In this document: one piece after another, positions 1 through 64,000 of the stretch | How positions within the stretch are numbered: the first letter of the stretch is position 1 | Layout: each line of letters opens with the position of its first letter | Assembly (NCBI RefSeq): GCF_010500215.1 | Contig: NZ_JAAGOY010000007.1 | Coordinates: 1,024,501-1,088,500, forward strand | DNA from: Aliiroseovarius sp. PrR006 | GTDB taxonomy: Bacteria > Pseudomonadota > Alphaproteobacteria > Rhodobacterales > Rhodobacteraceae | Length of the DNA: 64,000 nt | Reading direction: 5' to 3' | Position numbers and translations under genes: made by a program | Notes under the pieces: generated by a model | Database searches by the model: none | Seen by the model: the letters and a program-made list of their open reading frames with translations, nothing else | What the model was told of the DNA's origin: nothing

Positions 1-1133
1 TCGACGACCCGCGCTGCGCCAAGGTGGTCCTGACCCGCAATCAGGTGGAAAGCTATGTCAGCCGCCGAATTGCCTGGGCCACGCAGCAATGGGCGCTGAC
101 CAACGGCAAGGATGCCAAGAAGTTCCGCGTGAGGTTTGATTCAAGCGAGTTCGAGAAATTCTTCTATGAATACAAGGCTTTCCAGCTAAATATCAAAGGT
201 CGACTGCAGAAGACCGGCCAGACGGCGTTCTATATCGACTACGAAGACACGCAAAATATCGATGTTGTGAATGGGCTGGGCAAGTTTCTGGGGGCCGAGC
301 ACGAGATCTCCAAGTTTTCGGGCAAGTACAAAAAGCAGAACCCCGAAACACTGGCCGACAAGGTCCGCAACATTGATGAGCTTGTCGAGACGGTCCGCAA
401 CATCGACTTGTTCGACCTAGGTAAAGTGCCAAACTTCGAACCTGCGCGTGCGCCTGCCGTGCCGACCTATATCACCGCCGAAAATGCACCGCTGATGTTC
501 CTACCGATCAAGGGCGGTCCGGTGGAGCGTGTGGTAGCCTGGATGGAAGGGTTCGGCGCGCTGTCCTCGGAGTTTAACCAGAAATCGCTGCGCCAGTGGA
601 AGAACCGCAACAAAGGGCACCGCACCTTCACCGTGCTGCGCCACCCGGTTGCGCGCCTGCACGCCGCGTTCTGCACGCATTTCCTGCAAGATGGTCCCAA
701 GACCTATTGGGACATCAAGAATGCCCTGCGCGAGAACTATGATGTTCCCCTGCCCGAGCATCTGCCCGATGACAGCTGGGATGAAGCCACCCATCGCACG
801 GCATTCATCGCTTTCGCAGATTTCGTGCGGCGCAATCTTGCGGGTCAAACCGGGCTTCGTGTCGATGCGGTTTGGGCCACGCAATCCGCTGTAATAAAAG
901 GGTTTTCAGAGTTCCAGTTGCCTGACCGTATTCTTCGAGAAGACGAGCTTGAGGACGGGCTGGCGGCGCTTGCGCATGACGTGGATCTTGGTGCGCCCAA
1001 ACCTCCCGCGCAACAAGATGATGCGCCGTTCACGCTGGCTCAGATCTATGATGAACGGGTCGAGGCCGCCGTGAAGGCGGCCTATCAGCGCGATTATATG
1101 ATGTTCGGCTTCAGGCCGTGGGGGAAGTCCTGA
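1..1133 (+). CDS. Sulfotransferase-family protein with two sulfotransferase-like segments, 5' end outside the window
   Basis: The reading frame is open to the left edge (codons from base 3), so the N-terminus is missing; a GTG at 24 is internal to the conserved segment DPRCAKVVLTRNQVESYVS and is unlikely to be the start. Two PAPS sulfotransferase signatures are visible: this first one, followed by a TGQTAFYIDYED block, and a second beginning at LMFLPIKGGPVERVV with FTVLRHPVARLHAAF. The two halves are joined by a linker of about 60 residues. Such proteins (NodH-like or Stf0-like) transfer sulfate from PAPS to glycans or lipids; the acceptor here is unknown. The gene converges on ptsN with a 10-base gap. 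Confidence 0.75.
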   Translation, partial: DDPRCAKVVLTRNQVESYVSRRIAWATQQWALTNGKDAKKFRVRFDSSEFEKFFYEYKAFQLNIKGRLQKTGQTAFYIDYEDTQNIDVVNGLGKFLGAEHEISKFSGKYKKQNPETLADKVRNIDELVETVRNIDLFDLGKVPNFEPARAPAVPTYITAENAPLMFLPIKGGPVERVVAWMEGFGALSSEFNQKSLRQWKNRNKGHRTFTVLRHPVARLHAAFCTHFLQDGPKTYWDIKNALRENYDVPLPEHLPDDSWDEATHRTAFIAFADFVRRNLAGQTGLRVDAVWATQSAVIKGFSEFQLPDRILREDELEDGLAALAHDVDLGAPKPPAQQDDAPFTLAQIYDERVEAAVKAAYQRDYMMFGFRPWGKS

Positions 1134-1143
1134 CGGACGGCGC

Positions 1144-1608
1144 TTAGGCCGCCTTGTTCGACAGGCTATCCGTCAACAGCGCATGCAGGGCAGCGGTGTC
1201 CGTATTGGCGCGCAGCTTTGCACAGATCGACGCATCACGCATCGAGCGAGACACCAGCGCCAGCGCTTTCAGGTGGTCCACACCGGAATCTTCCGGGGCA
1301 AACAGCGCAAAGATCAGGTCAACGGGCTGGCGATCCACGGCATCGAAATCAAACGGCTTTTCAACGCGCACGAAGCAGCCGGTGACCTCGGTCACACCAG
1401 CCAGACGAGCGTGCGGCAGGGCAACGCCGCGACCAACGCCAGTCGGGCCAAGGTTTTCACGCTCGGACAGGGCGGCAAACGCATTTTCTGCGTTGATGCC
1501 ATAGCAATCCGCAGCGATGTCGCCCAAGTCCTGAAAAAGACGCTTCTTGGACGACACCGTCGAAAGTACCTTTACGGCGGACGGTGCCAAAATGCTCGCA
1601 AGTTCCAT
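1144..1608 (-). CDS. ptsN: PTS IIA-like nitrogen-regulatory protein PtsN (EIIA-Ntr)
   Basis: This 154-residue cytosolic protein matches the EIIA-Ntr domain over its whole length. The phosphorylatable histidine lies in GVALPHARL near residue 66, followed by the FDFDAVDRQPVDLIFALFAP strand region typical of the family. EIIA-Ntr receives phosphate from the PTS-Ntr chain and modulates potassium, nitrogen and carbon regulation instead of taking up sugar. It is the last gene of the lptCAB-hpf-ptsN block, 35 bases after hpf; a GC-rich hairpin (about 1622-1639) lies in that gap and may attenuate read-through. Confidence 0.95.
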   Translation of the reverse strand: MELASILAPSAVKVLSTVSSKKRLFQDLGDIAADCYGINAENAFAALSERENLGPTGVGRGVALPHARLAGVTEVTGCFVRVEKPFDFDAVDRQPVDLIFALFAPEDSGVDHLKALALVSRSMRDASICAKLRANTDTAALHALLTDSLSNKAA

Positions 1609-1643
1609 TTTTGACCAATTTCCCGCCCGCCAAGGCGGGGGGC

Positions 1644-2222
1644 CTACGCTTCGTTGTTAACCGGGTCAATCCAGCCGACATTTCCGTCTTCACGACGGTA
1701 GACGACATTCATACCCTGAGTTTTCTCATTCTTGAAAACCAGTACGGGGGCGTGGGCCAGCTCCATCTGCATGACAGCTTCGCCAACGGAAAGCGACGGG
1801 ATGCGCGTTTCCATTTCGGCGATGATCATGGGCTGGAGTGTAGCGTCCTCTGCCTCGTCGTGGCCTTCTTCTTTGGCGAGGATATACGAGGATCCTCCGA
1901 AAACTTCAACCGGATCGACGCGGTCACGGTGATGGTCCTTCAACCTGCGCTTATAACGACGCAGTTGTTTTTCCATTTTCTCGGCACATTGGTCGAATGC
2001 CGCGTAGATTTCGGTCGCGTGACCCTTGGCCTGAGCGGTCAGCCCAGTGGACAGGTGAACAATGGTTTCACAGACATATTCATGTGCGCTTTTCGAGAAG
2101 ATGACCTGCGCATCGGTGGGGCGTTCAGCATACTTTTGAACAATGCCGCCAAGTTCTTCTTTCACGTGAACCTGAAGGGCTTCACCAATGTCGATCTGCT
2201 TGCCACTGATTTGATATTGCAT
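1644..2222 (-). CDS. hpf: Ribosome hibernation promoting factor, long form
   Basis: The 192-residue protein has an N-terminal S30AE/HPF domain (MQYQISGKQIDIGEALQVHV, then VHLSTGLTAQAKGHATEIYAAFD) and a C-terminal dimerisation domain (VLVFKNEKTQGMNVVYRRED, ending GNVGWIDPVNNE). That makes it the long HPF type, which drives 100S ribosome dimers in stationary phase. A good Shine-Dalgarno, AAAGGAGATAGG, directly precedes the ATG. A 243-base gap separates it from lptB upstream, so it probably has its own promoter. In many alphaproteobacteria rpoN sits in that gap; it does not here. Confidence 0.95.
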   Translation of the reverse strand: MQYQISGKQIDIGEALQVHVKEELGGIVQKYAERPTDAQVIFSKSAHEYVCETIVHLSTGLTAQAKGHATEIYAAFDQCAEKMEKQLRRYKRRLKDHHRDRVDPVEVFGGSSYILAKEEGHDEAEDATLQPMIIAEMETRIPSLSVGEAVMQMELAHAPVLVFKNEKTQGMNVVYRREDGNVGWIDPVNNEA

Positions 2223-2465
2223 CCTATCTCCTTTGATCGCTGTAGGAATTTGGCCCTATGCCACGGGGGCATAAAGCAAGAAAACTGTTTTAAAACATGG
2301 GGATGTTTTGTCTTTGCAGAGATTTGTCCGCCCGATCAGGTCTGGGGCGATCAAATGTGCGAGCCCAAGGTGGGCACGGCACGAACGAAGGTTTGCGTGT
2401 TCATGCATCACCTTCATTTGGCGACGAGTCGGTAGGGATTGTCAAGCGACCCGATGTCACATTCG
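2223..2465. other. Intergenic region between lptB and hpf
   Basis: No coding sequence is recognised here. On the minus strand a TTGACA hexamer lies at 2445-2440, but no convincing -10 box follows at the usual spacing. The stretch presumably carries the hpf promoter and leader. Confidence 0.4.
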
Positions 2466-3224
2466 TCAGTTGATCGAGAAATTCTGACCCAGATAGACAC
2501 GGCGGACGTTCTCGTCCTTGACGACTTCGTCGGTGGTGCCGCTCATCAGGACATGGCCGTCATGCAGGATATAGGCACGGTCCACGATCTCGAGCGTTTC
2601 GCGTACATTGTGGTCGGTGATCAACACGCCAATGCCACGATTTTTCAGGTCATGAACCAATGTGCGAATCTCGCCGACTGCGATCGGATCGACGCCCGCG
2701 AAGGGTTCATCCAGCAGCAAATACTTGGGATTCGATGCCAAGAGTCGCGCGATTTCACAGCGGCGACGTTCGCCGCCTGACAGGGCCAGCGCGGGGGTGC
2801 GGCGTAGGTGGCTGATCGAGAATTCGTTCAGCAGCTCTTCCAGCCGCTCACGGCGCTTGTGACGGTCCTTGGTCGAGATCTCGAGGATCGACAGAATGTT
2901 GTCTTCAACGCTCATGCCCCGGAAGATCGACATTTCCTGCGGCAGATATCCAATACCGCGGCGCGCTCGGCGATACATCGGCAAAAGCGTCACGTCTTGT
3001 CCGTCGATGATGACCTGCCCGGCTTCGGGCGTGATCAGACCGGCGATTGCGTAGAACGTCGTGGATTTGCCGCAGCCGTTTGGGCCCAGAAGTGCAACAA
3101 CCTCGCCCCGATTCAGTTCCAGGTTCACCTCGCGGATCACCGGCTTTTTGCGATAGCTTTTGCGCAATCCGATGATGCGCAACCCGGCATCGCCATTTTG
3201 AACTGTCAGATTGGGGGCGGTCAT
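2466..3224 (-). CDS. lptB: LPS export ABC transporter ATP-binding protein LptB
   Basis: The 252-residue ABC ATPase has a Walker A GPNGCGKST (about residue 49), a Q-loop at LPQEMSIFRGMS, the signature LSGGERRR and Walker B LLLDEPFAGVDP, followed by a switch histidine in LITDHNV. The family partners LptF and LptG in the inner membrane and powers transport of lipopolysaccharide along the LptCAD bridge. Its start overlaps the lptA stop by one base, so it is translationally coupled to lptA. Confidence 0.97.
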   Translation of the reverse strand: MTAPNLTVQNGDAGLRIIGLRKSYRKKPVIREVNLELNRGEVVALLGPNGCGKSTTFYAIAGLITPEAGQVIIDGQDVTLLPMYRRARRGIGYLPQEMSIFRGMSVEDNILSILEISTKDRHKRRERLEELLNEFSISHLRRTPALALSGGERRRCEIARLLASNPKYLLLDEPFAGVDPIAVGEIRTLVHDLKNRGIGVLITDHNVRETLEIVDRAYILHDGHVLMSGTTDEVVKDENVRRVYLGQNFSIN

Positions 3225-3721
3225 TAGTTTGCCCCGGTTTGAATGATCGATTTGACCCGCCCGTCCATCTGGCCGGTGCCATTCTGCAGGTTCACGGTCA
3301 GCTTGTCAGACGAAAGCGCATTCTGGCCCTGCGTCAGGATCACGCCGCCCGTCATCACAACCATACCCGTGTCGATGGTATAGACAGCCTCGCGTGCTTC
3401 AGCGGCTTCGGCGCCGTTCACAAGGGTGACGCCACCTGTGGCATGCAGGCGCGAGATCTCGCCGGTCGTGTCGGCGCCCGTTGCGTATTCCACGCGCACC
3501 TTGCCGGCGCTTAGGCGCATGTCGCCCTGACCAATCACCACATTGCCGGAAAACGTCGCAGCCCCGCTGGACTGGTCCACGGTCAGCTGATCGGCCGAGA
3601 TTTCGATGGGAAAGCTGCTGTCATGCTTCAATCCGCCAAAGGCAACATTTGCTTGTGCAAAAGCGGCGACCGGCAAACAGATCGCCATTAAAATGGAATA
3701 GATAAAACTGCGTTTGATCAC
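3224..3721 (-). CDS. lptA: Periplasmic LPS transport protein LptA
   Basis: The 165-residue protein begins with a signal peptide ending near VAAFAQA and contains the OstA-like beta-jellyroll repeat (IEISADQLTVDQSSGAATFSG, a pattern typical of LptA). LptA oligomers bridge LptC to the outer-membrane LptD complex. It overlaps lptC by four bases upstream and lptB by one base downstream. Confidence 0.93.
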   Translation of the reverse strand: MIKRSFIYSILMAICLPVAAFAQANVAFGGLKHDSSFPIEISADQLTVDQSSGAATFSGNVVIGQGDMRLSAGKVRVEYATGADTTGEISRLHATGGVTLVNGAEAAEAREAVYTIDTGMVVMTGGVILTQGQNALSSDKLTVNLQNGTGQMDGRVKSIIQTGAN

Positions 3722-4341
3722 CGGGGTTCCCCCTTGTCTTTCGGATCATATACCAGCTTCACCCCATCCTTGAAAACAAGAACATATCCGCCGTCTTCAC
3801 CTTCTGCGCGCGAAATCACCGCATCGCCCGCCGACAGGTCACCCATCGGGCCTGTCGCCTCGACCGGGCCGTTGCTGGCGACATAGGTGCTGTCCATTGA
3901 GGTGGTCAGCGTTTCGGTCGAGATCCAGTAATCTGTCGAGGTACGCAAAGACACGCCGCCGGACAGGTCGATCTGGTGTGCCTCGCCATCAATATCGGCC
4001 TGAGCCGCCTTGATGTGCACCTGCGCGCCGTCCGGAGTTTCGATATCCGCCACAAGATCCAAGGCCTTGAAATGGTTGGTGCGTTCCGCGTCCGGGGCCG
4101 CGCTGGCTGCACTGAATTGTATCGCCGCACCGTCTTCGGTCACGCTCGAGAACTTTGGATTGGTGATCTTCTGCTCGCCCGTCAGCTCGTCCAGATTGAT
4201 CCGCGCATAGGTCAGGGACGTGGTCGGGTCGATGGACTTGGACACCAGAAACATCAGCGACAGCAGCACAAGCGCGGTGGCTGGCAGAATGATCTTCAGC
4301 CAGTTCACAAGACGCGTATATGTGATGCGGGTGCCGGACAT
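3718..4341 (-). CDS. lptC: LPS export protein LptC
   Basis: The 207-residue protein has a single N-terminal membrane segment (about residues 15-33, LKIILPATALVLLSLMFLV) and a periplasmic beta-rich LptC domain with the segment GDLSAGDAVISR near the C-terminus. LptC accepts LPS from LptBFG and hands it to LptA. It is the first gene of the lptC-lptA-lptB operon and lies 63 bases downstream of the RNase D-like gene on the same strand. Confidence 0.92.
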   Translation of the reverse strand: MSGTRITYTRLVNWLKIILPATALVLLSLMFLVSKSIDPTTSLTYARINLDELTGEQKITNPKFSSVTEDGAAIQFSAASAAPDAERTNHFKALDLVADIETPDGAQVHIKAAQADIDGEAHQIDLSGGVSLRTSTDYWISTETLTTSMDSTYVASNGPVEATGPMGDLSAGDAVISRAEGEDGGYVLVFKDGVKLVYDPKDKGEPR

Positions 4342-4404
4342 GCGGGGCCTTTCCGTAGGGTTGCTTGTTATCTAGCGCGGATGCACCGGATTCCAAGACA
4401 CCCT

Positions 4405-5016
4405 TTAGTGCGCAAAGATGTCCTGTTCGGGCCAACCGGCAAGATCCAGCCGGGCACGCATGGGAAGGAAGTCGAAGCAGGCCTGGGCCATTTCGGTCCG
4501 CCCTTCGCGGGCAAGGCGCATGTCCAGCTCTTCGCGCAGGCGGTGCAGGTGCAACACGTCGGATGCCGCATAGTCCAGCTGCGCCGGGGTCAGCTCTTCT
4601 GCGCCCCAGTCGCTCATCTGCTGCTGTTTCGAGATGTCGACCTTCAGCAGCTGATCCAGCAGGTTCCGCAGCCCGTGCCGATCCGTATAGGTCCGCACCA
4701 GTTTCGAGGCGATCTTGGTGCAATAGACAGGCGCCGTGACCACGCCGAATGCGTTCAGCATGGCGGCGATGTCGAAGCGGCCGAAGTGGAAGATTTTCAG
4801 CACGTTGGGGTCGGTCAGCATCTTCTCGAGGTTCGGCGCGCTGGTCTGGCCCTTCTCGACCTGTACCATGTGGGCGTTGCCGTCGCCGCCCGACATCTGC
4901 ACCACGCACAGGCGGTCGCGATGCGGGTTCAAACCCATGGTTTCACAGTCGATGGCTACGACCGGACCAAGGTCCAGCCCATCGGGAAGGTCACGCTTGT
5001 AAAGATGGTTGGCCAT
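4405..5016 (-). CDS. rnd: RNase D-like 3'-5' exonuclease
   Basis: The product has 203 residues and is a single DEDD-family exonuclease domain: VVAIDCETMGLNP holds the first D and E, FHFGRFDIAAML the second Asp, and YAASDVLHLHRL the last (DEDDy) motif. It lacks the HRDC domains of the longer Escherichia coli RNase D, as is usual for the short alphaproteobacterial type. I chose the ATG at 5016 (MANHLYKRDLPDG) because GAGGG lies just upstream; an in-frame start at 5055 would add 13 residues without support. The likely role is tRNA or RNA 3'-end trimming. Confidence 0.88.
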   Translation of the reverse strand: MANHLYKRDLPDGLDLGPVVAIDCETMGLNPHRDRLCVVQMSGGDGNAHMVQVEKGQTSAPNLEKMLTDPNVLKIFHFGRFDIAAMLNAFGVVTAPVYCTKIASKLVRTYTDRHGLRNLLDQLLKVDISKQQQMSDWGAEELTPAQLDYAASDVLHLHRLREELDMRLAREGRTEMAQACFDFLPMRARLDLAGWPEQDIFAH

Positions 5017-5080
5017 GTCGCCCTCATTCATAATCCATCCCCGTGATAGGCCCACGGGGATGAAGGTTCAATGAAAAGGC

Positions 5081-5950
5081 TTACTTGCCGTAATAAAGCC
5101 CCACAACATGCTCGGCTTCGGCGAAGAACAGCCAACGGCCGACGATCGCGCCCGCGATATGCAGGGCCAGAGCTATGAAAGCGGTGGCGTGACCGGCTGG
5201 GGTCAGCAGCAATATGGCGGCGGGCAGGGCGGCGCCCGCGCCCAGCGCGATCATCCGCAGCTTTTGCGCGTGCTTGCGGCCAACGCGATAGACCATCTCG
5301 TCCAGCACATAGTTGCGCGCTGTGTGGCCGCTTTCGAACATGCGCACCTCGCCCAGATGACCAAGCCCGGTGGCGTCGCCCAGCGTGCCACGGTTCGCGG
5401 CGCGCGCATCACCTTGCTGCCAGTGCAACCACATGACGACGGCCAGCGCGGCCAACAGCACGCCTGCGATCTTTACTTGCCCCGCCAAGAGCGCCCCGCC
5501 TGCGATTGCGTGCAGCAGGAACAAAATAGGTGTGAGTGGTTGGCTCCAGCGCGAGATCGTCTTGAGCTGGGTGTAAATCATCGAGGTCGTGAAGACCGTA
5601 ACAAGCGCCAAAACAGAGCCTATTACGCCAGAAAATGCCATTTCGGCGCCCATAAAGATCCGGGCCATAGCAATCAAGCCAAACAGCAGAAGCGTAACGA
5701 CCGAGGCCACGCCCTCGCGGCTCAGCCAAGACGTGCGCCATTGGCTGAACGCATAGATCGCGTTCTTCTTGTTGCCCAGATGGAAGGTCGAGACCAGAAG
5801 CCCGCCCGCCGCCAGAACATAGGCGATGACGAAGAACGCCAGCAGCGTCATGCCGCCGACATTTGGAATACCAAGCCCCATCCAGGCCAAAAGCCCGAAG
5901 CCAAGCCCGGAAAAGGTGGTGAAGATGATAACACTGGGTGCGGGATGCAT
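5081..5950 (-). CDS. soeC: Membrane anchor subunit of a molybdoenzyme, SoeC-like (DmsC/NrfD-type)
   Basis: The 289-residue protein is almost all hydrophobic, with about eight transmembrane helices and the opening HPAPSVIIFTTFSGLGFGL typical of DmsC-family anchors. It would bind quinone and pass electrons from the iron-sulfur subunit. It is the last gene of a three-gene operon behind soeA and soeB, 12 bases from soeB. Because the catalytic subunit has no Tat signal, I favour the sulfite dehydrogenase SoeABC over DMSO or thiosulfate reductase. The family is certain; the substrate is inferred. Confidence 0.8.
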   Translation of the reverse strand: MHPAPSVIIFTTFSGLGFGLLAWMGLGIPNVGGMTLLAFFVIAYVLAAGGLLVSTFHLGNKKNAIYAFSQWRTSWLSREGVASVVTLLLFGLIAMARIFMGAEMAFSGVIGSVLALVTVFTTSMIYTQLKTISRWSQPLTPILFLLHAIAGGALLAGQVKIAGVLLAALAVVMWLHWQQGDARAANRGTLGDATGLGHLGEVRMFESGHTARNYVLDEMVYRVGRKHAQKLRMIALGAGAALPAAILLLTPAGHATAFIALALHIAGAIVGRWLFFAEAEHVVGLYYGK

Positions 5951-5962
5951 CCGTTTCCTCCG

Positions 5963-6694
5963 TCAGAGCTTGTCGAGCGCTTTGTCCAGCCAGCCTAGGA
6001 AGCCCTTAGGCTCGTCAGCGACCGCGTTCAGGGGGGCTGTTTCCAGCTGATCCTTGGGGCGGGGCGGCAGGTATTTGTTTACGGGCTTGGTGCCCAGATC
6101 CGGCATCAGGTCAAACCCGCCGCGATCCGCGACAAGTTTCGACACATCGCTGTCCGGGTCACCCAGATCGCCGAAATGGCGGGCGCCGGCGGGGCAGGTG
6201 CGCACGCAAGCGGGCACGCGGTCTTCTTCCGGCAGGTTTTCGTTGTAGATCCGGTCCACGCAGAGGGTGCATTTCTTCATCACACCCGCTTCGCGATCCA
6301 GCTCGCGCGCGCCGTAAGGGCAGGACCATGCGCAGAGGCCGCAGCCGATGCAACGATCCTCGTTCACCAGAACGATCCCGTCTTCTTCGCGCTTATAGCT
6401 CGCGCCGGTGGGGCAGACGGTGACACAAGGCGCGTCTTCGCAGTGCAAGCACGACCGCGGCATGTGCACGGTTTGCGAGGCGCAGCCGGATTGTTGGGCC
6501 TCATAGCTGAACACGCGGTTCAGGAAGGTGCCGGACGGGTCCGCACCATAGGCATCCTGATCGGACAGCGGCGCGCCATAGTTCTGCGTGTTCCAGCCCT
6601 TACAAGCGGTCACACAACCATGACAGCCCACGCAGGTATCAAGGTCGATGACCAGCCCCAGCTTCTTATCGGTTTTCGAAGGCAAAGCAGTCAT
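5963..6694 (-). CDS. soeB: Iron-sulfur subunit of a molybdoenzyme, SoeB-like (four 4Fe-4S clusters)
   Basis: The 243-residue protein carries four cysteine clusters of the DmsB/SoeB type: CVGCHGCVTACKGWN (about residue 19), CLHCEDAPCVTVCPTG, CIGCGLCAWSCPYG, and the pair CTLCVDR plus ACVRTCPAGAR. It relays electrons between the molybdenum subunit and the membrane anchor. Its start overlaps the soeA stop by one base. It has no signal peptide, consistent with a cytoplasm-facing complex. The GFLGWLDKALDKL tail after a low-complexity stretch is not explained by the ferredoxin fold. Confidence 0.85.
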   Translation of the reverse strand: MTALPSKTDKKLGLVIDLDTCVGCHGCVTACKGWNTQNYGAPLSDQDAYGADPSGTFLNRVFSYEAQQSGCASQTVHMPRSCLHCEDAPCVTVCPTGASYKREEDGIVLVNEDRCIGCGLCAWSCPYGARELDREAGVMKKCTLCVDRIYNENLPEEDRVPACVRTCPAGARHFGDLGDPDSDVSKLVADRGGFDLMPDLGTKPVNKYLPPRPKDQLETAPLNAVADEPKGFLGWLDKALDKL

Positions 6695-9519
6695 CAGATC
6701 TTCCTCGCCACAGTTTTGGGGCCTTTGCCCACGGGGGATTTGATCGGCGGGTGCGCAGGCTGGCTTTCCGTTGGTTTAGGGTCTGCTTTCTCGATTTTCA
6801 CGCGCAGATCAAACCACGCCGCCTGCCCGGTGATCGGGTCCGAGTTCGTCCAGCGCAACCCGTCGCCTTTTGGCGGCTGAAGCTCGCTGATCAGGTGGTT
6901 CAGAAGAAAGCCTTCGGTGGCTTCTGGCGCGTCTTCGTCCAGCGCCCACGCCCCTTTGCGTTTGCCGATGGCGTTCCAAGTCCAGACGGTGCCTCCGTTC
7001 AGGCCAGCGTGATGGGCGACCGGGACGGTGATCTGGCCATGGACGGACGACACGTTGGCATAATCGCCGTCTTCAAACCCGTGTTCTTCCCAGAGTTTGG
7101 TGGGCAGATAGAGGTAATTCTTGCCGGTAATCTGCCGCAGCCACGCGTTCTGCGTCCCCCACGAGTGATACATATGCATCGGGCGCTGAGTCAGGGCGTG
7201 GATCGGGTATTCGTCTGTATCGACATTGCCCTCTTCAAACGGTTCGTACCAGATGGGCAGCGGGTCCATTGTTTCGCCAATCCGTGCGCGCAGATTGTCG
7301 GGGGGCTGGCGGTCACCGAACCCTTCAGCGGCCAACTGGAATTTGCGCATGGGCTCGACATACAGGCTGAAGACATAGGGGCTTTCCACGTCGAAAATCC
7401 CGCGCTTCACCGCCCATTCCTGATAGTGCTTGTTCCACGGCTTATAGAAGCTGGCGTTCTCTGGCACATGGTTGATCCAGAAGCCGCCATTTTCGATATA
7501 TTTGTCGATTTGGGCTGGATTAGGCTCTCCTCGACCCTTGCCGTTGCCATCTTCACCGCGCCACCCGGCCAGCGGTCCGACGCCGGGACGACGTTCGTGA
7601 TTGACGATGTAATCGGCATAGTCTTCGTACTTGGCGGACCCGTCTTCGTTGACGAAACCGGGCAGGCCCAGCTTGACGCCTAGCTGGATCAACACGGTCT
7701 GGAACCCGCGCACGTCGCGGTCGGGCTCAACCACCGGCCAGCGGATCGCATCGGCCGCGCCGTCGGCTTCGCAAATCGGGCGATCGAGCAGCGAGATACA
7801 GTCGTGACGTTCCAAATAGGTCGTGTCGGGCAGGATCAGATCCGCATAAGCCACCATCTCCGAGCTGTAGGCGTCGGAATAGATGATGTGCGGGATCACG
7901 TAATCGCCACTCTCGTCTTTGTCGGTGAGCATCCGCATCACCTCGGACGAGTTCATGGACGAGTTCCACGCCATATTGGCCATATACATGAACAGCGTAT
8001 CAATCTTGTACGGATCGCCAGCATGCGCGTTCGAGATCACCATATGCATCAGCCCATGGCTGGACATCGGGTTTTCCCATGTAAACGCCTTGTCGATCCG
8101 CGCTGGGCTACCGTCGTCTTTCAACGCCAGATGCTCGGGCCCGCGCACAAAGCCCAGATGCGGGCCGTTCAGGGGTCCGCCCACAGTGACACCGCAATGT
8201 GGGACGGGATGTGCCTCGACCGGTTTGGGGTAGGGCGGTTTGAAGCGGAACCCACCCGGAACCTCGACCGAGCCCAGCAGGATTTGCAGAACATGCAGCG
8301 CGCGGCAGGTCTGGAAGCCGTTCGAATGCGCCGAGATCCCGCGCATCGCGTGGAAGCTGACCGGGCGCCCGATCATCTTGTCGTGTTTCTCGCCCTTCCA
8401 ATCGGTCCAAGGCTGGTCCAGAACGATCTCTTCCTCGAACGCCACACGGGCAAGTTCGGCTGCAATAGAGCGTATTTTGTCTGCAGGGATGCCGGTGCGA
8501 TTGGCCACGGCATCGGGTGCGTATTCGTCCGATAGATAGCGTTCGGCCATCAGCTGGAACACGGGGCGATGCGTCTGGCCCGCATGACGGTAGGTCGCCG
8601 CTAGATCGGGCATCACACCGGGTGTGTCATAGTCCGCCAGCTTGCCGGTCTCGCGGCAGATCACCTGCGGCTTACCGGTTGCACCGCGGAAGAATAGGCC
8701 GGTTTCAGCTGTGTTAGGCTCTTCATTCACGATGAAGCCCGCGTTGGTGTAGCGCGACAGATAGTTCAGATCGACCTGACCCGCGCGGAACAGCTCGTGC
8801 ACCAGCGCAAGGATGAACAGCCCGTCCGTGCCGGGGGTGATCCCCACCCACTCATCCGCGATGGCGTTATAGCCCGAACGGATCGGGTTCACGCCAATCA
8901 CGCGCGCGCCGCGTTCCTTCAGCTTGCCCAGACCGATCTTGATCGGGTTCGAGTCGTGGTCTTCCGCCACCCCAAACAGCATGAACAGCTTAGTGCGATC
9001 CCAGTCGGGCTGGCCGAACTCCCAAAACGCGCCGCCCATCGTATAGATGCCGGCCGCCGCCATGTTGACCGAGCAGAAGCCGCCATGCGCCGCATAGTTC
9101 GGCGTGCCATAGCTTTGTGCAAACCACGAGGTGAAGCTTTGGCTCTGGTCGCGCCCGGTGAAAAACGCCAGCTTCGAGGGGTCTTCGTTGCGCAGCGGGC
9201 CCATCCAACCGACGGCCATCTCCAGCGCTTCGTCCCAGGAAATCTCTTCAAACTCGCCGGAACCACGTGGGCCGACCCGTTTCAGCGGCGCACGCAGGCG
9301 CGACGGCGCATAGTGTTGCATGATCCCCGAGGACCCCTTGCCGCACAAAACGCCCTTATTCACGGGGTGATCGCGGTTGCCTTCGATATAGGCGACCTTG
9401 CCATCTTTCATGTGCACATTGATCCCGCAGCGGCAGGCGCACATATAGCACGTCGTCTTGCGCACCTCGTCCGAGACGGGGGGGGAGGTGTCGATCTGGA
9501 TGTTTTCCGGTTTGCTCAT
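6694..9519 (-). CDS. soeA: Molybdopterin catalytic subunit, probable sulfite dehydrogenase SoeA
   Basis: The 941-residue molybdopterin oxidoreductase begins with a 4Fe-4S motif CYMCACRCGINV, whose fourth Cys lies in GVLCGKG, followed by the molybdopterin and C-terminal molydop-binding domains. No twin-arginine signal precedes the cluster (MSKPENIQIDTSPPV), whereas DmsA and PhsA are Tat-exported; absence of Tat is known for SoeA, which oxidises sulfite to sulfate on the cytoplasmic side. A GTG three bases before the ATG could also be the start. It leads the soeABC operon and is divergent from cysG, which makes the cofactor for sulfite reduction. DMSO reductase-type activity is the main alternative. 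Confidence 0.8.
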   Translation of the reverse strand: MSKPENIQIDTSPPVSDEVRKTTCYMCACRCGINVHMKDGKVAYIEGNRDHPVNKGVLCGKGSSGIMQHYAPSRLRAPLKRVGPRGSGEFEEISWDEALEMAVGWMGPLRNEDPSKLAFFTGRDQSQSFTSWFAQSYGTPNYAAHGGFCSVNMAAAGIYTMGGAFWEFGQPDWDRTKLFMLFGVAEDHDSNPIKIGLGKLKERGARVIGVNPIRSGYNAIADEWVGITPGTDGLFILALVHELFRAGQVDLNYLSRYTNAGFIVNEEPNTAETGLFFRGATGKPQVICRETGKLADYDTPGVMPDLAATYRHAGQTHRPVFQLMAERYLSDEYAPDAVANRTGIPADKIRSIAAELARVAFEEEIVLDQPWTDWKGEKHDKMIGRPVSFHAMRGISAHSNGFQTCRALHVLQILLGSVEVPGGFRFKPPYPKPVEAHPVPHCGVTVGGPLNGPHLGFVRGPEHLALKDDGSPARIDKAFTWENPMSSHGLMHMVISNAHAGDPYKIDTLFMYMANMAWNSSMNSSEVMRMLTDKDESGDYVIPHIIYSDAYSSEMVAYADLILPDTTYLERHDCISLLDRPICEADGAADAIRWPVVEPDRDVRGFQTVLIQLGVKLGLPGFVNEDGSAKYEDYADYIVNHERRPGVGPLAGWRGEDGNGKGRGEPNPAQIDKYIENGGFWINHVPENASFYKPWNKHYQEWAVKRGIFDVESPYVFSLYVEPMRKFQLAAEGFGDRQPPDNLRARIGETMDPLPIWYEPFEEGNVDTDEYPIHALTQRPMHMYHSWGTQNAWLRQITGKNYLYLPTKLWEEHGFEDGDYANVSSVHGQITVPVAHHAGLNGGTVWTWNAIGKRKGAWALDEDAPEATEGFLLNHLISELQPPKGDGLRWTNSDPITGQAAWFDLRVKIEKADPKPTESQPAHPPIKSPVGKGPKTVARKI

Positions 9520-9856
9520 CACGTGTTGCTGGTCCTAATGCCGCTTTAGCGGTTCGGTTGGCGGACGCATCTTAGCGCGACCCTGTTGGTCTTGTTCCTA
9601 AAATGCCGATTTGGATGGGGGGTCCGGTAGGTCCAGAAACCCTTGCGATTATATCCAGATTCTGCGTATTGGCGACTCAGCTCTAGGCGCGATCGTGTCG
9701 CAAAATTGGACCATAAAGCTCGCCGGTAGCGGAACAATGATCCTTCTGGGTGGGGTCGTCGGACGTTCCGTCCTTTTCAAGCGGGTTGGATTGGCGAATC
9801 TATGGAAATATTTCCCGATCATGTGCATATCACTGGCAACTCATCGGAGGCGCGAC
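9520..9856. promoter_or_regulatory. Divergent promoter region between soeABC and cysG, with a 12-base palindrome
   Basis: This 337-base region has no convincing gene. It must drive soeABC leftward and cysG rightward. A perfect palindrome, GGAAATATTTCC, lies at 9804-9815, 41 bases before the cysG ATG, and is a candidate operator. A short CCGCTTTAGCGG hairpin lies at about 9541-9552 next to soeA. Confidence 0.4.
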
Positions 9857-10924
9857 ATGGATCATCTACCAATATTTCTGGATATAAAGGGCCGGAAAGT
9901 GGTCATAGACGGGGGCGGTACCACCGCTGCTCGACGTGTTGAACGTGCCTTGGACGCCGGTGCTGTGGTGCATGTGTTTGAACCCAACCCACAGGACGAA
10001 CTGCTAGGACTGCTTCAGCGATCGGGTGTGACACACCACGCGCGCCTGCCGGAAAAGGAAGATTTCAAGGACTGCATCATCGCCTATGGCGCGTCCGACA
10101 TCCCCGAGCGGGACAAGTTCTTGCATGCCGCTGCCAAGGCCGAAGGTGCGTTGGTGAACGTGGCGGATGTGAAGCCGCTGTGCGATTTCATCACGCCGTC
10201 GATTGTCGATCGCAGCCCCGTCACCATTGCCATCTCGACCGGAGGTGCCGCACCTGTCATCGCCCGCATTCTACGTGCCCGGATCGAGTCGCTTCTGCCG
10301 TCCGGATATGGTCGACTAGCCAGCTTCCTCAGCGGCTTTCGAGGCAAAATCGAGACACATATCACCGGTGGCCGTGCCCGTCGTCGGTTCTGGGAACAAA
10401 TGATCGAAGGCCCGATTGGCGATGCCTTCTTGGCTGGCGACGTCGAACGCGCCGAAGAGTTGATCGACCAGTCCCTGACCGGTGAAGACCCGGATCAGAA
10501 GGGTGGGATTTGGCTGGTAGGCATCGGATCGGGCGCACAGGATCTGCTGACCTTCCGTGCGCTGTCCGTGATGCAGCGGGCCGATGTGATTATCCACGAT
10601 GCCTCGGCCAATGCTGACATTCTGGCGCTAACTCGCCGTGACGCGACTCGCATGACCGCAGATGACGCTGCCCTGACGGATTATGCGGGGATGGCGAGCA
10701 ATGGCCGCCGTGTGGTTTGGTTGGTCTCGGGTGACCCGGCAAGCCGGACGGATACGAAGTCGTGGATTGCCCGTCTGACGGGGCAGGGGGCCGAGGTTCA
10801 GGTGGTCCCAGGTGTCTCTAACACGGGCTATTCCACCCATTCGCAGGGCAATGTGATCTCGCTGACCCAGACCTCGGAAACCGCATCCCACGCGATGAGC
10901 TTGTCCCCGCGCGCCTCGCTTTGA
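9857..10924 (+). CDS. cysG: Siroheme synthase CysG with a degenerate, shortened methylase domain
   Basis: The 355-residue product opens with a CysG N-terminal domain: a Rossmann fold (KVVIDGGGTTAARRVERALDAGA) and the sirohydrochlorin segment FITPSIVDRSPVTIAISTGGAAPVI. This part oxidises precorrin-2 and inserts iron. The C-terminal half starts like a uroporphyrinogen-III methyltransferase (WLVGIGSGAQDLLTFRALSVMQRADVIIHD) but keeps only about 140 of roughly 245 residues and reads VSGDPASRTDTKSW where the GGDPFVFGRGGE motif is expected, so methylation is probably lost. The ATG is preceded by a strong GGAGG; an upstream in-frame start lacks a ribosome site. Confidence 0.85.
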   Translation: MDHLPIFLDIKGRKVVIDGGGTTAARRVERALDAGAVVHVFEPNPQDELLGLLQRSGVTHHARLPEKEDFKDCIIAYGASDIPERDKFLHAAAKAEGALVNVADVKPLCDFITPSIVDRSPVTIAISTGGAAPVIARILRARIESLLPSGYGRLASFLSGFRGKIETHITGGRARRRFWEQMIEGPIGDAFLAGDVERAEELIDQSLTGEDPDQKGGIWLVGIGSGAQDLLTFRALSVMQRADVIIHDASANADILALTRRDATRMTADDAALTDYAGMASNGRRVVWLVSGDPASRTDTKSWIARLTGQGAEVQVVPGVSNTGYSTHSQGNVISLTQTSETASHAMSLSPRASL

Positions 10925-10938
10925 CCCCATTGTTTGCA

Positions 10939-10956
10939 GCGTCATAAATCTGTTAC
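10939..10956 (+). promoter_or_regulatory. Pho box (PhoB site) upstream of gap-arsJ
   Basis: GCGTCATAAATCTGTTAC matches the 18-base Pho box consensus CTGTCATAAATCTGTCAC at 15 positions by eye. It stands where a -35 would be: a possible -10, CATATT, follows at 10965-10970, eight bases after the box, and the gap ATG is at 11005. This suggests phosphate-starvation control of arsenate detoxification. Confidence 0.65.
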
Positions 10957-11004
10957 GCCTTCGACATATTCCGCGCTGGAAGGAACCATCGAAAGGGGCA
11001 TGAC

Positions 11005-12009
11005 ATGACACGTATCGCAATCAACGGACTGGGCCGCATGGGCAAACTGGTTCTGCGGGACCTGATCGACAACGGTGCCCCCGGAGAGATCGTTTTGCTG
11101 AACGACCCCGTCGGCAATGCCGAACAACACGCGCATCTGCTGGAGTGGGACACCGTGCATGGCCGCTGGCCGGCCGAGTTCTCGGCGGGTGAAAACAGCA
11201 TCATGATCAACGGTCAGGAAATGGCGCTGACGGGATCGTGGACGCTGGAAGGTCTGCCGCTCGAGAAAATGGGCATCGACATGGTGATCGATTGCACCGG
11301 CGCGTTCAAAACCAATGAGAAATTGGCCCCCTACTATGCGGCTGGCGTCAAAAAGGTGATCGTCTCGGCCCCCGTGAAGGAAGAGAACGCCCTGAACATC
11401 GTCTATGGCGTGAACCATGACCTGTATGACGGGCATGATCTGGTTACCGCGGCGTCCTGTACGACGAACTGTCTGGCCCCGGTGGTGAAAGTGCTGCTGG
11501 ATCGCATCGGCATCAAGCACGGTTCGATGACCACGATCCATGACGTGACCAACACACAAACCATCGTGGATCGCCCGGCCAAGGACCTGCGCCGCGCGCG
11601 GTCCGCGCTGAACTCGCTGATCCCGACTTCAACCGGGTCGGCCAAGGCGATTACGCAGATTTTTCCCGAGCTGACTGGACGCTTGAATGGCCACGCCGTG
11701 CGTGTTCCGCTGCTGAATGCCTCGCTGACCGATTGCGTGTTCGAGGTCGAGCGTGAAACCACCGCCGAGGAAATCAACGCTTTCTTCAAAGAGGCCGCCG
11801 AGGGCGATCTGAACGGCATTCTGGGCTACGAGGAACGCCCGCTTGTGTCTGCCGATTACACCAACGATCCGCGCAGCTCGATCATTGACGCGCTGTCGAC
11901 GATGGTGATCAACGGCACGCAGGTGAAGATCTATGCGTGGTACGACAATGAATGGGGTTACGCCTGCCGTTTGGCCGATGTTGCCCGCATGGTCGGAGCC
12001 CAGATGTGA
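11005..12009 (+). CDS. gap: ArsJ-associated glyceraldehyde-3-phosphate dehydrogenase
   Basis: The 334-residue protein is a type I GAPDH: an N-terminal NAD-binding fold ([18 protein letters not shown]) and the catalytic cysteine in [12 protein letters not shown] (about residue 151), ending in [14 protein letters not shown]. The next gene, arsJ, overlaps its stop codon. In this known pair the enzyme uses arsenate instead of phosphate to make 1-arseno-3-phosphoglycerate, which ArsJ exports. The linkage, together with the Pho box just upstream, points to arsenate resistance and not to central glycolysis. Confidence 0.92.
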
Positions 12010-13259
12010 CCCTAACCGAGCCCAAACAGGGGCTTGCCGCATATATCGCCGTCACAGCCGCCTATTGGGCGTTCATGCTGTCGGATGGCGCGTTGCGGAT
12101 GCTCGTGCTGCTGCATTTCCACACGCTGGGCTTCTCGCCCTTCACCTTGGCGTGGCTGTTCCTGCTTTACGAGTTCATGGGCGTTGTCACCAACCTGTCT
12201 GCGGGCTGGATTGCGGCGCGGTTTGGCCTGACCTCGACGCTCTATGCGGGTCTAACCCTGCAGATTGTGGCCTTGATCGCCCTGTCGCAGCTGTCGACAG
12301 ATTGGGCGGTCGTGACCTCGGTCATCTATGTGATGGTGGTGCAAGGCATGTCCGGTGTGGCGAAGGATCTGTCCAAGATGTCGTCCAAAAGCGCGGTGAA
12401 ACTGCTCGCGCCCGAGGGCGACGGGTTGTTCCGATGGGTGGCGATCCTGACGGGATCGAAGAACGCGGTGAAAGGGTTTGGCTTCCTGATGGGGGCCGCT
12501 TTGCTGGCGCTGATCGGTTTCACCCCGTCTGTAATTGCCATGGCCATCGTACTGGGCGCGATCCTGATTGGGGTGGTGGCCTTCATGCCAGCAGGGCTTC
12601 CAAAAGGCTCTAAATCAGCCAAGTTTTCGCAAGTTTGGTCGAAAGACGTGCGGATCAACCGCCTGTCTCTGGCGCGAATGTTCCTGTTCGGCGCGCGTGA
12701 CGTGTGGTTTGTCGTGGGCATTCCGGTGTACTTCCACGCAGTCGTTTCGGACGGGACGCACGCCGGAGACCGCAGCGCATTCTTTCTGATCGGTAGCTTT
12801 ATGGCCCTGTGGATCATCGCCTATGGTGCGGTTCAAGCTTGGGCGCCGAAACTATTGAAGGCCGCACAGCGCGACCCGCATGATTTTCCCCGCCTTGCAA
12901 CGCTCTGGGTCGGCATCCTGACCGTGGTGATTGGCGCGCTCGCCGTCGCCGCCCTCTTCCCCGGTCCTTGGCTGACCCCGGTTCTGGTCACGGGCCTGTT
13001 GGTGTTTGGTTTTGTCTTCGCGGTGAACAGCTCGCTCCATTCCTATCTGATCCTCGCCTTCACCAAGGCCGAGCGTGTGACGATGGATGTCGGCTTTTAC
13101 TATATGTCCAACGCCGCTGGGCGCCTGATCGGCACGCTTCTGTCCGGTCTGTCCTATCAGATCGGCGGGTTGCCCCTGTGTCTTGGCACCGCCGCCGCCC
13201 TGTCTGCCGCCAGCTGGCTGTCCGCGCGCCAGCTTGCCAAGCTGGATCATGCCGCCTAG
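12006..13259 (+). CDS. arsJ: Organoarsenical efflux MFS transporter ArsJ
   Basis: The 417-residue membrane protein has about twelve hydrophobic segments of the major facilitator type. The segment [19 protein letters not shown] and the partner GAPDH identify it as ArsJ, which extrudes 1-arseno-3-phosphoglycerate that then decays to arsenate outside. The start is GTG at 12006, sharing bases with the gap stop (ATGTGA), so translation is coupled; an upstream in-frame ATG lies inside gap. No arsR or arsC is adjacent. Confidence 0.92.
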
Positions 13260-13268
13260 CCTGCGGGC

Positions 13269-14186
13269 ATGGATTATTCAAAGCTGATCGACGACGAAAT
13301 CTGGCGCTTCATTCGCGAGACGGACGCCCATTATCCCCCGGATTCGGTGAACCGCACCGCGGCCCAGCAGCGCGAGGTGTACAACAATATGTGCCGCGCC
13401 TTCTTCGCGGGCTATCCCGAGGGGCTGGCCGTGCGGGACGAGCGGATCGATATCGTCCCGGCACGCATCTATGAACCAAACAACCCACAGGGCACTGTGG
13501 TCTATTTCCACGGAGGAGGTTTCGTGGTCGGCGGGCTTGAAAGCCACGATGATGTCTGCGCCGAAATCGCTGATCAAACCGGGCTGCGTGTGGTTAGCGC
13601 CGACTATCGCCTTTGCCCGGAGCACCCCCACCCAGCCGCGTTCGAGGATGCGCTTTCCGTCGTGCAATATGTGGCTCTAACCTGGCCCAAACCGCTTATT
13701 TTGGTGGGGGATAGCGCCGGTGGAAATCTGGCTGCCGCGTCTTGCCATGCGTTGCGCGGACAGGCCGATATCGCCGGGCAGGTCCTGATTTATCCGGGCC
13801 TGGGCGGAGACATGACCTTAGGCTCTTATATCGACCACGCAAATGCGCCGATGTTGTCGATGGAGGATCTGAAATTCTACAACAAGATCCGCTTTGCGAC
13901 GCCGCCTGACGGCCCAGATCCCACGGCAGCGCCGCTTGAGGACACGGACTTTGGCAACCTGCCGCCAACAGTCTCTATTACAGCGGAATGTGATCCTTTG
14001 GCGGATGATGGGCGCGACTATCGTGACGCCATTCTGAACGCTGGCGGCAAAGCGGCTTGGTTCAATGAAGCTGGGTTGGTGCACGGCTATCTACGCGCCC
14101 GCCACCAGTCCGAACGCGCGCGCCGCAGCTTCGCGCGGATCACGCAGCAAATCACCATGTTGACCCGTGGCGAATGGCATCACTGA
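13269..14186 (+). CDS. Alpha/beta hydrolase of the hormone-sensitive-lipase (family IV) type
   Basis: The 305-residue protein has the oxyanion-hole motif HGGGF (about residue 80), the nucleophile motif GDSAGG (about residue 147), an acid residue in ECDPLADDGRDY and the histidine in LVHGYLRA. These are the marks of esterase family IV, which hydrolyses short acyl esters. It has no signal peptide. It begins nine bases after arsJ and may be cotranscribed, but no link to arsenic is known to me; the natural substrate is unknown. Confidence 0.85.
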   Translation: MDYSKLIDDEIWRFIRETDAHYPPDSVNRTAAQQREVYNNMCRAFFAGYPEGLAVRDERIDIVPARIYEPNNPQGTVVYFHGGGFVVGGLESHDDVCAEIADQTGLRVVSADYRLCPEHPHPAAFEDALSVVQYVALTWPKPLILVGDSAGGNLAAASCHALRGQADIAGQVLIYPGLGGDMTLGSYIDHANAPMLSMEDLKFYNKIRFATPPDGPDPTAAPLEDTDFGNLPPTVSITAECDPLADDGRDYRDAILNAGGKAAWFNEAGLVHGYLRARHQSERARRSFARITQQITMLTRGEWHH

Positions 14187-14269
14187 TCGCGTCTTTCCCC
14201 CTGTCGCAGCTTCCCGTAATCTGACACACGGTATCTGCGCCAATTGGGCGTGTTAGGAAAAGGCAGGCC

Positions 14270-15556
14270 ATGTCGCTGATCGGATCATCGCTGTTGCGGC
14301 GCTTGCAAGCTTTGCAAGGCAAGAAGCCAGCCAATGGTAGTACCTCAGCACACGAGGCGCAGGACGATGCTGCGCGGACTGTCGCGCGGGCGCGGCAGGG
14401 CCGATCCGATCAGGCGCGTCCTGATGGGCTGCTAATCTGGGCGTGCCTAGCCGACTTGACCGAGGCCGAGGCGCTGTCATCGCTCATCCCGCCCTTGCAG
14501 GCTGAAATGGGGGATGTGACGCTTTTGTTGACCACGCAGGATCTACATCCGGATCACACGGTTCCGCATGACGTTCTTCATCAGGTTAGCCCCAAGTTCG
14601 AGCCCGCCGCGATCCGCAATTTTCTTGAGCATTGGCAACCGGATGTGGTGCTCTGGGTGCGGCCCGAAATCGATCTGGTTGTGCATGCCGCATTGAAGAA
14701 ATCGGGCGTCGCCGTCATCTGGATGGGCGCCTGCGCACCGCAGGATCGCGGACTGAAGCAGCGCTTCAAGCTGTCAGCGTTGCGCGACGCGGTGGTCGAA
14801 TTAGACTCTATTCTGCCCAAAGATGGGGCATCACGACGCGAGTTGTTGCAACTTGGTGCCCCGCCCGAAAGGATGGACGTCACCGGTATTCTTCAGCCGC
14901 TTAGTCAGGTGCCCAACTGTGACAACGAGGAACGAGATCGCATCGCCCAGAAACTGGACGCGCGGCCGGTCTGGCTGGCTGTAGGAGTGGATCCACGCGA
15001 AGAGAACGCCATTCTGTCTGCGCATCGCCTTCTGATCCGCAAATCGCATCGGCTTTTACTGGTCATGATCCCTCAGGACCCTGCCCGCGCCGCTGAGCTG
15101 GCCATGCAGCTTGAGAGTGACAGTTGGATTATCTCTTCACGGTCCAAGGATGATTGCCCGCATCGTGATGACCAGATTTTTGTCGTCGATCGCGCGGATG
15201 AATGCGCGCTTTGGATGCATTTGGCCTCGATCACCTTGATCGGCGGCACGTTGGCTGGTGGGGCCAACCGGAACCCACTGGATTCCGCGGCGCTTGGATC
15301 TGTTGTGCTCTTCGGTCCGGAAGGAGGGCGGCACGCGGCGTCTCTGGAGCGGTTAACCCGCGCCGGTGCGGCCCGTCGGGTGCGCGACGCGGCGACTCTG
15401 GCGGTCGAGATCGAGCATCTTCTGGCGCCGGACAAGGCGGCCGAGATGGCGATGGCTGCATGGGACGTCACCACCAAGGGCGCGGAAGTCGGCGAATTTT
15501 TGATGCGGCGGCTGTTGGATTTGCTGGACGAAGCTGAAAGTCGAAAGGGTTTTTGA
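14270..15556 (+). CDS. Divergent KDO transferase-like glycosyltransferase (WaaA family)
   Basis: The 428-residue protein shows the two-lobed GT-B layout of KdtA/WaaA: an N-terminal lobe ([32 protein letters not shown]) and a C-terminal lobe with [21 protein letters not shown]. In canonical WaaA the catalytic Glu lies in a WFHAASVGEA-like motif; here the Glu seems kept (LTEA) but the preceding Gly is lost. It is followed by lpxK with a one-base overlap, tying it to lipid A or inner-core synthesis. It could be a second, specialised transferase instead of the main KDO transferase. Confidence 0.65.
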
Positions 15557-16554
15557 TGCGTACACCCAGTTATTGGTTCACCGACCCCGACAAACCCAAT
15601 TGGCGCGCCCGTCTGCTGGCGCCTTTGGGCTGGCTTTACGGATTTGGCACGGCCCGGCGCGTTGCACGCGCGGATCAGGGGTATCGTGCCTCGGTCCCGG
15701 TGGTCTGTATTGGCAACATCAATGCGGGCGGCACGGGGAAGACGCCAACCACGATTGCGCTGGCACAGAGACTGATATCGCAGGGCAGGGTGGTGCATAT
15801 TGTGTCGCGCGGACATAGCGGAAGCGAGGAAGGGCCGCTGCGCGTGGATGAACGTCTGCACAGGGCCGATCAGGTTGGGGACGAGCCGCTTTTGATGGCC
15901 GCCTTTGCGCCCACTTGGATCGCCCGCGACCGCGTGAAGGGGGTGCAGGCTGCCGAATCTGCGGGTGCCGAGATCATCTTGATGGATGACGGATTTCAGA
16001 ACCCAAGCGTCCATAAAACCCTGTCCATCGTGGTGGTCGACGCGGTGAAAGGGTTCGGGAATGCACGCTGCATTCCGGCGGGTCCTTTGCGCGAACCCGT
16101 CCGCGCCGGGATGAAGCGTGCGGATCTCCTGTTGTCTGTCGGTCATGCCCGCGCGCAGACCCTATTCCGGCAGAAATGGGATGAAATGATCACCTGTCCA
16201 CGTGTCACCGGGCAGCTCGAGCCGCTTCAAACCGGCATGGATTGGCAGGGGATGGACGTGTTGGCCTTCGCCGGGATTGGCCTGCCAGAGAAGTTCTTTG
16301 CTACCGTCAGCGATCTGGGTGCAAACCTGCTGCGGGCCGAAGCTTTGGCCGATCACCAGCCTTTGACTGATGCGCTGATGAAGCGGCTAGAACTTGAGGC
16401 CGCCACGCTCGGCGCGCAGCTGGTCACGACCGAGAAAGACGCCGTGCGTCTTCCGGACGGTTTCCGCCGCAAGGTGCTGACCGTGCCAGTGCGATTGGAG
16501 CTTGAGGATTGGAGCGCTGTTGACGCGGCGCTTGCACGTGTTTTGGTGGGTTAG
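15556..16554 (+). CDS. lpxK: Tetraacyldisaccharide 4'-kinase LpxK
   Basis: The 332-residue protein has the LpxK P-loop region [20 protein letters not shown] (about residue 50) and the [10 protein letters not shown] motif (about residue 145) that mark this lipid A kinase. The ATG at 15556 overlaps the preceding TGA (TGATG), which I prefer to a TTG one codon earlier. LpxK adds the 4' phosphate to the lipid A disaccharide at the inner membrane. Confidence 0.95.
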
Positions 16555-16572
16555 AGCCAGATAGGCCCTAAC
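16550..16572. terminator. Hairpin at the convergent lpxK / dsbA-like boundary
   Basis: GTTAGAGCC (16550-16558) pairs with GGCCCTAAC (16564-16572) around a five-base loop with one mismatch. It spans the lpxK stop and lies just before the end of the convergent gene, so it could stop transcription from both sides. Neither flank has a strong T-run. Confidence 0.4.
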
Positions 16573-16581
16573 CCAAATCTC

Positions 16582-17238
16582 TTATTCGCCCAGCTTCTCG
16601 TCCAAGATAGCCGCGAAGTCGACATAGCTCATGTTCGAGTATTTGGTGCCGTCGATGATGAATGTCGGGGTGCCCGTGATTTCGTCCGCACCAGCGTTCT
16701 GCTGATATGCAGCGACCATGCTGCGGGCCGAGTCTTCGTTCTGCAGGCAGGCATCCATCTGTTCGTCGGTCATTCCGGCGGTGCGGCCCAGTTTCTTCAG
16801 ATTGGCCACGATGGTGGTGGGGGACCCATCGGCGATCCAGTTTTTCTGACCACCGTAAATCAGGTCGGCCATACCAAAGTACCGCTCTTCGCCGCCACAG
16901 CGGGCGATCATGCCAGCCCAAAGACCAAACTGGTCGAAATAGACTTCGCGGTGGACGAACTTGATTTTGCCGGTGTCGATATAGTTCTGCTTCAGATTCT
17001 TGAATGCCCCTTCGTGGAAGTTCGCGCAGTGGGGGCAGGTAAACGAGGCGTATTCGATCACAGTAACCGGAGCGTTTTCATCGCCCAGAAACATATCAGC
17101 TGCTGGTTCGATTGCCGCGTCGTTGCTCTGTGCCTCGGCCACGGACACGCCGGGCAGAGAGCCGTTATTTTGCGTCATATAGAACGCGCCGCCAATGGCG
17201 ATCACGGCTGCGATCAGGATCGGAAGGATGCGATTCAT
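16582..17238 (-). CDS. DsbA-family thiol:disulfide oxidoreductase
   Basis: The 218-residue protein has an N-terminal membrane or signal segment (ILPILIAAVIAIGGAFYM), then a thioredoxin fold with CPHC (about residue 69) and the cis-proline region GTPTFIIDG. It belongs to the DsbA/Com1-like periplasmic group and would form or shuffle disulfides. It sits five bases downstream of the DciA gene on the same strand. Confidence 0.9.
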   Translation of the reverse strand: MNRILPILIAAVIAIGGAFYMTQNNGSLPGVSVAEAQSNDAAIEPAADMFLGDENAPVTVIEYASFTCPHCANFHEGAFKNLKQNYIDTGKIKFVHREVYFDQFGLWAGMIARCGGEERYFGMADLIYGGQKNWIADGSPTTIVANLKKLGRTAGMTDEQMDACLQNEDSARSMVAAYQQNAGADEITGTPTFIIDGTKYSNMSYVDFAAILDEKLGE

Positions 17239-17243
17239 CTGTT

Positions 17244-17762
17244 TTATGCCTTGTGTTTGTTTTTTGTTATGACGTTCCGCGCTAAAAGCTCTAGCGCAGA
17301 TCGAAGCCCGTCATCACCTATGTCCTTGGCCGCGTCTGTTGCGCGCGCCAGGACCTTGGGGTCAGGCGGAGTTTGTTTCTTCGGGGCGTGGGTGAACTGG
17401 GCCTGCCCCTCGGCAAAGCCCGTTGCCGCCGTTTGCGTAATCCGGATGCGCGAGATGGCGTTATAGCCATAGACCGCGTTCACCTTTTCGCGCAGCTGGT
17501 CCTTTTGCATATCCAGCATGGGCGCCTGCGCGCCGGTGGTCAGCACGGTCAGCGTCGCACCCATACCACCGCGCCCATAGGAAATGTCCACGGGGCGCGA
17601 GATTCCGGCCGTCGCCTCTCCCACGATTTCCGCCCAATGGGTCAGCACACGCGTCACCGCAAAGCCGCGGGTCTCGCTGGCTTTGCGAATCCGGGCCGAC
17701 AGCAGGGACGAGGTACGCTCGAAACCCTTCTTGCGGCGGGGGTATTTAGCGGGCTTTTCCAT
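17244..17762 (-). CDS. dciA: DUF721 / DciA-family protein
   Basis: The 172-residue protein contains the DUF721 pattern: a basic N-terminus, then VLTHWAEIVGEATAGISRPV and a repeat-rich LREKVNAVYGYNAISRIRITQ strand. DciA proteins help load the replicative helicase in bacteria that lack DnaC. A DciA with a DsbA-like gene just downstream is a pairing I associate with Rhodobacterales. The C-terminal 40 residues are basic and probably disordered. Confidence 0.8.
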   Translation of the reverse strand: MEKPAKYPRRKKGFERTSSLLSARIRKASETRGFAVTRVLTHWAEIVGEATAGISRPVDISYGRGGMGATLTVLTTGAQAPMLDMQKDQLREKVNAVYGYNAISRIRITQTAATGFAEGQAQFTHAPKKQTPPDPKVLARATDAAKDIGDDGLRSALELLARNVITKNKHKA

Positions 17763-17851
17763 CTGACAGATACGTGTGACTCGTTTCTTTTCGCTTATTC
17801 TAGGCGGTTCACTTTGCTATGCCAGAACAAACGACGGATAGGAGATAACAC

Positions 17852-18892
17852 GTGCGTGACGTGCCGAAAACTGCCGATCTTCTGGACTGGTACGATCGCC
17901 ATGCCCGCGATCTGCCGTGGCGCGTCAGCCCGGCCGACCGGGCGCAAGGTGTGGTACCGGATCCCTATGCCGTCTGGCTGTCCGAGATCATGTTGCAGCA
18001 GACCACCGTCGCCGCGGTAAGAGACTATTTCACCCGATTCATGTCCATTTGGCCTAAAGTTCAGGATTTGGCTGCGGCCGAGGATGAGCGGGTTATGGGC
18101 GAATGGGCCGGACTTGGATACTACGCACGGGCGCGAAATCTGTTAAAGTGCGCGCGCGAAGTTGCCGCGCTGGGTGCTTTTCCCACGACCCGCGATGGGC
18201 TTCAGGCGCTTCCGGGGATCGGGCCCTATACCTCTGCCGCGATCTCGGCAATTGCCTATGATTTGCCGGAAACGGTTGTGGATGGGAATGTCGAACGCGT
18301 CATGTCGCGGGTATTTCACGTTGAAACGCCTCTGCCGGATGCCAAGGGTGAGTTGACGCAACTGGCCGAAACGCTGACGCCGCAAGATCGGGCGGGCGAT
18401 TATGCCCAAGCCGTAATGGATCTGGGCGCTACTATCTGCACGCCAAAGTCGCCTGCTTGTGGCATTTGCCCTTGGAATAGAGACTGTTTGGCCCGGAAAT
18501 TTGGCGTTCAGGTCGAGCTTCCCAAGAAGAAGCCAAAGGCCAAGAAACCCACGCGGTACGGGGTGGCTTATCTGGCGCGAAATGAAGTGGGTGAATGGCT
18601 GATAGAGCGCCGGCCCGAGAAGGGCCTGCTTGGCGGCATGCTGGGTTGGCCCGGTGCGGATTGGGGTGATGTTGCCGTCGAGCAGCCCCCATTTGACACC
18701 GATTGGCAGGATCCCGGCGTGGAAGTTCGGCACGTTTTTACGCATTTCAACCTACATCTCTCACTGCAGGTTGTGCAGACAGAAGGCCAAGTTCAGCCGA
18801 AACAGGGTCGATTTATGGACGTCAAACGCTCGGATCTGCCGACCGTGATGCGCAAGGCCTTTGACGTGGCGACAACGCATCTGTCGCATTGA
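17852..18892 (+). CDS. mutY: A/G-specific adenine glycosylase MutY
   Basis: The 346-residue protein has the HhH-GPD glycosylase fold: the catalytic Glu in WLSEIMLQQTTV (about residue 45), the helix-hairpin-helix LPGIGPYTSAAI, the catalytic Asp in VVDGNVERVMSRV, and a 4Fe-4S loop CGICPWNRDC. A Nudix-like C-terminal domain (YLARNEVGEWLIERRP to the end) recognises 8-oxoguanine. It removes adenine mispaired with 8-oxoG. The start is GTG at 17852 with GGAG upstream. It is divergent from the DciA gene. Confidence 0.95.
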   Translation: MRDVPKTADLLDWYDRHARDLPWRVSPADRAQGVVPDPYAVWLSEIMLQQTTVAAVRDYFTRFMSIWPKVQDLAAAEDERVMGEWAGLGYYARARNLLKCAREVAALGAFPTTRDGLQALPGIGPYTSAAISAIAYDLPETVVDGNVERVMSRVFHVETPLPDAKGELTQLAETLTPQDRAGDYAQAVMDLGATICTPKSPACGICPWNRDCLARKFGVQVELPKKKPKAKKPTRYGVAYLARNEVGEWLIERRPEKGLLGGMLGWPGADWGDVAVEQPPFDTDWQDPGVEVRHVFTHFNLHLSLQVVQTEGQVQPKQGRFMDVKRSDLPTVMRKAFDVATTHLSH

Positions 18893-18941
18893 GCGGACGC
18901 GGATTCGCCGCTAGTCTTCGCGTGTACAGAAGGACCAAACC

Positions 18942-20081
18942 ATGCTTCCTGCGTCCAAGATCTCGCGCTTTCGCAACGCTGCGCCCTTTGGCATTTCGAT
19001 CGCTCTGCCTCTGTTGGTGATTGCCGCCGTAACGCAGGGCGGATGGTATTTGTTGCTGCCGCCGCTGGGCACATGGTGGCTTTACACCATTCTTGACGCG
19101 ATTACCGGGCGCTACACCGAGAACGCGGACCCGATGATCGAGGACGCGGATCTGTTCTGGTATCGCCTGATCACCATGATCTGGTTCCCGATTCAGTTCG
19201 TGATGATCTATGGTATGATCTGGTACGTCACGGGGGCCGAGCACCTGTCGATGGCCGAAAAATTCGGCGCATTCTTTGGCGTTGGCGTGCTGTCCGGCAC
19301 CGTGGGGATCGTCTATAGCCACGAGCTGATGCACCAATCCAACCGGTTCGAGCGTTGGTTGGGCGACCTATTGTTGGCCTCCGTGCTCTACAGCCATTTC
19401 CGCACTGAACATCTGCTGGTCCACCACCCCCATGTTGGCACCACCCGTGATGCGGTGACTGCGCGATACAACGAAGGCTTCCACCGCTTTTTCTTTCGAG
19501 TGCTGATCGAGGCACCGATTTCGGCGTGGAGGGCGGAAAAAGCGATGCTGGCCCGGCGAGGATTGTCGGCCTTTGATCGCGCCAACCCGTTCTGGCGCTA
19601 TGGCACGCTGCAGTTCGTGGCGATCATTCTGGCGGTCTGGATCGGCGGCTGGATGGGTCTTGCGCTGTTTGCGTTTCAGGCGTTTGTCGCTGTCTGGCAG
19701 TTGGAGTTGGTGAATTACGTTGAGCATTACGGCCTGACCCGCAAACATTTGGGCGACGGGAAATACGAACGCGTGATGCCGCATCACAGCTGGAACGCGG
19801 ATCACAAGGCGTCGAATTGGCTGTTGATCAATCTTCAGCGCCACTCGGACCATCACTATAAACCGGCCAGACGCTTCCCGCTGTTGCAGACCTATCCCGA
19901 TAGCGAGGCACCGCAACTGCCCCATGGCTATCCGATTATGACGATGGCGGCGTTGGTCCCACCCGTCTGGCGACGCGTGATGAACCCGCGTGTGCGCGCG
20001 TGGCGCAAGCAATACTATCCAGAGGTGACTGATTGGAACGCCTACAAGACGGGCGCTCTGCCGCCGCCGGTGATCCGTTAG
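18942..20081 (+). CDS. alkB: Alkane 1-monooxygenase AlkB
   Basis: The 379-residue membrane protein has the histidine motifs of the AlkB di-iron hydroxylases: HELMHQ (about residue 127), EHLLVHHPHVGT, NYVEHYGLTR and LQRHSDHHY, with paired hydrophobic helices between them. The family hydroxylates the terminal carbon of medium-chain alkanes using rubredoxin electrons; no rubredoxin gene is adjacent. The ATG follows AAGGACC. The stop overlaps that of the convergent GST gene by four bases. Confidence 0.92.
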   Translation: MLPASKISRFRNAAPFGISIALPLLVIAAVTQGGWYLLLPPLGTWWLYTILDAITGRYTENADPMIEDADLFWYRLITMIWFPIQFVMIYGMIWYVTGAEHLSMAEKFGAFFGVGVLSGTVGIVYSHELMHQSNRFERWLGDLLLASVLYSHFRTEHLLVHHPHVGTTRDAVTARYNEGFHRFFFRVLIEAPISAWRAEKAMLARRGLSAFDRANPFWRYGTLQFVAIILAVWIGGWMGLALFAFQAFVAVWQLELVNYVEHYGLTRKHLGDGKYERVMPHHSWNADHKASNWLLINLQRHSDHHYKPARRFPLLQTYPDSEAPQLPHGYPIMTMAALVPPVWRRVMNPRVRAWRKQYYPEVTDWNAYKTGALPPPVIR

Positions 20082-20701
20082 GGGAACATCAAGGGCGTGC
20101 CACCTTCCGTCCAAACAGTGTTCTTTTTCATTACGAAGGACAGGCGGTCACTGGCCAAAAACGTTTCTAACCAAGCCAAAACGTTAGGTGTGGCCTCGCT
20201 GTCAAAGCGCGCTTTGTCGATATTCGCAAACTGACGGACGAAGGGCAGGATGGCCAGATCCGCCAGCGTCGGGCGAGCGCCAAACAACCATCCCTCAGCC
20301 AGTTGATCTTCCAGCGCACCAAGCATCTCCATCGCTTCGGCCCGCGTCTTTTCTGGATCACTGTCGGGATGGCGCACCGCGTATTTCGTTAGGTCCAACG
20401 CGCGCTTGAAGGGGCCGTCGAAGCGATCGATCAGGGTGTGCCCTGCTTCGGGCATGTCCAGCAATCCCTCTGGGTCGGATTGCGTCAAAGCCCATGTCAT
20501 CACGTCCAGACTTTCGTCCAAAACCCCTGAATTAGAGACTAAACATGGCACCGTCGCGCTGGGCGAGGCGACCAGAAACGCAGCCGGTTTGTCACGCAAC
20601 AGGATCTCGCGCAGTTCGACGGGAACGCCGGCGCTGGCAAGCGCCAGACGGGCGCGGATCGCATAAGGGCAGCGGCGGAAAGAATAAAGGATCGCGGTCA
20701 T
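20078..20701 (-). CDS. Glutathione S-transferase family protein
   Basis: The 207-residue protein has a thioredoxin-like N-terminal GST domain with LYSFRRCPYAIRARLALA (the CPY motif resembles the active site of GrxB/omega-type GSTs) and the SATVPCL cis-proline strand, then an all-helical C-terminal domain with TLADLAILPFVRQFA. It probably acts in glutathione-linked thiol exchange; the substrate is unknown. I chose the ATG at 20701, preceded by GGGGG, over an upstream TTG. Confidence 0.85.
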   Translation of the reverse strand: MTAILYSFRRCPYAIRARLALASAGVPVELREILLRDKPAAFLVASPSATVPCLVSNSGVLDESLDVMTWALTQSDPEGLLDMPEAGHTLIDRFDGPFKRALDLTKYAVRHPDSDPEKTRAEAMEMLGALEDQLAEGWLFGARPTLADLAILPFVRQFANIDKARFDSEATPNVLAWLETFLASDRLSFVMKKNTVWTEGGTPLMFP

Positions 20702-20713
20702 GCCCCCAGAAAG

Positions 20714-20746
20714 CAAAAAAAACCCTGCCTAACAAGTAGGCAGGGT
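20714..20746 (-). terminator. Intrinsic terminator of ccrM
   Basis: On the minus strand the hairpin ACCCTGCCT (20746-20738) / AGGCAGGGT (20730-20722) has a nine-base perfect stem and seven-base loop, followed by a run of eight T's (20721-20714). It lies 107 bases after ccrM and just before the GST start. Confidence 0.9.
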
Positions 20747-20852
20747 CAGTCAGGTTGTGCTGTGGCGGCGGGCCACAGGCACAGGCGGTACCTGATGATG
20801 CGGGCGCGTCTGTCGCGCGCCACGCAAATTCTGTTGTGTAAGGAGGTCTGGC

Positions 20853-21983
<1,131 letters not shown>

Positions 21984-22027
21984 CTATCAGCGGCGTGTTT
22001 TCACGCTCGTTTTGATGAGAACAGGAT

Positions 22028-22066
22028 GAGTCAAAGTGGATTCGCCGTCAAATTCTTTTTTGAATC
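22028..22066. promoter_or_regulatory. Cluster of three GANTC methylation sites upstream of ccrM
   Basis: GAGTC at 22028-22032, GATTC at 22039-22043 and GAATC at 22062-22066 all fit GANTC and lie in the ccrM promoter region. CcrM would methylate them, which suggests feedback on its own transcription, as known for the Caulobacter ccrM promoter. Confidence 0.6.
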
Positions 22067-22079
22067 AGCAACTTACATT

Positions 22080-22703
22080 TTACTGTTGATACAAGATATT
22101 GTGTACCGGTTTGAACGAACGTCTATGGTGTGGGGTTACACCAAGATTTTGCAGCGCCAACCTGTGGCTTTTTGACGGGTATCCGGCGTTCGTCTCCCAG
22201 CCATAGCCGGGGAACTGTTGCGCCAAATCCACCATGATCCGATCGCGGGCAATTTTCGCCACGATGGATGCGGCGGAAATCGACACCGACCGTGCATCGC
22301 CTTTCACGATGGTTTCGGACGGGCCGTTCAACCCGCGCGGGGTCTGGTTTCCGTCGATCAGCAAATAGTCCGCCTGTTGCGACAGACCTGCCACCGCGCG
22401 CTCCATCGCAAGATGGCTGGCGCGCAGGATGTTCAGTTCGTCGATCTCTTCGACCGATGCATGGGCGATGCACACGCAGGCCTTTTCATGGATCGCATCC
22501 CACAGCGCCTCGCGCCGTTTTGCGGACAGCTTCTTGGAATCGTTTAACCCTTCCGGGATGTCATCGGGGTTCAGGATCACGGCGGCAGCGGTGACGGGAC
22601 CGGCGAGCGGGCCGCGCCCGACCTCGTCCACGCCGGCGATATGACGAAAACCACGGGTCATCGCGGCGGCTTCAAAGCTGAAATCTGGAACAGTCTTGGT
22701 CAT
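22080..22703 (-). CDS. rnhB: Ribonuclease HII
   Basis: The 207-residue protein has the RNase HII signature HIAGVDEVGRGPLAGPV with the first catalytic Asp-Glu pair, then NDSKKLSAKRRE, and the later acidic residues in LIDGN and VDLAQQFPGYGWETNAGYP. It removes RNA from RNA-DNA hybrids. I chose ATG 22703 (MTKTVPDF); a longer frame reaching 22841 would run through the upstream terminator hairpin. It is followed by ccrM on the same strand. Confidence 0.94.
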   Translation of the reverse strand: MTKTVPDFSFEAAAMTRGFRHIAGVDEVGRGPLAGPVTAAAVILNPDDIPEGLNDSKKLSAKRREALWDAIHEKACVCIAHASVEEIDELNILRASHLAMERAVAGLSQQADYLLIDGNQTPRGLNGPSETIVKGDARSVSISAASIVAKIARDRIMVDLAQQFPGYGWETNAGYPSKSHRLALQNLGVTPHHRRSFKPVHNILYQQ

Positions 22704-22738
22704 ATATATGGCCTGACCCAATCCGGCCTGCCTCGCAA

Positions 22739-22768
22739 GTAAAAAGGGCAGAGGCCGAAGCCTCTGCC
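22739..22768 (-). terminator. Intrinsic terminator downstream of the small basic secreted protein gene
   Basis: On the minus strand GGCAGAGGC / GCCTCTGCC forms a nine-base stem closed by a TTCG loop, followed by CTTTTT (22746-22741). It separates the 22822-23304 gene from rnhB. Confidence 0.85.
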
Positions 22769-22821
22769 AAGTTGAACGGCGCGTAAAGTGTAAGGGACCG
22801 CTACGCCGCTGCTCGATATAC

Positions 22822-23304
22822 TTAGTAGCGATGTACGACACGGTAGCCGCGTTTGCTGAGGCATGCGGGCTTGAACACCTTGCGGTTGACGTAGATGCCT
22901 TTGCGGTTCTTCACGATCAGATCGCGCTTACAGGTGCGGGGCAGATCACTGGCGTATTTGAAGTTTTTCTCTAGGCAGCGTTTGCCGAACATGACCTTGC
23001 GGCCGGTTTGCGTGCGGAATTCGCGCAGACAGCGTTCCGGCAGGGCTTTGCGTTTGCTGATACGGTGCGGGTAGGCCGGTTTATGGGGGCGCGAGGCATG
23101 CCCATAGGAGTACGAGGGTTTGTCGTCACCCTCGGACAGCAAGACGCCAAGCGTGACCAGGCCCAGAAGCGCAGCGATGATGGCAGCGGTGTCATCACCA
23201 TCCGTGGCGTCGCGCGCTTGAACGGGTGAAGCGGCCAACGTCGCCGCGACAGCAGCGCTAAGAACGAGTTTTATCAAAGAGCGGGGCATTGAATTCGGGA
23301 TCAT
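22822..23304 (-). CDS. Secreted basic protein of unknown function
   Basis: I do not recognise a family. The 160-residue product starts with a signal peptide (LIKLVLSAAVAATLAASPVQA), followed by an acidic patch and a second hydrophobic stretch (AAIIAALLGLVTLGVLL) that may anchor it, then a strongly basic domain with four cysteines (ERCLRE, KRCLEK, RTCKRD, PACLSK) that could form two disulfides. The ATG at 23304 follows a good AGGAGGG. It ends in its own terminator. Confidence 0.7.
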   Translation of the reverse strand: MIPNSMPRSLIKLVLSAAVAATLAASPVQARDATDGDDTAAIIAALLGLVTLGVLLSEGDDKPSYSYGHASRPHKPAYPHRISKRKALPERCLREFRTQTGRKVMFGKRCLEKNFKYASDLPRTCKRDLIVKNRKGIYVNRKVFKPACLSKRGYRVVHRY

Positions 23305-23468
23305 CGGACCCTCCTGTCTGTTGGATCGGTGCGGCAGGCGCTTGTCATGTCCCCAACATGCGGATCCCCCTGAAAGACAGGCAATAACGGGGCAGTGTTA
23401 TCCCCTATCAGTGCGTTCAGACCGGGTTTGTTATTGAATAACCAGCCCCCGCGCCGCATGGTCGACGC

Positions 23469-23756
23469 ATGATGAAACGTACCGCTCTTACTTTACTTCT
23501 TGTCGCCATGGCATCGACGGCTCAGGCCGCGTGCTATGCGGATTACAAGGCCAAACGGGATAACCCGCTAAAGCTTCACTATGGTGTGATTGAGCTGTCG
23601 GATAGCGTCTGCGATAATCGCAAGGCTGCAAATCGGCAGATAAGTGACCGGTTGGAGGCCAATGGCTGGTCCCTTCTGAAAGTCCAATCCATATTCGACG
23701 CCACAGGTCTTGAGGAAAGGAAAGAAAGTGCCGGAAAATTCTTCCTTCGCTACTGA
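23469..23756 (+). CDS. Small secreted protein of unknown function
   Basis: The 95-residue product has a clear signal peptide (MMKRTALTLLLVAMASTAQA) and a mature part of about 75 residues with two cysteines and the segment HYGVIELSDSVCDNRKAAN. I do not recognise the family. Its 3' end overlaps the membrane winged-helix gene by 29 bases if that gene starts at the GTG, so the two are probably coupled; it may be a periplasmic partner or sensor input. Confidence 0.65.
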   Translation: MMKRTALTLLLVAMASTAQAACYADYKAKRDNPLKLHYGVIELSDSVCDNRKAANRQISDRLEANGWSLLKVQSIFDATGLEERKESAGKFFLRY

Positions 23757-24432
23757 TGCGCTGAAGCGCTCGAATCGCGTGGTTGTCATTGGGATTGCAG
23801 CGATCGTTGCGATTCTGCTGGTGGCGGCCGTGTTCCTGTTCATGACCTTGCCGGACGCGAATGCTTTTAACGCGCGGGTTGAACAGATCTTCGTGGAGAA
23901 TGACGCGCTGAATTCTGGGGCCGAGATCAAGCTGCTTGAGATTCTGGCCCAGTCAGGCACATCATTTGCCGATACGTTGACCAGCTATCGCATGGTGATT
24001 TTCGTGCTGCTGATCTTTGCCGCAGCGCTTTTGGTGGCGGCGCTTGTGTTTCTTTTGACCATTTTTGGTCTGAACCGCCGCATGAGCGAGATCGAGCGCG
24101 CGGGAATTCAGGTGAACTCGCTTCTGATCAGCCGCGAGGAACGCACCGTGTATCTGAACAACATGGAGTTCTCGCTGACCGAGGCGGCCATCGAAACCCT
24201 GTCTGCATTGGCCGAAGCGCGTATGGACGAGGATGTTTTGTCTGGCTCGCAGCTTGAGGGGCTGATTTCGGGGCGTGATCCGTCCGAGTGCGACGAGGCC
24301 GCTGGCGCCACCCGTATCAAGCGCCTGCGCGACGCGTTGGGCAACCAGCTGATGAGCGAGCTTCTGGTGAAAACCATCGCCCGCCGCGGCTATATGCTGT
24401 CGATTGATAAGGATGTCATTCGGATGATCTGA
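23728..24432 (+). CDS. Membrane-anchored winged-helix protein (OmpR-type DNA-binding fold at the C-terminus)
   Basis: The 234-residue product has two transmembrane helices (about residues 16-39 and 88-113 from the GTG) around a periplasmic loop of about 45 residues. A cytosolic C-terminal domain follows with the pattern of OmpR/PhoB winged helices: FSLTEAAIETLSALAEA, SGSQLEGLISG, IKRLRDALGN and IARRGYMLSID. This is the reverse order of ToxR/CadC, where the DNA-binding domain is N-terminal. The GTG at 23728 follows AGGAAAGGAAAG; a TTG at 23710 is less likely. Target genes are unknown. Confidence 0.7.
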   Translation: MPENSSFATDALKRSNRVVVIGIAAIVAILLVAAVFLFMTLPDANAFNARVEQIFVENDALNSGAEIKLLEILAQSGTSFADTLTSYRMVIFVLLIFAAALLVAALVFLLTIFGLNRRMSEIERAGIQVNSLLISREERTVYLNNMEFSLTEAAIETLSALAEARMDEDVLSGSQLEGLISGRDPSECDEAAGATRIKRLRDALGNQLMSELLVKTIARRGYMLSIDKDVIRMI

Positions 24433-24668
24433 CGCGCGCTGCTTGCCTGCCCTGGCAATTTATTTCCCGTTGTCCTCTGAACTGGTCGGCCCGTTTCGGT
24501 GTCGACCTGTTCTTCTTCTGCGGGACGCCGGGTTTCGCAAGTGGGGCGAGAGTGTGTCTAAATGGCGGCAGAAAGTTGGGCTTGAAGGCGCATTTTTAGT
24601 AAGCTGCAGAGCGCAACCTGAATTTAATACCCGCGTGGTTGGGCAGAAAATTTATTAGGAGGGGAATT

Positions 24669-24863
24669 ATGATTTCAAAAATCCCAAGTCTTTTCGTGGC
24701 ACTTTTAGCTGCTGTTTTGATGGTGCCAGCAAACCTTCATGCAGCCGATCCGGGTTGCATATCTAACTGTGGCGATGGTGGCGGCGGTGGAACCGGAGAT
24801 GGCGACGGTAACGGCGGCGATGGCGTGCCCGGCAAATCGGACATCGACGACCACGACCGCTGA
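24669..24863 (+). CDS. Small secreted Gly/Asp-rich peptide
   Basis: The 64-residue product follows a strong AGGAGGGG at the right distance. It has a signal peptide (IPSLFVALLAAVLMVPANLHA) and a mature part of about 39 residues made mostly of Gly and Asp with two cysteines (GCISNCGDGGGGGTGDGDGN). I do not recognise a family. The composition suggests a flexible, perhaps metal-binding extracellular peptide. A strong bidirectional hairpin follows 50 bases later. The 236 bases upstream (24433-24668) hold no other convincing gene. Confidence 0.6.
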   Translation: MISKIPSLFVALLAAVLMVPANLHAADPGCISNCGDGGGGGTGDGDGNGGDGVPGKSDIDDHDR

Positions 24864-24912
24864 TATCTTGTGTCCCTAACTAAGGGCTAGGATAAGGCGA
24901 CCAGAAAAGCTT

Positions 24913-24943
24913 AGCCCGGCAGAAGGACCTCTTCTGCCGGGCT
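24913..24943. terminator. Bidirectional hairpin between two convergent genes
   Basis: AGCCCGGCAGAAG (24913-24925) pairs perfectly over 13 bases with CTTCTGCCGGGCT (24931-24943). On the plus strand it is followed by ATTTCGTT, on the minus strand by AAGCTTTTCT, so it probably ends both the small peptide gene and the DUF2125 gene. Confidence 0.8.
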
Positions 24944-24974
24944 ATTTCGTTGCAACAGAATATAGGTGCGAAGC

Positions 24975-26522
24975 TTACTGAAGCTGCATCCCGTTGGCGA
25001 AGACCGATCCGTCGGGAGTGATCTCGATCGTGGTCATATGGGTATCGCCGCCTTTGTCGAAATCGTCGGTGGTAAACATCTGAAGCATCGCAAATGACTG
25101 GGCAACTTGTTCTGCCGGAATACCCATCTCGACCAGTTTCGGCGACAGCGCGAACAACCCCTTCGCGCGCAGGGTCAGCTTGCCTTCAGGCCGGGGCATG
25201 CCGTTGAAGGTCTCAAGATCGGTGGCGTCAAATGTGAACGCCCCCTCGCCAGTGATCTCGGCCCCTACAGCCGACAGGCGCAAAGCGTTCAGCGTCGCGC
25301 TGCCCGGCTCTACGGGCAATCTGTCCCCAAGCGCCACGATGTTGGTTTCGAGATTCGCGAAATCCAGCCACTCGACGTTGTGCTTCAGTGTCCCAGTCAG
25401 ATCCAGCGTCAGATGGATCGGATCGCGCGGCAAGGCGCCCATCGGGTCACCCATCGCCCAGACCATATCGTCCAGCGTCAGCCCGTTCAGATCGAGGTTG
25501 AACGCCACGGGGCCAAAGCTGTCATCCGCCAGAAGCGGCGCCTGCATGGTGGCCGACATTGACGCGATGTTTCCACCCAGCGCCAGACCCGGCATCATCG
25601 GCATTTCCATCTGAAGACGGAAATCTTCGGCCGGACCCGAGATGGTGACGCCGCTTGCATCCAGCTTCATCGACGAGTCATAGGACCTGGCCGAAGACGA
25701 TTGCGCCATCATTAGTGTATCCCCCTGCGAGGTCACCTGTTCCGTGCTGTAGTCAGCCATACGGGTGGTCATGTCCATCACCAGCCCCTCGCGCAACGCC
25801 TTGGCAAGATTGGTGAAGTCGATTCCGGCGGACGGAGTCACCATGCGCATCTCGCCTTCGATACGGCCCGACTTCATGACCGACGCAGCCGTGATTGGCC
25901 CCTCGTCGTCGACCATCATCGACTGGTTGAACGTGATGTTCTGTTCATCCGCAGCGAAGGTGATGTCCGAGGTCGTCATCTCGCCCGATTTGGTCACCGA
26001 CTGACCCACAAGGCCAAGATATGTGCCGTTCATCGAGAAGCCCATGACCTCTTCCGGTACGTCATCAAGCTCGATCGCGATATCCAACCGGGCGGCTTTC
26101 TGGTCGAAGGTGATTTCTTCCGGGCTGCCCGAGAAGATGTTGGTGAACCCTTGGTGGGTCATCGTCATCGCGCCGCCGAAGCTTTCCCCATCCGTGCCGG
26201 AATAGGTCAGTGTATAGGTGCTGTTTTCCGGCACGATCATCTCGACCCGGCCATCTCCCATATCGATCAGATCGAATGCGCCCAGATCCAGGCTTACGGA
26301 TCCCACGTCAAACGGAAGCGTCATGTCGAAAGTTACGTTCTGCAGTGCAAGGCCCTCGCCGCGCGTCGAAGTCTCGGCGCTGAGCGCGCCACCGAAAACG
26401 GACGAGCTTTGCTGAAGATGCGTCCAGACGTCGCCGGTGGACAGATCCGCGAAGGCGGTACCGGGCAGGAATGCGGCGCCCAAAATAGCGGCGCCGGTCA
26501 ACCGGGTGGCAAGAGTTTGCAT
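24975..26522 (-). CDS. DUF2125 domain-containing exported protein
   Basis: The 515-residue product has a signal peptide (LTGAAILGAAFLPGTAFA) and a long, beta-rich exported domain with repeated segments such as GVTISGPAEDFRLQMEMPMM and LTLDDMVWAMGDPMGALP. I assign it to DUF2125, a family common in Rhodobacterales with no known function; the lipid-like beta architecture may suggest an envelope role. ATG 26522 fits the signal peptide better than a start ten codons earlier. It is Met-rich (MPMMPG, TLMMAQ). Confidence 0.75.
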   Translation of the reverse strand: MQTLATRLTGAAILGAAFLPGTAFADLSTGDVWTHLQQSSSVFGGALSAETSTRGEGLALQNVTFDMTLPFDVGSVSLDLGAFDLIDMGDGRVEMIVPENSTYTLTYSGTDGESFGGAMTMTHQGFTNIFSGSPEEITFDQKAARLDIAIELDDVPEEVMGFSMNGTYLGLVGQSVTKSGEMTTSDITFAADEQNITFNQSMMVDDEGPITAASVMKSGRIEGEMRMVTPSAGIDFTNLAKALREGLVMDMTTRMADYSTEQVTSQGDTLMMAQSSSARSYDSSMKLDASGVTISGPAEDFRLQMEMPMMPGLALGGNIASMSATMQAPLLADDSFGPVAFNLDLNGLTLDDMVWAMGDPMGALPRDPIHLTLDLTGTLKHNVEWLDFANLETNIVALGDRLPVEPGSATLNALRLSAVGAEITGEGAFTFDATDLETFNGMPRPEGKLTLRAKGLFALSPKLVEMGIPAEQVAQSFAMLQMFTTDDFDKGGDTHMTTIEITPDGSVFANGMQLQ

Positions 26523-26653
26523 GTGCGATAATCCTTTGCACTCAGTGTTCAATTGGCGCGAAGGTATGTCAGCGATTTTGGGGTTACAATACCCTTCGGG
26601 GTATTGGCGATATTCGGCTCAACGCATCCGGGTGGGGTGCTTGGCGACCTATC

Positions 26654-27541
26654 TTACTTGGCGATTTCCACCAGAACCTCGTTGATCTGCGCCAGTTGAT
26701 CCGAGCGGACCATTTCGGGTGATAGGTGCAGAACCAGCTTTCGTGGGAGGTCCACAATGCCTTCGAAAGGACGCACCAACTCGCCGCTGTCCAGAAAGCG
26801 CTGCACCAAGGCTTCGTGCGCCATTAGAACGCCACCGCCGTGCCGAGCTTCTTCCAGTGCGACGGCAAACAGCGAATGTTCCGTCCCGCCCGAAGCGATG
26901 CCGCCCAGATCTGTTTGCGCGGACAGCCAATGCTCCCAATCATCGGACCATGTGCTGTCGCGAAGAAGCGTTTCATTGCGCAGGTCTTCAAGGCGGGTCA
27001 GACGGGCGGCCACGTCTGGAGTGCAGATCGGGAAAATGCGATCTTGCAGAACTTCAATGTCATTTGGCCCCAAGGGGTCCGAGGTGAAAAACAGCGATAT
27101 ATCAATGGGTTCACGCACCAGATTCGGCGGCTCCTCCAACGCGATTACGGACACCTGCAAATCGGAGGCAATCTGGCGCAGCTTTCCCAAACGGGCGGGC
27201 AGCCAGTATTGCGCAAGCGACGGCAGCGTCGCCAGCTTGATCTTGTTGGGTGCCACCTGCTTGCGCAGCGCATGGACAGCAAGGCCCAGTTGGTCAAAGG
27301 CGCGGGTGAACGCGGGCACCAGCGCTTCGGCCATCGGGGTCAGTGCAACGCCTCGGGCGCTGCGGACGAAAAGCGGGGTCTCGGCCCAGGCTTCCAACGT
27401 CTTGATATGCTGGGTGATCGCGCCGGGCGTGACCGACAACTCCTCGGCCGCTGCCGAGAAACTGCCCAGACGCGCCGCAGCTTCAAACGCGCGTAGGGCG
27501 TTCAGATGTGGGCCTTTCGGGCGCGGGGGTGAGACGGGCAT
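26654..27541 (-). CDS. LysR-family regulator of the GcvA type
   Basis: The 295-residue product has the LysR winged helix (LNALRAFEAAARLGSFSAAAEELSVTPGAITQHIKTLE), with the RAFEAAARLGS phrasing of the GcvA subgroup, and a periplasmic-binding-like effector domain. It is divergent from the SHMT gene, 119 bases away, with an ATTAG...CTAAT-like site between them. It most likely controls glyA and the following dehydrogenase in response to a glycine- or amine-related signal. ATG 27541 was chosen; an in-frame start at 27637 falls in the promoter. Confidence 0.88.
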   Translation of the reverse strand: MPVSPPRPKGPHLNALRAFEAAARLGSFSAAAEELSVTPGAITQHIKTLEAWAETPLFVRSARGVALTPMAEALVPAFTRAFDQLGLAVHALRKQVAPNKIKLATLPSLAQYWLPARLGKLRQIASDLQVSVIALEEPPNLVREPIDISLFFTSDPLGPNDIEVLQDRIFPICTPDVAARLTRLEDLRNETLLRDSTWSDDWEHWLSAQTDLGGIASGGTEHSLFAVALEEARHGGGVLMAHEALVQRFLDSGELVRPFEGIVDLPRKLVLHLSPEMVRSDQLAQINEVLVEIAK

Positions 27542-27581
27542 GGCGGGCCTGCGATAAGATTGAGTTTTTCTACACCAAAAT

Positions 27582-27596
27582 AATAGCAATACTGAT
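27582..27596. promoter_or_regulatory. Candidate LysR operator between the GcvA-like regulator and glyA
   Basis: AATAGCAATACTGAT resembles the perfect inverted repeat ATTAGCAACACTAAT found before the LysR gene at 45382, with 12 of 15 identical bases. It lies in the middle of the 119-base divergent region. Confidence 0.45.
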
Positions 27597-27660
27597 TTGC
27601 GCGATCCAGCCCCTCTGCCTGATCCTGAATGCGACACCTCTTCAGGAAAGTGAGGACGCC

Positions 27661-28935
27661 ATGACCTTTCAATTCAATACGCCGGTCGCGCAAACCGATC
27701 CTCTGATTGCCGATGCGCTGAACAACGAAAAGCAACGCCAGCAGGATCAGATCGAGCTGATCGCCTCGGAAAACATCGTCAGCCGCGCGGTGCTGGACGT
27801 GTTGGGCCATGAGATGACCAACAAGACGCTGGAAGGCTATCCCGGTAATCGCTTTCACGGCGGAGGTCGCTTTGTCGACGTGGTCGAGCAAGCCGCGATT
27901 GACCGCGCAAAGGCTCTATTCCACTGCGATTATGCAAATGTACAGCCCCATTCCGGGTCGCAGGCCAACCTTGCGGTGTTCTTTTTGCTGCTGAAACCGG
28001 GCGACAAAGTGCTGTCGCTGGATTTGGCTGCAGGGGGGCATCTGTCTCACGGGCTGAAGGCCAATCTGTCGGGCCGCTGGTTCGAACCGCATCATTATGG
28101 CGTCGATTCCGAGACCGAGGTGATCGACTATGACGAACTGGAACAGCAGGCCATCGCGCTGCAGCCAAAGCTGCTGATCGCTGGCGGATCGGCCTATCCG
28201 CGCGAGATTGATTTCGAACGTATGGGCCAGATTGCCAAGAAGGTCGGCGCGTGGTTCCATGTGGACATGGCGCATATCGCGGGGCTGGTCGCGGGCGGGG
28301 CGCATCCGTCGCCGTTCCCGCATGCGGATATCGTTACCTGCACCACCACCAAAACCCTGCGCGGTCCGCGCGGGGGGCTGATCCTGACCAACAATGAAGA
28401 CTGGTTCAAGCGCCTGCAATCCGCGGTCTTCCCGGGTGTTCAAGGCTCGATCCACACGCAGGTTCTTGCGGCCAAGGCGGTCTGTCTGGGCGAGGCGATG
28501 ACGGATGACTTCAAAGCTTACGCGCACCAGATCAAGGCGAATGCAGCTACCTTAGCCAGCACATTGGCCGCACGTGGAATTCGCATCGTTTCCGGTGGAA
28601 CAGACACACATATTGTGCTTCTGGACCTAAGCGGGAAGAGTCTGACCGGCAAGCGAGCCGAGGTGGTTCTGGAGCGCGCCAACATCACCGCCAACAAGAA
28701 CGCGATCCCAAATGACAGCCCCCGCCCGCCAGAATGGGTCGGCCTACGCCTTGGGGCAAGTGCGGCCACCACGCGCGGTATGAAGGAAGCCGAATTTGCG
28801 GAGCTGGGAGAGATCATTGCAGATCTGATCGATGCCGAGGCCGCCGGAGATGATGTAACGACCACGGCTGCGGTGAACCAAGCAGCAAATAAGGTCGCCA
28901 GTCTTTGCGCGGCATTTCCGGCTTACGCAGTCTGA
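27661..28935 (+). CDS. glyA: Serine hydroxymethyltransferase-family enzyme, possibly alpha-methylserine hydroxymethyltransferase
   Basis: The 424-residue PLP enzyme follows the SHMT fold: IELIASENIVSRAVLDVLG near residue 40, PLP-site residues in VDMAHIAGLVAGG, and the Schiff-base lysine in TCTTTKTLRGPRGG. In most SHMTs the residue before that lysine is His (TTTHKT); here it is Thr. The region AAGGHLSHGLKANLSGRW also differs from the usual HLTHG...NFSG wording. The alpha-methylserine branch of the family, known from Paracoccus, is one explanation. It precedes the dimethylglycine dehydrogenase-like gene, which yields methylene-THF for this enzyme. Confidence 0.85.
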   Translation: MTFQFNTPVAQTDPLIADALNNEKQRQQDQIELIASENIVSRAVLDVLGHEMTNKTLEGYPGNRFHGGGRFVDVVEQAAIDRAKALFHCDYANVQPHSGSQANLAVFFLLLKPGDKVLSLDLAAGGHLSHGLKANLSGRWFEPHHYGVDSETEVIDYDELEQQAIALQPKLLIAGGSAYPREIDFERMGQIAKKVGAWFHVDMAHIAGLVAGGAHPSPFPHADIVTCTTTKTLRGPRGGLILTNNEDWFKRLQSAVFPGVQGSIHTQVLAAKAVCLGEAMTDDFKAYAHQIKANAATLASTLAARGIRIVSGGTDTHIVLLDLSGKSLTGKRAEVVLERANITANKNAIPNDSPRPPEWVGLRLGASAATTRGMKEAEFAELGEIIADLIDAEAAGDDVTTTAAVNQAANKVASLCAAFPAYAV

Positions 28936-28958
28936 CACACAACACCATTGACCAACGC

Positions 28959-28986
28959 AACCCCGCCCGCTGTTGCAGGCGGGGTT
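28959..28986 (+). terminator. Hairpin between glyA and the dehydrogenase gene
   Basis: AACCCCGCC (28959-28967) pairs perfectly with GGCGGGGTT (28978-28986) around a ten-base loop. No T-run follows, so it could be a weak terminator, an attenuator or an RNA-stabilising stem in the 154-base gap. Confidence 0.4.
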
Positions 28987-29089
28987 CTCGTGGCTTCCGA
29001 ACGGCATGGGCGTGTCGTTTTCAGAGAAGTCAGGATGCGGTTTGGCTCTACAGTTCTTCGTAAGAGGAATGCTGAACCGGAGGGATCCC

Positions 29090-31519
29090 ATGCAGTCTCA
29101 TGCGAAAGTCGTTGTTGTTGGGGGCGGCTGCGTTGGCGCCTCGATCCTGTACGGGCTGACGGAACACGGATGTACCGATGCTGTTATGCTGGAGCGCACG
29201 CAGCTGACAGCTGGGTCCACCTGGCACGCGGCTGGGCTGCTGGTGACCTTTGTGCGCTCTCACAATGTCTCGAAAATGACGCTGGAAACGATCCGGATCT
29301 ATACCGAGGTCGAGAAAAAGTTGGGCATGTCGGTTGGTCTGAAAAAGGTCGGCCAACTGCGCGTGGCCAACACGCCGGAACGCTGGGATGAGTTCCAAAG
29401 CTATCTGTCCGTGGCCGAGGCGGCGGGCGTGCCCTGCAAGCTGCTGACCCCGGAAGAGATCGCCGAAGTACATCCGCTTTTGAACCAAAGCAACAGCATT
29501 CAGGGCGGCATTCTGCATACCGAAGACGGCTATGTGAACCCGGCCGACATCACGCAGGCGATGGCCAAGCTGGCCCGCGATGCAGGTGCCAAAGTGTATC
29601 AGAACACCGAGGCGCAGAGCTATGAGAAGCTAGAGAACGGATTGTGGAAAGTAGGCACTAATCAAGGCGAAATCACCTGTGAACACCTGATTTTTGCAAC
29701 AGGAAACTACGCGCGGGAAAACGCCCGTCGGGTTGGGATCGACCTGCCCTGCATCCCGATCGTGCACCAGTACTGGACCACGGAAACGGTGCCACATCTG
29801 ATCGACCGCAAACAGCAAGGCCTGTCCGAGTACCCGATCCTGCGGGACGAGGATTACGGTGCCTATCTGCGTGAAGACACCGGCGGCCTTCAGTTCGGCC
29901 CTTACGAGTTCGAGAAAGACCTGAAGCTGTTCGCCGAGGACCGCGTGCCGCCAGAATTTGGTGCTGATCTTCTGCCCGAGGATTTCGATGCCGTGGAAAC
30001 TCAGTGGGAACGCGCCATTGAACGCGTTCCGGTGCTGGGTGAGGTCGGTATCAAGGCCAACACCCGCGGCCCGTTCCAGATGACGCCCGACGAACTGCCC
30101 TTGGCCGGCCCCGCGCCGGGGCATGACAACCTGTGGCTGGCTGAAGGCATGCCGGGCGGTATCCTGTGGGGCGGTACGGTGGGCAACCAGCTGGCGCAGT
30201 GGATCCTGAATGGGCGCCCTGCCATTGATATGTCGGAACTCGATCCGCGCCGGTTTGGCGACTATGCCTCGAAACGCTGGACCATGGACAAGGTGCGCGA
30301 GACGTGGGGCACGCATATGCACGCGCATATCCCCGGCGAGGATCTCTATTCCGCGCGCCCGATGCGCACCGTTGGCTCGTATGATTTGCTGACCGCAAGG
30401 GGGGCGGTTTGGACGACCTACAACGGTTATGAGTTCCCAAAATGGTTCGCCCCATCACCTGAGGAAGCGATCCCGGTCGCATCGTTCCGTCAGACCCACG
30501 CATGGGACCATGTCGCGGGCGAGGTGAAAGCGACACGCGAAGAGGCTGGTTTCATCGAGATGTCCCCCATGACCAAGTTCACGGTGCGTGGGCCGGGGGC
30601 GGCTTCATGGTTGGACGGGTTGATGGCGAACAAGCTGCCCAAAGTGGGGCGGATGACGCTGTCCTTGATGCTGAACGACCGGGGCGGGATGGATGCCGAA
30701 TACACCATTGTGCGCGATACGGAGGATGCATTCTATCTGGTCTCGACCCCCAACGGTCAGGTCTATAACTGGGATGAGCTGTCCAAGCGTCTGCCTCAGG
30801 ATGGCTCGGTTCAGATTGAGGATATCTCGGAACAATACGGTGTGGTCGCGCTGGCGGGGCCGAAATCGCGCGAGATTTTGCAACCGCTGACCGACAACGA
30901 CCTGTCGAACGAGGCCTTCCCATGGCTGACTGCCCAGATGGGCGAGGTCGGCTATGCCAAGGGCGTGCGCCTCTTGCGCGTCAGCTATACCGGAGAGCTG
31001 GGTTGGGAAATTCACCACCCCGTCAACTATAACCGCCACATCGTTGATCTGCTTCTGAAGGCCGGTGTGCGGCCCTTCGGAGCGCTGGCGCTGGAAAGCA
31101 TGCGGCTGGACAAATCCTATCGCGCGATCAACCGCGAGATTTGTAAAGACATGACCCCGTTCGAGGCTGGGATTGACCGCTTCGTGGCGATGAAAGACCG
31201 GGAGTTCATCGGGAAAGATGCCCTGCTACGCCAGAAGGAAGAGGGTGGATATCAGACACTAATCACGCTGAAATTGCCCTTCTGTGAGACTTCGGTTATT
31301 GCGCACGAGGCGGTCTATCATGACGGACAGATCGTGGGACGTGTCACGTCCGGCGGGTTCTCGTATCACTGTCAGCATGACATCGCGATGGCGCTGGTTC
31401 CACAGGAGCTGACCGCTCCGGGTTCCAAGCTTCAAGTAAAAATCCACAATGAAATGCGAGAGGGCGAGGTGATCGAAACTTGTGCCTATGATCCGGACAA
31501 CCAGCGCCCGCGCGCCTGA
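29090..31519 (+). CDS. Dimethylglycine/sarcosine dehydrogenase-like flavoprotein with GcvT domain
   Basis: The 809-residue protein starts with a GxGxxG FAD site (KVVVVGGGCVGASILYGL) and has STWHAAGLL, whose His carries covalent FAD in dimethylglycine dehydrogenase. A D-amino-acid oxidase-type FAD domain is followed by a GcvT aminomethyltransferase domain (from about residue 430, EEAGFIEMSPMTKFTVRGPGA, LALESMRLDKSYRA). The family removes N-methyl groups from methylated glycines and passes them to tetrahydrofolate. Two Rieske oxygenases downstream could feed it. The ATG at 29090 follows GGAGGG. Exact substrate not determined. Confidence 0.85.
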   Translation: MQSHAKVVVVGGGCVGASILYGLTEHGCTDAVMLERTQLTAGSTWHAAGLLVTFVRSHNVSKMTLETIRIYTEVEKKLGMSVGLKKVGQLRVANTPERWDEFQSYLSVAEAAGVPCKLLTPEEIAEVHPLLNQSNSIQGGILHTEDGYVNPADITQAMAKLARDAGAKVYQNTEAQSYEKLENGLWKVGTNQGEITCEHLIFATGNYARENARRVGIDLPCIPIVHQYWTTETVPHLIDRKQQGLSEYPILRDEDYGAYLREDTGGLQFGPYEFEKDLKLFAEDRVPPEFGADLLPEDFDAVETQWERAIERVPVLGEVGIKANTRGPFQMTPDELPLAGPAPGHDNLWLAEGMPGGILWGGTVGNQLAQWILNGRPAIDMSELDPRRFGDYASKRWTMDKVRETWGTHMHAHIPGEDLYSARPMRTVGSYDLLTARGAVWTTYNGYEFPKWFAPSPEEAIPVASFRQTHAWDHVAGEVKATREEAGFIEMSPMTKFTVRGPGAASWLDGLMANKLPKVGRMTLSLMLNDRGGMDAEYTIVRDTEDAFYLVSTPNGQVYNWDELSKRLPQDGSVQIEDISEQYGVVALAGPKSREILQPLTDNDLSNEAFPWLTAQMGEVGYAKGVRLLRVSYTGELGWEIHHPVNYNRHIVDLLLKAGVRPFGALALESMRLDKSYRAINREICKDMTPFEAGIDRFVAMKDREFIGKDALLRQKEEGGYQTLITLKLPFCETSVIAHEAVYHDGQIVGRVTSGGFSYHCQHDIAMALVPQELTAPGSKLQVKIHNEMREGEVIETCAYDPDNQRPRA

Positions 31520-31642
31520 GTAGATCGTTTCATTTGCAAGAAAACAGTGGACCAAGCGGTGTTAGCGCACATACATAGGACACCAGAATAGAAGTGAGAC
31601 CGGCAAATCCGAACGCCGGGTCTATTTAAGGGAGTCCAATAG

Positions 31643-33268
31643 ATGAGCGCCTCAGCTTATGTATATCAGTCCATCGCGCAGTCGCTGGTGGATCACGACC
31701 ACACCACCATGTTCGGCCTGATGGGCGATGCGAACCTGTTTATGGTTGATCACTATGTCCGCGAATGCGGTGGAGAATTCGTCCCCGTCGCGTTCGAAGG
31801 CAGCGCCGTTCTGATGGCACTGGCCTATGGCCGCGTGTCGGGCAGCGTCGGCATTGCCACCGTCACCCACGGTCCGGCCCTGACCAACTGTGTCACCGCC
31901 CTGACCGAGGGCGTGCGCGGACGTGTGCCGATGGTTCTTTTGGCAGGTGACACCGCCGTGGCCAATCCGCAGAATCTGCAAAACATCGACCAGCGCGAGA
32001 CCGTGAAGATCACCGGTGCCGGGTTCGAGCAGATGCGCTCGCCCGAGACGGCGTCTTACGACGTGGCCCACGCCATTTACCGCGCACAGGTCGAAAAACG
32101 TCCCATCGTGTTGAACATACCCGCCGATTTCATGTGGGAAGAGGCCACGCATGAAAAGCACGTCTTTCCAGCCTTCAGCGCCCCGGCCCATGTGCCCGAA
32201 GGCGACGATCTGGACGAGGCCATTGGCATGATCGCCAGCGCCAAGCGCCCGATCATTCTGGCGGGGATCGGGGCGAAGGATTCGGTGGATCAGATCATCA
32301 AGCTGGCCGACCGTTTGGAAGCGCCGCTGGCAACCACGCTGAAAGCCAAGGGGATGTTCAACGACCACCCGTTCAACATCGACATTTTCGGCACGCTGTC
32401 GACCCCCGCCGCGTATGAAGCCATCGCCAAGGCCGATTGCGTGGTGGCCTTCGGTACCTCTTTGCATCACTTCACCACCGACAAGGGTGCGTTGATGAAG
32501 GGCAAGCGCGTGGTGCAAGTGAATGACACGGTGACGGAAGTCTCCAAAAACTATCACCCCGACGCGGCCTTGGTGGCGGATGCGGGCCTGACCGCCGACA
32601 ACATTGTCTGGTGGCTGGACGAGGCCGAAATCCCCCCCAGCGGCTTTACCGCCGAGCTGGATATGGAGGTTCTGACCGCCCACCCGAAAGGCAATCCCGA
32701 CAAATCCGCACCGGGCTTTGTGAACTTCGAATACGCGCTGGATCGTCTGGACGCTGCCCTGCCCAAGGATCGCTTTCTGACCACCGATGGCGGCCGCTTC
32801 ATGACCGAGGTCTGGTGCCGCGTTGCCGCTCCCAACGCCGAAAGCTTCATCGCGACGACCAATTTCGGCTCGATCGGCTTGGGGCTTCAGGTGGCGATTG
32901 GCGCTGGATTTGCCGTGAAGGACCGTCCTGTGGTGCTGTTCACCGGCGACGGTGGTTTCATGATGGGCGGCATCAACGAGTTCAACACCGCCGTGCGCAT
33001 GAAGCAGGATCTGGTGGTGATCGTTGCCAATGACAGTGCCTATGGGGCCGAGCATATCCAGTTCCTCGACCGTAAGATGGACCCGGGTCTGTCCATGTTC
33101 GACTGGCCGTCATTCGCCGAGATCGGCACCGCGCTGGGCGGGCAGGGCATCTATGTGGACAGTGTCGAGACGTTGGAAAGCGCGATTACCGCGATTGATA
33201 CACGCACGAAGCCTTTGCTGATCGAGCTGCGACTGGATCCCAATGATGTGCCACGGATGCGAATCTAA
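31643..33268 (+). CDS. Thiamine diphosphate-dependent enzyme, acetolactate synthase-like, substrate unknown
   Basis: The 541-residue protein has the three-domain ThDP layout of acetolactate synthase and decarboxylases: an N-terminal domain with the catalytic Glu in VAFEGSAVLMALAYGRVSG (about residue 52), a central domain (RPIILAGIGAKDSVDQI), and the GDG...N motif GDGGFMMGGINEFNTAVRM ending in VANDSAYG (about residue 432). I cannot place it in a named subfamily. It follows the dehydrogenase on the same strand after a 123-base gap and converges on argE, so it may belong to the same catabolic regulon. Confidence 0.8.
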   Translation: MSASAYVYQSIAQSLVDHDHTTMFGLMGDANLFMVDHYVRECGGEFVPVAFEGSAVLMALAYGRVSGSVGIATVTHGPALTNCVTALTEGVRGRVPMVLLAGDTAVANPQNLQNIDQRETVKITGAGFEQMRSPETASYDVAHAIYRAQVEKRPIVLNIPADFMWEEATHEKHVFPAFSAPAHVPEGDDLDEAIGMIASAKRPIILAGIGAKDSVDQIIKLADRLEAPLATTLKAKGMFNDHPFNIDIFGTLSTPAAYEAIAKADCVVAFGTSLHHFTTDKGALMKGKRVVQVNDTVTEVSKNYHPDAALVADAGLTADNIVWWLDEAEIPPSGFTAELDMEVLTAHPKGNPDKSAPGFVNFEYALDRLDAALPKDRFLTTDGGRFMTEVWCRVAAPNAESFIATTNFGSIGLGLQVAIGAGFAVKDRPVVLFTGDGGFMMGGINEFNTAVRMKQDLVVIVANDSAYGAEHIQFLDRKMDPGLSMFDWPSFAEIGTALGGQGIYVDSVETLESAITAIDTRTKPLLIELRLDPNDVPRMRI

Positions 33269-33277
33269 TCCGGGCGC

Positions 33278-34411
33278 TTAGGCGCTTAGATCGGTCAGGA
33301 TCCGGTCCATCATCGCGTCGCAGGCGGCCAGTTCGGACAGGTCTACGCCCTCGTCCGCTTTATGGCCGTCGCGCGCCATGTCGCCGGGTCCAATGACCAC
33401 CGTCGGGATGCCTTCAGCTGCGAAAAACCCTGCCTCGGTGCCGAAGGCGACCTTGGTGGTGTCGGGGGTATCTGCCATCCGACCTGCCCAGCTGACGACC
33501 GGATCGTCGGTGGGCGTGTCCAGCCCGAAATAGGCATTGGTCTGCGTGATCTCGACCGCGTTGGGATTTTCGAACGCGGCGCCGACGCGCTGGGCGATGT
33601 CGTTCAACGCGGACAGGATGTCCTCAGCCGGTGTTTGCACCAAATGCCGGAATTCCGTCTCTAACACAGCGGAATCCGGCACAATGTTCAACGCGCGGCC
33701 TCCGCTCATGCGGCCAACGTGGACGGTCGAGTAGGGGACGGAATACGCCGCGTCGGTCGCTCCGTCGGCTAGCCGATCTTGCAGCGCGCGGACTTCGTCG
33801 ATGAACTTGGCGGCAACATGCAAAGCGTTGGTGAAATCCGGTGCTAGCGCGCTGTGACCTGCCTCGCCGTGGCAAGTGACCTTCAGTGCCACCTTGCCCT
33901 TATGCCCCGTTGCCACCTGCATCGCGGTCGGCTCGCCCACGATCACTGCGCGGGGGCTGCCCAGAAGGGGCGCGAGCGTGGGCATCATCTGGCGAATGCC
34001 GACACAGCCGATTTCCTCGTCATAGGAAATCGAAAGGCTGAGCGGCTCAGACAGGGGCGCTTTGGCAGCACGTTCCGCCATCGCAAGGGCTGAGGCCAGG
34101 AAGCCCTTCATATCGGTCGTGCCCCGTCCGTGCAGACGATCCCCACGGCGGGTCAGGGCAAACGGGTCGCTAGACCAATCCTGCCCCTCGACCGGCACCA
34201 CATCCGTATGCGCCGACAGGCAAACACCGCCGACCTCGGGCCCGATCCGGGCAAACAGCCCGGCTTTCTGCCCGCAGGGCGACGGGATGCGCACCACGGC
34301 GAAGCCTGCGCTTTGCAGCAGGCCTTGTACATAGCGGATCAGCTCCAGATTGCTGTCTTTGCTGACGGTCGGAAAGGCGATCAGCCGGTCGAGGATGTCC
34401 AGAGTTCTCAT
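33278..34411 (-). CDS. ArgE/M20-family deacylase, annotated type acetylornithine deacetylase
   Basis: The 377-residue M20 metallohydrolase has the metal ligands in CLSAHTDVVPV, GRGTTDMKGF and YDEEIGCVG, and the dimerisation insert around CHGEAGHSALAPDF. M20 members remove acyl groups from amino acids. It is the last gene of a run of same-strand catabolic genes, 30 bases after the LysR gene. Arginine synthesis is not indicated by the neighbours, so removal of an N-acyl or N-formyl group from a pathway intermediate is plausible. Confidence 0.82.
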   Translation of the reverse strand: MRTLDILDRLIAFPTVSKDSNLELIRYVQGLLQSAGFAVVRIPSPCGQKAGLFARIGPEVGGVCLSAHTDVVPVEGQDWSSDPFALTRRGDRLHGRGTTDMKGFLASALAMAERAAKAPLSEPLSLSISYDEEIGCVGIRQMMPTLAPLLGSPRAVIVGEPTAMQVATGHKGKVALKVTCHGEAGHSALAPDFTNALHVAAKFIDEVRALQDRLADGATDAAYSVPYSTVHVGRMSGGRALNIVPDSAVLETEFRHLVQTPAEDILSALNDIAQRVGAAFENPNAVEITQTNAYFGLDTPTDDPVVSWAGRMADTPDTTKVAFGTEAGFFAAEGIPTVVIGPGDMARDGHKADEGVDLSELAACDAMMDRILTDLSA

Positions 34412-34441
34412 GCGGTCATTCGGTCCGATTTTGGGGTAAAT

Positions 34442-35380
34442 TTAGCGATTGGGCGGGATGGCATGCCCCGGATAATTCCAGTCGCGGATCACCGTTGCGG
34501 CGTGCTCGATAAAGGCGTTGACCGTCAGCACGTTGCGTGCGCCCTCGGGGATGATCAAGCCCAGCTGCATGGGGCGCTGTTCGCCTTTCAGCGGAATAAA
34601 CACCAGTCGCCGCCCATCCGGAGAAAGGTCGGAATAGGGTCTGATATTGGCGATTGCATAGCCAAACCCGTTCGCCACCATCGACCGCATCACTGCCATG
34701 TCCCGCGTGCGTTCGACAATGCGCGGCTTGCGGCCTGTCTGGTCAAAGAAGCTGAGGAAATAGTTACTGCTGAGCGGCAGGTCCAACAGGACCATCGGAT
34801 AGTCCAAAAGCTCGGCCACCTCGACCTCGTTCTGGCGGGCAAGGGGGTGGCCTTCGGGCACCATCGCGTAAGGGGGCAGGGACCGAAGCGGCACAAACTC
34901 AAGATCCGGCGGGATTTCAAGGTCATAGGACAGCGCCACGTCGATCTGCGCCCGGCGCAGCTGCTCGATCAGGCTTAGCTGATCGGTTTCAATCTGGCTG
35001 ACGCGGACATCCGGATACTTGAGCTCAAACTGTCGCCGGATCGCGGGCAAAAGCACCTGCGCAAAGCTGACAAGGCAGCCGATATTCAGCGGCCCCTGCA
35101 CATTGCCCGAGATGTCGCCCGCCAGCCGGTTCAGCGCGTCCGCTTCCTGTAGCACCAGCTTGGCCTGCGCCATGAACTGCCGTCCGGCCTGCGTCAGGCT
35201 CAGCCCATGCGCGTGTTTGCGGACGAAAAGCGGCAGGCCGAACTCGTCCTCCAACTGGGAAATCGCCGCCGAGATCGACGGCGACGATACATTCACCCGC
35301 GCGCTTGCCTGCGCGATCGAGCCTTCCTCGCCCACGGCGACGAAATATTCCAACTGACGAAGAGTAAACCGCAAAGCCAT
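34442..35380 (-). CDS. LysR-family transcriptional regulator
   Basis: The 312-residue product has an N-terminal LysR winged helix (LRQLEYFVAVGEEGSIAQASARVNVSSPSISAAISQLE) and a full effector domain. The fold resembles the CbbR/CynR-like group more than GcvA. It lies between the second Rieske gene and the deacylase, all on one strand, and is a plausible local activator for this catabolic segment. No obvious operator was found in the 71 bases upstream. Confidence 0.88.
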   Translation of the reverse strand: MALRFTLRQLEYFVAVGEEGSIAQASARVNVSSPSISAAISQLEDEFGLPLFVRKHAHGLSLTQAGRQFMAQAKLVLQEADALNRLAGDISGNVQGPLNIGCLVSFAQVLLPAIRRQFELKYPDVRVSQIETDQLSLIEQLRRAQIDVALSYDLEIPPDLEFVPLRSLPPYAMVPEGHPLARQNEVEVAELLDYPMVLLDLPLSSNYFLSFFDQTGRKPRIVERTRDMAVMRSMVANGFGYAIANIRPYSDLSPDGRRLVFIPLKGEQRPMQLGLIIPEGARNVLTVNAFIEHAATVIRDWNYPGHAIPPNR

Positions 35381-35451
35381 CGTGCGATTATGCCTTACGG
35401 TTCACATGGTTCAAGCCTGATACGTGGTCTATTGGGTCCAGCATCGCTTTC

Positions 35452-36564
35452 TTACTCGGCGGCCACGACATCCCTGTCTTGGCGCGCCAGCCAGATCTGG
35501 AAGTCACGGATCGTGCCTTCATAGTCATCGCTGGCCAATGGCCCTTCAAGCGCGTGCTCGGACCCCAAGGCCACCTGCATGCGTTCAAGTTTCTCGCGGT
35601 CCTCTCGGTTGACCTCTTCCCACAGTTTGATGCGCGCGGCGATGGTCGCATCGTCCAGATCCTCGCCATAGACGGACATGGTCCACTTCACGCGGATTTC
35701 ACCCGCGCTCAGTGGGAAGATCGACAGCGAAACCAACAGGCTGGCCGCTTGACTGGCCACTTGTGTCGGGAACTTGGCAAACAGGGTCGAGCGCATGCGC
35801 TCGTCATCGCTGAGCCCATCGGCGCCATGCCCGCGCGGCGGGATCGTGTCGGGATAATTCGCAGCGTAGGACGTGAAGTCGTACCCCGACAGCAATTTGC
35901 GCGCTAGACCCGTGGGCGTATAGCCGTGCAGCGTCTGCGGGTGCACCACCGACAGGTGGTAGCCTTCCATGAAGTTCTCGACGAGGCATTTCCAGTTGGT
36001 CTGCCAGTTCTCTTCGGCCACGTGCACAAGGCGGAACTTCTCAGTCTCGTAAGGGGCCAGCAATCCGTCCAGATCCGGGTGGTCAAACGGGGCCGCGTGG
36101 CAATCCAGATTGGCATAGATGAAGCCGTTCCACAGATGCACGTTATGCCCATGTAGGCGGCAGGACTTGCTGTCAAACCCGGCGTTTTCCATCCGCGCGG
36201 CGCGCAGAAGCGCACCGTCACGGCCATAGGCCCAAGCATGATAGGAACAGACAAAGCGCTTCACATTGCCCCGACCTTCGGCCAGTGGCATGCCGCGGTG
36301 GCGGCACACATTGGCCAGCACACGGATATTCCCATCATCGCCGCGCACGACGATCAACGGTTCGGACAAAAGCTGCACGGTGAAATAGTCGCCGGGCTCG
36401 GGGATTTCATCCGCGCGACCCAGACAATGCCAGCCATGACGCAGCACGGTGGCTGCCTCGTGGTCGAACTGCGCCTGACTTGTGTAGTATGCGCCCGGCA
36501 TTCCCATCGGGCGATCGGCCGGTAAGGCGGCCAAATCCTGAAGTTTAGTTCTTAGGTCACCCAT
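35452..36564 (-). CDS. Rieske non-heme iron oxygenase, alpha subunit (quaternary-amine type)
   Basis: The 370-residue protein has a Rieske cluster (CRHRG and CSYHAW, about residues 86-108) and a mononuclear iron site, VENFMEGYHLSVVHPQ. Where ring-hydroxylating dioxygenases have a bridging Asp, this has Glu (NFMEGYH), a feature of glycine betaine and carnitine monooxygenases. It has no fused reductase, and no reductase gene is close by. It is 38 bases downstream of the DUF1028 gene. N-demethylation or hydroxylation of a methylated amine is the inferred role. Confidence 0.88.
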   Translation of the reverse strand: MGDLRTKLQDLAALPADRPMGMPGAYYTSQAQFDHEAATVLRHGWHCLGRADEIPEPGDYFTVQLLSEPLIVVRGDDGNIRVLANVCRHRGMPLAEGRGNVKRFVCSYHAWAYGRDGALLRAARMENAGFDSKSCRLHGHNVHLWNGFIYANLDCHAAPFDHPDLDGLLAPYETEKFRLVHVAEENWQTNWKCLVENFMEGYHLSVVHPQTLHGYTPTGLARKLLSGYDFTSYAANYPDTIPPRGHGADGLSDDERMRSTLFAKFPTQVASQAASLLVSLSIFPLSAGEIRVKWTMSVYGEDLDDATIAARIKLWEEVNREDREKLERMQVALGSEHALEGPLASDDYEGTIRDFQIWLARQDRDVVAAE

Positions 36565-36602
36565 CTTACCCTCCGTTTCCTGTTGCGTTCTTGGGTTACT
36601 CG

Positions 36603-37277
36603 TTATTCGTCGCCGGGGACGCCGTAGGACGGCGCCTCGCGCGGGTCGAGCGCGCGTTGGACATAGGCGTCCAGCTGCGGCTTATAGATCTCCCACGCGG
36701 TGGCGATATTTTCGATCGGACAGTCCTCGGTCCAGTCGCAGCGCAGATCGGCGACGGGCCATGCGACTTTGTCGACCAGCATCATGCCTGCCGAATGGAT
36801 TGGGCCAGCTTCGCCGCCTGCCGCAAGACCGGCACGCATTGCGGCAATCAGCCGGTCGCCCAAATGGCCGGAACTTTCCAGAAATCCGTCAACGATGGCT
36901 TGCGGCACACCGTCATTCGCCAACAAGTTCCCGCCCGACGCCACATCCGGCCCCTGCGCCTGCGTCCAGATGCCAAGGCTGTTTGGCCCGGAATGGATTG
37001 CCGTGGCGCCATTCTTGTCGACCGCCAATACTTGCCGATATTCGATGAACCGGCCCAGATCTTTCACGCCCGCAATCGCTTCGGATGCGGACATGCCGCC
37101 CTGCATGAGATCCAGAGCCAGTGGTCCCAACATTGGATCGGTCACGTTCTGCGAGGCCACCGCACCAACACCCGCACGCGCATAGGCACAGCGTGCCGCC
37201 ACCGCAGGGGATGACGACGAGATTGCGATGCCGAACATGCCGGTCTCTGCGCAGCGGGCCACCAGTGAAAACGTCAT
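36603..37277 (-). CDS. DUF1028 family protein (Ntn-hydrolase-like)
   Basis: The 224-residue protein has the DUF1028 start TFSLVARCAETGMFGIAISSS and the segment ASQNVTDPMLGPLALDLMQ. The fold is thought to resemble Ntn hydrolases; the function is unknown. It sits between RidA and a Rieske oxygenase, so it may hydrolyse an amide or imine-derived intermediate of the same route. Confidence 0.8.
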   Translation of the reverse strand: MTFSLVARCAETGMFGIAISSSSPAVAARCAYARAGVGAVASQNVTDPMLGPLALDLMQGGMSASEAIAGVKDLGRFIEYRQVLAVDKNGATAIHSGPNSLGIWTQAQGPDVASGGNLLANDGVPQAIVDGFLESSGHLGDRLIAAMRAGLAAGGEAGPIHSAGMMLVDKVAWPVADLRCDWTEDCPIENIATAWEIYKPQLDAYVQRALDPREAPSYGVPGDE

Positions 37278-37286
37278 CCAAGCTTC

Positions 37287-37344
37287 CTTTTTCTTGTCCG
37301 AAATATCCTCGGGGGAGCGCGAGGGGGGCAGACAGCCCCCTCGC
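37287..37344 (-). repeat. Rhodobacterales-type intergenic repeat, copy 1
   Basis: On the minus strand the copy has a GC-rich hairpin, GCGAGGGGG / CCCCCTCGC (37344-37336 and 37327-37319), followed by CCCCCGAGGATATTTCGGAC and AAGAAAAAGG. The same arrangement, hairpin then CCCC-AGGATA-ATTT-G-CAAGAAAA, recurs at 63287-63343. It fills the gap between RidA and the DUF1028 gene and may act as an RNA processing or attenuation element. Confidence 0.5.
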
Positions 37345-37351
37345 TTACCGT

Positions 37352-37768
37352 TTAGTCAGGGATCACTGCCGTCCCGTCGATTTCAACCAGCCAATCAGGT
37401 CGCGCCAGCGCCTGCACCACCAGACCCGTCGAGACAGGATGCACACCCTTGATATATTCGCCCATGGTGCGATAGACGGCCTCGCGGTGGCGGACGTCGG
37501 TGATGTAGACGACCACCTTCACCAGATGCTCCATCTGGCCGCCGGCCTCTTCGATCAGCTGGCGGATGTTCTGCATCACCTTGTGGGTCTGTTCGACCGG
37601 ATCGTGGCTGTCGATATTGACGGCATCATCTAGGTTTTGCGGGCACTGGCCGCGCAGATAGACGGTTTTGCCGCCCTGCGTGACCACGGCCTGACACAGG
37701 TCGTTGTCCAGATTTTGCTCGGGGTAGGTGTCCGAGGTGTTGAACTTGCGAATACGGGTATGGGCCAT
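37352..37768 (-). CDS. RidA family protein
   Basis: The 138-residue protein is a YjgF/YER057c/UK114 fold with the core GQCPQNLDDAVNIDSHDPVE, an amphipathic helix around QMEHLVKVVVYITD, and the C-terminal VVQALARPDWLVEID, which carries the conserved arginine. RidA proteins hydrolyse reactive enamines and imines. It lies between the first Rieske oxygenase (21 bases upstream) and DUF1028. In an amine-degrading operon it probably clears an unstable imine product. Confidence 0.9.
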   Translation of the reverse strand: MAHTRIRKFNTSDTYPEQNLDNDLCQAVVTQGGKTVYLRGQCPQNLDDAVNIDSHDPVEQTHKVMQNIRQLIEEAGGQMEHLVKVVVYITDVRHREAVYRTMGEYIKGVHPVSTGLVVQALARPDWLVEIDGTAVIPD

Positions 37769-37789
37769 TGGGCGTCCCTTTATGTGGTG

Positions 37790-38935
37790 TCAGGTAGCGG
37801 CGCGTCCGGCCTCGATCCGGGCCATCAGATACTGCGCGAAGTCATAGTTGGGGCGTTCCAGATGGCTAAGATGCCCCGGCGCGGCGCGGTCGGACGACAG
37901 GCCTTTGAACACTTTTTCGGTGCAGCCGCGATCTTCGACGTTCACGTCATCCAAAAGCGCCTTCAGGTCGGCAAAGTTCTGGTCGATATCCGCGTCATCG
38001 GCGAAATCATTCGACATGCCGCCACCAAAACGGATCTGCACTTGGCCCGGCCCTTTGGGGTGCAGTGACAGGTACCAGAAATAGCCGGGCGTCAGGGTGA
38101 TCAGCAGGCTGGGATAGATCGCCAACAGATAGGTGGTGCGGCGTTCTTCACCCTTCAGACGGTCGTTCTTTGCGTGCGCCATCGCGATGAGCAGCTCTTC
38201 GTCCTTCAGAATGGTGTGATAGTTGAAGGCAGGCAGACCCGGCGGGCAGATCATATCCTCGAGCTTCGACAGACCGCCGATCGTGCCCGCATGACAAACC
38301 GGCAGGTGATAGCTTTCCATGAAGTTCTCGGCCAGCACCTTCCAGTTCGTGTCCCAGACGTGCTCTTCATAGAACGCCTCGGTGTAGTTGGTCATGTCAT
38401 AGCCTGCGATCATCTCTTCAACTTGGGAAAGCTGATCAGACACGTCGGGCGCGTCTTGGTTCAGGGTGACGAACACCCAACCCAGCCATTCCTGACATTT
38501 CACCTGAGGCAGCTGGTATTGGTCCTTGCAGAAGCCTTCGTTCAGGGTCATCGCCGGGGCGCCGCGCAGGCTGCCATCCAGATTGTACGTCCAGGCGTGA
38601 TAGGGGCAGACGATGGCGCGCGTCTTGCCGTTGCCGTGCAAAAGCGTCGACATGCGGTGCAGACAGACGTTGGACATTGCGCGCAGCTCGCCGTCCCGGT
38701 CGCGGATGACAAGAACCGGCTGCCCGGCAAGCTCGCAGGTGGTGTACTGGCCCGGCTCTTTCAGCGCGTCGGCCCGACCCACACAGAACCAATCCTTCGA
38801 GAAGATGTGCTCTAGCTCTTCGCTCAAGAACTCTTCGGACGTGTAGACCGACGGCGGCATGGCATGGGCCTGCTCGAACGGTTCGGCGGTGTTCTGGCGA
38901 AGTTCTTCTACGGGGTCGATGTGATCTTTTGCCAT
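37790..38935 (-). CDS. Rieske non-heme iron oxygenase, alpha subunit (quaternary-amine type)
   Basis: The 381-residue protein has CLHRMSTLLHGNGK and CPYHAWTY for the Rieske cluster (about residues 91-114) and AENFMESYHLPVCHAG for the catalytic iron, again with Glu at the bridging position. It is related to but clearly different from the Rieske protein at 35452, so the two may act on successive substrates or pair as subunits. ATG 38935 (MAKDHIDP) is used; an in-frame TTG at 39106 lies inside the FMO gene. No reductase partner is adjacent. Confidence 0.88.
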   Translation of the reverse strand: MAKDHIDPVEELRQNTAEPFEQAHAMPPSVYTSEEFLSEELEHIFSKDWFCVGRADALKEPGQYTTCELAGQPVLVIRDRDGELRAMSNVCLHRMSTLLHGNGKTRAIVCPYHAWTYNLDGSLRGAPAMTLNEGFCKDQYQLPQVKCQEWLGWVFVTLNQDAPDVSDQLSQVEEMIAGYDMTNYTEAFYEEHVWDTNWKVLAENFMESYHLPVCHAGTIGGLSKLEDMICPPGLPAFNYHTILKDEELLIAMAHAKNDRLKGEERRTTYLLAIYPSLLITLTPGYFWYLSLHPKGPGQVQIRFGGGMSNDFADDADIDQNFADLKALLDDVNVEDRGCTEKVFKGLSSDRAAPGHLSHLERPNYDFAQYLMARIEAGRAAT

Positions 38936-38957
38936 CTGGGTATCTCTCTCGTGTAAC

Positions 38958-40235
38958 TTATTCTGCAGCCGAGGACACAACAGCCGCCGGGCCCTCATAA
39001 TCCAGATAGGCGCGCTGGATTGCGATCTGATCTGCGACGTGTTTGGCGTCGTGCCAGACCCCCCACAGGAAGGTCGAGCCGCGGCGGGACTGCCACGGCA
39101 GGCCAAGGAAATAGACGTCGGGTTCGACCGATACGCCGCGCTGGTGGATCGGTGCGCCTTTCTCGTCGAAGGCGTCGAATTTCATCCAGTCGAAATCTTG
39201 CCGAAATCCGGTGGCCCAGATGATCGTGGTGATCCCTTCCTTGGCCAGATCAACGGTGCGGATCGGGTTGGTCAGGCAGTCGGGGTCGGGGAAGGCGATG
39301 CGGGCTTCGGGTTCTTCTGGCAGGGTCAGCCCGGTGCGGTCCAGATAGGCGTCGGCAGCGTCCAACATCTCGTTATAATTCGCGTCACCTGCGGCCACAT
39401 TTGTTTGTAGATCGTCGCGGAAGGTCAGGGTGTTATCAAGGAACCCGTCCGTCATGCCCAAAAGCGTCACGCCTTCGCCCGCCAAGCGGCGGAAATCCAT
39501 CGTATTGCCGCCATAGGCCCCACTGACCGAGATCGTCACATGTTCCGTCCCCGGATTCGGCGCGGCCATGTCCCACAGGCCCAAAACGCCCAGCCACCAG
39601 ACGAAATCGCGGCCACGATAGCGGCGCGGCGGGCGGTCATGCGGCCCGACCGACAGGAACACCTTGCGCCCCGCGCGGTTCAGTTCGTCCGCGATCTGGG
39701 CACCTGACGACCCGGCCCCAACCACCAGCACTGCCCCCTCGGCCAATTGCGCGGGGTTCTTGTAGTGGTAGGAGTGGATCTGAGTGACCTTGGCCGTTTC
39801 CGGCACGATGGGTGGGATCACCGGATGTTGGAAAGCGCCGGTCGCGGCGACGATCCGTTTGGCCTCGATCACACCGCCCGAGGTTTCGACCCGGAACCCG
39901 GCCTGATCCGGCAGGCGTTCGGCTTTCAGCACCTCAACCCCGGTGCGCACGGGGGCGTTCACCATCTGAGCGTATTCCTCCAGATAGTCCGCCACGCGGT
40001 CTTTCGTCACGAATTCATCCGGATCATTGCCCTTGAATTCAAGGCTGGGGAAGCGGTCGTGCCAGACGGGCCCGTTGGTCACCAGCGCGTCCCAGCGCGC
40101 GGTGCGCCATGCCTCGGCCACGCGGTTCTTTTCCAGAATCAGATGAGGCACGCCACTGTTTCCAAGGTGTTCGCTGAGGGCAATTCCGGCCTGTCCGGCG
40201 CCAACAACAAGCGTATCAATGGTCTCAACGGGCAT
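38958..40235 (-). CDS. FAD/NAD(P)-dependent monooxygenase-like protein
   Basis: The 425-residue protein has two dinucleotide sites, TLVVGAGQAGIALSEHLG near the start and VLVVGAGSSGAQIADEL at about residue 170, with ATGAFQHPVIP between them, the plan of flavin-containing monooxygenases and related reductases. It leads the FMO-Rieske-RidA-DUF1028-Rieske run; a 17-base inverted repeat lies 121 bases before its ATG. It might oxygenate nitrogen or carbon, or supply electrons to the Rieske proteins; I cannot tell which. Confidence 0.8.
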   Translation of the reverse strand: MPVETIDTLVVGAGQAGIALSEHLGNSGVPHLILEKNRVAEAWRTARWDALVTNGPVWHDRFPSLEFKGNDPDEFVTKDRVADYLEEYAQMVNAPVRTGVEVLKAERLPDQAGFRVETSGGVIEAKRIVAATGAFQHPVIPPIVPETAKVTQIHSYHYKNPAQLAEGAVLVVGAGSSGAQIADELNRAGRKVFLSVGPHDRPPRRYRGRDFVWWLGVLGLWDMAAPNPGTEHVTISVSGAYGGNTMDFRRLAGEGVTLLGMTDGFLDNTLTFRDDLQTNVAAGDANYNEMLDAADAYLDRTGLTLPEEPEARIAFPDPDCLTNPIRTVDLAKEGITTIIWATGFRQDFDWMKFDAFDEKGAPIHQRGVSVEPDVYFLGLPWQSRRGSTFLWGVWHDAKHVADQIAIQRAYLDYEGPAAVVSSAAE

Positions 40236-40355
40236 GTGTCTGGTCCTTGTGTCTGAATGTCGTCTCTACGTAATGGGAAGGGCGCGCCTTCTTCTGCGAT
40301 CGCCCTACATTGTCATTTTGGGACCAGCGGGAAAGAACGTTATGAGTCAGCGCTG

Positions 40356-40403
40356 ATTAGGTGTAGCCTAATGTTCATGCGCTCGGAAAAGGAAATACCT
40401 AAT
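40356..40403. promoter_or_regulatory. Candidate LysR operator upstream of the FMO-Rieske operon
   Basis: A perfect inverted repeat ATTAGG-TGTAG-CCTAAT occupies 40356-40372, and a further CCTAAT half-site lies at 40398-40403. The sequence fits the LysR T-N11-A rule and shares ATTAG...CTAAT with the site at 45353-45367 before the neighbouring LysR gene. It lies in the 244-base gap between the FMO start and the ALDH end, which otherwise holds only a terminator. Confidence 0.55.
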
Positions 40404-40445
40404 CATGCACTTGGAAGTGCAGGTTGCGCCCTAACCAAGCGCAAT

Positions 40446-40472
40446 AAAACGGGGCGTGACCACGCACGCCCC
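40446..40472 (-). terminator. Intrinsic terminator of the five-gene ring-opening operon
   Basis: On the minus strand GGGGCGTG / CACGCCCC (eight-base stem, 40472-40465 and 40458-40451) is followed by GTTTTATT. It lies eight bases past the ALDH stop. Confidence 0.75.
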
Positions 40473-40479
40473 GACCTGA

Positions 40480-41958
40480 TCAGCGCATCACAAAGGGATT
40501 GGCCATCGGTGTGTCCGAGGTGCTGATCCATGTGGTTTTCGTACGGGTGTAATCCAACACTGCATCAAGCCCTGCCTCGCGGCCATAGCCGGACTGGTTA
40601 TAGCCCCCGAATGGCGCAATCGGCGACACGGCCCGATAGGTGTTCACCCAGCAAATCCCCGCCTTCAGCCGCGACGACACGCGATGCGCGCGGGCGACGT
40701 TTTCGGTGAACACACCCGATCCCAGCCCGAAGGGCGTAGAATTGGCGATCGCGATGGCTTCCTCTTCCGTGTCGAAGGGGATCAGGGACATGACCGGCCC
40801 GAACATCTCGACTTTCAGAGTTTCGATGTCGGTGTTGGGGCATTCCACCAGCGTCGGCGCCATGTAGTTGCCGGGGCGGTCCAAGGGCGCGCCTCCGAAC
40901 CGAATGCGCGCGCCACCGTCACGGGCGGCCTGCAGAGTGGTTTCGATGGTTTGGACCTGCGCCTTGGTGCAGAGCGGGCCAATATGGGTGTCCGCAGACA
41001 GGGGATCGCCCACGACGACCGACTGCATTTTCTCTTCGATCCGTTGGGCGAGCGCGTCAAAGATCGAGCGATGCACCAGCCCGCGCGATCCCGCCACACA
41101 GCTTTGCCCCGAGGCCCCGAAGTTTCCGGCAATCAGCCCATTGGCCGCGCCGTCCAGATCGGCATCCTCGAACACCAGAATGGGGGACTTGCCGCCGAGT
41201 TCCAGCGAAGTCACCGCGAAGTTCTCGGCCGAGTTGCGTACCACGTGCCGTGCAGTTTCCGGGCCGCCGGTAAAGGCGATGCGGTCCACATCCGGGTGGC
41301 GGGTCAGGGGAATGGCGCAGTTTTCCGCGTCCCCGGTGATGACCGAGACGACACCGGGCGGGAAGCCTGCCGTCTCGACCAGGCGTGCGAATTCCAGCAT
41401 GGGCGCGGGCGCAATCTCGGACGCTTTCAGCACCACGGAACAGCCCGCCGCCAAGGCCGGACCCAGCTTGGTCGCGGTCAGGAACATCTGCGCGTTCCAC
41501 GGCACGATGGCGACCACTACGCCGATAGGCTCGCGCTTGGTGAACACATGCATGTCGGGCTTGTCGATGGGCAGAACCGCCCCTTCGATCTTGTCCGCCA
41601 GCCCCGCGTAGTAGCGGTAATAGTCGCCCACATAGGCCGATTGAGACGAGGTTTCGGCCAGCAGCTTGCCGCTGTCCGTCGTCTCGATCTGGCCAATGCG
41701 CTGGGCGTTCTCCTCGATCAACTCGGCAAGACGATACAGCAGCTTGCCCCGCTGGGTTTGCGTCATATCCCGCCATGCAGGATCGTTCAGTACCCGACGC
41801 CCGGCCGCAATGGCGCGGTCAACGTCAGAGAGTGCGGCGCAGGCAAAGGTCGCCCAATCTTCCCCCGTCGCCGGGTTTTGCGTGGCCATGACTTGCCCGT
41901 CGGCGCCGTCGACCCACTGACCGTCGATAAACAGCTGATAATGTGGTTTCTGTTCCAT
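40480..41958 (-). CDS. Aldehyde dehydrogenase family protein, TgnC-like by context
   Basis: The 492-residue protein has all the ALDH marks: the coenzyme region LELGGKSPILVFEDADLDGA (about residue 250), the catalytic cysteine in GASGQSCVAGSR (about residue 288) and the C-terminal PFGLGSGVFTEN. The ATG at 41958 follows GAGG. It is the last gene of the AA_synth-hydrolase-reductase-LLM-ALDH operon, eight bases after LLM. In the trigonelline pathway an ALDH oxidises the ring-opened lactol; that role is inferred from context only. Confidence 0.88.
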   Translation of the reverse strand: MEQKPHYQLFIDGQWVDGADGQVMATQNPATGEDWATFACAALSDVDRAIAAGRRVLNDPAWRDMTQTQRGKLLYRLAELIEENAQRIGQIETTDSGKLLAETSSQSAYVGDYYRYYAGLADKIEGAVLPIDKPDMHVFTKREPIGVVVAIVPWNAQMFLTATKLGPALAAGCSVVLKASEIAPAPMLEFARLVETAGFPPGVVSVITGDAENCAIPLTRHPDVDRIAFTGGPETARHVVRNSAENFAVTSLELGGKSPILVFEDADLDGAANGLIAGNFGASGQSCVAGSRGLVHRSIFDALAQRIEEKMQSVVVGDPLSADTHIGPLCTKAQVQTIETTLQAARDGGARIRFGGAPLDRPGNYMAPTLVECPNTDIETLKVEMFGPVMSLIPFDTEEEAIAIANSTPFGLGSGVFTENVARAHRVSSRLKAGICWVNTYRAVSPIAPFGGYNQSGYGREAGLDAVLDYTRTKTTWISTSDTPMANPFVMR

Positions 41959-41966
41959 CTGATACC

Positions 41967-43001
41967 TCACTGAAACGCTGGCATGACGTCGTCGATGAAC
42001 CGGGCCAGCGAGTCGCGCTTGCGTTCAAAGCTCATGCCGCTGTCGATCCAGAACGAGTATTCATCATAGCCCAGATCCTCGTAGCGTTTAATCTGGTCGA
42101 TCACTTCTTGCGCGGTGCCCATGGTCAGATCGCGCTTCAAGTTCTCAGGCGCCATCATTTTGTTCGCGGCCATTTCTTCCTCGGTCAGCTCCTGGATCAA
42201 ACCCTGGCTGACCGGGCGCTTGTTCTGGAACCACGCGCCGAAATAGCAATAGAACTTCGACAGTTCCTTCGCCGCCTGATCCACATCCGCCGCGTCTTTG
42301 CCGACATAGGTGTGATGCAGCAGCATGATCTTCGGGCGTTTGCCGTCATAGCCATCGCAGGCGTCATTGAAGCGCCCCATCAGGCTTTCGATTTCCTCGA
42401 TCCCCTGCCACAGCGGCGTTACCTGAATGTTGAATCCGTTCTGAACGCCAAACTCATGGCTATTCGGATCACGCGCGGCGATCCAGATCGGCGGACCGTC
42501 TTCCTGCACGGGCTTGGGCGCCGAGGTCGTGGCGGGGAACTGGAAGAACTCGCCTTCATGCGCGCAATCGCCTTTCCACAGCTGCGGGACCAGCGGGGCC
42601 ATCTCGCGCATGCGTTGGCCTGCTTCCCATGCATCCATGCCCGGCATCAGGCGTTCATATTCATAGGAATAGGCCCCGCGTGCGATGCCCAGTTCGATCC
42701 GCCCGTCGGTGATCAGGTCGGCCGAGGCAGCTTCACCCGCCAGCTTGATCGGGTGCCAGAAGGGCGCGATAACAGTGCCGGTGCCAAGGCGTACATGTTT
42801 GGTGTGGTGGGCCAGATTGACCAGTGTCAGAAATGGGTTGGGCGCGATGGTGAAATCCATCCCGTGGTGTTCCCCGGTCCAGACAGCCCGCATCTTGGCG
42901 TCATCGGCCATCTTGCACAGCTCGATAAATTCGTCATTCAGCTGCGTTTGTGACTGGCCGGGCGTCATGCGCTCCATATGGGCGAACAGCGAAAACTCCA
43001 T
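41967..43001 (-). CDS. Luciferase-like (LLM) flavin-dependent monooxygenase, TgnB-like
   Basis: The 344-residue protein is a bacterial luciferase-family TIM barrel with AVWTGEHHGMDFTIAPNPF (about residue 40), IAPFWHPIKLAGEAASADLI and IELGIARGAYSYEYERL. These segments resemble what I recall of the oxygenase component of trigonelline monooxygenase (TgnB); I could not run an alignment. The flavin reductase gene is three bases upstream, so together they form a two-component monooxygenase that would insert oxygen into an N-heterocycle or amine. Confidence 0.85.
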   Translation of the reverse strand: MEFSLFAHMERMTPGQSQTQLNDEFIELCKMADDAKMRAVWTGEHHGMDFTIAPNPFLTLVNLAHHTKHVRLGTGTVIAPFWHPIKLAGEAASADLITDGRIELGIARGAYSYEYERLMPGMDAWEAGQRMREMAPLVPQLWKGDCAHEGEFFQFPATTSAPKPVQEDGPPIWIAARDPNSHEFGVQNGFNIQVTPLWQGIEEIESLMGRFNDACDGYDGKRPKIMLLHHTYVGKDAADVDQAAKELSKFYCYFGAWFQNKRPVSQGLIQELTEEEMAANKMMAPENLKRDLTMGTAQEVIDQIKRYEDLGYDEYSFWIDSGMSFERKRDSLARFIDDVMPAFQ

Positions 43002-43004
43002 GGA

Positions 43005-43928
43005 TCAGGTCCTTTCTGACAGGGCATGCACATCGCCACGCTTTGCATCGCCCAGATAAAGGCCAAAGCTGCGGGTGCGGAACTCAAGGGCGTACCGCGC
43101 CATCATGTCGGCGATGGCGGGGGTGGTGTAGGTAAGGGTTGGAAGGTCAGCGACGGGGATGGCCTGAAGGGGCGCGTCCACTTGCACGACATCGCTGGAG
43201 CCCAGGAAATAGGCGAAATGCTGGCCACGGCTGGCGTCGTCATAGACGGAATAGGCCGGTCCGAGTTTTGCTTGGATCCCGCGCGCGGCCAGATCGTCCT
43301 GCAGCTCCTGCCGCATTTGCCCGCGATCCGAGCGTTCGATCTGCGGCAGGCGGAACCCATCTGGCGTCTGCTCCAGCAGAACGGTGTCACCGACCGAGAC
43401 AATCGCACCGTAGATCGCGCGTCCCTCGGTTTGCTCCAGCGCGGCGCGTTCCAGTCCAAGGCTGAAATACTGGCCGCCTGCATAGCCAAGGCCCGGGCCT
43501 TCGGACTGGGTAAAGTCAGTCACCTTGCCGATCAGGATCTGGTGGTCGCCTGCGGGCAGGGATTTCCACGTGGCGCAGGAAAACTGCGCAATCGCGCCGT
43601 CGATCAGAGGGATGCCGTTTGCGTCTTCGCGATGGCTGACTTGGGCAAACCGGTCGCCTTTGAAGCTGGCGAAGGTGTTGGACACGTCCTCTTGCCCCTC
43701 GGCCAGAATATTCACCGCGAAATGCATGCTGCTTGCGAAAGCATCGAAGGACGACAGGAACTTGCCGGGGCAGACCAGCAGCAGGGGCGGGTCCATCGAC
43801 ACCGACGAAAACGAGTTCGCCGTGAAGCCATAGGGCGTGCCGTCCGGTGTGCGGGTCGTGACCACGGTGACGCCGGTCATGAACCGGCCAAAGGCTTGGC
43901 GCAGGGCGCGGGGGTCAAACTCGGTCAT
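43005..43928 (-). CDS. Flavin reductase component with an extra C-terminal domain, TgnA-like
   Basis: The 307-residue protein has the FMN-binding split-barrel reductase domain in residues 1-165 (ALRQAFGRFMTGVTVVTTRT, YGFTANSFSSVSMDPPLLLV). It then carries about 140 additional residues (AIYGAIVSVGDTVLLEQTPDGFRLPQ onward) that have Nudix-like strand order but no Nudix box. It supplies reduced FMN to the LLM monooxygenase. The ATG at 43928 overlaps the hydrolase stop by four bases (ATGA); a longer in-frame reading reaching 44594 is only a shadow of the hydrolase gene. Confidence 0.85.
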   Translation of the reverse strand: MTEFDPRALRQAFGRFMTGVTVVTTRTPDGTPYGFTANSFSSVSMDPPLLLVCPGKFLSSFDAFASSMHFAVNILAEGQEDVSNTFASFKGDRFAQVSHREDANGIPLIDGAIAQFSCATWKSLPAGDHQILIGKVTDFTQSEGPGLGYAGGQYFSLGLERAALEQTEGRAIYGAIVSVGDTVLLEQTPDGFRLPQIERSDRGQMRQELQDDLAARGIQAKLGPAYSVYDDASRGQHFAYFLGSSDVVQVDAPLQAIPVADLPTLTYTTPAIADMMARYALEFRTRSFGLYLGDAKRGDVHALSERT

Positions 43929-44704
43929 GTCCAAATCTCCTTTGCGAAGTCCAGAAGGGCCGCGTTCACGTCTGCGGCATGGGTCATCGGCATCATGTGC
44001 GCGGCACCGTCGATGATCTGCGCGCGGCCTTGTGGAGCGAGCGCCGCCATGGTTTGCGACATGGCAGGGGTCGAGTTCGGCTCGTCCGCGCCGGTCATGA
44101 ACAGGGCGGGGCAGGGCAAGGCGGTCAGCGCATCCGTATCTGGTCCGTCTTGATGCGCGAAGATGGTGTAGGCGGCTTTGTACGCCGCCGGGTTCACATC
44201 GGTCAGCCATGCGTGGCAGGCCTCGCGCTCGGGCGAGGCATCCGTGCCAAACCACCGCTCTAACGTGCCCGAGGGATCGGCCATCCGGACCCCATCCAGA
44301 CTGGCGGCGCGGGCCTGCACCGCGTCTAAGGCATCGGGGCGACGGCGATAGATCGCGTTCAGGGCCGCGACGCCTTGCACCTTCCCCGGATAGCGGATCG
44401 CCATATCTAGCGCGATCATTGCGCCCATCGAATGCCCGACCACCATCACCGGCCCGTCGGTCCCGGCGGCGATGGCATCGGTGTAGTCGGTCAGATCCAA
44501 ATCGCCCGCGGGCAGGGCGCTGTCCCCATGCCCCGGCATGTCCACGGCCACCGCGCGATAGTGCGGCGACAGCGCGTCCAGCTGTGCCCCCCATGCCTCG
44601 GCCCGAAGGCCGACGCCGTGAATGAACAGGATGGTCGCCCCCTGCCCAGCGGTGATCGCGGACAGGGTGGCGTGATCAGACCGCGGCCGGGTTGTCCAAG
44701 TCAT
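43925..44704 (-). CDS. Alpha/beta hydrolase, TgnD-like by context
   Basis: The 259-residue protein has an oxyanion-hole HGVG, the nucleophile motif VGHSMGAM (about residue 93), an acid in TGADEPNSTP and the catalytic His in DGAAHMMPM, in the alpha/beta-hydrolase order. It follows AA_synth with a 29-base overlap and precedes the flavin reductase with a four-base overlap. In the trigonelline route a hydrolase cleaves the N-methylformamide intermediate; the order of genes supports that type of job here. Confidence 0.82.
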   Translation of the reverse strand: MTWTTRPRSDHATLSAITAGQGATILFIHGVGLRAEAWGAQLDALSPHYRAVAVDMPGHGDSALPAGDLDLTDYTDAIAAGTDGPVMVVGHSMGAMIALDMAIRYPGKVQGVAALNAIYRRRPDALDAVQARAASLDGVRMADPSGTLERWFGTDASPEREACHAWLTDVNPAAYKAAYTIFAHQDGPDTDALTALPCPALFMTGADEPNSTPAMSQTMAALAPQGRAQIIDGAAHMMPMTHAADVNAALLDFAKEIWT

Positions 44705-45275
44705 GTCCCAGATCCTTCAGGTCCTGATAGCGGTCTCCAATGCGGTGATGGGGACGCCCGCTGGTGGCTGCACCCAGAACAACGACGATTTCGTCATCGC
44801 GCGGCGCATCCGGGATGGCGAACTGCAAGGTCAGATAGTGCGAGCGGCGCCCGGCGTCGTTCTTGTCCATCAACGGCACCATGATCGGCGCGTTCGCCGG
44901 ACCACGGGTGTTGGTGAACGCCAGATAGGATTTCGCGCCCACGGCTTCACGATAGAAATTGCCGAAACGTAGGGTGTGGATCAGGCCCGAGGCATGCTCG
45001 ACCTCGCCATTCAGACCGACGACAGCGGCCTTGCCATAGGCTTCGATCGCGTCACCGCTTCCGGCCAGTGCGATCATCCGTTCGGTCATCATTTCGCCCA
45101 GCACCGGGCCAAAGGCGTGTATCTCGGGTTTCAGGTCTTCAACGAAGCGTCCGGCCCACGGGTTCTTGACCACGGCGGCCACGGCGAACATGCGCCACGG
45201 GGTATCGGCGGGCTTGAACCCTTCGATCAGAACCTCTTCGTCATAGGTTACAATTTTGCGGATTTCGGGCGTCAT
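44676..45275 (-). CDS. AA_synth (DUF1185) family protein
   Basis: The 199-residue protein matches the amino-acid-synthesis/DUF1185 family: EVLIEGFKPADTPWRMFAVA, VVKNPWAGRFVEDL and KAAVVGLNGEVEHASGLIHT. Despite the family name, its biochemical role is unknown. It heads the ring-opening operon and is divergent from a LysR gene. ATG 45275 (MTPEIRK) follows AGGAG; longer in-frame starts reach 45329. Confidence 0.75.
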   Translation of the reverse strand: MTPEIRKIVTYDEEVLIEGFKPADTPWRMFAVAAVVKNPWAGRFVEDLKPEIHAFGPVLGEMMTERMIALAGSGDAIEAYGKAAVVGLNGEVEHASGLIHTLRFGNFYREAVGAKSYLAFTNTRGPANAPIMVPLMDKNDAGRRSHYLTLQFAIPDAPRDDEIVVVLGAATSGRPHHRIGDRYQDLKDLGHDLDNPAAV

Positions 45276-45352
45276 CTTGGTCTCCTGTTCGCTTGGCGAC
45301 ATCATCGGAACACCCTGATATTTTGACAAATGATAGATTTACTGGCTTAGGT

Positions 45353-45367
45353 ATTAGCAACACTAAT
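45353..45367. promoter_or_regulatory. Candidate LysR operator between the AA_synth operon and its LysR gene
   Basis: ATTAGCAACACTAAT is a perfect inverted repeat (ATTAG-N5-CTAAT) with the T-N11-A pattern of LysR sites, 14 bases before the LysR start and 77 bases before the divergent operon start. It could serve autoregulation and operon control together. Confidence 0.6.
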
Positions 45368-45381
45368 GGCTGGATTGACCC

Positions 45382-46233
45382 ATGAAGAAATCGCTTCCCC
45401 CGCTGACATGGTTTCGCGCGTTCGAGGCCGCCGCTCGGCACCTAAGTTTCACTGCTGCAGGTGACGAGATTGGTCTGACCCAATCCGCCGTCAGCCAGCA
45501 AGTGAAAGCATTGGAATCCCGGCTTCGCGTGTCGCTGTTCACCCGACATGCGCGCGGGTTATCGCTGACCGATGACGGGCGCAAATTGCTGCCGCAAGTG
45601 GGCGCGGCGCTTGGCACACTTGCCGCTGCGACCGAGGTATTTGACGCGGGCCCCACACAGAACCTTCTGACCATTGCGGCCTCGGTCAGTGTGGCCCAAT
45701 GGATCATTTCCCCGCATCTGCACGACTTCACGCGGACGCATCCGAATGTCCGCGTGCGCTTCCTGAGCGCGATCTGGCCGGATGAATTCAATGCCTCGCG
45801 CGCAGATGTCGAGATCCGCTTTGGGTCCGCCAAACAGGTCGGCAAGAATGCCGAGCTGCTGACTCCAGACGGGTTGGTCGCGATGAAGTCGCCGGCCCTG
45901 AGCGGCACCCTGCAAGACCTGCCGCTGATCGAGGCCGTCGGCACCTCGGGCGGGTGGAAAAGCTGGGCCGCGCAGATCGGTGGCCCGTGCGAACCCACGC
46001 TGTTTGCAGACTCTTTCGGCATGGCTCTGAATCTTACGGCCGAAGGAAATGGCGTGGCGTTGGTCAGCGAGATTTTGATCCAGAATGCGCTGGAAACCGG
46101 ACGGTTGGAACGTGCTCACCCGGCCTCGATCCCCAGCAACGAAGGGTATTATTTGTCGGTAAATGACCAAAACCCAGCCGCCACTGATTTCCGCGTGTGG
46201 TTGCTGGATTTGTTAGACAGAACAGATGGATAA
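45382..46233 (+). CDS. LysR-family regulator of the ring-opening operon, GcvA type
   Basis: The 283-residue product has the LysR helix-turn-helix (LTWFRAFEAAARHLSFTAAGDEIGLTQSAVSQQVKALE) of the GcvA subgroup and an effector-binding domain. It is divergent from the five-gene operon, which is the usual layout for a LysR activator and its target; the perfect inverted repeat sits between them. It converges with the symporter gene, with a three-base gap. Confidence 0.9.
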   Translation: MKKSLPPLTWFRAFEAAARHLSFTAAGDEIGLTQSAVSQQVKALESRLRVSLFTRHARGLSLTDDGRKLLPQVGAALGTLAAATEVFDAGPTQNLLTIAASVSVAQWIISPHLHDFTRTHPNVRVRFLSAIWPDEFNASRADVEIRFGSAKQVGKNAELLTPDGLVAMKSPALSGTLQDLPLIEAVGTSGGWKSWAAQIGGPCEPTLFADSFGMALNLTAEGNGVALVSEILIQNALETGRLERAHPASIPSNEGYYLSVNDQNPAATDFRVWLLDLLDRTDG

Positions 46234-46236
46234 AGC

Positions 46237-47166
46237 TTACGTGTAGGATGGCCGAATAGCGCCCCCGCGGGCCAGTACTCCGGCCAGCGCCAACCCAGAA
46301 ACCGCGTGCCAGATGCCCCAGAAGGCTGCGACCACGGCCATGCCGCCAAGCCCGCTGAAAAAGCCGAAGATCAGGATCAGCCCAAGGCCCGAGTTCTGAA
46401 TGCCCGTCTCGATCATGATGGCGCGGCGGTCAAAGGCGGACAGCCCGGCCAGCGTGGCGATGGCGAACCCTGCGCCCAACGCAAGCGCATTGTGGGCGAT
46501 GACAAGGGTGGCGACGGCCTCGGCATATTCCAAGAACAGCGCCCAGTTCGCGGCCAGCGCCAGCACGACGAAGGCGATGAAAATTCCCATCGACAGATAT
46601 TGCAACGGAGTGCGCAGTCGGCGTGTGATGTCTGGCCGTTTGGCGTTCAGCATCACGCCGAGGCACAGCGGTAGCACCAGCATGACGCCCACGGTGATCG
46701 CCACTGATACAGGATCAATCGAGGTTTGCTGCAAAATCGCGCGCGTCGGCTCGTACAGGCTGCCCCAGAACGCGATGTTCAGCGGCGTCAGGAGGATTGC
46801 AAAGATCGTCGCAAACGCTGTCATCGACACCGAAAGCGCAGCGTTCCCGCCCGCCCGATGGGTGATGAAATTCGAGATGTTGCCCCCCGGGCAAGCCGCC
46901 ACCAGCATCAACCCCAACGCAATCGACGGACGTGGATTGGTAGCCAGAACCAGACAGAATGTCAGCGCGGGCAGCGCGAGGAACTGCGATGCCAAACCGG
47001 TCAGCAGGGGCTTGGGCTCGCGGGCCAGCTTCTTGAAATCGCTTGGTTTCAGGTCAATCGCGATCGAGAACATGACGATCGCAAGCACGGCGTTCAGGAT
47101 CTGCAAACTTGTGGGCGAAAAGTTCAGCATCACCTCGTCAATGCCAGCTTGTGCTGGTGTACTCAT
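46237..47166 (-). CDS. Bile acid:sodium symporter family (BASS) transporter
   Basis: The 309-residue protein has about nine to ten transmembrane helices and the family motifs LVAACPGGNISNFITHRAGGNAALSVS and LGLILIFGFFSGLGG. BASS members carry small organic acids or sulfonates with sodium. ATG 47166 (MSTPAQAG) is used instead of an upstream in-frame start that lacks a membrane-protein profile. It could import the substrate of the neighbouring catabolic genes, but no direct evidence links it. Confidence 0.82.
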   Translation of the reverse strand: MSTPAQAGIDEVMLNFSPTSLQILNAVLAIVMFSIAIDLKPSDFKKLAREPKPLLTGLASQFLALPALTFCLVLATNPRPSIALGLMLVAACPGGNISNFITHRAGGNAALSVSMTAFATIFAILLTPLNIAFWGSLYEPTRAILQQTSIDPVSVAITVGVMLVLPLCLGVMLNAKRPDITRRLRTPLQYLSMGIFIAFVVLALAANWALFLEYAEAVATLVIAHNALALGAGFAIATLAGLSAFDRRAIMIETGIQNSGLGLILIFGFFSGLGGMAVVAAFWGIWHAVSGLALAGVLARGGAIRPSYT

Positions 47167-47354
47167 ACTGCTTCCCCCGTCCCGTGTATGGCGTCTCGGC
47201 CTGTAACCGATTGGTGACACGTCAAGTTTTGTACACCGACTGCCCTCTGGGCAAGCGATAAACGAATTGACCGCGGGGTCTGCGGGATTGCAGTCTTTGA
47301 ACTCCACTTCCAAGCGCCGAGCCGATTTTGCCCCGACAGAAGACTGAAAACCCT

Positions 47355-48206
47355 ATGGACGAGTTGCTGCGCGCGCGCCTTCGGCTGACGGATCGTGCGC
47401 ATCTCCGGCTGATAGGGTTACGCCTTCTGATGGGCTCGGTCGATCTGTTCAGCCGCACCCTGACCGGACAGGCCTTCTTCGCCCTGCGCGAGACCGAACA
47501 GGTGCTGCGAGAGCTTGATGGGCGAACGGGGCCGGATCTTGTGAGTGCGCTTTTAGCGATGCAGGGCGGCACCCGGATCACAGCGCGGGGGATTGAAAAC
47601 ATCCCCACCCAAGGTGCCGTGATCATTGGGGCAACGCATCCGGTTGGGACGTTCGATTTCATCTCACACGCGGGCGCGCTGCTGGACCATCGACCGGATC
47701 TGAAAGTCGTCGCCAACCGCGAGGCCGAACGGTTTCTGGGGGCCGACCGCATCGTCGCCGTGGACCTCGATCGCTCGGACAAAGTGCTGGGCGCACGGCA
47801 GACCCGGGCCGACATGCAGGCGCATCTGGGCCAAGGCGGCGCGTTGTTGGTCTTCGGCTCTGGGCGTGTGGCGGATATGGCGGGGGGGCTGCTGGTCGAA
47901 CCCCCATGGCGCACCGGCATCACCCGTGTGTCTGCGGAAACGGGTGCGCTGATCGTGCCCGCTTCCGCCGAACTGCGAAACTCGCGCCACTATTACCGCA
48001 CCCGAAAACTCGCCCGCATCCTGAGCGGCAACAACGAATATATCGGCCGCGAGGTCGCCTCGCTGCGCTATGTGTCCGAGTTGTTGGCGAAGCTGGGCGG
48101 CAGTTACGAGGTTTACTACGGGGCGACGCAACCACCGGGATCGACGCCAGAGGCCCTGAAGACGCTGGCCGAGGGTTTGATTCCGGGGTTGTATCGAGCT
48201 GAATAA
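47355..48206 (+). CDS. PlsC-like lysophospholipid acyltransferase family protein
   Basis: The 283-residue protein has the acyltransferase motifs: ATHPVGTFDF (an H-x5-D form instead of the usual H-x4-D), then a conserved region VFGSGRVADMAGG and IVPASAELRNS. It is probably a membrane-associated glycerol-phospholipid acyltransferase. A related HPTGIVD form is, to my recollection, common in alphaproteobacteria. The ATG at 47355 is preferred, though the ribosome site is weak and a TTG at 47328 is possible. Confidence 0.75.
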   Translation: MDELLRARLRLTDRAHLRLIGLRLLMGSVDLFSRTLTGQAFFALRETEQVLRELDGRTGPDLVSALLAMQGGTRITARGIENIPTQGAVIIGATHPVGTFDFISHAGALLDHRPDLKVVANREAERFLGADRIVAVDLDRSDKVLGARQTRADMQAHLGQGGALLVFGSGRVADMAGGLLVEPPWRTGITRVSAETGALIVPASAELRNSRHYYRTRKLARILSGNNEYIGREVASLRYVSELLAKLGGSYEVYYGATQPPGSTPEALKTLAEGLIPGLYRAE

Positions 48207-48451
48207 GCGCGTGTTGGGCGCAGGATACAGGGCGTACACGGCAGACCAGTCTGGCTCAAAACCTAACTCTTGATAACTGTCCTGCTCAACACTACGTTCT
48301 TCCTTGCATCAAGAGCGAGGCGTTTGCCTCCACCAACCTGCCAAACCCGGCAAGGTGGTCGCCCGAAAGGGGATGTGGCCAGTTCGGTAATGAATGGGTT
48401 TGCATCATCTAAACAGCGATCATCGCGCCGGTCTCAACCAAGGAGACCGAC
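48207..48451. other. Intergenic region before the Tat-exported protein gene
   Basis: No gene, tRNA or clear repeat is seen in these 245 bases. The 3' part carries AAGGAGACCGAC as the ribosome site of the following gene. The promoter is not obvious. Confidence 0.4.
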
Positions 48452-49060
48452 ATGATCTCACGTCGAAACTTTTTGAAGTCTGCGGCAGCCAGCACGACTG
48501 CGACACCTCTTGCGCAGCACGCGAGTGCCGACCATGACACATACCTAAAGCGTGGAAATAAGCATCCCTTACGCGCGGAACCGCGACGGCGCACAATCTA
48601 TTCAAAACCCGCCCCCGATGGTGGGTTGCGCTTGTATAGTGACGGTTCGCCCGACCCGCGACCACTTATCCGCACCCAGGTGTTAGAGCGCGCGTTTGGA
48701 AAAGGCGTTGAGCAGTCGCTCCTGCAGCCTGATCACTGGCGTATGATTGATGCGAGGTGGTTTGAAGGTGACGAACTTTTTGAGTTGAATGACGTCACCT
48801 CCTGGCAGTACGCAGTTTGGAAGGCCAACTACCACCCAGAATGTGAAGCCCATGACCTTCTTTATGATTTCTTTGGCAAAGGGGTGTTCCCCGGCGGGGG
48901 GATAAACAAAGACTACAATCTCGCGTTCTCGGAACACCCCTGTACGCCCCGCTTCGCCACGGTGACTCTTCTCAATGAGCATCGCCTGCCTGATCTGGTG
49001 GCGCGGATCACTGATCTTACCGAGTGGGTGTCAATTGAAATAGGCGACGGGAGGCTGTGA
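48452..49060 (+). CDS. Tat-exported protein of unknown function
   Basis: The 202-residue product starts MISRRNFLKSAAAS, a twin-arginine signal (SRRNFLK), and its next 30 residues are short hydrophobic and then basic. The mature part has no family I recognise; it includes DHWRMIDARWFEGDELFE, a KANYHPECEAHDLL segment with a Cys/His pair and an EHPCTPRF segment, which may bind a metal. It sits alone between an acyltransferase and tRNA-Arg, so the neighbours give no function. Confidence 0.65.
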   Translation: MISRRNFLKSAAASTTATPLAQHASADHDTYLKRGNKHPLRAEPRRRTIYSKPAPDGGLRLYSDGSPDPRPLIRTQVLERAFGKGVEQSLLQPDHWRMIDARWFEGDELFELNDVTSWQYAVWKANYHPECEAHDLLYDFFGKGVFPGGGINKDYNLAFSEHPCTPRFATVTLLNEHRLPDLVARITDLTEWVSIEIGDGRL

Positions 49061-49114
49061 TGCCTGCGCCGCGCAGCTTCTTCCCTGACGAGGCAAAGAA
49101 ATAAGAAGAATCTC

Positions 49115-49191
49115 TGGCGACCCCGGCAGGATTCGAACCTGCAACCTGCCCCTTAGGAGGGGGCTGCTCTATCCAGTTGAGCCACGGGGCC
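49115..49191 (-). tRNA. tRNA-Arg (anticodon CCT)
   Basis: The minus strand folds as a cloverleaf: the acceptor stem GGCCCCG pairs with CGGGGTC, the anticodon stem is GCCCC/GGGGC with loop CTCCTAA (anticodon CCT), the T arm contains GGTTCGAATCC, and CCA is encoded at the 3' end. It reads AGG codons. Confidence 0.97.
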
Positions 49192-49227
49192 GTTTGCGCA
49201 GGAAATAGGCAAGCGGGTCGGGCTTGT

Positions 49228-50286
49228 CTAGCGGCGTTTCAGGGTCTCACCTGCTTCGATCTTGGGCGTAAGCTCGATCCGTTCGCCGCCACCGGTGTCA
49301 CCACTTTCGGTGCTGCGGTCGGCGATGATTTGGGCAGCCGCGCGGCCGATTTCCTTGCGGCAGGCGTCCATCGTGGCAAGTTGACGGGGAAGACCGTCCA
49401 GAAGCTCGACCCCGTTAAAGCCCGCAAGGCCGATCTGACCCGGCACATTGATGCCTTTATCAAGGCAGTACAGAAGCCCACCCGCGCCGATCATGTCGTT
49501 CGAGTAGTACATGAAATCCAGCTCGGGCGTGCGTTCCAGCATCACCTCGGTCATCTCGCGACCTTTGGCCAGCGCCGATCCGCCTTCATAGAATTCACGA
49601 TCCGCGATCTCGATCCCTTCTTTGGCCAGCACCTCGGTGAAGCCCTCAAAGCGTTTCCGGGCGCGGTGGTCCAGCGGCATCTTGGTGCCAAGGAAGCCGA
49701 TGTTCTTGTAGCCTGCTTTCAGAATGGATTTGGCCATCTTGCGTCCGGCGCGACGGTGGGAAATGCCGACGCAGGCGTCGATCGCGTCGCCATCCGTATC
49801 CATGATCTCGACCACCGGAATACCTGCGGCCTTCAGCATCGCTTTGGCGGCGTCAGAATGCTCTAACCCTGCGATAATCACCCCGGATGGGCGCCATGAC
49901 AGCATCTCGTACAGCACTTTTTCTTCGCGCTTTGGGTCGTAATTTGTGACGCCGACAACTGGCTGCAAGGGCGTTTCGTCCAGCACCTCGTTGATGCCCA
50001 TCATGACTTCGGGGAAGACCATGTTGGACAGCGACGGGATGATCACAGCGACAAGGTTCACCCGCTGCGAGGCCAGCGCGCCCGCGATCTTGTTCGGCAC
50101 GTAACCCAGTTCCTTCGAGGCCTCCAGCACGCGGTCACGTGTGGCTTGACTGACATCGCCCCGATTTCGCAACACCCTGCTGACCGTCATCTCGCTGACG
50201 CCCGAGGCCTCGGATACGTCACGAAGGGTCAATGGGCGGCGGTTCGGGGGGGTCTGTCTGTCTGTCACGAAGGCATCCTTGAACAT
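49228..50286 (-). CDS. LacI-family regulator, GntR/gluconate-repressor type
   Basis: The 352-residue product has a LacI-type helix-turn-helix (LRDVSEASGVSEMTVSRVLR, then GDVSQATRDRVLEASKELGYVPN) and a sugar-binding periplasmic-fold domain (LVAVIIPSLSNMVFPEVMMGI onward). The wording matches the gluconate-repressor branch. No sugar-catabolic operon is adjacent, so its target is unknown; a half-palindromic ATGTTAGC site upstream may be autoregulatory. Confidence 0.88.
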   Translation of the reverse strand: MFKDAFVTDRQTPPNRRPLTLRDVSEASGVSEMTVSRVLRNRGDVSQATRDRVLEASKELGYVPNKIAGALASQRVNLVAVIIPSLSNMVFPEVMMGINEVLDETPLQPVVGVTNYDPKREEKVLYEMLSWRPSGVIIAGLEHSDAAKAMLKAAGIPVVEIMDTDGDAIDACVGISHRRAGRKMAKSILKAGYKNIGFLGTKMPLDHRARKRFEGFTEVLAKEGIEIADREFYEGGSALAKGREMTEVMLERTPELDFMYYSNDMIGAGGLLYCLDKGINVPGQIGLAGFNGVELLDGLPRQLATMDACRKEIGRAAAQIIADRSTESGDTGGGERIELTPKIEAGETLKRR

Positions 50287-50299
50287 ATGGGGTTGCTGT

Positions 50300-50315
50300 A
50301 TGTTAGCGATAGATA
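50300..50315. promoter_or_regulatory. Possible LacI/GntR half-operator
   Basis: ATGTTAGC at 50300-50307 matches half of the palindrome ATGTTAGCGCTAACAT known for this repressor type; the second half, GATAGATA, is poor. It lies 14 bases before the repressor start. Confidence 0.25.
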
Positions 50316-50348
50316 TCCGCTTGGCAATGCCCCAATTTCAAAGGGATG

Positions 50349-51140
50349 TTAGACTAACGGTTCCGCTAACCGCCTGACCAGCGCGTCTTGCACCGGAGGC
50401 GTTCCCGCCACCATGCCGCGCAACTGCGGATGTGGGTTGTTGAAGCGCGCTAATCCTTGGACCTGATCGGTCACTTTGCCGCCAGCCTCTTCAACGATCA
50501 GCGCCCCGGCGGCGACATCCCATTCCCATGTGGGGCGCAGTGTCATCATCGCGTCAAAGCGACCCTCGCCCACCAAAGATAGGCGATAGGCCAGCGAACT
50601 GCGGAACACGCGTTCGACCGGGGGAACGTCTCTATTCTGCCAGAAAGTGGGATCGAAATTGGGTTTCGCGGCAAGAACTGTTGCGCCTTCGATCCGGGTT
50701 TTAGGGCTGACGGTCAGGGCGGCGTCATTCAGTGTTGCGCCTTTCCCCCGGGCCGCGGCATAAAGCTTGCCACGTTCCGGCAGATAGACCACGGCAGCCT
50801 CGACGATGCCATTGCGCGCGACGGCAAGCGAATGCGCCCATGTGGTCGAGCCTTCGATGAAGCTGCGCGTGCCGTCGATTGGGTCGACAATGAACACCTG
50901 TTCGGCTTCTAGCCGCGCAGGATTGTCCTCGGTCTCTTCCGACAGCCAACCATAGCCGGGGCGGGCGCCGGTCAGCTCGTTCCGCAACATGCGATCCACG
51001 GCCAAATCCGCTTCGGTCACGGGGCCTTGCCCGCCGGGCTTGTCCCAGCGTTCGGCCGAGCCGTGAAAAAAGCCCGAGGCGATCTTGCCCGCTGCTTCCG
51101 CCGCGTCGATCAGAAGTCTTAGGTCATCAGTCACCGGCAA
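50349..51140 (-). CDS. Inositol monophosphatase/CysQ-family phosphatase
   Basis: The 263-residue protein has the IMPase metal sites: E in SEETEDN, DPIDGTRSFIEG (about residue 86) and WDVAAGALIVEEAGG near the C-terminus. Members hydrolyse inositol phosphate or 3'-phosphoadenosine 5'-phosphate (CysQ). The 3' end of pmbA overlaps its start, so the two are probably cotranscribed. The start is weakly supported: TTG at 51140 or GTG at 51134 are both possible. Confidence 0.85.
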   Translation of the reverse strand: MPVTDDLRLLIDAAEAAGKIASGFFHGSAERWDKPGGQGPVTEADLAVDRMLRNELTGARPGYGWLSEETEDNPARLEAEQVFIVDPIDGTRSFIEGSTTWAHSLAVARNGIVEAAVVYLPERGKLYAAARGKGATLNDAALTVSPKTRIEGATVLAAKPNFDPTFWQNRDVPPVERVFRSSLAYRLSLVGEGRFDAMMTLRPTWEWDVAAGALIVEEAGGKVTDQVQGLARFNNPHPQLRGMVAGTPPVQDALVRRLAEPLV

Positions 51141-52473
51141 GGGTCATCCCTTCGACCAGCAGGCTGGGGATCATCCGGCTGAGATGCGGTTCGGCATCAT
51201 TCGCCGGGATGATCCGCTTCAGCATTTCGCGCAGGTTGCCTGCGATGGTGCATTCGTTGACGGGATAGGCGATCTGCCCGTTCTCGATCCAGAAGCCCGA
51301 CGCCCCGCGCGAATAATCGCCCGTGTTCGGGTTGATCGTGGACCCAATCATCGAGGTCACTAAAAGCCCGGTTCCCATCTGCGCGATCAGGTCCTCTTTC
51401 GATGATTTGCCCTGCGTTAGAGCCACATTCGAGATCGAGGGTGACGGCGGCGAGGATGTTCCTCGCGATGCGCTGGCGGTGCTTTGCATTCCCAGTTGAC
51501 GCGCGGTGGAGATGTCCATCGTCCAGCCGGTCAGCTGCCCGTTGTCGACAATCTTGCGCAGCTGTGTGGGCAGACCTTCCCCGTCAAAGGGACGCGAGCC
51601 GGAAATGCGTTTGCGGTGCGGATCTTCGATCAGGTCGATGCCGTCGGGCAGAACTTGCTCGCCCAACGCATTCAGCAGCCACGACGATCCACGTGCGATC
51701 ATGGACCCGTTCGCGGCGCTCAGCAGGTGCCCAATCAAGGACGCCGAAATCCGTTCGTCATAGAGCACCGGATAAGCGCCCGTCGGCGGCTTCTTCGCGC
51801 CCAGACGTTCCACGGTGCGGTTACCCGCCTTAGTGCCGATTTCCTCGGCGCTGGGCAGATCGGCCTGAAAGGTGCGCATCTCGCCAGCATAGTCACGTTC
51901 CATCGTTGCGCCTTCGCCGGTGATCGCCACCGCGGAAATGGCCCGGTGAGTACGTCCATAGCCCCCCGAAAACCCGTTCGAGCACGCCAGATGAAACTGA
52001 TGCCGTCCATATCCCGCCGACGAGCTGCTGACCTGCGACACGCCTTTGACGGCGAGCGCGGCGGCTTCAGCCTCTAACGCATCGCGTTCCAGTGCCGCGG
52101 GGTCCGGCTCGGCGCTGGGGTCGGCCATTTCCAAGGCCTCCAAATCCCAACCCGTTGCCAAATCCGCCGGATCGGCCTGTGCGATATGGGGATCCTCGGG
52201 CGCTTCCTTGGCCATTGCCACTGCGCGCTCGGCCATGGCTTCAATTGTTGCCTCGGATACATCCGAGGCCGACACGCAAGCCTGACGCTGCCCGAGCATC
52301 ACGCGTAACCCAATATCCACGCCCTCGGACCGTTCAGCATGCTCCAGCTGGCCGTTCAAGACGTCGATCGACACCGATGTGCCGTCTACCGCCAACGCAT
52401 CTGCCGCGTCCGCCCCGGCCTTCCGGGCGGCGTCCAAAAGCTGTTGGGTCAGGCTATCAAGCGATGCGCGCAT
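51127..52473 (-). CDS. pmbA: TldE/PmbA-family metalloprotease-like protein
   Basis: The 448-residue protein has the PmbA order: DAADALAVDGTSVSIDVLNG and ERSEGVDIGLRVMLGQ near the N-terminus, SNGFSGGYGRTHRAISAVA in the middle and the C-terminal GDYSRGASGFWIENGQIAYP. TldD/TldE pairs process peptides such as microcin B17 and CcdA. The ATG at 52473 follows AAAGGAC; an in-frame start 24 codons earlier lacks support. No TldD gene is adjacent. Confidence 0.88.
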   Translation of the reverse strand: MRASLDSLTQQLLDAARKAGADAADALAVDGTSVSIDVLNGQLEHAERSEGVDIGLRVMLGQRQACVSASDVSEATIEAMAERAVAMAKEAPEDPHIAQADPADLATGWDLEALEMADPSAEPDPAALERDALEAEAAALAVKGVSQVSSSSAGYGRHQFHLACSNGFSGGYGRTHRAISAVAITGEGATMERDYAGEMRTFQADLPSAEEIGTKAGNRTVERLGAKKPPTGAYPVLYDERISASLIGHLLSAANGSMIARGSSWLLNALGEQVLPDGIDLIEDPHRKRISGSRPFDGEGLPTQLRKIVDNGQLTGWTMDISTARQLGMQSTASASRGTSSPPSPSISNVALTQGKSSKEDLIAQMGTGLLVTSMIGSTINPNTGDYSRGASGFWIENGQIAYPVNECTIAGNLREMLKRIIPANDAEPHLSRMIPSLLVEGMTLAGD

Positions 52474-52589
52474 GGGGCGTCCTTTCAATTGCGTGCCTCT
52501 CAGGTAACCCCTGCACCCCGCGCTCGCAAGATGTGTCTCTGGCATCTGGGCGAATGCTGCGCTAGCATCAAGGGAAGGGAGGGCACCAT

Positions 52590-53345
52590 ATGCATGATAT
52601 GACAGGGAAAACCGTTGTGATCACCGGCGCAAGTCGCGGGATCGGAGAAGCCGCCGCGCACATCTTTGCGCAGGCCGGGGCGAACGTAGTGCTGACCGCG
52701 CGCAGTGCTACGCAAATCCAAGCCATTGCGGAATCCATCGGCGAGCGTGCTTTGGCCGTGACCTGCGACGTGTCGAACTGGAGCCAGGTGAAAGCCGCCA
52801 TTGATATGGCCCACGGGCGCTTTGGGACGGTGGATGTGCTGATCAACAACGCGGGCGTGATTGAACCCATCGGCCCGCTTGAAACCTCGGACCCCGAGGG
52901 GTGGAGCCATGTCATCGATGTGAACCTAAAAGGTGTCTATTACGGCGCAAGAGCCGCTTTGCCGCACATGATCGAACAGGGCGGAGGCTCGATCCTGACG
53001 ATCAGTTCCGGGGCCGCCCACCGCCCGCTTGAAGGCTGGGCACATTACTGCACCTCGAAGGCGGGCGTGCATATGTTCAACGAGGCGCTGCACCTTGAAA
53101 CCGCCGGTAAAGGCATCCGCGCCATTGGCCTGTCGCCGGGCACCGTCGCCACCCAGATGCAGCGCGAAATCAAGGCCTCGGGCATCAACGCGGTGGCGCG
53201 TTTGAACTGGGAAGAACACATCCCCGCAGAATGGCCTGCCCGCGCGCTGTTGTGGATGTGCAGTGAAGATGCGGACGAGTTTCTGGGCAAGGAAATCTCG
53301 CTGCGCGACATTGATATTAGGCAACGAGCGAACGTTTTCGGATGA
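52590..53345 (+). CDS. SDR-family oxidoreductase
   Basis: The 251-residue protein has the Rossmann motif TVVITGASRGIGEAAAHIF, NNAGV (about residue 90), the catalytic Ser in LTISSGAA, and the YCTSKAG active-site Tyr/Lys. It reduces or oxidises a carbonyl/alcohol with NAD(P). Its stop overlaps the start of the enoyl-CoA hydratase gene by four bases, so they form a pair in fatty-acid or CoA-ester metabolism. The substrate is unknown. Confidence 0.85.
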   Translation: MHDMTGKTVVITGASRGIGEAAAHIFAQAGANVVLTARSATQIQAIAESIGERALAVTCDVSNWSQVKAAIDMAHGRFGTVDVLINNAGVIEPIGPLETSDPEGWSHVIDVNLKGVYYGARAALPHMIEQGGGSILTISSGAAHRPLEGWAHYCTSKAGVHMFNEALHLETAGKGIRAIGLSPGTVATQMQREIKASGINAVARLNWEEHIPAEWPARALLWMCSEDADEFLGKEISLRDIDIRQRANVFG

Positions 53346-53953
53346 TTGAACTGACCAAAGAAGATGGAGTCTGGCTGGTTACCATTAACCGCCCGGACAA
53401 GGCGAACTCGCTGACCAAGGCGATGTTGGAACGGCTCGCCCAGATTGCGCAGGACGCGGCGGGGGACGCGCGCGTTCTGGTGCTGACCGGCGCAGGAAAG
53501 GTGTTTTCTGCTGGCGCAGATCTGGACGAGGCAAAGGCTGGACTTGCCACCGACGATGTATGGGAGCGTCTGTCCGGCGCCATCGCCGCCGCGCCCTGCC
53601 TGACCATCGCCGTCTTGAACGGGACGTTGGCAGGCGGAGCATTCGGTATGGCCTTGGCCTGCGATCTGCGTATCTCGGTGCCCAGCGCCAAGTTTTTCTA
53701 TCCGGTGATGAAACTGGGCTATCTGCCCCAGCCATCCGATCCCGCACGTCTGGCCGCTTTGGTCGGTCCAGCGCGGGCTAAGATGATCCTGATGGCGGGC
53801 CAGAAAATCCAAACGGACGAGGCGCTGTCCTGGGGTCTGGTCGACCGTGTGGTCGAGCCTGACAACTTGATGGAGGCCGCGCTGGAGCTTGCCGACCACG
53901 CCCGATCGCAAAGCGCTGATCACGTTGCGGCGATGAAGCAGATGATCCCCTGA
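53342..53953 (+). CDS. Short enoyl-CoA hydratase/isomerase family protein, probably 3'-truncated
   Basis: The 203-residue protein has the crotonase fold: NRPDKANSL, GKVFSAGADLDEAKAG (CoA site, about residue 57), and NGTLAGGAFGMALACDLRIS (oxyanion hole, about residue 93). Family members usually have about 255-260 residues; this one stops after HVAAMKQMIP, where the C-terminal helices should continue. The facing HNH gene is also cut short eight bases away, so a small deletion may have removed both ends. Activity is uncertain. Confidence 0.75.
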   Translation: MIELTKEDGVWLVTINRPDKANSLTKAMLERLAQIAQDAAGDARVLVLTGAGKVFSAGADLDEAKAGLATDDVWERLSGAIAAAPCLTIAVLNGTLAGGAFGMALACDLRISVPSAKFFYPVMKLGYLPQPSDPARLAALVGPARAKMILMAGQKIQTDEALSWGLVDRVVEPDNLMEAALELADHARSQSADHVAAMKQMIP

Positions 53954-53961
53954 AACAGGCT

Positions 53962-54099
53962 CTAATTCAGCTTGGCTCCACCCTTCAGTTTCGGAATCAG
54001 ATGATGGTGGCTTTGCGCGACATCCGGCGGGATCACGCGCCCACACAAAGCGCATTCCGGCAAGGAAGTCTTGCCCTTTGAGGTCAAACCGCTATCCAT
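53962..54099 (-). pseudogene. HNH-endonuclease-like gene remnant
   Basis: An ATG at 54099 opens 45 codons containing CALCGRVIPPDVAQSHHHLI, a CxxC and HHH zinc-finger start typical of HNH proteins in this group, and then stops at KLKGGAKLN. Full-length relatives, as I recall them, run past 100 residues with the downstream H and N residues. I read this as a broken gene facing the short hydratase. Confidence 0.5.
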
Positions 54100-54144
54100 T
54101 TCCAAAGGTTTTATCAGTGATCGCGTGAAGGCAAGGGACAGCAG

Positions 54145-55470
54145 ATGGAAAATCGACCTCAGATCGTGGACACCGCGCTGGGCTATCTGAACCAAGGGTG
54201 GGAGATCGCGGAAGGTTGGCTTCTGTCGCCCGCTGCGTGGTCTCAGTTCGGGTTGCTGGTCGTTGCCTATCTGGCCGCACGGTTTGCCGACAGAAAACTT
54301 GAACCCTTCCTGACGCGGATCCTGACCCCCAATGGCGACCGTAATCACCCGATTGCCAAGGTCCGCCTGTTCGCGCTGATCTTCCTGCCCCTGACCATGC
54401 CGCTTCTGGCGTGGGCGTTTACTGCGATGGGCGAGCAGGTGACGCGCTCGATCTTCGGCTCGGGCGCGGTGATCGCCTTCGGGAAACGCGTGTTCCTGTT
54501 CTTGGCGGTGCGCGCCTTTGCGCAGCACATCATCAAGGATCCGTTCCTGAAACTTCTGGGCAGGTACATCCTGATCCCGATGGCCGCGCTGTATACTGTT
54601 GGGCTGCTTGATCTTGTGACCACCAAGCTGGACGAAACCGTCGTCCCGCTTGGCAACATGAGCTTCTCGTTGCTGTTCGCCATCCGCTTTGCCGTGCTGG
54701 GCGGCGTCATCTTCTGGCTGGGCCGCTGGTCGAATGACCAAACCGCTCAAGCCATCAAGAAACAGAAAGAGATGCGCCCCGCCGCCCGTGAATTGGCGGT
54801 AAAAGCGGCCGAGATTGCGATATTCGGTGCCGCGTTCCTGATTCTGATGAACATCATGGGGGTCAATCTGACGTCCCTCGCGGTGCTTGGGGGTGCGATT
54901 GGCGTGGGGCTGGGCTTCGGGTTGCAGCAGATCGCTTCGAACTTCATCTCGGGGGTCATTTTGCTTTTGGAAGGGCAGGCGACTGTCGGTGATTATGTTG
55001 AACTAGACGGGGGTGAGGCCGGAACGATCGTCAAAATGACCGCCCGCGCCGCCATATTAGAGACATTTGACGGCAAGTGGATCGTCGTCCCGAACGAGCA
55101 TTTCATCACCACCCGCGTGGTGAACTACTCGGACGCGGGCAGCGCCAACCGCTACGAAGCGCCGTTCTCTGTCAGTTACAAGGCAGATATCGAGGCCGTG
55201 CCGGGCATTATCGAGCAGGCCGTGGCCGAGCTGGATTTTGTGCTGACCGACAGCGAAGAGCATATGCCTGATTGCGAGCTGCGCGCCTTTGGCGACAGCG
55301 GCGTTGATTTCGCGTTGGAGTTCTGGGTGAACGGCATCGACGACGGCCGCAATAAGTTCACGCCGCGCGTCATGATGCAGATCTGGAAGGCGCTTAAGGC
55401 CAACGATATTGAAATCCCCTATCCGCACCGCGTGGTCGAGATGTTGGGCGACGGGGTGAAGCCGTCGTGA
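54145..55470 (+). CDS. Mechanosensitive ion channel, MscS family
   Basis: The 441-residue protein has several N-terminal transmembrane segments, then the MscS pore helix region AVLGGAIGVGLGFGLQQIASN (about residue 251), the beta domain (DYVELDGGEAGTIVKM and IVVPNEHFIT) and a C-terminal mixed domain. MscS channels release solutes on osmotic downshift. Its stop overlaps the next gene by four bases. Confidence 0.92.
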   Translation: MENRPQIVDTALGYLNQGWEIAEGWLLSPAAWSQFGLLVVAYLAARFADRKLEPFLTRILTPNGDRNHPIAKVRLFALIFLPLTMPLLAWAFTAMGEQVTRSIFGSGAVIAFGKRVFLFLAVRAFAQHIIKDPFLKLLGRYILIPMAALYTVGLLDLVTTKLDETVVPLGNMSFSLLFAIRFAVLGGVIFWLGRWSNDQTAQAIKKQKEMRPAARELAVKAAEIAIFGAAFLILMNIMGVNLTSLAVLGGAIGVGLGFGLQQIASNFISGVILLLEGQATVGDYVELDGGEAGTIVKMTARAAILETFDGKWIVVPNEHFITTRVVNYSDAGSANRYEAPFSVSYKADIEAVPGIIEQAVAELDFVLTDSEEHMPDCELRAFGDSGVDFALEFWVNGIDDGRNKFTPRVMMQIWKALKANDIEIPYPHRVVEMLGDGVKPS

Positions 55471-56642
55471 AAACCGCGTTGGTCATTGGAGCCGGCCCAG
55501 CGGGCCTGATGGCGGCCGAGGAACTGGCGAAGGCCGGGCTGTCCGTTGTGGTGGCCGATGCCAAGCCGTCCCCTGCGCGCAAGTTCCTGATGGCCGGGAA
55601 GTCGGGTCTAAACTTGACAAAATCAGAGCCTATTTCTGCATTTTTGCCCCATATTCACGGGCCAGACAGTCTGCGGAAGATCGTGGCCGGGTTTGGACCA
55701 GACGCGGTTCAGGACTGGGCGCGTGAACTGGGGCAAGAGGTCTTTACGGGCTCGTCGGGGCGTGTCTTTCCAAAGGTGATGAAGGCGTCCCCCTTGCTGC
55801 GCAATTGGCTGGCGCGGTTGGATCAGGCCGGGGTGGAGCTGCGCCGAAACTGGCGCTGGACTGGGATCGAGGACGGCGCGATGCGCTTCGACACGCCTGA
55901 AGGTCCGCAATCCGTACGGCCAGACGTCACCATCCTTGCGCTGGGCGGGGCCAGTTGGGCGCGGTTAGGGGCGGACGGAGAATGGGTCTCTATTCTTGCC
56001 CAAAACGGTGTTTCTTGCGTGCCCTTCCAACCTGCTAACATGGGGTTCATCGTCGCGTGGAGCGACCATATGGCGCGCCACTTCGGCCAACCCGTGAAAT
56101 CCGTGCGCGTCACCGCCGGGGATCAATCGGTGCTGGGCGAGTTCGTAATCTCGTCGCGGGGCATCGAAGGGTCCGCGATTTATGCCGTTAGCCGTGCGAT
56201 GCGGGACGGAGCACCCCTGACACTGGACCTGATGCCCGGTCGCAGCCTTGAGGACATCGCCGCCCGCCTATCCCGCCCACGCGGTAAGGCCAGCCTGTCC
56301 AACCACCTGCGCAAGACACTGAAGTTGGATCCGGTAAAAACGTCTCTATTGCAGGAGTTTTCGCGCCCATTGCCACAGGGCGCTGCTGAACTCGCTGCGC
56401 TGATCAAAGCCCTACCTATCACCCATCAAGGTCCGCGTCCGATGGACGAAGCTATTTCGACTGCAGGTGGTTTGCCGTTCGAGGCGCTGGATGAGGGGCT
56501 GATGATCAAGGCGCTACCGGGTGTCTTTGCCTGTGGTGAAATGCTGGATTGGGAAGCCCCGACCGGCGGTTATCTGTTGACCACCTGTTTTGCCACGGGG
56601 CGCCATGCTGGGCGTGCCGCAGCGGCTTACGCGACGCGTTAG
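55467..56642 (+). CDS. BaiN/HI0933-like NAD(P)/FAD flavoprotein (TIGR03862 type)
   Basis: The 391-residue protein starts at GTG with the FAD motif ALVIGAGPAGLMAAEELAKAG, then the family segment SPARKFLMAGKSGLNLTKSE, EVFTGSSGRVFPKVMKASP and a C-terminal FACGEMLDWEAPTGGYLLTTCFATG. This matches the HI0933/YhiN group, whose reaction is uncertain. It is coupled to mscS by a four-base overlap and converges with holA, overlapping its stop by four bases. Confidence 0.9.
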   Translation: MKTALVIGAGPAGLMAAEELAKAGLSVVVADAKPSPARKFLMAGKSGLNLTKSEPISAFLPHIHGPDSLRKIVAGFGPDAVQDWARELGQEVFTGSSGRVFPKVMKASPLLRNWLARLDQAGVELRRNWRWTGIEDGAMRFDTPEGPQSVRPDVTILALGGASWARLGADGEWVSILAQNGVSCVPFQPANMGFIVAWSDHMARHFGQPVKSVRVTAGDQSVLGEFVISSRGIEGSAIYAVSRAMRDGAPLTLDLMPGRSLEDIAARLSRPRGKASLSNHLRKTLKLDPVKTSLLQEFSRPLPQGAAELAALIKALPITHQGPRPMDEAISTAGGLPFEALDEGLMIKALPGVFACGEMLDWEAPTGGYLLTTCFATGRHAGRAAAAYATR

Positions 56643-57664
56643 CGCCGCCCGCCCATCATCGCCAAGCGGATCAAGGTCCGCTCCATCAGCGCCATCTGCG
56701 GGGCTTTCTGGGCAGAACGCAGCTTCAGATCTGTATCAATCAGCACTTCCAAAGCCTGTTCCAACCGCCGCAGCCCCCATTTATTGGCTTGCCGAACCAT
56801 CCGATCCCGGGATTTGAAATGCACGGGCGGGCGCAGGCGATTGATGCCTTGTCCGGGTCCGGCGGGGTCTGAACTGGCACCGTGCAGCGCGCGGAAATGG
56901 CGGGTTGCCCCGATGCAGAGGCCTACGGCCGCGACGCCTTGGGCCTGCAGTTTCGCAAGAATAGGGCCTATTTCACCCGCTCGGCCCTCGGCCACAGCGT
57001 GCAGAAGATCATCCAACGCGGCCTCGGTCGAAGCAGGGGCGACGGCCAGCACATCGTCGGGCGTGACGGGTGAGGGGTCGGACAGCTTATAGAGCCCCAG
57101 CTTCTCGACCGTTTGCCGGAAATCCCCCGGATCCAGATCGCGCGACAGGCCCATCAAGTCGTTCATCGCCTCGGGGCTGATCTGTCCGACGCCAGAGCGT
57201 TTCAGATCGGCTTCGATCTCGTCGCGCGAGGGCGGATCGTCATAGATGCCCGCCGCATAGGCGTTCGGATGGCCCTCGAACAACTTCCGCAGGGCTGAAC
57301 GTGCCGTCAGCGATCCCGCCGTTACCACCACTTGCGCGTCGCCCTCTTGCCAGTCGGCAATGGCGGGCGTGATGATTTTGGCGAGCGTATCGGTCGCATC
57401 CTCGACGAACGCCACGCGGGGGCCGGGGAAGAAGCCTTGCGACTTGATCGCGTCCGACAGCATCGCTGGGTCTTTGCGCAGATCGGCGGCGGGAATGCGG
57501 GTCAGGCGCATTTCCTCTTCGCCGTTCGGCCCAATCAGATTGGCAATGAGCTCTTGCCGTTTCAGCGCCACGCGCATTGCGTCTGCCCCGAAAATCAGTA
57601 CGCCCATCCGCCTAGGATCGGGTTTGGCGAAATATCCGCTGGCGTCCCGAGGGGCGAGCTTCAT
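56639..57664 (-). CDS. holA: DNA polymerase III subunit delta
   Basis: The 341-residue protein has the HolA order: an N-terminal AAA-like region with VLIFGADAMRVALKRQELIANLIG, KSQGFFPGPRVAFVEDATD and AVVAPASTEAALDDLLHAVAEG-type middle, and a C-terminal lid with VGLCIGATRHFRALHGA. Delta opens the beta clamp during loading. It overlaps lptE by four bases, a normal arrangement in this group. Confidence 0.93.
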   Translation of the reverse strand: MKLAPRDASGYFAKPDPRRMGVLIFGADAMRVALKRQELIANLIGPNGEEEMRLTRIPAADLRKDPAMLSDAIKSQGFFPGPRVAFVEDATDTLAKIITPAIADWQEGDAQVVVTAGSLTARSALRKLFEGHPNAYAAGIYDDPPSRDEIEADLKRSGVGQISPEAMNDLMGLSRDLDPGDFRQTVEKLGLYKLSDPSPVTPDDVLAVAPASTEAALDDLLHAVAEGRAGEIGPILAKLQAQGVAAVGLCIGATRHFRALHGASSDPAGPGQGINRLRPPVHFKSRDRMVRQANKWGLRRLEQALEVLIDTDLKLRSAQKAPQMALMERTLIRLAMMGGRR

Positions 57665-58158
57665 TCGCCCCAGCCTGCGAAAGTGGCTAAGAAGCGTGTG
57701 GTGATCTGGTCGGCCAACAGCACCATCAAGCGTCGGTTTGCGTCACGTTCAACGGCGGCGGTCGACACGGTCGATCCTTCGGTCGAGTAAGACGTGAAGT
57801 TCGACACGGTTCCGCGTTCGACAACGTCACCCGTGGCGACCGAGGTCACGGTGAATTCCGCTGTGCCCAGAACCTGCGTGCGGGTGATTTCCTGATTGGG
57901 CGTTACACCCACGCCTTCCGAGCTTGTGGTGATCGTATAGTCCAACCGATACGGGGCCGACAGGTTGCGGCCCAACCGTTCTTCCATCCGCTTCACGAAC
58001 TCGTAGCTGTTGGAATCATCCGGCGCGGCGATTGTCACCGCCCCGCGCAACCCGTCAGCCGAGCCACCCGGCGCATAGACGGGCGTGAAGCCGCAGCCGG
58101 ACAAAAGCGCGGCAGCGGCGGAGATCTTCAAGAAATGGCGGCGATCAGACCACGACAT
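57661..58158 (-). CDS. lptE: LPS-assembly lipoprotein LptE with a twin-arginine-like lipoprotein signal
   Basis: The 165-residue protein begins [24 protein letters not shown]: a lipobox (LLSGCG) for acylation at Cys and, unusually, an RRHFLK pair resembling a Tat signal. The mature part fits LptE, which plugs LptD and binds LPS in the outer membrane. It overlaps leuS by 14 bases upstream and holA by four bases downstream. Confidence 0.88.
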
Positions 58159-60700
58159 TCACAATACGTCCCGGAACAACGATGACTTTCTTCGGGGCCT
58201 TACCGTCCAGCGCCCTGACGACAGCATCCTCGGCCAGCGCGAGTTTTTCAACCTCGGCTTTGTCCATGTCCTTGGGCACGCTGATTTCCGCACGGCGTTT
58301 GCCGTTGATCTGGATCGGCAGGGTCACGGTGTCCTCGACCAACATGGCCTCATCCGCGACAGGCCACGCGGCTTGGGCGACCAGACCTTCTCCGCCCAGC
58401 ATCGACCAGATTTCTTCGGACATATGCGGGGTCATCGGCGACATCAGCTGAGCCATCGTGCGCATGGCCTGCTTCTGCGCTTTGCCACCCGCCTTCGATT
58501 TCGAGACGGCGTTCTGGAAGGCGTAGAGTTTGGCGATTGCGGCGTTGAAGCCGAAGCTTTCGATGCCCATGGTCACATCATGGATGGCCTTGTGCATGGC
58601 GCGCAGCAGCTCTTCGTCATTGCCGTCGGCGTCGTCCATCTCGCTGATTTTCACAGCAGTCGCATAAACGCGGGCCAAATGCTTGGCGGCGGCCTCTGCG
58701 CCGGATGCCGTCCATTCCACGTCACGCTCGGGGGGCGAATCGCTGAGGACGAACCAACGGGCGGTGTCGGCGCCGAAGGCGTCGATGATGTTCACCGGGT
58801 CGACCACGTTGTTCTTCGACTTCGACATCTTGGCGGATGGGATCACTTTGATCGCCTCGCCGGTCTCTTTCACCACGGTCTTGCCATCACGTTCCTCGAC
58901 TTCTTCGGGGTAGTGATAGATCGCGCGGCCGTTTTCGTCGGTGCGGTCTGCGTTTTTATAGATCGCGTGGGTCACCATGCCCTGCGTGAACAGTGCGTTG
59001 AACGGCTCGCGGGCCGAATCCGGCAGGTGGCCGCAGATATTCATCGCGCGGGCGAAGAAGCGCGAATACAGCAGGTGCAGGATCGCGTGCTCGATGCCGC
59101 CGATATACTGGTCGACATTCATCCAATAGGAGGCTTCTTCCAGATCAGTCGGCGTCGCTGCGTTCGGAGAGGTAAAGCGCGCGTAGTACCAGGACGAATC
59201 GACGAACGTGTCCATCGTGTCGGTTTCGCGCTTGGCGGGCTTGCCGCAGGACGGGCACGCGCAGTCGCGCCAGGTCGGGTGACGGTCCAGCGGGTTTCCG
59301 GGGGTGTCGAAGGACACGTCCTCGGGCAGTTTGACCGGCAGGTTTTCTTTCTTCTCAGCCACCACGCCGCAATCGTCGCAATGGACCACGGGAATCGGGC
59401 AGCCCCAGTAGCGCTGGCGGCTTAGACCCCAGTCGCGCAGGCGGAATTTCTCGACGCCCGTGCCCCAGCCGGCGTCTTCGGCGAACTTGACGGTGGCGTC
59501 GATGGCTTCCTCGCCCGTGGCCTCGTCCAGACCGGCGAAGTGGTCGACCCATTTCACTTTCTCGGTTTTCGGCGGCACGAAAGCTTCGTTTTCGACCGAC
59601 GAGGGGTTTTCCAACGACAGGAACGTGTCCACAACCGGCAGGTCATACTTACGGCAGAAGTCCAAGTCGCGCTGGTCATGGGCCGGGCAGGCGAAGATCG
59701 CGCCGGTGCCATAGTCCATCAGAATGAAGTTTGCGATCCAGACGGGCAGCTCCCATTCCGGGTTCAGCGGGTGTTTCACGCGGATGCCGGTGTCATAGCC
59801 GAGCTTCTCAGCGGTCTCGATGGCCTCGGCGGTGGTGCCGCCCTTGCGCATTTCAACAAGCTGCGCGGCGATTTCCGGGTTTTCCGCTTCTAGCGCCTTG
59901 GAAATCGGGTGGTCGGGCGAGATGCCGACGAAGCTGGCGCCGTTCAGAGTGTCGGGGCGTGTCGTATAGACCTCAATCGACTCACCACCATCCACGCGTT
60001 CAAAGCTGAACTGCAGACCTTGCGAACGGCCAATCCAGTTGGCCTGCATGGTGCGCACTTTTTCGGGCCAGTTGTCCAAACCGTCCAGCGCATCAAGCAA
60101 CTCGCCCGAGTAGTCCGAGATCTTGAAGAACCATTGCGTCAGGTCGCGACGTTCGACCGGCGCGCCCGAGCGCCAGCCGCAGCCGTCAATCACCTGTTCG
60201 TTGGCCAGAACGGTCATGTCGACCGGATCCCAGTTCACCGTGGCGTTTTTACGGTAAACCAGCCCACGCTCCATGAAGTCGATGAACATCGCCTGCTGCT
60301 GGCCGTAATATTCCGGGTCGCAGGTGGCAAATTCACGGCTCCAGTCAATCGACAGACCCAGCGGACGCATCTGGCCCTTCATGGTGGCGATGTTGTCATA
60401 GGTCCACGTGCCGGGGTGGCCACCCTGCGCCATCGCCGCGTTTTCGGCGGGCATTCCGAAGGCGTCCCAGCCCATCGGGTGCAGAACCGAGAAGCCACAC
60501 GACGACTTATAGCGCGAGATCACGTCGCCCATCGTATAGTTGCGCACGTGGCCCATGTGGATGCGGCCCGACGGATAGGGGAACATCTCGAGCACATAAT
60601 ATTTCGGCTTCGATTCATCGCGCGTTGCGGTGAAGATTCCGGCCTCGTCCCAGGCTTTTTGCCATTTCGGTTCGATATCTGCGGCAGTGTATCGCGACAT
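58145..60700 (-). CDS. leuS: Leucyl-tRNA synthetase
   Basis: The 851-residue class I synthetase has the HIGH motif in [14 protein letters not shown] (about residue 41), a CP1 editing domain, and KMSKS in [13 protein letters not shown] (about residue 620). The anticodon-binding domain fills the C-terminus. It charges tRNA-Leu and carries the usual LeuRS zinc-type Cys cluster (CDDCGV, CPSCGK). It is upstream of lptE-holA. Confidence 0.98.
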
Positions 60701-60718
60701 TCGTCAGGTCCTTGATGT

Positions 60719-60744
60719 GAAAACGCCGGGCGTGTGGCCCGGCG
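60719..60744 (-). terminator. Intrinsic terminator of the DUF3576 lipoprotein gene
   Basis: On the minus strand CGCCGGGC / GCCCGGCG (60744-60737 and 60731-60724) forms an eight-base perfect stem with a five-base loop, then TTTTCAC. It lies 30 bases after the DUF3576 stop and before leuS. Confidence 0.8.
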
Positions 60745-60773
60745 CATGTCTTATAAGTCTGGTCGATCCGGGT

Positions 60774-61298
60774 CTAGAGTTTACCGTCACGAATACGTAG
60801 TTGGCGTGCGCGAGTCAGGATCGCGTCCTCGACCTTGCGGACAGCCTCGGCGCTGGCGGGGCCGCTGCGTGTATACAGCGCAACCGACAGCGAACGCGCG
60901 TCCAGCGCGGGATCGCGTACATATACGGTGGCTTTATAGGCAGTACCACCGCCCGGCGGACGGCCATAGCCAAATACAATAATGCCCGAGAACGGATCAG
61001 CCGCCTGAACGGGCATAAAGTTCAGAACATCCAGCGCCGCATTCCAAATATAGCGGTTTACTTCGACCGTGGTGTTGGGGTCGTCCACGTTCTTGAACAG
61101 ATCCCAGATGGTTTCGCGGGGTTCTTCAACTTCAGGGGTGTGGCCAAGCCCACCACCTTGCTGCTGAGCGTTCGAGCCGCCTCCGAAAATATTGCCCGAT
61201 CCAGCGGAACCAACTGATCCACGGCTGCCACCACAGGCAGAAAGACCAAGCATAGCGATCAATGACAGACCAAAAGCAGACGTTTTAAGGATGCCCAT
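60774..61298 (-). CDS. DUF3576 domain-containing lipoprotein
   Basis: The 174-residue protein has a lipoprotein signal (AFGLSLIAMLGLSACGG) with the lipobox LSAC and a mature part with TIWDLFKNVDDPNTTVEV, VNRYIWNAALDVLNFMPVQ and a C-terminal domain ending LRIRDGKL. I assign it to DUF3576, a common alphaproteobacterial family of unknown role. ATG 61298 gives a proper signal; an in-frame start 81 codons earlier does not. It precedes leuS with its own terminator between. Confidence 0.85.
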   Translation of the reverse strand: MGILKTSAFGLSLIAMLGLSACGGSRGSVGSAGSGNIFGGGSNAQQQGGGLGHTPEVEEPRETIWDLFKNVDDPNTTVEVNRYIWNAALDVLNFMPVQAADPFSGIIVFGYGRPPGGGTAYKATVYVRDPALDARSLSVALYTRSGPASAEAVRKVEDAILTRARQLRIRDGKL

Positions 61299-61594
61299 GA
61301 AACAGCCCCATAAGTAAAAATTCCTCTTGTTAGTATATAAGCCCCTGCGGGCGGGCAAGCGTTTTCCCAAGCACCGTATACGAGTCATATAATTAGAGAA
61401 TCGCTTGATATTGCGGGTTTTCGCCGACCGCGAGAATGAAACTGTGGCATAGAAGCACCAATACGCCCCGCAATCGGTTTTCGAGGTTTCAGTCGGCTTG
61501 CAATGGGAAGCGGAAAGGTGGATTGAACGATGCATACTCAATTCGGATTCCCCTGAATTGAGGCGAACTCTTAAATCTCATGAGGGAAAACGAA
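61299..61594. promoter_or_regulatory. Divergent region between the DUF3576 and porin genes, with a leader hairpin
   Basis: These 296 bases hold no gene. CTCAATTC (61537-61544) pairs with GAATTGAG (61555-61562) in what should be the porin leader, just before GAGGGAAAACGAA and the ATG, so it may influence porin translation or mRNA stability. Promoters were not clearly identified. Confidence 0.45.
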
Positions 61595-62428
61595 ATGAAA
61601 AAGATTCTCTTCGCTTCGACCGCTCTGGTCGCTTCGGCTGGTTTCGCTGCTGCAGAAGTAAGCTTCTCGGGCGCTGCTGGTTTTGGTCTTACCTATGACG
61701 GTTCCGACTGGAACCCCGACTACTACACCACTCTGTCGGTTTCGATGACCGGTGAAACCGATGGTGGCCTGTCGTTCGGCGCAGACTACGACATCACCCA
61801 AGACAACGGCGCAATCGCTGTTGGTGACACCGAAGTGCACGTTGAAGGCGGCTTCGGCAAGCTGACCGTTGGCGCTGTTGGTTCGGCTTCGGACGCTAAA
61901 CTGGGTCTGGGCGACATCGGCTACTCGGGTCTGGGTACCGACAACGTTGCAGAAGTTCTGATCGACGGTGCTGACTCGGGCAACATCATGTACACCGGTT
62001 CGTTCGGTGACTTCGGTGTGGCTCTGTCGTACGACATGCAGGGCACCGAGATCTTCTCGGTTGTTGCAACCTACGCCATGGGCGACTACAACTTCGGCAT
62101 CGGCTACGATGACTGGGGCAACGTAATTCCTGGCGGTAGCGCATTCCACGTGAAAGCTGGCGGCAACTTCGGTGACGTAGCACTGAACGCTCTGTACTCG
62201 CGTTCGAGCTTCATCGACACCAACACTTTCGGCGTAACCGCTGGTTACACCATGGGTGCAGCAACCATCACCGCAGCTTACTCGAGCGTCAGCGTTCTGG
62301 GCGTAACGGGTGACGTATACGGTCTGGGCGTTTCGTACGACCTGGGCGGCGGCGCTTCGATCGACGCTGGTGTTGCAGACAACGGCACCACCACCGTTGC
62401 CGATCTGGGCATCAACATGTCCTTCTAA
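61595..62428 (+). CDS. Outer-membrane porin
   Basis: The 277-residue protein has a signal peptide (FASTALVASAGFAAA) and begins with AEVSFSGAAGFGLTYDG, the typical mature start of Rhodobacterales porins. The rest is a chain of short beta strands rich in Gly, Asp and Tyr, ending TTVADLGINMSF with the terminal Phe required for outer-membrane insertion. It is probably highly expressed. ATG 61595 follows GAGGG; an ATG five codons earlier is less likely. Confidence 0.9.
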   Translation: MKKILFASTALVASAGFAAAEVSFSGAAGFGLTYDGSDWNPDYYTTLSVSMTGETDGGLSFGADYDITQDNGAIAVGDTEVHVEGGFGKLTVGAVGSASDAKLGLGDIGYSGLGTDNVAEVLIDGADSGNIMYTGSFGDFGVALSYDMQGTEIFSVVATYAMGDYNFGIGYDDWGNVIPGGSAFHVKAGGNFGDVALNALYSRSSFIDTNTFGVTAGYTMGAATITAAYSSVSVLGVTGDVYGLGVSYDLGGGASIDAGVADNGTTTVADLGINMSF

Positions 62429-62452
62429 TCCTAACGGATTATTTGGTAAGGG

Positions 62453-62485
62453 AAGAGCGGGCCTTGCGCCCGCTCTTTTCTTTTG
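62453..62485 (+). terminator. Intrinsic terminator of the porin gene
   Basis: AAGAGCGGGC (62453-62462) pairs perfectly over ten bases with GCCCGCTCTT (62468-62477) around a five-base loop, followed by TTCTTTT. It lies 24 bases after the porin stop. Confidence 0.92.
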
Positions 62486-62488
62486 TAA

Positions 62489-62530
62489 GCGTTTCGAGAG
62501 AAATCTAGTTTTGGATTTTTCTCGAAACGC
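62489..62530. repeat. Long near-perfect inverted repeat downstream of the porin terminator
   Basis: GCGTTTCGAGAGAAATC (62489-62505) pairs with GATTTTTCTCGAAACGC (62514-62530): 16 of 17 bases around an eight-base loop. It starts only 12 bases after the terminator hairpin. The purpose is unknown. Confidence 0.6.
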
Positions 62531-62560
62531 ACGCGACACTAATGATGTCCGAGACGTTTC

Positions 62561-62600
62561 CGCGTGATCCTGTTTCAGGTTCACGCGAATACGTTTTTGG
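62561..62600 (+). terminator. Second strong hairpin with a T-run before yggS
   Basis: CGCGTGATCCTG (62561-62572) pairs with CAGGTTCACGCG (62576-62587) around a three-base loop with one T-T mismatch, followed by AATACGTTTTTGG. The hairpin plus T-run looks like a terminator, yet no gene lies between it and the porin terminator, so a short untranslated RNA may end here. Confidence 0.5.
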
Positions 62601-62632
62601 ACACCTGTTTTAGACAAACGACAGGATGACCC

Positions 62633-63286
62633 ATGGCACTTTCAGACATTCAGGACCGCATCGCCAAGGAAGAGGCGCGCATGGGCCGTACCCCCGGGTC
62701 GGCAAAACTGATTGCCGTATCCAAGGTCCAGCCCTTGGAGCGCGTGGTGGCTGTGCTGGAAGAAGGTCATCGCGTCTTCGGTGAAAACAAAGTGCAAGAG
62801 GCGGCTGGAAAATGGCCCGACTTGAAAGAGAAGTTCGACGGGGTCGAGCTGCACCTGATTGGCCCGCTTCAGACCAATAAAACCCGGCAGGCCATTGGGC
62901 TGTTCGACGTGATCCACTCGGTCGACCGCCCCAAGCTGGCGCGCGCCATTGCGCGTATCGCGGAAGAAGATGGCCACTGCCCCCGTCTGTTCATTCAGGT
63001 GAACACTGGCGAAGAAGATCAGAAAGCAGGTGTTTTGCCAAGCGACTTGGCCGAGCTGGTCGCGCTGTGCCGCGAGCTGAACCTTCCTGTTGAAGGTCTG
63101 ATGTGCATCCCGCCCTCGGACGAAGAGCCCAGCCTGCATTTCGCGCTTCTGGCCAAGCTGGCGAAAAAGCACGGGTTTGAGGGACTTTCGATGGGAATGA
63201 GCGGTGATTTCGAGCGCGCGATTGCGCAGGGCGCGACCTATGTACGGGTTGGATCGGCGATCTTTGGCGAGCGTGACTACGGGTAA
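62633..63286 (+). CDS. yggS: YggS-family pyridoxal phosphate homeostasis protein
   Basis: The 217-residue protein has the PLP-lysine motif KLIAVSKVQPLERV (about residue 25), GENKVQEAAGKWPDL and HLIGPLQTNKTRQAI, with the C-terminal GLSMGMSGDFERAIAQGATYVRVGSAIFG. This is the family that binds free PLP and keeps its level safe. The ATG follows AGGATGACCC. Confidence 0.95.
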   Translation: MALSDIQDRIAKEEARMGRTPGSAKLIAVSKVQPLERVVAVLEEGHRVFGENKVQEAAGKWPDLKEKFDGVELHLIGPLQTNKTRQAIGLFDVIHSVDRPKLARAIARIAEEDGHCPRLFIQVNTGEEDQKAGVLPSDLAELVALCRELNLPVEGLMCIPPSDEEPSLHFALLAKLAKKHGFEGLSMGMSGDFERAIAQGATYVRVGSAIFGERDYG

Positions 63287-63343
63287 GGGGCTTTGCCCCT
63301 CGAGCCTTTGGCTCTCACCCCAGGATACATTTGGCAAGAAAAT
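63287..63343 (+). repeat. Rhodobacterales-type intergenic repeat, copy 2
   Basis: Two small hairpins in tandem, GGGGC-TTT-GCCCC (63287-63299) and GAGCC-TTT-GGCTC (63302-63314), are followed by ACCCCAGGATACATTTGG and CAAGAAAA. The tail matches the minus strand of the copy at 37287-37344. It fills the convergent gap between yggS and the next gene. Confidence 0.5.
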
Positions 63344-63347
63344 GCGC

Positions 63348-63860
63348 CTAGCGGACGATGATCCGGCTGCGTGGGGTCCAGCGTTGTATGATCCAGCGCA
63401 GATCCTTCGATGCAAAAGCCAGACAGCCTGCCGTCGGGTGGCGCGGTTTGCGCCACTGATGCACGAAAATGGCCGAGCCTTTGCCGGGCGTGGCGTCCGG
63501 ATAGTTCCAATCGCTGAACAGAACTACGTCATAGAGCGGCGCGGTCATGCGCATTTTCTCGTGACTTAGCGGATAGTTATGCGTGCGCAGCCCGTGATTG
63601 TAGGCCGGGTCTGCGGGATCATCGGACCAGATATCCATCGGGCCGATGGCGCTGAGTTCGAGTGGCGACGCGGGATGAGCCAGACGGTCTGCACGAAAAC
63701 TGCCGCCGACCAAACGCCAAGCGCCACGCGGGGTCGCTCCGTCGCCCTCGCGTTTGTCATCGGTCATGCCGCCGCGCCCGATCGCCACAGGAAAGCGTCG
63801 CCCCATGAAACGTGCACCCCAGCGGGTGACTACCATGTCATGGCGACGAGGCAGTGTCAC
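63348..63860 (-). CDS. L,D-transpeptidase (YkuD)-fold protein
   Basis: The 170-residue protein has a YkuD catalytic motif, HPTAGCLAF (the HxxxGC core, about residue 141), with the catalytic Cys, and the upstream HQWRKP. The fold cross-links peptidoglycan or anchors lipoproteins in other bacteria. No signal peptide is visible, so a cytoplasmic or atypical role is possible. The GTG start at 63860 shares the GTGA overlap with the ribA stop, which supports it. Confidence 0.85.
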   Translation of the reverse strand: MTLPRRHDMVVTRWGARFMGRRFPVAIGRGGMTDDKREGDGATPRGAWRLVGGSFRADRLAHPASPLELSAIGPMDIWSDDPADPAYNHGLRTHNYPLSHEKMRMTAPLYDVVLFSDWNYPDATPGKGSAIFVHQWRKPRHPTAGCLAFASKDLRWIIQRWTPRSRIIVR

Positions 63861-64000
63861 AGCAGGTGCCCGGATTTCTTGGCCTTGGTCGCCAGATAGG
63901 CCGCGTTATGTGCGCCTTCCCCAACTTTTAACGGCACACGTTCGGCCACTTGGATGCCGTTGTCTTCCATCATCGCCACCTTGCGCGGGTTGTTCGTCAT
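63857..64000 (-). CDS. ribA: GTP cyclohydrolase II C-terminal end, truncated by the window edge
   Basis: The minus strand is open to the right edge and encodes 47 residues ending TKAKKSGHLL, starting at the edge with MTNNPRKVAMMEDNGIQVAE, a phrase typical of the RibA C-terminus. RibA makes the first riboflavin intermediate from GTP. Most of the gene is outside the window. Its stop overlaps the YkuD gene start by four bases. Confidence 0.9.
   Translation of the reverse strand: MTNNPRKVAMMEDNGIQVAERVPLKVGEGAHNAAYLATKAKKSGHLL

Follow-up and report, generated by a model that had tools for sequence, protein, structure and literature searches.

A probable trigonelline-type ring-opening operon with a divergent LysR-family gene in an Aliiroseovarius-like roseobacter

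In the window, a stretch of 64,000 nucleotides analysed here, an Aliiroseovarius-like roseobacter probably carries a ring-opening operon of the trigonelline (tgn) type. This reading is based on homology, the gene order, the position in the tree, the conservation of an operator-like repeat and a mosaic genome, and from these we infer the reactions, the substrate and the regulation of the operon. The five-gene set is known in kind. What is new is its variant with a LysR-family regulator (LysR type), which, with a regulator of its own and a conserved operator-like repeat, appears to form a branch distinct from the operons commonly accompanied by a GntR gene (GntR type).

Trigonelline is a betaine related to vitamin B3, and some soil bacteria open its ring with a known gene set. 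Here, the tgn genes and the trigonelline route of Acinetobacter were reportedly described by Perchat et al. in 2018. For the sea, Heal et al. (2021) state concentrations of 1 to 300 pM and that trigonelline had, to their knowledge, previously been undetected in marine samples (PMC8269262). The two alternative tgn forms can be distinguished by the regulator and the aldehyde dehydrogenase (ALDH), which provides marker genes for metagenomes.

Organization of the operon and its relatives

The five genes are located on the reverse strand. The first encodes a TgnF-like AA_synth/DUF1185 protein (AAS; PF06684; 44676-45275; Pfam AA_synth, 246.5 bits), followed by an alpha/beta hydrolase with a putative TgnD-like reaction (HYD; 43925-44704; Abhydrolase_6, 90.8 bits), a TgnA-like flavin reductase of 309 amino acids with a C-terminal extension (RED; 43005-43934; Flavin_Reduct, 134.4 bits), a TgnB-like LLM monooxygenase as the putative ring-opening oxygenase (41967-43001; Bac_luciferase, 174.1 bits) and, as final gene, a TgnC-like ALDH (40480-41970; Aldedh, 509 bits). 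All five open reading frames are intact, all Pfam scores lie well above the cut-offs, and within 40480-45275 adjacent genes overlap or are a few bases apart. The start of the AA_synth gene at the ATG at 45275 matches the original prediction; the ORF list has a TTG at 45329. The open frames and Pfam scores bear out the five-gene operon proposed there, as do the LysR gene and the hairpin (40473-40450) for the divergent regulator and the terminator at the operon end.

The exact order AAS-HYD-RED-LLM-ALDH is present in 21 of the 33 LysR-type and 99 of the 119 GntR-type loci, and is kept in other loci that contain extra copies or in which one gene went undetected. Since the order recurs across both types, the arrangement exceeds chance.

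The same five families in identical order (F-D-A-B-C) are found in Acinetobacter baylyi DSM 14961 (L022) and Acinetobacter sp. PK01; in the latter, three of the five genes carry the NCBI names tgnA, tgnB and tgnC. The likeness to the Acinetobacter trigonelline gene set is thus even closer than had been claimed, since it extends gene for gene and to the order. However, the Acinetobacter loci contain GntR and DUF1330 genes where the window has the LysR gene, and NCS1 permease, SSADH and sarcosine-oxidase-like genes are linked to them but not to the window operon. The DUF1185 gene had been left outside the known tgn set; this part does not hold, as the corresponding protein of the A. baylyi trigonelline pathway is named TgnF according to PMC7913881, whereas the rest of the set stands. 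The window protein shares 67% identity with this A. baylyi copy.

An operon with the order of the window is also present on pSymA of Sinorhizobium meliloti (L002, L010; LLM 67%), between nodL/noeB and nifT. Unlike in the window, a GntR gene is located upstream and NIPSNAP and ABC transporter genes downstream. A strain without pSymA is reported to show no growth on trigonelline (PMC4207669). Closer in host group are the GntR-type operons of the roseobacters Leisingera (L003), Ruegeria (L017) and Aliiroseovarius (L077, L082), which share the order and an LLM of approximately 70% identity, but differ in the GntR gene, the ALDH (55-57%) and the hydrolase and reductase (both approximately 40%).

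Furthermore, LLM, ALDH, hydrolase, reductase and AA_synth genes are also combined in the clade B operon found in Ruegeria pomeroyi DSS-3 and its relatives (L238, L006, L223), which in DSS-3 is located at approximately 2.861 Mb of the chromosome. Its LLM is only 35-42% identical to that of the window, and the gene order is different and includes RidA. Because clade A (tgn-type) and clade B operons share all family names, markers for homarine and trigonelline need a separation at the clade level. Growth on trigonelline is reported for R. pomeroyi DSS-3 (PMC8269262), which has no clade A operon, an observation that counts against the tgn reading of the window.

Placement of the LLM oxygenase

The LLM protein of the window is 64-65% identical to the A. 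baylyi homologue and 60-72% identical to the GntR-type LLMs. In a tree of 101 proteins, it forms one branch with 33 others (SH-aLRT 100), which nests in the clade containing A. baylyi (L022) and PK01 (L014), with clade B outside. Throughout an alignment of 152 sequences, 126 positions are at least 98% invariant, and four positions are specific to the operon type. No structure named TgnB was found by sequence searches of the PDB.

LLM, flavin reductase, hydrolase and ALDH families are frequent in sulfonate, pyrimidine or aminopolycarboxylate oxygenase operons as well, and such an operon might merely resemble tgn. This is extremely unlikely, since the protein reaches 33 bits with the NtaA/DmoA model (cut-off 280) and 42 bits with SfnG (cut-off 383), lies in the TgnB clade and shares the whole gene order with named tgn loci. 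It scores below the curated cut-off for each of the 25 NCBIfam LLM models listed (of 26), and none of these 25 is a RutA or SsuD model. A placement with RutA, SsuD or nitrilotriacetate oxygenases, set beforehand as the result that would overturn the proposal, was not found; the protein belongs to the TgnB clade instead.

Regulation of the LysR-type operon

The divergent gene (45382-46233, forward strand) encodes a GcvA-like LysR-family regulator, which marks the LysR-type branch, and a transporter gene (46237-47313) is located near it. A LysR gene adjoins 30 of the 33 LysR-type loci, the window counted, and the identity of the window protein to the others is 44-93%. In the gap between regulator and operon, a conserved operator-like inverted repeat, ATTAGTGTTGCTAAT, is present (45353-45367, reverse strand). 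The motif ATTAG-N5-CTAAT occurs with at most one mismatch in 26 of 28 LysR-type gaps, exactly in 13, in comparison to 3 of 560 shuffled gaps; the set of gaps covers 28 of the 33 loci, with L149, L154, L157, L160 and L164 dropped. The LysR-type form now has a candidate operator, and the LysR protein is likely the switch of the operon, which would act at this motif.

A promoter-like site facing the operon, TTGTCA-17-GATGAT (45301-45329, reverse strand), has 9 of 12 matches. Since one such site was found and 1.3 are expected by chance, only the recurrence of its first hexamer counts: TTTGTC is present in 26 and TTTGTCA in 22 of the 28 regulator gaps. Likewise, the number of terminator-like sites carries no meaning, because three were found and 3.9 are expected in shuffles. 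Among these three, the hairpin just past the ALDH stop (40450-40473, reverse strand) has the longest stem (nine pairs, eight of them G-C, and then a T-rich tail) and is suitably positioned.

Distribution of the two operon types

From 158 loci examined, 33 LysR-type and 119 GntR-type loci were obtained; L009 has no LLM match, and L006, L007, L012, L016 and L170 were excluded. L154, L157 and L160, in which no LysR gene was seen within the fetched stretch, were assigned to the LysR type by tree position, and the 119 GntR-type loci include duplicates, at least L079/L171, L077/L180, L082/L183, L089/L185 and L076/L201.

Among 394 genomes of the family, approximately one per genus and with up to five candidates scored in each, 65 carry clade A LLM genes, 29 of the LysR type and 36 of the GntR type (13 of the latter typed from identity alone). 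So far, the LysR type was found within Rhodobacteraceae only. Elsewhere, the searches covered the top 80 of 555 in a ranking against an Acinetobacter protein, a scan with a clade B query and a plasmid search, of which the plasmid search alone bears on this restriction. In no genome searched was a LysR-type operon found together with a complete GntR-type one. Taken alone, this is not significant in the 394 genomes, as approximately 2.7 such cases are expected by chance. Of 21 genomes of the genus, six carry the LysR type and five the GntR type, and no genome carries both.

A GntR gene adjoins 111 of the 119 GntR-type loci, beside which SSADH (42), NCS1 permease (38) and ABC transporter genes (32) are also found; these neighbours fit a succinate semialdehyde product and a polar substrate. 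GntR, DUF1330, permease and SSADH genes, which are frequent at GntR-type operons, are absent beside the window operon, which counts against the tgn reading. Here, the LysR gene takes the place of GntR, which is a usual companion and not an enzyme of the pathway.

For the window operon, an origin as a mosaic, with the LLM from roseobacters and the ALDH from an older line, was also considered. The trees are suggestive of this, but it is not claimed, because the AU test is undecided for the LLM (LysR type with the roseobacter GntR type, p 0.68; outside all GntR types, p 0.46).

Differences between the enzymes and a mosaic genome

Type-specific residues are present in all five operon proteins. The hydrolase and the reductase are distant from their A. 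baylyi copies (37 and 41% identity, respectively), which counts against the tgn reading. Residues 12-134 of the hydrolase partially match 3kxp, an alpha-(N-acetylaminomethylene)succinic acid hydrolase (E 2.2e-13). Both operon types share S92 and H236. In the alignment, the triad Asp of solved relatives corresponds to position 208, which is Glu in the LysR type and Asp in the GntR type; the neighbouring D207 could serve as the triad acid. Together with R235A and N239P, D208E belongs to the type-specific changes near the active site and the catalytic His. The reductase matches PDB 3rh7 over residues 5-307 (E 1.1e-59), and the pSymA reductase of S. meliloti is almost identical to this PDB entry. 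The ALDH is 55% identical to the A. baylyi copy and 72-97% within the LysR type, and has 34 positions specific to the operon type.

Due to the changes at the triad acid and flanking the His, and to the 34 ALDH positions, the substrate may have shifted. No reductase gene is present in 10 of the 33 LysR-type loci, dispersed across the tree (fewest changes 8), which would be explained if the LLM works with any cellular flavin reductase. That the LysR type is a functionally distinct Tgn branch, either an oxygenase line of Rhodobacteraceae that has a separate inducer and whose pyridinium substrate has shifted, or one with an oxygenase served by any flavin reductase, is conceivable but doubtful.

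A natural mosaic is present in genome G153 (L170). Here, GntR-AAS-HYD-ALDH of the canonical type, without RED and LLM, lies approximately 4 kb from a LysR-type LysR-RED-LLM set. The five of nine candidates scored in this genome include one clade A LLM, and no LysR-type ALDH was found, so that the products of the LysR-type oxygenase would have to pass to enzymes of the GntR type. This pairing argues for the same chemistry in both types, whereas the type-specific changes of hydrolase and dehydrogenase argue for caution. At position 38, the G153 LLM retains the His of the GntR type. Decay of the mosaic locus is possible, and the genome is rated 4% contaminated. The mosaic offers a means to test the interchangeability of the two forms.

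Substrate and proposed pathway

The original prediction called the substrate unrecognised, which is too strong; trigonelline is the most likely substrate. Of the ring opening of trigonelline or homarine proposed there, the trigonelline part agrees with the TgnB clade and the gene order, whereas the homarine part is not supported.

Homarine (N-methylpicolinate) is the commoner isomer in the sea, and its opening by the LysR-type operon would lead to N-methylglutamate or 2-oxoglutarate and not to succinate semialdehyde. The marine hosts would fit this, as would the type's distinct regulator, operator-like repeat and residues as well as the lack of a linked SSADH, and a published homarine pathway exists (Ferrer-Gonzalez et al., 2026, as cited in PMC13390433). 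Nevertheless, homarine is unlikely. R. pomeroyi DSS-3 is described as drawing homarine down fast (PMC12817926), yet no clade A LLM was found in its genome (G472) at E 1e-10, the best match (39%) belonging to clade B. Furthermore, just four type-specific positions separate the LysR-type LLM from the TgnB type, and its partners in G153 are ALDH and hydrolase of the GntR type. Heal et al. expect steric hindrance of TgnA/TgnB by homarine and consider an action on it unlikely (PMC8269262). In view of DSS-3 and of Heal et al., homarine as main reading was set aside as unsupported.

Alternatively, the same reaction series could act on a different N-substituted pyridine-3-carboxylate or -amide, for instance N-methylnicotinamide or a trigonelline derivative from algae. 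The three hydrolase changes and LLM positions 38 and 190 would be in line with this, but the G153 mosaic, the two types not being found together in the genomes searched and the overall conservation of the LLM make it unlikely.

For trigonelline, the steps were drawn by analogy with Acinetobacter, the reactions being taken in part from the NCBI tgnC product name. TgnA would supply reduced flavin, with which TgnB and O2 would convert the N-methylpyridinium ring to an N-methylformamido-methylene hydroxybutyrolactone. TgnC would oxidise this product to a succinate derivative, from which TgnD would release succinate semialdehyde, methylamine, formate and CO2 by hydrolysis, and TgnF may aid the oxidation of succinate semialdehyde. 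As the likely switch of the operon, the LysR protein would act via ATTAG-N5-CTAAT.

With regard to the use of methylamine, a close relative of the large sarcosine-oxidase-like protein of PK01 was not found in the organism's own genome, which counts against the tgn reading; two relatives of 36% identity are sarcosine oxidases by NCBIfam, and the two sarcosine-oxidase sets present are not assignable to N-methylglutamate dehydrogenase. A candidate for the SSADH (TgnE), 55% identical to the PK01 gene product, is located at G000:C7:283983-285398, unlinked to the operon.

Gene Set and Substrate of the Operon

The operon, in the 3.2 Mb source genome on contig C7, consists of five tightly spaced minus-strand genes encoding an AA_synth/DUF1185 protein (44676–45275), an alpha/beta hydrolase (43925–44704), a flavin reductase (43005–43934), the luciferase-like monooxygenase (LLM, 41967–43001) and an aldehyde dehydrogenase (ALDH, 40480–41970). 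Downstream of the ALDH gene, a strong hairpin runs into a T-rich tail (40473–40450, minus strand), and a GcvA-like LysR gene is encoded divergently (45382–46233, plus strand). The five genes, regulator and terminator of the original prediction were thereby all confirmed.

Gene sets of this kind are already known. A tblastn search of plasmids revealed a close LLM relative in Acinetobacter sp. PK01, annotated by NCBI as tgnB and neighbored by tgnA and tgnC; AA_synth and hydrolase genes precede these, and the gene order is that of the window. A genome scan found the corresponding five genes in A. baylyi DSM 14961, sharing with the window 67% (AA_synth), 37% (hydrolase), 41% (reductase), 64% (LLM) and 55% (ALDH) identity. 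Homology and gene order thus support the operon as a putative tgn set, in line with the trigonelline assignment made before, and trigonelline is the most likely substrate. The DUF1185 gene had been placed outside the known set; the A. baylyi protein is, however, described as TgnF, which stimulates TgnE-dependent succinate semialdehyde oxidation (PMC7913881), so that the window's AA_synth/DUF1185 gene is part of it.

S. meliloti carries these five genes on pSymA, between nodL/noeB and nifT, and the trc genes of Boivin et al. reportedly lie near nod and nif. A solved structure, chain 3rh7, is almost the same protein as the pSymA reductase, and residues 5–307 of the 309-residue reductase of the window align with this chain. 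A strain devoid of pSymA was reported not to grow on trigonelline (PMC4207669). SMa0789, a GntR gene listed among the regulators unique to the symbiotic network (PMC11387232), could, judged from its number, be the one adjoining the pSymA operon.

Two Types of tgn Operon

The neighborhood comparison covered the window and 157 further loci, 158 sources in all. Leaving out one source without an LLM match and five special loci, 33 were of the LysR type, the window's branch, and 119 of the canonical GntR type known from Acinetobacter. A divergent LysR gene is found in 30 of the 33, and full matches to the window amount to 72–97% for LLM and ALDH and 79–99% for AA_synth; one locus (L157) has one partial match of 49% over 160 residues, outside these ranges. 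GntR-type loci display a GntR gene in 111 cases and, within reach, DUF1330 in 90, SSADH in 42, an NCS1 permease in 38 and an ABC transporter in 32, with identities to the window of 60–72% (LLM), 52–59% (ALDH) and about 40% (hydrolase and reductase). Type is thus consistent from gene to gene.

The LysR type forms one branch (34 rows, including the mosaic locus L170; SH-aLRT 100) inside the TgnB clade in a tree built from 101 LLM proteins. AU tests gave p 0.68 for a position among roseobacter TgnB and p 0.46 for one sister to all GntR-type proteins. The ALDHs of the GntR type group into a single branch (99.8) that excludes those of the LysR type. Every LysR-type locus found belongs to the window's own family; beyond it, where the search was partial, 350 plasmid records with a related ALDH all stayed below 60%.

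The regulator gap, between LysR and AA_synth genes, could be extracted from 28 loci and measures 102–120 bp in each of them. Here, an inverted repeat with at most one mismatch from ATTAG-N5-CTAAT is present in 26 of 28 gaps, exact in 13, and in 3 of 560 shuffled control gaps; in the window, this operator-like repeat lies at 45367–45353. GcvA binds CTAAT-like sites. TTTGTC is likewise present in 26 of 28 gaps, and the TTGTCA of the only promoter-like site found in 40100–45500 starts at 45329, directed towards the operon.

Ten of the 33 LysR-type operons (L146, L147, L149, L153, L155, L162, L164, L165, L166 and L169) cleanly lack the reductase gene, with a hydrolase–LLM gap of 10–66 bp instead of about 930. 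This absence is scattered, requiring at fewest eight changes on a quick LLM tree in which some forks are weak; in contrast, 117 of 119 GntR-type loci have a reductase match. With its operator-like repeat, a mosaic genome and scattered reductase loss, the LysR-type branch is a variant of which no description was seen in the open-licence papers found.

A third operon form beside the canonical one is present in Caballeronia pedi and C. arvi, where two five-gene operons face each other head to head; their LLMs share 66% and 55% identity with that of the window. A single LLM query has 100% matches in two plasmid records, CP060162.1 (named Acinetobacter venetianus) and NZ_CP083450.1 (named Pantoea eucrina), reflecting either a recent transfer or a mislabelled record.

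Same or Different Chemistry

Both types may perform the same chemistry, as suggested by the LLM: 126 of its positions show at least 98% invariance across the two types, and type-specific residues are confined to four sites (H38R, F113Y, C190F, H280N). On the contrary, the LysR-type hydrolase has a Glu where the triad Asp stands and two changes adjoining the catalytic His, the ALDHs differ at 34 type-specific positions, and regulator and operator are distinct, all of which would favor different chemistry. Genome content also points to shared chemistry: among 394 genomes of the family, 29 (mosaic included) harbor the LysR-kind LLM and 36 the GntR kind, and none has both, a result that is weak taken alone since only 2.7 co-occurrences are expected by chance. 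In the genus, the kinds occur in 6 and 5 of 21 genomes, again without overlap.

The most telling point for the same chemistry is the mosaic genome G153, with completeness rated at 100% and contamination at 4%. At its locus L170 (C50:187501–207500), a GntR-AA_synth-hydrolase-ALDH operon lacks exactly the reductase and LLM genes, with 137 bp between the hydrolase and ALDH matches, and about 4 kb away a LysR gene is accompanied by a short reductase and a LysR-type LLM. No further LLM of clade A, the TgnB type, was seen among the five of nine candidates scored, and no LysR-type ALDH was found in this genome. The mosaic's LLM, however, retains the GntR-type His at position 38.

Homarine as a Possible Substrate

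The homarine operon is named homABCDER, of which no mention was found in the open-licence papers searched. The pathway has been published (Ferrer-Gonzalez et al., 2026, as cited in PMC13390433). Ruegeria pomeroyi DSS-3 is reported to take homarine up from diatom medium, where the compound's mean lifetime is at most 2 h (PMC12817926), and its genome, recognised by a 100% match to the DSS-3 DUF1185 chain, has no clade A LLM. The sole LLM found there above 30% identity to the window's (39%) belongs to clade B, in an operon at about 2.861 Mb of C1 comprising LLM, ALDH, RidA, hydrolase, reductase and AA_synth, near which ABC transporter genes lie. Homarine thereby becomes a less likely substrate for the window's operon, and the earlier proposal of it is not supported. 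The argument also bears on trigonelline: DSS-3 has been described to grow on this compound, and better than on homarine (PMC8269262), so clade A is not required for trigonelline use either. According to a correction, picolinic acid had contaminated the homarine standard used in that work (PMC10134881). A single-contig alphaproteobacterium of 2.8 Mb (G683) has a 73% relative of the DSS-3 clade B LLM.

Neighboring Genes

No transporter common to the LysR-type loci was seen in the neighborhood comparison. An SBF-type (bile acid:sodium symporter family) gene adjoining the LysR gene (46237–47313) is a possible uptake gene, kept at 88–97% in L175–L178, all four from the genus, and in L145 at 73%. 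Elsewhere in the genome, an SSADH shares 55% identity with that of PK01. As to methylamine, two gene sets may be relevant; NCBIfam labels them sarcosine oxidase, and the large subunits share 36% identity with their PK01 counterpart.

Beyond the terminator, a second minus-strand set (33278–40235) encodes an FMO-like oxidoreductase (38958–40235), a GbcA-like Rieske oxygenase (37790 to about 38935), RidA (37352–37768), DUF1028 (36603–37277), a second Rieske oxygenase (35452–36564), a LysR regulator (34442–35380) and an ArgE-like M20 deacetylase (33278–34411). It is probably a further betaine or N-methyl pathway, portions of which are also located next to GntR-type operons, namely in Leisingera (L003) and Ruegeria (L094). 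On the plus strand (27508–31519), an SHMT gene precedes a DAO-GcvT fusion of the dimethylglycine/sarcosine dehydrogenase kind; the two form a one-carbon and N-methyl demethylation set close by.
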